Source: a virus. From it: 21,124 nucleotides of DNA. Below, piece by piece: positions 1 to 21,124 of the stretch. Made by a program: the position numbers and the translations under genes. How positions within the stretch are numbered: position 1 is the stretch's first letter; each line of letters begins with the position of its first letter. The notes beneath the pieces were generated by a model. The model searched no databases. It was given only the letters and a program-made list of their open reading frames with translations, and was not told the DNA's origin. The DNA lies in IMG/VR virus record IMGVR_UViG_3300047300_000157, positions 1 to 21,124 of that record. One strand, 5' to 3'.

Positions 1-40
1 CGTCAGTTGCTAACTGTGAAGGGAATTGGGTATCTGGCAT
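1..40 (-). CDS. Start of an unknown gene (partial), probably the portal protein
   Basis: Only the first 13 codons lie in the window, reading MPDTQFPSQLATD from an ATG at 38-40, and the rest runs off the left edge. The start lies 20 bases after the TerL stop codon and reads in the same direction. No convincing Shine-Dalgarno site precedes it, which fits the rest of the window. In many tailed phages the gene after the large terminase encodes the portal, so portal is the best guess, but nothing in these 13 residues shows it. Confidence 0.55.
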   Translation of the reverse strand, partial: MPDTQFPSQLATD

Positions 41-60
41 TATTATTCCAAGAGGTTTGT

Positions 61-2274
61 TCATATCTTGTTAATTCTACTGAAGGAACCAGTGTTATCG
101 TAAGTTGCAAATTTAATGCTTATTTTTGATTCTTTTTTCTCAGGCAAATATACGTGCTTTTGATTTGCCATAATAGCATATCCAGAACTAATTGACGCAT
201 CAAACTTTGTTCTGTCATTTATATCGAATCTAGCCCAGTCTTGAAGGGTTTTATTAAACGGCATATCACCCATCTCATCAGGCTGACGGTAGTTGCCCTC
301 CATGTCTAATCCAACAAAACGCTCGATGTATGTCTCTATAGCTGTGGCGTGTGCCTGCTTAATGTCTTCGCTTGATGATGGTATACCACCAATCTCTCTT
401 TCTGTGAATGACAACTTGTGTGTATGCTTATCAGGTCGGTTCATTGAGAACCCACGATAGCCTCTGTTCTTAAAATGATAGAGTAGGCGAGCTTTATTAT
501 TCTCGCAAAGAATAGGCATGCCATAGAACACGCAAGCCATCAGTACCTCTTCGAAGAATATCTCTGCCGTCTGTGGACGAGCGATGTATTCTAAAAAGAA
601 TTGGTTGGATGGTGCACCTGTCATATTAAACTTGGTTAGTCCGTGAAGCGAACCATTTGATCCACCGAACGTAGCACCTGATATATCATAAGGGTCACAT
701 CCAAATGCTCCAATATGCTCATTGCCCGGGTACCTATTACCATTCTTTGTGATATAATTATTGTTCACGCCTGGACCAGGTAGCCACGAGACAAGGAAGC
801 GACCATTCTTGTCAGGTGTCCATATGACCCTAGTATCTTTTTCTCCGTTAGCCCAGTGAAAGTAGCCACGTGTTAGAACGTGGTCCTGCACTAAACTGTC
901 ATTATAGTCTATCTGCTGATAGATTTTAGTCAAATTAAATAGAGATGACTTAGTCTCATCACGGAAAGCGTGTGACTCTGTTCTAGGGAACTGACGATAG
1001 AACTCGTTGAGTGCATCAGGGTTAGCTTTTAATGAAGCCACCTCATTGTTCCAATACTCAATAACGCCTTGTGTAATCCATGTGCCTTCTGCTGAACGTA
1101 CTGGCTTCTCAGGTGTCTCTAAGACTGCGTGACCGAACTCATCAATATATCCCTCAAAGTTATACTCCATTGGAATAAAGAGCGAATATAGACCCGAAAT
1201 AGTCTGGCCATTCTGGTTTCTTTTCTTGACGTTCGAGTCATAATAAATACGTTTATAGTTTTCACCACCTTTGTCAAGTGCATTGGATGTTGAACCCATC
1301 ATACACTTACCGATAATCCTAGCACCTAGACGAAGACAAGTTTTTCTGACACGCCAACCATTCTCAATGTTCATTGGTCGCTCTAACTTAGCAGCCTCAT
1401 CCTCAACCAAATATAGTAATTTTTCCCCATCATAACTGTTGTCTGCTGTGTTACGCCAGTCAATTGTTGTATCTAGTCCATCTATCTCCTCCTCCTCTTC
1501 TTTATCCATATTCTTGCGTGTAATCTTAGACGCAGGAACACGGAAAGCAAGCTCCGTCTTTGGAGTTGTCATACCATCACGTACAGGCTGAAAGAAGAAT
1601 GGGTAGTTGTTGGCAATAGGCACAACCTTATCAGTAAACATTTTCTTAGCATCTGGACCCGTCTTAGATGTTAAACCTATACGAGCATCCTTAGCTAAGG
1701 TTGCAATGTTTACAGCTTCTGATGAAGCCATAAAAGAGAAACCTGAACGACGGTTCTTTAGATAGCACATACCAAAGCATCTGCTATCTGCCTTGCAGGC
1801 TTCCCAGAATAAAAAGAAAACTCTGTTGGATTCACGGAAGTCAGGATGACCTACGTCAGTCTTAGACCATTGCAGGTACATATAATGTGCACCTGTGATG
1901 TATGTCTTCTCACCATTATTAATGAACCAATATCCTAGTTCACGTCTGTCAAACTCTCTCTCGATATAGTCAACCCACTGAGACTTAAAAGAGTTATCTC
2001 TTCTGTTCCAATCAAAGATTGTCTTGATTCTAGATAATTCTTTTGGTAACTCAGTTGCCTTCCATTTGTTGCCGTCATAGTCAACCTTATCAGGTGCCAA
2101 TGGCAATGCAACTCTTAGCCCGCTAATATTATACACTTCTCCAATGGTGCCATCTTTGGACACGACCACAAAGTCATATTCCGGATCCCATCCATACTCC
2201 CACTCCTTCTTTGCGTTTTTCTTTGCAAGAATTTTATCGGGAACATTAGACTCGTCAATGTAGAATAAACTCAT
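61..2274 (-). CDS. terL: Terminase large subunit (ATPase and nuclease)
   Basis: This is the DNA-packaging motor: an ATPase that drives DNA into the prohead and a nuclease that cuts the concatemer. At 737 aa it is long for the family. A Walker A-like segment KNRRSGFS lies at residues 173-180. It has the upstream arginines and the G-x-S end but no lysine in the usual GK[ST] position, as in the atypical P-loops of some terminases. Walker B is YLVEDE at about 288-293, and a GSTSN coupling-type motif follows at 327-331. The C-terminal RNase H-like nuclease has candidate metal ligands D527 (GCDPYD), E591 (CENN) and D692 (FDAS), in the expected order. The ATG overlaps the stop of the upstream gene as ATGA, so translation is probably coupled. 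The combination of both domains makes the call secure, while the exact catalytic residues are inferred. Confidence 0.93.
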   Translation of the reverse strand: MSLFYIDESNVPDKILAKKNAKKEWEYGWDPEYDFVVVSKDGTIGEVYNISGLRVALPLAPDKVDYDGNKWKATELPKELSRIKTIFDWNRRDNSFKSQWVDYIEREFDRRELGYWFINNGEKTYITGAHYMYLQWSKTDVGHPDFRESNRVFFLFWEACKADSRCFGMCYLKNRRSGFSFMASSEAVNIATLAKDARIGLTSKTGPDAKKMFTDKVVPIANNYPFFFQPVRDGMTTPKTELAFRVPASKITRKNMDKEEEEEIDGLDTTIDWRNTADNSYDGEKLLYLVEDEAAKLERPMNIENGWRVRKTCLRLGARIIGKCMMGSTSNALDKGGENYKRIYYDSNVKKRNQNGQTISGLYSLFIPMEYNFEGYIDEFGHAVLETPEKPVRSAEGTWITQGVIEYWNNEVASLKANPDALNEFYRQFPRTESHAFRDETKSSLFNLTKIYQQIDYNDSLVQDHVLTRGYFHWANGEKDTRVIWTPDKNGRFLVSWLPGPGVNNNYITKNGNRYPGNEHIGAFGCDPYDISGATFGGSNGSLHGLTKFNMTGAPSNQFFLEYIARPQTAEIFFEEVLMACVFYGMPILCENNKARLLYHFKNRGYRGFSMNRPDKHTHKLSFTEREIGGIPSSSEDIKQAHATAIETYIERFVGLDMEGNYRQPDEMGDMPFNKTLQDWARFDINDRTKFDASISSGYAIMANQKHVYLPEKKESKISIKFATYDNTGSFSRINKI

Positions 2275-2552
2275 TTACCTTTTGCTCTTTGTTCTGCAAA
2301 CCCACGGTTAGTAGGTGCAACATTATTCACAACACCCTCAATAATATTATTCTCCTCTTCGACTCTTTTAAGAATCTCAAAGGCATCCATGATAGCAAGT
2401 TTCTTTGCTGCTGCAGCGTTCTTTAATTTATCTGCACTTAAATCATCATCCATGTGGGTGACAATCTTTTCTTCAGCAACCTTAATTAACTCTTCGACAG
2501 CTTTATATCCAGAGTCAATGATGCGTTTCTTTAACTCAGTTATTTTGTTCAT
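2271..2552 (-). CDS. Small helical protein upstream of TerL, probable small terminase partner
   Basis: A 93-aa protein that looks almost wholly helical, with charged stretches (ELKKRI, ELIKVAEEKI) and an alanine/lysine core around residues 45-65 (NAAAAKKLAIMDAFEIL). The C-terminus is polar. It overlaps terL by 4 bases and the preceding gene by 17 bases, so the three are probably translated together. Its size, helical character and position directly before terL fit a small terminase subunit, which recognises the packaging site. I see no clear helix-turn-helix, so this function rests on position only. It could instead be a packaging accessory protein. Confidence 0.6.
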   Translation of the reverse strand: MNKITELKKRIIDSGYKAVEELIKVAEEKIVTHMDDDLSADKLKNAAAAKKLAIMDAFEILKRVEEENNIIEGVVNNVAPTNRGFAEQRAKGK

Positions 2553-3099
2553 TCAATTTAATTGTTAGATTCTTGGTATACATACGGTACACTTTCTCAC
2601 CGTCAATGTAGAATGGATACTCGCTCTCGGGCTCAAAGGTGACCGTGTCGCCCTCGTTTAACCCTAATTCTAATACTTCTTCATTCGCATACTTTATCGT
2701 GCCTACAAGAGGCTTCTCTGCGTCCGCAGTAAGTATTCCTGTGCCATCATTCTCGACAGGAGAGATGAACACATAACGACCTACTCCAATCCAATTACCA
2801 CCCGGTTTCTTGTAAGCATATGGGTCATCAATAAAGTACAAGTCTTCACGGAAGTAATTCCAAGCAGACTTCTCTCTACCACGCATGTCATAATATAACC
2901 TGAACGTATTGTGGTGCACAATGACTACATCACCTGGTTCGATTGGACCTTCATAGCCAATAGGCGTAGAGATAACAACAGCCTCACGCATGGTGGCAAG
3001 GTGGTCTTCTTTTGATGTAGAAATAATGAGCTCACCCCTCGTGTTGTCATATCTTTTGCCATCACGTGGTTGCACTATAAAATAAAATGGGGACTTCAT
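2536..3099 (-). CDS. GroES-like (Cpn10-fold) protein, possibly a tandem repeat
   Basis: A 187-aa protein whose C-terminal half reads like a GroES co-chaperonin subunit. It starts with a strand at about 109-114 (RYVFIS), has VGTIKYANEE at 132-141 in the place of the GroES GEVLAVG strand, and then LNEGDTVTF at 147-155. An IDGEKVYRM segment at 165-173 and a TKNLTIKL ending match the GroES pattern of GD-x-V-x-F, a short insert, IDxEEVLIM and the final strand. The N-terminal half (41-90) has a second similar unit, with PIEPGDVVIVHHN and a terminal DLYFID. It may therefore be two barrels in one chain. T4 gp31 and related proteins are precedents for phage co-chaperonins. The fold is recognised by pattern, but a chaperonin-partner role is inferred, because no clear GroEL-binding mobile loop is identified. 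The ATG follows the upstream stop as TAATATG. Confidence 0.6.
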   Translation of the reverse strand: MKSPFYFIVQPRDGKRYDNTRGELIISTSKEDHLATMREAVVISTPIGYEGPIEPGDVVIVHHNTFRLYYDMRGREKSAWNYFREDLYFIDDPYAYKKPGGNWIGVGRYVFISPVENDGTGILTADAEKPLVGTIKYANEEVLELGLNEGDTVTFEPESEYPFYIDGEKVYRMYTKNLTIKLNEQNN

Positions 3100-3100
3100 A

Positions 3101-3319
3101 TTAGAAATCTATATTATATTCAATTAAGAATGGCATATTGCCATTAATCTTTTTCCATAAGACCACTTCATCGTTAGCTTCAATGAAGATTTCAATATCT
3201 CCTGCTTCAGTCTGACGAATCAAATGTATTTTGTAGTTGCCCTGCAAAACCGATTGGTTATGCATGTAGTTCATTGCATTCTTATAATCTGCACCTACCG
3301 ATATTTTACGAATTACCAT
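3101..3319 (-). CDS. Small protein of unknown function (72 aa)
   Basis: The frame can be extended upstream to 3421, but I place the start at the ATG at 3317-3319, giving MVIRKISVGADYKN. The longer version would run through 102 bases more of the gene upstream. The chosen start overlaps that gene's end by only 14 bases, as other junctions here do. The 72-aa product is rich in beta-forming residues and contains YKIHLIRQ and DIEIFIEANDEVVLWKKI, ending in FLIEYNIDF. It has no signal peptide, membrane segment or motif that I recognise. It ends one base before the start of the GroES-like gene, so it belongs to the same operon as the packaging genes. Confidence 0.65.
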   Translation of the reverse strand: MVIRKISVGADYKNAMNYMHNQSVLQGNYKIHLIRQTEAGDIEIFIEANDEVVLWKKINGNMPFLIEYNIDF

Positions 3320-3560
3320 CTTTCTTTTTGATTTCTCCGGTCGCAAAGTCAATCGTGATATCTCCGTATTTAGCGTGTAGTTCTTGCTGGATGCTAACGT
3401 GTGTTGTGCCAGCTGTGTCAAGTTGTGCTAAAATAGATTGTTTCTCTACGTTGGAATTGTGAATTGTTATTTCTGCATCCGCTAAAGCGTTACGCAGGTT
3501 TCTGATTTCTGTATGAGCGGCTCTGAAACGATCCAACTCGTCTTGTGTTAATTTATCCAT
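3306..3560 (-). CDS. Small coiled-coil protein
   Basis: An 84-aa protein. Residues about 5-50 form a probable coiled coil (LDRFRAAHTEIRNLRNALADAEI), with hydrophobics at heptad-like spacing, followed by a short beta-like tail with YGDITIDFATGEIKKK. The D-x-x-TGEI ending recurs in small Bacteroidota phage proteins that I recall only as hypothetical. It starts 25 bases after the DUF6165-like gene and ends inside the next small gene, so it is co-transcribed with the packaging genes. The function is unknown. A scaffold or small structural role is possible but not shown. Confidence 0.75.
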   Translation of the reverse strand: MDKLTQDELDRFRAAHTEIRNLRNALADAEITIHNSNVEKQSILAQLDTAGTTHVSIQQELHAKYGDITIDFATGEIKKKDGNS

Positions 3561-3584
3561 TGTATTATATTTTGTGTAAAATTA

Positions 3585-3953
3585 CTAATATTCTTGATAA
3601 GATTTCTCTTCGATGAAATCTGAGTTATACTTTATGTTTATTTTCTTTTTTACATCAGCTCTCATGTCATTGGTTTTATAAACCATTCTAGCTAACTCAA
3701 TAAACGAATCACCAAAATCTTTATTCTTTTCGCATACTCTTATTTTATCTTCTATGTCCCATAAAACCCTATTAACAGAACACAAGTCCATATAAAGGTC
3801 ATCCATAAACATATCAGACTTTACTTTAGAAGATAAATGCTGAAATTCTTTTTGGATGTTCTTTAATTTAATATCATCTTTTATTTCGTTTAGCTTAATT
3901 GCTAGAATAGATATCTTATCTAATACCTCACCAATGCTAACTTCTATTTTCAT
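3585..3953 (-). CDS. DUF6165-like protein linked to glycan genes
   Basis: A 122-aa protein matching the DUF6165 pattern as I know it: an N-terminal IEVSIGEVLDKISILAIK, a central VNRVLWDIEDKIR at about 60-73, and FIELARMVYKTNDMRADVKKKI at about 84-105 followed by an IEEKSY ending. It appears helical and cytoplasmic, with no signal peptide. Members of this family sit beside glycosyltransferases in surface-glycan clusters of bacteria and phages, but no activity is established to my knowledge. It is divergent from the multi-domain glycosyltransferase gene 52 bases away, which supports a shared role in glycosylation. It reads in the same direction as the packaging genes downstream and may be the first gene of that operon. 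Confidence 0.75.
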   Translation of the reverse strand: MKIEVSIGEVLDKISILAIKLNEIKDDIKLKNIQKEFQHLSSKVKSDMFMDDLYMDLCSVNRVLWDIEDKIRVCEKNKDFGDSFIELARMVYKTNDMRADVKKKINIKYNSDFIEEKSYQEY

Positions 3954-4005
3954 TCTATTGTGTTTTGATACAATATTAGCTAATTTTACCTAAACAATCA
4001 ATATA
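3954..4005. promoter_or_regulatory. Divergent intergenic region, probable promoters on both strands
   Basis: This is the only divergent junction in the window. The 52-bp AT-rich spacer separates the minus-strand DUF6165-like gene from the plus-strand glycosyltransferase gene, so both transcripts probably start in or near it. On the plus strand TTTG (3964-3967) and TAATTTTA (3981-3988) loosely resemble the Bacteroidota -33 TTTG and -7 TAnnTTTG boxes, but the spacing is too short. On the minus strand TAATATTG is a one-mismatch -7 box. The exact promoter positions are uncertain. Confidence 0.4.
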
Positions 4006-7000
4006 ATGCCAGAGAGTTATAATATATTCAAATCAGAAATAAAGGAGTACTTTAAGCATCATGTACCATCAGATACACGCATACTTGACGTAGGCCCTGG
4101 TATTGGCACATACTCCAATCTTTTGCGTGACTTAGGATATCCTATGGACTGCATAGAAATATGGGAGCCATATGTGCATGAATACAATCTGTATGATAAA
4201 TACGATAATGTACACATAGGTAATATTATTGACTTTGATATTAGCCAATATGATTATATAATACTAGGAGATGTACTTGAGCACATTGATCCAGAAGTTG
4301 CACAAAAATTAATTAACTCTATTGTTGATTCCGGCAAACAATGCTTGGTTGCAGTTCCATATGAGATGGAGCAAGGCGAATACTATGGTAATGTACATGA
4401 GACACATCTGCAAGCCGACCTTACACATGCGGTAATGAAGCAAAGATACCCTCAGTTAACTGAGTTGTATTCTAACCAATACTATGGTTACTACATAAGT
4501 AAAGATGTAAAGTATGATAGAGCTTTTGTCTTGTACGCCACTGAGTCATACTTGCCTACATTAAAAGGTGCAGTTGAGTCAATCAAAACATTTTCTAATA
4601 CACCTGTTATTGTTTATCTTTTAAACTCAGATTGTATTGTTGAGCAAGCGGACTTAACAATTAAATGGGAATGCGACATTGAGGATACGGGTCCTGCACA
4701 AAAATACATTGACAGAAGCAATAAGCATATTTATAAAATGCTAATAGAACGTCCTGCTATTGTTAAGGATGCATTACTAAAATATGCCAAGATAGTTGCA
4801 TATGTTGACAGCGATAGCGTGGCAACACAATACGTAGACAACATATTTAATATGTATGACCACAAACTTAATTTCCCTTACTTCACAGAAGGTATCTATG
4901 ACTACCTGATGATTAACGGAAGAGGTGGTGCTGAGACTAGGGACGATATGTCTACAACCTTAGAGGCTCCAGCCTGCGAATTGTTTGGTGTCAATCAATA
5001 CATTAGACAACGCTATAGACAGACTGGGTATTTTGTGGCTAGTCATTATTGTTTTGACTTTTTAAATGAGTGGTACGAAATGTGTAATCACACTCACGTG
5101 ATTAATAATCACGAGTATTATGCACCATACCACGAGGAGACAATTGCTAATGTGTTACTTTGGAAGTGGCAAGTATTAGACGGGTTGCCATTAGTCTACT
5201 CAAATGCCAAAGAAGATAGGATAGATTTTATTAACAATACTTTAAAATGGGGCAGATACATTAGCCCATGGTTTAGATTACCTAGTTGCCCTGAAGAGTT
5301 ATTATTTCTTCATGGTGAAAAGAATTATGCAAAAATGCTATTGATGCTAGGTCATCTACAAAAAAAATCTAGTGGACCTAGAATTATGTTCATAGCACCA
5401 CACCTATCAACAGGTGGCATGCCTGCATTTCTTTTAAAAAGTATTGATTGTTTAAATGCCACAATATCTGTAGTAGAGTATCAATGCCACAGTCTAGATT
5501 ATGTTGTTCAACGTAATGTTATAAAAGAAATCGTAGGGGATTCTTTTGCTACATTATTTGAGAACAAGATGGAGCTATTTAACTACATCAAAGGATGGAA
5601 ACCTGACATCATCCACATACATGAGCCATCTGAAAGATTAGATAGAGAGATGGTATCTGAATTATATAGGGAAGATAGAACATACAAGATTGTAGAGACC
5701 TGTCATGACATATCATTTAATCATGACCAAGAAAAGATATTTCACCCTGATGCGTACTACTTCTGTACGCCATATCACTTAGAGACATTCGCTTCATCAC
5801 CATCTTACAAAGAAGTAATTGAGTTCCCAATTGATGACAAGAGAAATGATAACTATCTCAATCCTTTTGATACAAGTAAAATAAATGTAGTTAATGTAGG
5901 TCTTTGGACTCCTGGTAAAAACCAAGCAGAAGGTATTGAGATAGCTAGAAAGTATCCTGACATGAACTTTCATTTTATCGGGAACCAAGCTGCAAATTTT
6001 AAAGATTACTGGGAGCCTTTAATGAAAAACTTGCCACCCAATGTAAAGGTGTGGGGAGAAAAAAGGAATCCCGAAATGTATATGAGATGGGCAGACATCT
6101 TTATGTTCAACTCTACATGGGAATGTAACCCACTAGTATTACGTGAAGCAATCTCATTTGGCAAACCAATCATTGCTCGCAATTTGCCACAATACGGATC
6201 AATGTTTGATAAGTACATTCAACCAATCGATAGCGACTTACATTCGCTACAATGTAATTACATTGTACCTACAGATAATACATCTCCAATATTTTGGGAC
6301 AAGCAAAAGGCATTCTACAACAAAGTAATGACACTAGATAAACAAGAGCAAGATGTACACATATATCAAAATTTTGTTAATGGTCCATTCTTAGAAATTA
6401 AAGCAGGGATCAAGGCTAAATTTAAAGTAGAGTTTTATGAAGAGGGTAATCTAGTATATGACAATACAATTAATTCTAATTGTTGGGTACGACTTAATAA
6501 ACAATACTACAGCAAGTGGGAAAGTAAAGTATATTTAGATGGGAAACTTGTACACCACAATATACTTAACCTAGAAGGTAAGCGTGTATATATTGCCATA
6601 GAAAGCAAGTCCTTAGGTGATACAATTGCTTGGGTACCATATGCTTTAGAGTTTCAAAAGAAACACAATTGCAAGGTGATTATGTCAAGTTTTTGGAACA
6701 AAATACTAGACATTCCTGAGATAGAATTAGTAGAGCCAGGTAGCGTTGTTCCTAATATATATGCCCAATACAATATTGGTTGGTTCTATGATGCCAACAA
6801 AGAACCGGTATTACCTAACACCATAAAGCTACAAGAGGCGGCAACTAAAATACTTGACCTTGAGTTTCAGGAGATTATGCCTAAGTTAAAGTATGATGCT
6901 AGTAATAATAAATACGGTAAATATGTTACGATAGCTACCAACTCTACAGCAGGATGTAAGTTTTGGACAAGAGAAGGATGGCAAGAACTTATCAACTACT

Positions 7001-7392
7001 TAGTTAATAAGGGATATAAGATAGTTAATGTCAGCAAGGAAAATAATCCTTTTGATAACTGCGAGAAAATTGACAACACAAGTATTGAGAATACAATGGC
7101 TGTCATTCATCATAGTGAGTTCTTTATTGGCCTTAGCTCAGGATTATCGTGGCTTGCATGGGCATTAGGCAAGCAGGTAGTGATGATTAGCAATTTCACA
7201 GAGGATGACCATGAGTTTGAGTGTATAAGAGTAACCAACAAGTCAGTATGCCACGGATGTTGGAACAATCCTAACTTTAAATTTGATCGTGGGGATTATG
7301 ACTGGTGCCCTATAAATAAAAATACTCCTAGACATTTTGAATGTCATAGGAGTATCTCTGCTGATGATGTAATTAAGAAACTACCAGTTTAG
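4006..7392 (+). CDS. Four-domain methyltransferase / glycosyltransferase fusion with a BAHT-like C-terminus
   Basis: A 1128-aa cytoplasmic enzyme. Residues 1-165 are a class I SAM methyltransferase with motif I DVGPGIGTY (28-36) and IILGDVLEHI (85-94). Residues about 170-410 look like a GT-A glycosyltransferase with D268-S-D270 as the metal/nucleotide-sugar motif. Residues about 457-750 look like a GT4-type GT-B enzyme, with GLWTPGKNQ (632-640) and an E-x7-E motif (E706, E714). Residues about 788-1128 resemble the bacterial autotransporter heptosyltransferase (BAHT) family: an N-terminal beta-rich part beginning GPFLEIK, SKSLGDTIAW (867-876), a GT9-like FIGLSSGLSWLAWALGK (1040-1056), and cysteines C1082, C1085, C1101 and C1113 in the CxxC-x15-C-x11-C pattern of the family's iron-binding finger. 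No signal peptide or TM segment is seen. It is the only plus-strand gene and is divergent from a DUF6165-like gene. The domain calls are by motif, and the sugars and acceptor are unknown. A phage tail fibre or host surface protein is a plausible acceptor. Confidence 0.85.
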   Translation: MPESYNIFKSEIKEYFKHHVPSDTRILDVGPGIGTYSNLLRDLGYPMDCIEIWEPYVHEYNLYDKYDNVHIGNIIDFDISQYDYIILGDVLEHIDPEVAQKLINSIVDSGKQCLVAVPYEMEQGEYYGNVHETHLQADLTHAVMKQRYPQLTELYSNQYYGYYISKDVKYDRAFVLYATESYLPTLKGAVESIKTFSNTPVIVYLLNSDCIVEQADLTIKWECDIEDTGPAQKYIDRSNKHIYKMLIERPAIVKDALLKYAKIVAYVDSDSVATQYVDNIFNMYDHKLNFPYFTEGIYDYLMINGRGGAETRDDMSTTLEAPACELFGVNQYIRQRYRQTGYFVASHYCFDFLNEWYEMCNHTHVINNHEYYAPYHEETIANVLLWKWQVLDGLPLVYSNAKEDRIDFINNTLKWGRYISPWFRLPSCPEELLFLHGEKNYAKMLLMLGHLQKKSSGPRIMFIAPHLSTGGMPAFLLKSIDCLNATISVVEYQCHSLDYVVQRNVIKEIVGDSFATLFENKMELFNYIKGWKPDIIHIHEPSERLDREMVSELYREDRTYKIVETCHDISFNHDQEKIFHPDAYYFCTPYHLETFASSPSYKEVIEFPIDDKRNDNYLNPFDTSKINVVNVGLWTPGKNQAEGIEIARKYPDMNFHFIGNQAANFKDYWEPLMKNLPPNVKVWGEKRNPEMYMRWADIFMFNSTWECNPLVLREAISFGKPIIARNLPQYGSMFDKYIQPIDSDLHSLQCNYIVPTDNTSPIFWDKQKAFYNKVMTLDKQEQDVHIYQNFVNGPFLEIKAGIKAKFKVEFYEEGNLVYDNTINSNCWVRLNKQYYSKWESKVYLDGKLVHHNILNLEGKRVYIAIESKSLGDTIAWVPYALEFQKKHNCKVIMSSFWNKILDIPEIELVEPGSVVPNIYAQYNIGWFYDANKEPVLPNTIKLQEAATKILDLEFQEIMPKLKYDASNNKYGKYVTIATNSTAGCKFWTREGWQELINYLVNKGYKIVNVSKENNPFDNCEKIDNTSIENTMAVIHHSEFFIGLSSGLSWLAWALGKQVVMISNFTEDDHEFECIRVTNKSVCHGCWNNPNFKFDRGDYDWCPINKNTPRHFECHRSISADDVIKKLPV
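7311..7355 (-). terminator. Probable intrinsic terminator inside the 3' end of the convergent gene
   Basis: Bases 7322-7336 pair with 7340-7355 in a 15-bp stem with one bulged base (7346) and a 3-nt loop (7337-7339). Read on the minus strand, the stem is followed by a T-rich run, TTTTATTTATA (7311-7321). On the plus strand no T-run follows. This fits termination of leftward transcription coming from the fibre genes, 40-85 bases beyond the last minus-strand stop codon. It lies wholly within codons of the plus-strand glycosyltransferase. Confidence 0.6.
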
Positions 7393-7394
7393 TA

Positions 7395-7586
7395 TTACTT
7401 AATTATGTTATGTTCAATATTATTATCAGTTAACATTTTAGAAAAAATATCAGCTAACTTTAATACATCGCCATCATTTACTAGTTGTATTGCGACAGTT
7501 TGATCTTGCCAAGTAAAAGATAAAAAGAATTTTTTTAATTGATCTAAATCATCATCATTATTCTTGTTTATTAAGATATTATCCAT
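7395..7586 (-). CDS. Small acidic protein of unknown function
   Basis: I choose the ATG at 7584-7586, giving 63 aa beginning MDNILINKNN. It follows the upstream stop as TAATATG, a junction seen twice more in this window. The frame also allows a start at 7607, which would overlap the upstream gene by 20 bases. The product has an Asn/Asp-rich N-terminus (NNDDDLDQL) followed by LKKFFLSFTWQDQTVAIQLV and an amphipathic DVLKLADIFSKML. There is no signal peptide or recognisable domain. It is the last gene of the fibre operon, and its stop codon is 2 bases from that of the convergent glycosyltransferase gene. The function is unknown. Confidence 0.65.
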   Translation of the reverse strand: MDNILINKNNDDDLDQLKKFFLSFTWQDQTVAIQLVNDGDVLKLADIFSKMLTDNNIEHNIIK

Positions 7587-7587
7587 A

Positions 7588-7857
7588 TTAGTCCTTCTTG
7601 AAAACATTAATTACTTGAGCCTTAGCTAAGATAGTAATAGTCTCACTATCCTTAATAAAGTTCTTAAGTGTTTCTTGGTCAGAAGAATCTAAATCAAGAA
7701 TCTCTCCTTTGTTTAAAGCGAGAGCCCATTCCCAATACTTAACAGCATCACCTTTGGTTTGCTGAATAAGTGTGTTCGCTAATAACTTACCTGCATTAGC
7801 ACCCTCTAGTTCTTTACCGTCTAAATCGGTTAGATTAAAATTAAAATTTAATTTCAT
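7588..7857 (-). CDS. Conserved-looking small phage protein of unknown function
   Basis: An 89-aa protein starting MKLNFNFNLTDLDGKEL, with a short beta start, then helices (NAGKLLANTLIQ, VKYWEWALALNKGEILDL) and a C-terminal TLKNFIKDSETITILAKAQVINVF. This pattern, with a two-strand N-terminus, a KYWEWA helix and an LDSSD turn, is one I recall in small genes near the tail region of Bacteroidota phages without an assigned role. It is cytoplasmic or virion-associated and has no membrane segment. It sits 12 bases after the preceding gene in the fibre operon. A tail-assembly helper is conceivable, but nothing shows it. Confidence 0.75.
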   Translation of the reverse strand: MKLNFNFNLTDLDGKELEGANAGKLLANTLIQQTKGDAVKYWEWALALNKGEILDLDSSDQETLKNFIKDSETITILAKAQVINVFKKD

Positions 7858-7869
7858 AATATAATTGTT

Positions 7870-8211
7870 TTAAATAGTTACTTCTTCAGTTACAGGCTCA
7901 GGAGTCGGTTCCGGAGTTGGTTCAGGAGGAACCGGTGGAACATACTCACCTGTGATAGTTAAGTTTAATTGTGCTGCAATCCAATCCCAAGCAAATGAAT
8001 CTTGTGACCACTCAGCATAAGCCTCTCCCGTCATATTAAGATTGCCTTGTGCTAATTGTGCACCTACTGATGTATCTTCGTTTTCAGCAAATAATCCGTA
8101 CCAAAAAGTAGCAGATGTATTTAATGTTACATTAACTGCATAAGCATTTAATATAGTTGCACTTTGTGTTGTACCACTGTCCCAAATGGATACTGGTTCG
8201 ATTGTTTTCAT
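7870..8211 (-). CDS. Hypothetical virion-type protein with proline-rich tail
   Basis: A 113-aa protein. Residues 1-90 look like mostly beta structure (WDSGTTQSATILNAYAVNVTL, FWYGLFAENEDT) and the C-terminal 25 residues are a Pro/Glu/Thr repeat (PEPTPEPTPEP). The N-terminal half has the character of a fibre-associated or decoration protein, and the tail is probably an extended linker. There is no signal peptide. It is 33 bases after the preceding gene in the fibre operon. I do not recognise a named family. A small structural or fibre-accessory role is inferred from position. Confidence 0.7.
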   Translation of the reverse strand: MKTIEPVSIWDSGTTQSATILNAYAVNVTLNTSATFWYGLFAENEDTSVGAQLAQGNLNMTGEAYAEWSQDSFAWDWIAAQLNLTITGEYVPPVPPEPTPEPTPEPVTEEVTI

Positions 8212-8244
8212 ATTCTATGTTTTAAAGTTTAAAGTTAATAAATA

Positions 8245-8679
8245 TTACGGACAATACGTCTGTCCTGACACAATTTGTATTGATCCATTATAACCTGAAG
8301 GTAGTGTAGTTTGCGATATTCCATTGTAATAATAGAATACTGGGCTACCACTTGGAAGAACATAACGCTGACCTGTTCCTAGTACAGGAGTAATCTTTGT
8401 CCATGCTGCAGGTCCACCTGAGCAATGGTTAAGTTGATAGTAGGTGTAAGTAGATGCTACTAAATTGCTTTTTACTACTAACTGGTTATCAGTCTTTCCA
8501 GATAATGGTGAAGTCTGAATATCAACTGTGGTTAGAGCCCCAAGTTTAGTCACCTCTCTATTACTAGGCACTCCAGGAGGCGGTATCGTTCCAATCTGTA
8601 TAAACACATTGTTATTTACCGCATCTTGAAGATTTGCCCAACTCACACATTGATTACTTGCTATTCCTGCCCAAGACAT
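8245..8679 (-). CDS. Small fibre-associated protein of unknown function
   Basis: A 144-aa beta-rich protein beginning MSWAGIASNQCVSWANLQDAV, with a Pro/Gly hinge at about 32-38 (TIPPPGVP). A second part contains DNQLVVKSNL at about 84-93, followed by a Tyr/Gly/Ser-rich region (FYYYNGISQTTLPSGY) and a Cys-Pro end. It has three cysteines (C11, about C105 and C143), no signal peptide and no membrane segment. Its ATG follows the fibre stop codon as TAATATG, so it is probably translated with the fibre. This suggests a fibre-associated or tip protein, by context only. Confidence 0.7.
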   Translation of the reverse strand: MSWAGIASNQCVSWANLQDAVNNNVFIQIGTIPPPGVPSNREVTKLGALTTVDIQTSPLSGKTDNQLVVKSNLVASTYTYYQLNHCSGGPAAWTKITPVLGTGQRYVLPSGSPVFYYYNGISQTTLPSGYNGSIQIVSGQTYCP

Positions 8680-8680
8680 A

Positions 8681-11600
8681 TTAGTTCAAGTTTAGTTGTT
8701 GTTCTAGTTCTGATACACGTTGCTCTAATCTTGCAATCTTAGCTGTATGCACCTCACGGTAAGAAAGACTTAGTAACCCATCTGTTCCCTTGCTAACTGC
8801 ACTAGGTAGGATATCTTGTACATCTTGAGCATAGTAACCTAACTCTTCTTTACCATTCTTAACATACAACTTAGCCACTACAGATTCAATACCTTTTGCT
8901 TGGTAATTATCTGTGATTAATGTTTTAATTGTAGCATCGGAGCTTTCGTAAAAAGCAGTTGCTGTAACTTGGTTAGTGAATGTTGCAACTCCTGCTGCTG
9001 TTATTCTGAATCTCTCACTTGGTGTAAAGTTGGTATTAGCTGTCAGTCCACTATTTGTATATACTACAAAATTTCCACTTTGTAAACTAATTACAGCAGA
9101 GGTAGTATTATTGCTGTAAAAATAACCGCTATTTTGATAGTAAGAGTCTCCTGATATAAATTTATATCCACCTGCTGCAACTGAGCCAATATAAACCCCA
9201 CTGCCATCAGAATAATCCCTAAATCTAGCATTCCAAAACGGAGCAGGATTCATACCAACATCTATTGTACCACTAGTTGATAAACTTGTTGCAGCATATA
9301 TGGTGCCATTAACATTTAATTTATACCCACTATCCGTTGTTGTTCCTATCAATACGTTCCCCCCGCTAGTGATTCGCATACGTTCGGAGCCGTTAGTAGT
9401 TAAAGCTAAAGGATGATTTGAATCTGTTCCAAAAAAAGTAACTGAACCATCAGAGGAGTTCCAAGAAGAATTTACTCCTATTGAAGTTTCTCGGTTAGCA
9501 ATAACTGAAGGGCCAGAATTTGAAACTACAAGTTTGCCTTGTGTTGGTGTAGTAGTCCCTATGCCGACGTTGCCAGAGGAAGTGATTCGCATACGTTCCA
9601 AAGCCCCAGTTTTAAACATTAAAGCTCCATAACTACTACCATTTTCTTCTAATGTAATCCCAGAAGAAGAAGTATTTATCAATAAATAAGAATTAATTCC
9701 ATCTCCAGGAATACTTCGAAATGCTGCTAAATTACCATAAGAAGCAGAATATACCTCTAATTGTGAAGATAATCCTAATGTTTGTCCTACTATTATTTGT
9801 GATGCCGTAACACTACTCGAAAACGTGGCGGCTCCGCCAGTAAAACTATGCCCATTAGAGTTGCTATAATATGTTTTATTATCAGAAGCTACTCTTCCTA
9901 TATAACCAATTTGAGTACCTGCATTATTTCTAAATCTTAAAACATAATCTCCAGTATTACCTAAATCTTGTACTGTATGATATTGAGAAATAACATCAGT
10001 AATTGCCGTAACACTACTCGAAAACGTGGCGGCTCCAGTGGCAGCTAATTTTAAAGCAGTATTAGGAACACCTGATGTAAAACTTAATCCATTTGCATCA
10101 TTAGTTATATTCCAAGCATATGACACTCCAAATACACCCAAGAATGTAATAGTTGAGTTTGCAGCAGTTGCACCATTACCAACTGTTAAAGCATTTCTAC
10201 TAATTGTGGTACCATTCACATCAAGTTTGTAGCCTGAGTCTGTGGTTGTTCCGATTAGGACGTTTCCATTGGCATTCATTCTCATTATAGGTGAACCTGA
10301 AATGTAATGTATAATGTATCCGCTTGATGTATTTACTAATAATCCACCTGCTGAATCATTTCTAAAATCTGTATAAACAGTGCCTGATGCATCATAAGCA
10401 ATTCGTAATTGTTCTGCAGTATTTACTACAGATAATGTTTTAGCAGGCGAAGTTGTGCCTATTCCTACGTTACTTTGTGTAAGAGTAAGCAAGGATGTGC
10501 TAGAAGCATTGTAGAAATAAAACTTATTATCTCCTGCGGATTGAGCAATACTTGAGCCAACCACCCATTGAGCTGTTGTTGTGCTAATTTGATTACTATA
10601 AAATCTTAATGCTCCCCTTCTGTTGTATGTTGCATCTCCTGATTTAAATACAATTTCTGTAGCACCTCCTGCTGATTCTTCTAGTGTTATAGAAGTAGTA
10701 GAAGAACTACTAACATTTCCTCTAACGTGCAATAATGAAGCAGGCGAAGTCGTTCCTATTCCTACGTTGCCATCTTTTGTTACCCTCATTCGGTTAGCCC
10801 ACGAGCTACCATTATAAGTATAAAAATCTATACCTGCTCCTGCACTTGTGGCTGCCCCTGCTATAATACCTGTTTTATCAGTTGTGTCATATCCAAATTG
10901 TAACCCATTGTCACTAGAAGAAAAATCACCCAAATATGCAATTCTTCTGCCATTTGTACTACCAAATGCAAATGTTGATTGCTGATTAATTGCAAAGGCA
11001 AATTCGACTGATGTCCCTGCATTAATATTTATTCTAGGTACAGTCAATAATCCACTTGTAAGGGTAAGATTATTTGTAAACCTACCCGTACCATTTACAT
11101 CTAGTTTGTAGCCTGAGTCTGTGGTAGTTCCAATTAGAACATTGCCGCCAGTTGTAATATAAAGTCTATCTGTTCCACTTGTTGCAAAAGCTAAATCAGT
11201 ATAAGTACCTGTGCCTCCGCTACCATAAGTAGTAGCAATTCTACCCAGCGTTCCTGTGTGAGCAATAGTTACAACATCACTATTAGGTAGTGCTTGTACG
11301 GCTAAACCTTCGTAATCACTATTAGTAGATTGCTTAATTAATAATTTTACTGCTCCGAACCCTATGGTTCCTGTTGCATTTATAATAACATTGCTTCCAT
11401 TGTCATAGATTAAACTATTAGCAATAGTAGTAGCACCTGTTGCTTTAGGAATATAGTTTGTAGTAAGTGATCCTGTAATAGCATTAACAGGAGTTGTTCC
11501 TGAAGAACCAGATGTGCCACTAGTTCCTGTGGTTCCACTCGTTCCATTAGCACCTGATGTTCCGGAAGTACCGGTTGTACCAGATGTGCCGCTAGTACCG

Positions 11601-14209
11601 CTAACAGTAATACCCGATGTACCCGATGTTCCTGTCGTTCCTGACGTACCTGTCGTTCCTGAAGTTCCTGAACTACCACTTACTCCTGAAGAACCTGACG
11701 TACCTGTAGTACCAGATGTACCAGTCGTTCCTGAAGTTCCTGATGTACCATTAACACCTGATGTACCTGATGTACCTGTTGTCCCACTGCTACCACTAAC
11801 TCCTGAGCTACCTGATGTACCTGAGCTACCGCTTACGCCGCTTGAACCAGAAGTACCTGTTGTACCCGAGCTGCCACTAACTCCACTTGACCCTGATGTA
11901 CCTGTTGTACCAGATGTGCCAGAAGTTCCACTGACTCCTGAACTTCCAGAAGAGCCACTTGTACCAGTTGTGCCACTAGTACCGTTAACACCAGAAGAAC
12001 CAGACGTTCCACTTGTACCCCTTGTACCACTAGTACCACTTGTTCCAGTAGTTCCACTAGTGCCCGAAGTACCACCTGTTCCATTAGTTCCACTTGTTCC
12101 TGATGTACCTGTTGTTCCCGAAGTACCTGAGGTTCCTGTTGTTCCTGATGTACCAGAAGAACCACTTGTGCCACTCGTGCCTGTAGTACCACTTGTTCCT
12201 GATGTTGCAGATGTGCCGCTGCTTCCGCTCGTGCCTGTAGTTCCGGATGTACCCGAGGTTGTACCTACTGCAATACCAATTTGTTTGATATTGGTAATAA
12301 TAGAAGGTGCTGCAGGAACTGAGCCTGTTGCAGCAACAGCTGTTATTTGAACATGATCACTATTAGCACTAAAATAAACCTCGTAATAATCACCCGCACT
12401 TGCACTATCAATAATAGATACAAAAGGAAGTTGCTTGCTTGAGTTAGATACTAATCCTAAAATAGAATCCGTTCTAAGTATATTAGTGCCATTCTTCTTT
12501 AACCAAATATCAACGTCTGCATTTGTGCCTTGTGTTTTCTCAATTTGCAATGAGTAGGCAATCTCATAAATACCTCCATGCTGAACGGTTAGTTGAGAAC
12601 CGCTAAACACAATACCATTACTTAGCTCAACATTGCTATAAGTAATAGCTGTTGGAGTGTTTGCCGCTGTTACAGCTTGTGTAGTTGCACTAGTAAATGC
12701 ACCGTACCAGTTAGCAATACTTGCTCCTGATGATCCGTCAATACCGTTACGACCTGAGGTACCAGAAGTACCAGTTGTACCGCTCGTGCCGCTTGTTGCA
12801 CTCGTACCTGATGTACCTGAAGAACCACTTGTACCTGTTGTACCGCTTGTACCACTTGTACCTGATGTTCCGGTTGTACCAGAACTACCTGATGAACCAT
12901 CTCCACCACTAGCACCATCTAAGTTAACGGTCCAAGAAGAGTATGTTCCACTACCAACTGTTCTGTTTGGTGCAGCAAATTGCAATGAACCTGTTGCAGG
13001 ATTGTAAGATACAATCTCGCACTCTTGATAGTTAGATGTATTATATAAAACAATGATGGATTGAGCTGGCGAATAAGCAAGCCCCACTCCAACTGTTATA
13101 GTTCCAGCATTACCAAGAGTAAAGCTAGAAGTTGATGAAGTATAATATCTATCTCCTGATAATCCTGAACTACCCGATGTTCCTGTAGTTCCGGATGTAC
13201 CACTAGTACCACTGGTTGCAGAAGTACCGGATGTACCACTAGTTCCCGACGTTCCTGTTGTACCAGATGTTCCACTAGTAGCAGATGTACCGGATGTACC
13301 TGTTGTACCGGATGTACCAGTCGTGCCTGAGCTACCTGAGCTGCCACTAGTCCCACTTGTTGCACTAGTTCCGCTAGAACCCGATGTTCCTGTTGTGCCG
13401 GATGTACCCGACGTACCATCAGTTCCATCATAACCATCAATACCTGATGTTCCTGATGTACCACTAGTTCCTGCTGAACCATTAGTACCTGAGGTTCCAC
13501 TAGTACCTGAGGTACCACGTGTACCTGACGTACCGCTTGTGCCATCTGATCCTGATGTGCCTGATGTTCCACTAGTGCCTGATGTAGCTGAAGTACCACT
13601 AGAACCTGAGGTTCCTGTTGTACCAGATGTTCCTGAGCTACCAGATGTGCCTGATGTGCCTGAGCTACCCGAAGTACCTGTTGTACCAGATGTACCGCTT
13701 TCTCCTGAAAACAACCCAAATATAACTGGCTCATCCTCAGTAATTGTACCTGAATTACCTTGTAAGAATACTAAATCTAAAAAATAGTAATCGCCTGTAT
13801 GAACAACAGCTGTAACGCCATATAAGGCATATTCGCTAGGAAACCCAGGGCGAGATACAGCAATTATTCTGTTTAACCAAATCTCTTCAATGTATACACC
13901 TGGCTCTGTATTGGCAAGTGTTAAGAATGATACCTTAATCGTTCCAGCAAGACCGGTTACATCAACAGTGTCAAATGGGTGACCCACTAACTCAAATGTC
14001 TTTGCAGGCTGCTCTCCAAACTCATCATACATTTTGTATGTCCAGTTGAAACTACCTGTATCAATAATACCAACACGATTAAAATAATCGGCTACTGCAT
14101 CTGCTGTAAAGTTTTTGGTTAATTTATCAGGAGTCTGCCAATCTGAACCAATCCATCTGTCTTGACCGGTTACAAATGTATCCCTACTATAGGTTGATAT
14201 TCTTGCCAT
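8681..14209 (-). CDS. Collagen-like tail fibre with C-terminal S74 self-cleaving chaperone
   Basis: An 1842-aa fibre. Residues 1-165 are a likely baseplate anchor, with a KLTKNFTADAVADYF segment. Three Gly-X-Y blocks made almost only of Gly, Ser and Thr span about 169-349, 431-494 and 648-905. Between the first two is a beta module (about 352-425). Between the last two is a C1q/TNF-like globular domain (about 497-645, WYGAF...GIYEIAYSLQI). Residues 930-1750 are fibre modules with repeats such as GNVLIGTTTDSGYKL and GNVGIGTTSPA. The C-terminus is an intramolecular chaperone of peptidase family S74, with a Ser1757-Asp...Lys1762 dyad, YYAQDVQDILPSAV, and a closing coiled coil (REVHTAKIARLEQRVSELEQQL). 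The family trimerises the fibre and then cuts itself off just before the serine. The repeats contain essentially no proline. It is the first gene of the fibre operon, with a possible promoter just upstream. Confidence 0.9.
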   Translation of the reverse strand: MARISTYSRDTFVTGQDRWIGSDWQTPDKLTKNFTADAVADYFNRVGIIDTGSFNWTYKMYDEFGEQPAKTFELVGHPFDTVDVTGLAGTIKVSFLTLANTEPGVYIEEIWLNRIIAVSRPGFPSEYALYGVTAVVHTGDYYFLDLVFLQGNSGTITEDEPVIFGLFSGESGTSGTTGTSGSSGTSGTSGSSGTSGTTGTSGSSGTSATSGTSGTSGTSGSDGTSGTSGTRGTSGTSGTSGTNGSAGTSGTSGTSGIDGYDGTDGTSGTSGTTGTSGSSGTSATSGTSGSSGSSGTTGTSGTTGTSGTSATSGTSGTTGTSGTSGTSGTSATSGTSGTSGTTGTSGSSGLSGDRYYTSSTSSFTLGNAGTITVGVGLAYSPAQSIIVLYNTSNYQECEIVSYNPATGSLQFAAPNRTVGSGTYSSWTVNLDGASGGDGSSGSSGTTGTSGTSGTSGTTGTSGSSGTSGTSATSGTSGTTGTSGTSGRNGIDGSSGASIANWYGAFTSATTQAVTAANTPTAITYSNVELSNGIVFSGSQLTVQHGGIYEIAYSLQIEKTQGTNADVDIWLKKNGTNILRTDSILGLVSNSSKQLPFVSIIDSASAGDYYEVYFSANSDHVQITAVAATGSVPAAPSIITNIKQIGIAVGTTSGTSGTTGTSGSSGTSATSGTSGTTGTSGTSGSSGTSGTTGTSGTSGTTGTSGTSGTNGTGGTSGTSGTTGTSGTSGTRGTSGTSGSSGVNGTSGTTGTSGSSGSSGVSGTSGTSGTTGTSGSSGVSGSSGTTGTSGSSGVSGSSGTSGSSGVSGSSGTTGTSGTSGVNGTSGTSGTTGTSGTTGTSGSSGVSGSSGTSGTTGTSGTTGTSGTSGITVSGTSGTSGTTGTSGTSGANGTSGTTGTSGTSGSSGTTPVNAITGSLTTNYIPKATGATTIANSLIYDNGSNVIINATGTIGFGAVKLLIKQSTNSDYEGLAVQALPNSDVVTIAHTGTLGRIATTYGSGGTGTYTDLAFATSGTDRLYITTGGNVLIGTTTDSGYKLDVNGTGRFTNNLTLTSGLLTVPRININAGTSVEFAFAINQQSTFAFGSTNGRRIAYLGDFSSSDNGLQFGYDTTDKTGIIAGAATSAGAGIDFYTYNGSSWANRMRVTKDGNVGIGTTSPASLLHVRGNVSSSSTTSITLEESAGGATEIVFKSGDATYNRRGALRFYSNQISTTTAQWVVGSSIAQSAGDNKFYFYNASSTSLLTLTQSNVGIGTTSPAKTLSVVNTAEQLRIAYDASGTVYTDFRNDSAGGLLVNTSSGYIIHYISGSPIMRMNANGNVLIGTTTDSGYKLDVNGTTISRNALTVGNGATAANSTITFLGVFGVSYAWNITNDANGLSFTSGVPNTALKLAATGAATFSSSVTAITDVISQYHTVQDLGNTGDYVLRFRNNAGTQIGYIGRVASDNKTYYSNSNGHSFTGGAATFSSSVTASQIIVGQTLGLSSQLEVYSASYGNLAAFRSIPGDGINSYLLINTSSSGITLEENGSSYGALMFKTGALERMRITSSGNVGIGTTTPTQGKLVVSNSGPSVIANRETSIGVNSSWNSSDGSVTFFGTDSNHPLALTTNGSERMRITSGGNVLIGTTTDSGYKLNVNGTIYAATSLSTSGTIDVGMNPAPFWNARFRDYSDGSGVYIGSVAAGGYKFISGDSYYQNSGYFYSNNTTSAVISLQSGNFVVYTNSGLTANTNFTPSERFRITAAGVATFTNQVTATAFYESSDATIKTLITDNYQAKGIESVVAKLYVKNGKEELGYYAQDVQDILPSAVSKGTDGLLSLSYREVHTAKIARLEQRVSELEQQLNLN
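9803..10036 (-). repeat. In-frame 33-bp direct repeat in the fibre gene
   Basis: Bases 9803-9835 and 10004-10036 are identical (33 bp, for example cactactcgaaaacgtggcg). They are 201 bases apart, exactly 67 codons, and both encode the end of an AATFSSSVTA segment. This marks a recent module duplication or recombination within the receptor-binding part of the fibre. Confidence 0.85.
11495..12266 (-). repeat. Third collagen-like Gly-Ser-Thr block
   Basis: The longest of the three Gly-X-Y arrays, about 258 residues of the fibre. Almost every triplet is GTS, GTT, GSS or GVS, with a few GVN, GTN and GTR variants. The register is broken near its distal end by GITVSG. Codons for the same tripeptide vary strongly. 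Confidence 0.85.
12727..12916 (-). repeat. Second collagen-like Gly-Ser-Thr block
   Basis: A short Gly-X-Y array of about 63 residues, from DGASGGDG to GRNGIDGSS. It lies between a beta module and the C1q-like domain and includes one GTS-ATS-GTS interruption. Confidence 0.85.
13162..13705 (-). repeat. First collagen-like Gly-Ser-Thr block
   Basis: A Gly-X-Y array of about 180 residues following the anchor domain. It is mostly GTS/GTT/GSS triplets with a more varied GIDGYDGTDG stretch. It has four of the fibre's six Gly-to-Ala changes in the same GTS-ATS-GTS context. Confidence 0.85.
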
Positions 14210-14235
14210 TGAGAAATTCTTTGCTTATTATCTAA

Positions 14236-14243
14236 CAAAAATA
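14236..14243 (-). promoter_or_regulatory. Possible Bacteroidota -7 promoter box for the fibre gene
   Basis: Read on the minus strand, TATTTTTG matches the Bacteroidota TAnnTTTG -7 box exactly and lies 26 bases before the fibre ATG, in the 45-bp gap after the preceding gene. I see no matching TTTG box about 19 bases upstream, so this is a weak candidate. Confidence 0.3.
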
Positions 14244-14254
14244 CGAAAAAGAAC

Positions 14255-15427
14255 TTATAAATTAATTTTGGTGCCTATCATGCCAAGATAGGATTGAGGA
14301 ATAGTAGGATTGGTGTTGAATCCTGTTTTTAAAGCGAAGTTAAATTTGAAGCGTTTGCTTAGTGCAATATCAAATGATGCTCCTGTCAAAAAGCCTATGT
14401 CATTACTTGTCACAAATACTTTTTGCTTTGTTAGATAACCTGTTGATGATCCTGATACGTATACATCAGGACTAATTGATACGTATCGATTTACCTTGAT
14501 TGGAACAGTGTAGAATAGCATAATATTATTAGACACGTTCATCTCTTCTCCTGCACCTGCAAGCGATAATGTATAGTTGGCTCCTGTGGTGCCATACTTG
14601 CCCATAGGGACAATGTAAGCAGCCGTTCCGAAGCCCAATACATTTCCTGATAAATAAACGCCTGTAACGCCAAAGTTTGATATAGACTCTAGCTTCCCTT
14701 CGTTGAAGTTCATCAACGTATAACGTCCACCTAATGCAAACTGGTCAAAGGTTGACCATATCATTGAGTTAATGCCCCACGATGAGTTACCCATCAAAGA
14801 GGCTTGACTCATCCCAACACTAGCAATGATAGATATTACTTCGCTAGATGGAGCGACCGTAAAATCCGAAGAATAAATAATTGGATTCGACGAAGACGAC
14901 TTGGCTTTGTTCTCGGTTTTCTTGCTTGTTTTGGATTCGGTTTTTTCTTCACTTTTAGATTCTGTTTTAGTTTCTGATTTACTCTCTGTTGTTGTTGATG
15001 CGGGTGTCTCTGTCTTTGTCTCAGCTACAGGAGCTGGGGTTGAAGCAGATGTGGCAGCTGTTGTGGCTGCACTCGTGGCTGCCGACGTAGCTGCTGCGGT
15101 TGCTGTTGCTGTTGCCGAAGTGGTTGCTGCTGCTACTGCTTGGGATACTGCGTTAGCCACTGTCTGCGTTACAGCAATGGTTGCTTGCGGGCATGGATAA
15201 TTAACCGTTAGCTCATTTATCCATGCTTGCAGTGCCCCACTTGTAATATCGTTTGCCGTCACTACCTTGTACTGTCCTCGGTAGACCACGGTAGTTTTGC
15301 CTCCCGCTAATGGTACTACTACAGTTGTCACCTTGCCACTGCACGGATCTACGAACACCTGCGTAAGTGTTTGTGCGTACGTAGTCGTGGCTAAGATAAG
15401 TATGGCTATAGTAGTTATCCATTTCAC
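14255..15427 (-). CDS. Exported protein: signal peptide, Ala/Ser/Thr linker, probable outer-membrane beta-barrel
   Basis: A 390-aa protein with a signal peptide (MKWITTIAILILATTTYAQ, probable cleavage near 18-20). A small N-terminal domain (20-90) has two cysteines, C29 and C79. A long low-complexity linker follows, first Ala/Thr/Ser-rich (about 95-132) and then Lys/Glu/Thr/Ser-rich (about 135-180). The C-terminal 185-390 consists of alternating short strands with Gly and aromatic residues (FALGGRYTLMNF, GFGTAAYIVPMGKYG, RFKFNFALKTGF) and ends GMIGTKINL, which fits an outer-membrane barrel. The start is GTG, overlapping the CsgG-like stop as GTGA. An ATG 5 bases further on is in another frame. 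Its place beside CsgG-like and lipoprotein genes suggests an envelope role in the infected cell. Surface display, receptor masking or export are all possible. Confidence 0.8.
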   Translation of the reverse strand: MKWITTIAILILATTTYAQTLTQVFVDPCSGKVTTVVVPLAGGKTTVVYRGQYKVVTANDITSGALQAWINELTVNYPCPQATIAVTQTVANAVSQAVAAATTSATATATAAATSAATSAATTAATSASTPAPVAETKTETPASTTTESKSETKTESKSEEKTESKTSKKTENKAKSSSSNPIIYSSDFTVAPSSEVISIIASVGMSQASLMGNSSWGINSMIWSTFDQFALGGRYTLMNFNEGKLESISNFGVTGVYLSGNVLGFGTAAYIVPMGKYGTTGANYTLSLAGAGEEMNVSNNIMLFYTVPIKVNRYVSISPDVYVSGSSTGYLTKQKVFVTSNDIGFLTGASFDIALSKRFKFNFALKTGFNTNPTIPQSYLGMIGTKINL

Positions 15428-16131
15428 TTGAATATTTTCTTCTTAATCATTCTGACAATAATTTTACTTGTAGCATTCTCCAACGCTTTCTTAGTTGTTG
15501 TACCTATTGTAGATTGATTAAATTTAATTTCTGCGAAGTTGCCATCGTTCATCAATGTCGCTTCACGTGTAGTCTTTGCTTCTCCTAAGCCTGAACCTGT
15601 AAAGTATTCTCCTGTCTCTGCGTTAACAAACTTAACTTGCAATCCCATTCTTGTCACCACTGTTTGCTTTGAGCCATCCTTTAATGAGATAGACTCGTCT
15701 TCACTAACTGAGAAGTCGTAGCACTCGATGTACACAAAGTACTGAGCTAACTTAATCTTGCCTCTTCCATCTAACTTGTTCTCAGATATGCCTGCCTGTG
15801 ATGCTTGAAACTGCTTGACCATGCGGTTCTTAATCTCAGCCTTGTCTTCTGTGAATGTAAAGCGGTTAGTCTCTTCCAAGAACTCAACCACAATATTAGT
15901 CACACCTAGACCCACACGCTTATCTTTTAGCTCAGGATACGCAGCATACACATCCTCATTAATGCCAAGTGACAATAATTGGATGAGCACCTTTGGTCCA
16001 TCATAGTCCATCAAAGAATCTATATTAATCTTCTTCTCAAAACTAGCTTGATACGCCTCCGTTTTGGTCGTGGCAATCTGCCCAAAGGATGCAAACGACA
16101 AGAGCAATAAGCAAATACTCCATCTTACCAT
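15424..16131 (-). CDS. CsgG-like exported protein
   Basis: A 235-aa protein with a signal peptide (MVRWSICLLLLSFASFGQ). The mature part has a pattern I associate with the CsgG family: VGLGVTNIVVEFLEETNRFTFTED at about 72-95, then a KNRMVKQFQASQAGIS helix and loop. An AQYFVYIECYDFSVSED strand at about 129-145 corresponds to the family's G-x-V-x-x-F/Y part. CsgG forms an outer-membrane secretion pore for curli subunits in Enterobacteria, and relatives occur in marine phages and Bacteroidota. There is no lipobox cysteine at the cleavage site, unlike E. coli CsgG, so it may be periplasmic or differently anchored. It overlaps the upstream TM-protein gene by 7 bases and the downstream barrel gene by 4. 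The family call is by pattern and moderately sure; pore function is inferred. Confidence 0.65.
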   Translation of the reverse strand: MVRWSICLLLLSFASFGQIATTKTEAYQASFEKKINIDSLMDYDGPKVLIQLLSLGINEDVYAAYPELKDKRVGLGVTNIVVEFLEETNRFTFTEDKAEIKNRMVKQFQASQAGISENKLDGRGKIKLAQYFVYIECYDFSVSEDESISLKDGSKQTVVTRMGLQVKFVNAETGEYFTGSGLGEAKTTREATLMNDGNFAEIKFNQSTIGTTTKKALENATSKIIVRMIKKKIFK

Positions 16132-16430
16132 TGTGGTGCTTCTTGTAGTTCTTCTTTCTCTGTCTTCTTCTTAGGCTTAGGCTCTGCAGCCTTCTCCTTA
16201 ACAATGACAGTCTTAGTGCCTCCGCTAGAAGCCTGTTGAGTCTGTGCATTGTTGATGACAATCTGTGGTTGCTGTGCAGCTGGTTGCACCACCTCAGTCT
16301 TTGGTTCTTCTTTGTCTCCAAATAAAGACTCAAACTTAGTAGCCACCACACCTGTGATAGTTGTGATAAGTAATGTTACTCCTCCGATTACAGCTCCTTT
16401 AATTGAGCCTCCTTCTTTTTCTTCTGACAT
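16125..16430 (-). CDS. One-TM protein with a charged, proline-containing tail
   Basis: A 101-aa protein with an acidic N-terminus (MSEEKEGG), a single transmembrane segment at about 11-30 (IKGAVIGGVTLLITTITGVV), and a long hydrophilic tail. The tail has a Gln/Ala/Pro part (VVQPAAQQPQIVINNAQTQQ) and a Lys/Glu/Pro part (KEKAAEPKPKKKTEKEELQ). This gives a membrane-anchored extended protein whose tail could span the periplasm, somewhat like TonB in outline, but with no TonB domain. It starts one base after the lipoprotein stop and its end overlaps the CsgG-like gene. I do not recognise a family. A coupling role for the CsgG-like partner is speculation. Confidence 0.7.
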   Translation of the reverse strand: MSEEKEGGSIKGAVIGGVTLLITTITGVVATKFESLFGDKEEPKTEVVQPAAQQPQIVINNAQTQQASSGGTKTVIVKEKAAEPKPKKKTEKEELQEAPQW

Positions 16431-16431
16431 T

Positions 16432-16794
16432 TTATAAATAATTATTGTGGTTAATTGGTCTTTTAATTTGTTCTCCTGAGATGTTAATCACTTCTATGTC
16501 ATACATCCCATGTTTTAATGTATCTAAACTAATCGTCTTAAAGCTAATAGGACTATCTGCCGTGAACCCTAATTTCTTAACAGGTTCTTTGCCACCAAAA
16601 GTATATATTGCTAATGCATACTTTGCTCCTGGGGTTGTAGCTAGTGTAACCTCAAGCGTATTATTCTTAACAACAGCTGAGTTTATAGCCATTACTTTAG
16701 ACTCAGCACCTAAATTAATAGGCTGCTCAATCACGCTAATTTCTTCACACGAAATTACAAATAACAAAAATAAGAATACTAAAAGTCTATTCAT
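16432..16794 (-). CDS. Small lipoprotein
   Basis: A 120-aa protein with a lipoprotein signal: a short basic start, a hydrophobic run (LLVFLFLLFVISC) and a lipobox V-I-S-C16, followed by acidic residues E-E. The mature part is a small beta-rich domain (NNTLEVTLATTPGAKYALAIYTFGG ... YDIEVINISGEQIK), suggesting an immunoglobulin-like sandwich. It is probably lipidated and held in the outer membrane facing the periplasm or the surface. It starts one base after the stop of the cohesin-like gene. The sandwich fold beside cohesin and dockerin-like modules hints at an adhesion or assembly role, which is inference. Confidence 0.75.
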   Translation of the reverse strand: MNRLLVFLFLLFVISCEEISVIEQPINLGAESKVMAINSAVVKNNTLEVTLATTPGAKYALAIYTFGGKEPVKKLGFTADSPISFKTISLDTLKHGMYDIEVINISGEQIKRPINHNNYL

Positions 16795-16795
16795 C

Positions 16796-18538
16796 CTAGA
16801 AGTTGTTGTACCCCGTCAACTTGATGGAGTCGGTTGATAAATTAATTCCTAACTGATAGCCAGTCTTTGAGCTCGCATCCATGTTAGGGGTTACGTTGAT
16901 ATAAGTATTAATGTCCAAAGGATTAATCACCGCACTGAAGCGTATTTTAAATGGAGTCAATTCCCCTGATATAGGAGTCTTTAACTCTTTGTCCAATGAG
17001 CCAAATCTAACTTTGCCTTCTTGATTGTCTACAAAGGTATACCAAGTATTTGGAACATCATTAATGATTTGCTCAAATTTAATTTTCTTTGGATCATAAG
17101 TAAACTCAAACTGCAACGCTGACACTTGTTTCGTATTAGTGTTAATTTTAACAGGAATATCGATCGTACTAGATGTAATTGTTACGTTCTTTAGACTTAC
17201 ATCAATCCCATCACTCGTATTAATTAATAAGTTAGCCGTCTTAGTTACTTCAAGATTTTTCTTTAAACTTGGGATGGCATTGGTTGCAATCGCATTGTTA
17301 ATCACAACCTGAGAGCTGTGACTTCTGTTAATATCACCCGGTATGACAAACTTTAATTTTAGTGGCAGGTTCTGCCCAATCGTACCAGTCTTAAATCGAA
17401 CATAGTTCTTAGTGAATCCCTTCCATAAGCCTGCATTAAATTCGTCTGCTGTAAACGTAGGAGCACTCATATACATGTCCGTTCCTGCCACATAACCAGT
17501 AGGCAATGTAACTAAACTCTCCACACCTGACACTTGTGCAAACAATTTAACTAAGTCACCTCCATCAAATAGTTTGTTTCTGTTCACGTCCGCTGCATAG
17601 TATCCCATGCCTGTGATGATAGACTGATTCTTGAACGTACCATCTAAGTTCTGTGAAATAAACTCAGCCTGTGCTGTGGTGTAGTCAGATACCGTCACCG
17701 CTGCAGCAGATAAATCTTTGATTGAGTCCATGTTAAACATCACACGAACATGATAGACTGTATTAGGCTGGAATCTAGTTTGGTCAACTGGGATGCTTCC
17801 ATCTGACAACGCATCCACTAGATAGGTTTGGTTAGTTACCGAGTCAGTAAATGCTACTCTATGCAATGATAATGCATTTACATTAGCATTTACATCTAGA
17901 GTAGGGTTGATATACTTACTTGCTGTTGGGTCAAGCATAATAACGCTCGTTAGTGGAGTGGTCATTGATGTTGATCCTGCACTACCATTTTGGTTGTATG
18001 CTGCAGCAAAGTTCATCTTAATAGGATCCCAAGCATAGCCAGGTGCATCTGATTTTAACTTATATCTCAAGTTTAATAACTTACCTACCCCTAATCCACC
18101 TTGATTGACTGACCAGTTTAGGTAAACACGAAGAATAGTCTTTGGTCCGCCTTGCGTGTAGGTATAAGAAGAGTTATAGTAACGCACGTTACCATCTGCC
18201 ACATTGTTAGATGATGTTGTTTGCCAAGAGTATCCAGGATAAGTGTAATAACTCATCGATGCCTGAGAACCGGTTGGTAATATGGCATTAGAGTTTGTTA
18301 CGTTGATTAATTGCAATGCTGTATTAGGATACTCAAAGTCAAAATACAACGCACGAGTAGTTAAGTTGCTATTACCATCTGCATGCACTTCTACATCTAA
18401 TGTATCTCCCTTATTAATAACAGAACCCCTTGTGTTTACATTGTTGGTGTCATTAGGGAAGTAAAGTTTTACAGTTTGTGCATAAGAGTTTGTCACAAAT
18501 ATTAGAAAAATTGTGACAAATAATAATAGTTTTTTCAT
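16796..18538 (-). CDS. Large exported protein with cohesin-like and dockerin-like segments
   Basis: A 580-aa protein with a signal peptide (MKKLLLFVTIFLIFVTNSYAQ). An N-terminal cohesin-like beta domain spans about 21-205, with an early GDTLDVEV strand and ALYFDFEYPNTALQLINV. The middle holds a dockerin-like calcium loop, D317-x-N319-x-N321-x-x-x-D325-x-x-D328, in the order of a type I dockerin, with a hydrophobic helix after it (LVKLFAQV). A degenerate second loop follows (GDINRSHSSQ, 401-410). The C-terminal region about 440-575 is again cohesin-like (IDIPVKINTNTKQVSALQFEFTYDPKKIKF). Cohesin and dockerin are the binding pair of cellulosomes and of some bacterial surface complexes, and they are unusual in phages. 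The ATG overlaps the preceding stop as ATGA. The fold calls are by pattern. The product is probably on the cell surface or outside it. Confidence 0.65.
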   Translation of the reverse strand: MKKLLLFVTIFLIFVTNSYAQTVKLYFPNDTNNVNTRGSVINKGDTLDVEVHADGNSNLTTRALYFDFEYPNTALQLINVTNSNAILPTGSQASMSYYTYPGYSWQTTSSNNVADGNVRYYNSSYTYTQGGPKTILRVYLNWSVNQGGLGVGKLLNLRYKLKSDAPGYAWDPIKMNFAAAYNQNGSAGSTSMTTPLTSVIMLDPTASKYINPTLDVNANVNALSLHRVAFTDSVTNQTYLVDALSDGSIPVDQTRFQPNTVYHVRVMFNMDSIKDLSAAAVTVSDYTTAQAEFISQNLDGTFKNQSIITGMGYYAADVNRNKLFDGGDLVKLFAQVSGVESLVTLPTGYVAGTDMYMSAPTFTADEFNAGLWKGFTKNYVRFKTGTIGQNLPLKLKFVIPGDINRSHSSQVVINNAIATNAIPSLKKNLEVTKTANLLINTSDGIDVSLKNVTITSSTIDIPVKINTNTKQVSALQFEFTYDPKKIKFEQIINDVPNTWYTFVDNQEGKVRFGSLDKELKTPISGELTPFKIRFSAVINPLDINTYINVTPNMDASSKTGYQLGINLSTDSIKLTGYNNF

Positions 18539-19074
18539 TCTAGAAGTTTGTTAATCAAAGTGTTACAAGTTTTCTTTAAAGCTGAACTCAAGTTTGTTTG
18601 ATTAAATTTACCTCCTTCGTCTATTAGCAACGTAGACATTGATACCTCTTGTGCAGATTCTTCTGCTATAATTGTTTTCTTAACCTTGCCATCTTTAATT
18701 AACTTACCACGCATGCGGATAACCACAGCGTCGTTATTGCGATGGAACACAGATAAATTAGACTGAGTCTTAATAACATCTAAGTATAATATCTCCACTT
18801 CAATCTTTGTGGTAGAATATGGATTAAGTAAATAATCTTTCTCTTCGACGTATTCTTCAAGCATACCCTTCACGCCAAACTCTAGGTTGCGGTTGCCTGC
18901 AAGCGTACCGATCATCACTTTATTCTGCACAGAAGAGATGTCAATGCTCTCATTGTGAGAAAGAATAATTTCTCTTGCTTTTGCATCATCAAAGAAATGC
19001 AAGTAAATAAAATAACTTTGTGTGCCAAGTCCAATTCCAACTATGCACGATACAATAAATAATAATGCCTTCAT
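18535..19074 (-). CDS. Exported or membrane-anchored protein of unknown function
   Basis: I place the start at the ATG at 19072-19074 (MKALLFIVSCIVGIGLG). The longer frame begins with a TTG at 19089. The 179-aa product has an N-terminal hydrophobic segment of about 25 residues with a cysteine at position 10 (I-V-S-C), which could be a very short lipobox or just part of a membrane anchor. The mature part is an alpha/beta domain with ISSVQNKVMIGTL, TKIEVEILYLDVIKTQS, AVVIRMRGKLIKDGKVKK and a C-terminal helix ALKKTCNTLINKLL. The layout recalls periplasmic proteins of the CsgG/GNA1162-type clusters, but I cannot assign it. It is first in the exported-protein run, just after a probable terminator, and ends in ATGA overlap with the cohesin-like gene. 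Confidence 0.7.
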   Translation of the reverse strand: MKALLFIVSCIVGIGLGTQSYFIYLHFFDDAKAREIILSHNESIDISSVQNKVMIGTLAGNRNLEFGVKGMLEEYVEEKDYLLNPYSTTKIEVEILYLDVIKTQSNLSVFHRNNDAVVIRMRGKLIKDGKVKKTIIAEESAQEVSMSTLLIDEGGKFNQTNLSSALKKTCNTLINKLLE

Positions 19075-19103
19075 AATATAAAAGGACAAGTTTAGCCTTG
19101 TCC
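19075..19103 (-). terminator. Probable intrinsic terminator after the lysis module
   Basis: On the minus strand GGACAAG pairs perfectly with CTTGTCC (7 bp) over a 6-nt loop and is followed by TTTTATATT. The hairpin overlaps the end of the 41-aa gene, and its T-run abuts the ATG of the next gene. It may limit read-through from the lysis genes or act as attenuation. The stem is short, so confidence is moderate. Confidence 0.45.
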
Positions 19104-19217
19104 TCGTGTCTTTTTAGTTCTTTTGTCTTTTGGTCCCGACGTCTTAGCGTGTTTGCCTTTGCGACGTACTCCGAAGGATATCTTCTTTGCTTCGGTTGAT
19201 GATTTTGCTTTTGCCAT
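19092..19217 (-). CDS. Very basic 41-aa protein
   Basis: A small gene reading MAKAKSSTEAKKISFGVRRK and then a Lys/Arg/Gly-rich tail ending KKTRGQG. About 15 of 41 residues are Lys or Arg and two are acidic. It is too small and disordered for a fold call. The ATG shares bases with the endolysin stop as TAATG, which argues strongly for coupled translation. Similar short basic proteins with a GK and RGQG tail are ones I recall from many Bacteroidota phages, with no known role. Binding to nucleic acid is an obvious guess from charge. It could also be a virion-packaged basic peptide. Confidence 0.75.
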   Translation of the reverse strand: MAKAKSSTEAKKISFGVRRKGKHAKTSGPKDKRTKKTRGQG

Positions 19218-20056
19218 TAGCTTAGTAGGTTATAGTATTCTTTGAAGTGTTTTTGACGGTCGGCAAGTCCAATTGTACCGCCATTTACCCGTTTCGTCAC
19301 CAAAGTTACAACTTCTGGCGAACTACCTTTGTCGCAAATAGCCCACAAGTTATTTTTCTTAAAGAAAAACGCTGCGGAGGCTAGTGCATACTTGGTAGCT
19401 ACTAAGTCAGGACTTGATGTTATGTCCTCAGGAACAGTCGCATCAAATGCTTTATAATTTTCTTTACCGGTCAATTGGATATATCCTCTTCCACGGTGCT
19501 TCCAGCCGTCGCCTGACGACTCTGGACCATTACCCATTCTATTGGCATAGACTAAGTTGGCAATCTTCTCAGGCTTACGCTCATAGGCTGTTGCTTGAGC
19601 GATGGTCTTAAAGTATTTTGAGAAAATACTAAGCAAGCCTTTTGCTCCGTAGTTTAAATTCTCTTGAACTGCTCTGAAGCCTCCGCTCTCATGGCCACAC
19701 TGAGCCAAGAAGTGAGCAAGTCTCAATGTTGTTGTAATGCCAAAGCGAGCTGCCGTGTCAGGAATCTGATCAATCACCGTTTGTGGGATATGACCCTTTA
19801 ATTTGCCCAAATTAAAAGCTGAATTTTGCACAATTGGTTGTGCAACTGGAGCCGGTGCTGGAGCTTCTGCCTTTGGTGCGAACATCTTCGCCCAAGTAGC
19901 ATCACCAACCACCCCGTCAGGGGTCAACCCATGAGCAGCTTGCCATCCCTTTACAGCGGCTTCTGTCTTAGGTCCAAACTTACCAATGACATCAACACCC
20001 AATAACTCTTGGAGTTTCTTGACATCGTCCCCTGTTGATCCAACTTTTAATAGCAT
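19217..20056 (-). CDS. Endolysin: peptidoglycan-binding domain plus GH19 chitinase-like lysozyme
   Basis: A 279-aa enzyme that cleaves the peptidoglycan glycan strand at lysis. Residues 1-60 are a PG_binding_1 domain (KVGSTGDDVKKLQELLGV, then DGVVGDATWAKMF). A Pro/Ala linker (61-75) follows. Residues about 80-279 are a glycoside hydrolase family 19 domain with the catalytic helix AQCGHESGGF (118-127, acid E123), ENLNYGA (132-138), and the signature GDGWKHRGRGYIQLTG (182-197). The family usually has two catalytic glutamates; E132 is a candidate for the second. There is no signal peptide, so it needs the holin to reach the wall. It follows the spanin-like gene by one base and its stop overlaps the 41-aa gene. 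Very secure. Confidence 0.93.
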   Translation of the reverse strand: MLLKVGSTGDDVKKLQELLGVDVIGKFGPKTEAAVKGWQAAHGLTPDGVVGDATWAKMFAPKAEAPAPAPVAQPIVQNSAFNLGKLKGHIPQTVIDQIPDTAARFGITTTLRLAHFLAQCGHESGGFRAVQENLNYGAKGLLSIFSKYFKTIAQATAYERKPEKIANLVYANRMGNGPESSGDGWKHRGRGYIQLTGKENYKAFDATVPEDITSSPDLVATKYALASAAFFFKKNNLWAICDKGSSPEVVTLVTKRVNGGTIGLADRQKHFKEYYNLLS

Positions 20057-20057
20057 T

Positions 20058-20672
20058 TTACTTTAATTTATAGAAGTAGTTCAATCCATACATCACATTG
20101 CCATTGATGTCAACGCCTGCACTTAGATTGTATATCTCGTCCTTCTTAGTCTTGTATAGTAATCCCGCTTCTGCACCTCTTATGCCAATGGTATTGTTAA
20201 CCAAGACACCACCTCCAACGTATAGTTGACGGACTGGTGGTGCATACTTAGTAATAGTTTTAGTTTCCTTAACAATCGGTATATTAAAATTATCACGTGT
20301 GCGTCTATATACTATTTTATTTTCTTTGACTGTATCTAACACGGCAATGTACCCATAGTCTCCTACCTTAATAGAGTCTTTATAAACAAATTTGTTTATA
20401 TATAACTTTAACAATGCCATATACTGTTCTTTGAGGCGTGCATAGTTTGTATCAGGTAGCATCTGTGGTTTAGATTCTACCTCTACTACTACCTCGTAAG
20501 GCACTGGCACCTTCTTGATCCGAATGGAATCATGAATTTGCCAAGCTGTGTCATGAACAGTTACGGTATCATTAGGTCTCGCCTCAGCATTTTTGCCTCT
20601 TTCTCTCATCAAGAGAACTAGAAGCACCATGCTGATTAGAAACATGATAATACTAACCTTCAGACTCTTCAT
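20058..20672 (-). CDS. Membrane-anchored protein of the lysis module, spanin-like
   Basis: I choose the ATG at 20670-20672 (204 aa). A GTG at 20688-20690 would add 6 residues. An N-terminal transmembrane segment (about 3-20, SLKVSIIMFLISMVLLVLLM) is followed by a periplasmic part with DTVTVHDTAWQIHDSIRIKK (about 35-54), a helical region, and a C-terminal beta-rich region of about 55 residues (LYVGGGVLVNNTIGIRGAEAG ... YGLNYFYKLK) that looks like outer-membrane or hairpin strands. The layout, an inner-membrane anchor, a periplasmic stretch and a beta-rich end, resembles a unimolecular spanin or the DUF6808-type proteins of Bacteroides phages. It overlaps the holin-like gene upstream. Spanin function is inferred from position and topology. 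Confidence 0.65.
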   Translation of the reverse strand: MKSLKVSIIMFLISMVLLVLLMRERGKNAEARPNDTVTVHDTAWQIHDSIRIKKVPVPYEVVVEVESKPQMLPDTNYARLKEQYMALLKLYINKFVYKDSIKVGDYGYIAVLDTVKENKIVYRRTRDNFNIPIVKETKTITKYAPPVRQLYVGGGVLVNNTIGIRGAEAGLLYKTKKDEIYNLSAGVDINGNVMYGLNYFYKLK

Positions 20673-20940
20673 ATGGTTCGATTTGGCCACCTAGGGCTTT
20701 TTGTCTTTCTGTTTCATTTTGGCGGTTCTTTACTTTCTCGAACGCTGAGATACCAAAACAAGCTGCTGTCAATCCAGCAAAAATCTCAAGAATAATAGGC
20801 TCAATAACGAATTGTTGTTGCATTGCTCCTGTAACAATATCAACTGTTCCATAAGCCACCAACACAATGAATGATGCGAAACCTAGAACAGACTTTTCGT
20901 TGATCTCGTTGTCGTCTTTAAAAATGTCAATTAAAGCCAT
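20653..20940 (-). CDS. Holin-like two-TM protein
   Basis: A 95-aa protein with two predicted membrane helices: about 17-37 (KSVLGFASFIVLVAYGTVDIV) and about 46-66 (IEPIILEIFAGLTAACFGISA). A charged C-terminal tail follows (FEKVKNRQNETERQKALGGQ, then EPYEESEG). The size, two TM segments and charged tail fit class II holins, which form holes that release the endolysin. It stands three genes before the endolysin coding end and overlaps both neighbours. No motif proves holin activity, and it could also be a membrane adaptor. Confidence 0.65.
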   Translation of the reverse strand: MALIDIFKDDNEINEKSVLGFASFIVLVAYGTVDIVTGAMQQQFVIEPIILEIFAGLTAACFGISAFEKVKNRQNETERQKALGGQIEPYEESEG

Positions 20941-21095
20941 TTTCTTCTTTCTTTTATAAGTTTATATAGCTTGAATCCAGTGTAGACTAATGACACAGCC
21001 AATAGTGCTACACGGAGACTAGCCTCGATAGTGGTAAACGATAACATCAAGGTCATCGTATTTAGTATTCCTATTTTCAAATCGTCTTCTGTCAT
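20931..21095 (-). CDS. Small one-TM holin-like protein (54 aa)
   Basis: A short gene from an ATG at 21093-21095, reading MTEDDLKIGILNTMTLMLSF, then EASLRVALLAVSLVYTGFKL and a basic end KERRKWL. One or two hydrophobic stretches (about 11-20 and 27-43) make it a small membrane protein. Its start shares bases with the preceding stop as TAATG, and its end overlaps the 95-aa holin-like gene by 10 bases. Small TM proteins like this precede endolysin genes in Bacteroidota phages. A holin or holin-helper role is probable by context. Confidence 0.65.
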   Translation of the reverse strand: MTEDDLKIGILNTMTLMLSFTTIEASLRVALLAVSLVYTGFKLYKLIKERRKWL

Positions 21096-21124
21096 TACCA
21101 GAGAGCAACAATATTTGTGGCTGC
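21095..21124 (-). CDS. End of an unknown gene (partial)
   Basis: The last nine codons before a TAA at 21095-21097 read AATNIVALW and continue off the right edge. The stop overlaps the next ATG as TAATG, the junction type also seen at the endolysin end. This makes a real upstream gene in the same operon likely, but its identity cannot be told. Confidence 0.4.
   Translation of the reverse strand, partial: AATNIVALW

Follow-up and report, generated by a model that had tools for sequence, protein, structure and literature searches.

A phage-encoded four-domain enzyme ending in a thumbless BAHT domain, and its association with proline-free collagen-like fibres

Results

Gene content of the locus

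The window analysed here is a 21,124-base IMG/VR virus record, in which a single reading frame (4006-7392, plus strand) is open throughout from an ATG start and comprises 1,128 codons. The features that surround it are the following.

61-2274, minus strand: TerL (phrog_6681, 9e-170)
2536-3099, minus strand: GroES-like protein
3585..3953, minus strand: DUF6165 protein, the divergent neighbour of the four-domain gene (PF19662, 1.4e-12)
4006..7392, plus strand: MT-GTA-GT4-BAHT enzyme of 1,128 aa, the sole long convincing plus-strand gene inside a minus-strand structural module
7870-8211 and 8245-8679, minus strand: small proteins
8681..14209, minus strand: collagen-like fibre of 1,842 aa, the proposed acceptor (PF01391, 1.2e-57; weak C-terminal S74 chaperone match, PF13884, 0.0039)
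11492..13705, minus strand: interrupted collagen-like region with 159 G-x-y triplets (GTS 84, GTT 26, GSS 25) and no Pro
19217-20056, minus strand: lysin, peptidoglycan-binding/GH19-type

The four-domain gene is thus embedded among phage structural genes and lies 1.3 kb from the window's own (GTS)n fibre gene, while no autotransporter gene was recognised next to it or within the window. The G-x-y repeats of the fibre exceed the Pfam Collagen cut-off (PF01391, 192 bits) and could form a triple helix. When TerL proteins are compared, the nearest annotated phages are an uncultured podovirus (67%) and, after it, Flavobacterium and Cellulophaga phages, so that a Bacteroidota host is likely for this virus. 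Scanning for promoters and terminators around the four-domain gene returned signals at chance level. A CsgG-like protein had been read by eye at 15424-16131, and searches gave this reading no support. The DUF6165 gene is found in many loci having MT/GTA modules, but a strict coupling of it to the GT-A module does not hold: in two loci (L100 and L102) it accompanies GT4-BAHT alone, and many GT-A loci are devoid of it.

Domain organization of the enzyme

A first-pass annotation had read this frame as a fusion of four enzyme domains. Pfam and TIGR04414 matches and a structural model bear this out, with the GT-A-like part assigned more tentatively by motifs and model, and the order along the chain is confirmed as SAM methyltransferase, GT-A-like, GT4 and BAHT (TibC/AAH-type).

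4006..4500, plus strand: class I SAM methyltransferase, residues 1-165 (PF13489, 2.7e-7 over residues 1-170)
4501..5370, plus strand: GT-A-like domain, residues 166-455 (invariant motifs and AlphaFold model)
5371..6330, plus strand: GT4-type GT-B glycosyltransferase, residues 456-775 (PF00534, 1.9e-10)
6331..7389, plus strand: thumbless BAHT domain, residues 776-1128, with an N-terminal beta-barrel and a GT9-like catalytic domain (TIGR04414, TibC alignment, Foldseek)
6619..6621, plus strand: Asp872, equivalent to the catalytic base Asp110 of TibC and invariant in 166 BAHT domains
7045..7050, plus strand: site of the missing TibC beta-hairpin thumb, residues 1014/1015 (10-residue gap relative to TibC)
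7249..7344, plus strand: iron-finger Cys1082, 1085, 1101 and 1113, equivalent to TibC Cys339, 342, 358 and 370 (TibC alignment)

The isolated methyltransferase domain scores 30.9 bits against PF13489 (cut-off 27) and its SAM motif I, D28-x-G-x-G-x-G34, is invariant across 26 relatives, while the GT4 domain keeps the E-x7-E motif as E706-x7-E714. Residues 166-455 gave no Pfam, PHROG or PDB profile match, and a profile-sequence comparison with GT8 members aligned the DxD stretch alone, without significance. A GT-A fold is nevertheless plausible for this segment, because D268-x-D270, which follows a beta strand, and the C-terminal H436-G-E438-K are invariant in 38 relatives and the AlphaFold model of the segment is a confident alpha/beta structure. 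The full-chain AlphaFold model was built on an alignment of 55 relatives and attains a mean pLDDT of 88.5, as against 31.9 for a prediction from the single sequence; its low pTM (0.51) leaves the relative placement of the domains unfixed. Foldseek ranks TibC first for this model, followed by GT4 enzymes.

The C-terminal domain and TibC

That the chain ends in a BAHT-like domain, as first proposed, is upheld by several lines of evidence. Residues 781-1125 score 256.9 bits against TIGR04414 (hepto_Aah_TibC, NCBIfam), above its curated cut-off of 200, and the match to TibC is found both in sequence (phmmer against 4rap, 1.6e-45) and in structure (Foldseek E 1.9e-29, TM(target) 0.81-0.83, rmsd 2.2-3.2), the pLDDT of the model being about 90 over this part. 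The domain shares with the BAHT family (TibC, AAH; TIGR04414; PDB 4RAP/4RB4) the entire fold, N-terminal barrel included, as well as most of the residues of functional importance. TibC activity requires Asp110, Lys230, Trp305, Arg286 and the four iron-finger cysteines (Yao et al., PMC4358343). The catalytic and iron-finger residues are conserved over 166 viral and prokaryotic BAHT domains, all four cysteines being invariant, and the TibC donor-site residues Thr226, Lys230 and Trp305 are retained in the window protein as T981, K985 and W1049. Pro300 of TibC is replaced by Ser, as it is in AAH.

Several differences set it apart from TibC and AAH: the window domain is fused to GT4, GT-A and methyltransferase domains, it has Thr (T1030) in place of the adenine-contacting Arg286, a position that is T in 90 and R in 8 of the 108 thumbless domains, and it has no thumb, the corresponding region spanning 12 residues against 22 in thumbed BAHTs. 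The tip of the TibC thumb (Phe265/Val266) is required for both the dodecamer and activity (PMC4358343), and the missing thumb therefore implies that a dodecameric ring of the TibC type is probably not formed by the window domain, for which a dimer would be expected. Judged from sequence and model, the C-terminal domain is a BAHT that belongs to a divergent sister group, rather than a TibC-like autotransporter enzyme.

This division is seen across the whole BAHT set, which consists of 58 thumbed and 108 thumbless domains. The stretch around the thumb position measures 22 residues in the 58 prokaryotic BAHTs of the first kind and 11-18 in the other 108 (twice 24, with unlike sequence), and every viral BAHT in the set is thumbless. 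In a tree inferred by a quick method after removal of the thumb columns, one branch with an SH-aLRT support of 100 divides thumbed from thumbless domains, and the thumbless side brings together phages and scattered prokaryotes. Thumbless BAHTs thus make up a branch of the TibC/AAH family that seems to have drawn no earlier comment; in a literature search, in which subscription journals were thinly covered, neither phages nor GTS collagens were linked to BAHT enzymes in any report.

Domain architectures in relatives

A single frame with the same four domains is present in 28 contigs from IMG/VR, which form 17 clusters at 80% identity; this excludes the possibility, raised at the outset, that the frame is an assembly join of two genes. 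Relatives in which the gene likewise stands between TerL and the fibre display nested forms of the chain: GT4-BAHT (675 aa, e.g. L001-L003), GTA-GT4-BAHT (about 955 aa, L101 and L103) and MT-GTA-GT4-BAHT (L017/L106). Versions split across adjoining genes are also found, either as MT-GTA plus GT4-BAHT or as MT plus GTA-GT4-BAHT, and one relative (L007) has the MT part only (169 aa). Wider relatives exchange the N-terminal modules for FkbM, Gly_transf_sug, GT25 or GT9 with Methyltransf_24, and in one case (L006) a 1,914-aa chain assembles FkbM, Gly_transf_sug, MT, GTA, pyruvyl transferase, GT4 and BAHT. Through all of these exchanges the BAHT end stays constant.

The first-pass annotation knew of no characterised phage enzyme with this design, but the design is not unique. 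At least 589 viral BAHT matches were confirmed, and deposited relatives include A0A7S9XE01 (Virus NIOZ-UU157; BFVD/UniProt), with 985 aa and 54% identity to the window protein, and A0A6J5SVC1, a phage protein of 924 aa and 17% identity named 'Glycosyltransferase Aah/TibC'. Both are database predictions; the literature searched yielded no study of their roles or partners.

Association with (GTS)n proteins in viral loci

Under a criterion set after the pattern was seen (at least 8 consecutive G-x-y triplets, Ser/Thr making up half or more of the x and y positions), (GTS)n collagen runs are present in 52 of 91 viral BAHT loci and in 31 of the 34 loci of at least 18 kb, or 22 of 24 clusters at 80% identity; the contigs are fragments and partly redundant, and clustering lessens this redundancy without removing it. 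Among BAHT records with no (GTS)n run in the examined stretch, 12 of 14 have one elsewhere in the record. This is the case for L003/L005, where the fibre at the site has no GTS run and the GT4-BAHT gene is kept. A (GTS)n protein is missing from at least two BAHT records, namely L140, a fragment of 54 kb, and LR756504, a phage of 636 kb.

Controls were run later with the same criterion or the Pfam cut-off. TerL-related loci without BAHT had (GTS)n runs in 0 of 74 cases, many of them short, and in 0 of the 14 spanning at least 18 kb; of 16 TerL-related control records, none reached the collagen cut-off and none had a BAHT. In the reverse direction, and among the matches listed, a BAHT was found in 16 of 37 GTSGTSG contigs, scanned with Ser as TCN codons only, versus 0 of 28 GPTGPTG contigs (p 2e-5); it went undetected in 21 of the 37, many of which are fragments.

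Two simpler accounts of the association were considered and rejected. It is not a mere trait of this TerL podovirus group, whose sampled members without BAHT lack (GTS)n and whose link is shared by prokaryotic loci; nor are GTS fibres merely common in viral contigs, as the GPT-type contigs without any BAHT attest. The BAHT loci are nonetheless not fully independent, since the link between BAHT and collagen amounts to one clade-level switch on the tree, and the locus counts are a measure of its persistence over deep divergence, not of many independent origins.

Repeat composition is also distinctive. In 47 viral loci, X is Thr in 63% and Ser in 25% of triplets and Y is Ser in 76%, with Pro below 1% at both positions; GPT-type contigs have Pro at 35% of X. 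TibC modifies Ser, not Thr (PMC4358343), and the sites mapped for it in TibA have the contexts N-Ser-G and T-Ser-A (peptide printed in PMC4358343), which resemble the T-Ser-G of GTS repeats.

Association with (GTS)n proteins in genome records

In genome records, the presence of a (GTS)n protein separates the two BAHT types: it is found in 14 of 17 thumbless loci against 0 of 58 thumbed ones (p 1e-12), and the difference holds by cluster (14 of 17 versus 0 of 36; p 3e-10). The (GTS)n gene is the next gene to the thumbless BAHT, at 7-759 bp, in L174, 176, 178, 180, 181, 183 and 188, whereas in L173 one ORF stands between them. Small (GTS)n proteins lie 7-961 bp from the BAHT in Methylococcaceae, Acidiferrobacterales, Arenicellales and others, and in all but one prokaryotic case no ORF of at least 80 aa intervenes. 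In the simple pairs of Methylobacter and Methylomicrobium the distance is 40-110 bp. Several of these prokaryotic proteins have, by eye, a signal or lipoprotein-like leader. For the three thumbless exceptions, a genome-wide search for exact GTS repeats gave several matches in L179, one in L172 and none in L170. Among the genome-record loci, some may derive from proviruses or from phage contigs that were wrongly binned.

Discussion

Taken together, the sequence and model data make it fairly likely that the protein is a phage-encoded protein-glycosylation assembly enzyme whose target is the collagen-like fibre of the same phage. The thumbless BAHT would start the glycan by attaching a sugar to Ser in the collagen-like, Pro-free repeats, most likely at the Y position of Gly-Thr-Ser triplets; the GT4 and GT-A domains would then add further sugars, and the N-terminal methyltransferase might cap the chain by methylation. 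ADP-heptose is a possible donor, although Arg286, the TibC residue in contact with adenine, has not been kept. It seems probable that the acceptor is the fibre, on the basis of a gene association that suggests action without proving it. We regard the order of steps, from BAHT through GT4/GT-A to the methyltransferase cap, as evenly poised. The first-pass annotation envisaged one protein that assembles a glycan step by step and caps it. This is plausible, and the nested architectures (GT4-BAHT, GTA-GT4-BAHT, MT-GTA-GT4-BAHT) would fit growth of a chain that starts at the BAHT end and proceeds outward. What that annotation implied about the substrate, an autotransporter adhesin, is probably wrong, given that the ring-making thumb is missing and the recurring partner is a (Gly-Thr-Ser)n collagen-like protein.

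In weighing the fibre as acceptor, we counted in its favour that characterised BAHTs modify Ser and that the linked collagens are Ser-rich at Y and nearly Pro-free, unlike the GPT type, and against it that characterised BAHTs act as a ring on folded beta-helix passengers, the window protein being probably ringless.

Many phage glycosyltransferases alter host surface glycans, and a moron-type enzyme modifying LPS, capsule or another host glycan, with superinfection exclusion or serotype change as the outcome, is the first alternative to consider. The PHROG matches of the GT4 and BAHT parts do fall under the category 'moron', and the gene runs opposite to the structural genes. Yet the C-terminal domain comes from a family that glycosylates protein Ser, no membrane anchor or acyltransferase partner is seen, relatives keep the gene beside fibre genes, and standalone prokaryotic thumbless BAHTs adjoin exported (GTS)n proteins, all of which renders this explanation unlikely. 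Similarly low is the chance that the glycosylated virion protein is a different one (another part of the fibre, for instance, or one of the small proteins at 8245-8679 and 7870-8211) and that the link to (GTS)n arises indirectly. Site fibres do vary, and the L003/L005 case could be read in this manner, but those records have their (GTS)n protein elsewhere and it is again a (GTS)n protein that recurs as the partner in prokaryotic pairs. That the enzyme is a heptosyltransferase of the TibC kind serving an autotransporter of the host, as the naming of TIGR04414 after autotransporter modification would have it, is very improbable: the thumb needed for the TibC dodecamer and activity is missing, Arg286 is replaced, thumbed BAHTs sit on the other side of the tree, and the window has no recognised autotransporter gene and relatives that indicate Bacteroidota hosts. 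Finally, a chimeric assembly or a decayed, functionless gene, which the MT-only relative might bring to mind, can be all but dismissed in view of the 28 contigs with the same frame and the invariant active-site residues.

Glycosylation of the collagen-like fibre would have a precedent, by analogy, in the BclA-type collagen-like glycoproteins and their glycosyltransferases, which illustrate enzymatic glycosylation of bacterial collagen-like repeats. BclA-type repeats are Pro-containing and of the GPT type, and the glycosyltransferase SgtA is not known to be a BAHT fusion. SgtA acts on BclA3 of C. difficile (PMC7157674). G-x-y repeats of the collagen kind are also known from fibre proteins of phages and prophages (PMC3368898), and viral collagens of the GPT type differ from the GTS type in being Pro-rich at X and in the absence of BAHT from the 28 such contigs examined. 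TibC and AAH, for their part, have an autotransporter context, whereas the window BAHT lies near a (GTS)n collagen-like fibre.

Collagen helices poor in hydroxyproline can be stabilised by Thr glycosylation, and dense glycosylation may stabilise or coat the phage fibre. We put forward, tentatively and with somewhat less than an even chance of its holding as a whole, that thumbless BAHTs make up a separate family of Ser glycosyltransferases for Pro-free (GTS)n collagen-like proteins of phages and bacteria. In phages they would be the fixed C-terminal part of a modular assembly line, whose domain order (BAHT, GT4, GT-A, cap) would mirror the sequence in which sugars follow one another on the fibre; the N-terminal modules (FkbM, GT25, pyruvyl transferase, extra GTs) would be exchangeable, and glycans would replace hydroxyproline as the stabiliser of the viral collagen helix.

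If the proposed function is correct, a large unnamed enzyme family would gain a testable substrate, and the modification, and perhaps the stabilisation, of Pro-free GTS collagen-like fibres would be accounted for. Phages would then carry their own multi-step protein-glycosylation machinery, in the form of compact, one-chain glycan builders acting on a simple and easily assayed repeat.

Module exchange and gene neighbourhood of the fusion enzymes

Seven enzyme domains are recognisable in a single phage chain of 1,914 aa (L006:8660-14404; FkbM methyltransferase, Gly_transf_sug, SAM methyltransferase, GT-A, polysaccharide pyruvyl transferase, GT4 and BAHT), and a GT9 gene lies directly upstream of it. 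Phages also swap the N-terminal modules of BAHT fusions, the exchanged units being FkbM, GT25, Gly_transf_sug, and GT9 plus Methyltransf_24 (L121, L125, L129, L140 and L156). The related loci L007 and L004 have closely similar flanks, yet L007:2863-3372 encodes a methyltransferase alone (169 aa), whereas L004:2863-4592 continues past this domain into GTA and GT4; this points to a recent loss or gain of the remainder of the chain.

Two regions of the window are also of note:
3585-3953, divergent orientation, DUF6165 gene
14255-19089, series of phage genes whose products start with signal or lipoprotein-like leaders

At the window site, the DUF6165 gene accompanies methyltransferase- and GTA-bearing forms and is mostly missing with GT4-BAHT-only forms, L100 and L102 being the two exceptions; in L064 it adjoins another gene (292 aa), glycosyltransferase-like by eye. 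Among the products of the second region is one of 580 aa that bears cohesin-like domains (PF00963, 6.8e-10); for another, encoded at 15424-16131, a CsgG-like reading by eye found no profile support.

Thumbless BAHT domains and (GTS)n proteins

Contigs binned as archaea (L175, L185; Thermoplasmatales, Nitrosotalea) carry thumbless BAHT fusions and (GTS)n collagen-like proteins, but they may be viral contigs assigned to the wrong bin, since a neighbouring protein in L175 resembles a phage protein. The clearest exception to the pairing of thumbless BAHT with a (GTS)n protein is L010 (LR756504.1), a 636-kb huge phage record in which the domain stands alone (389 aa) and which yielded no collagen match. 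In Methylococcaceae and one Polaromonas bin, thumbless BAHT adjoins a short, apparently exported (GTS)n protein as a two-gene bacterial pair:
L178:8935-11155
L181:9995-11438
L183:9830-11900
L188:8853-11092

These pairs provide simple candidates for a functional test.
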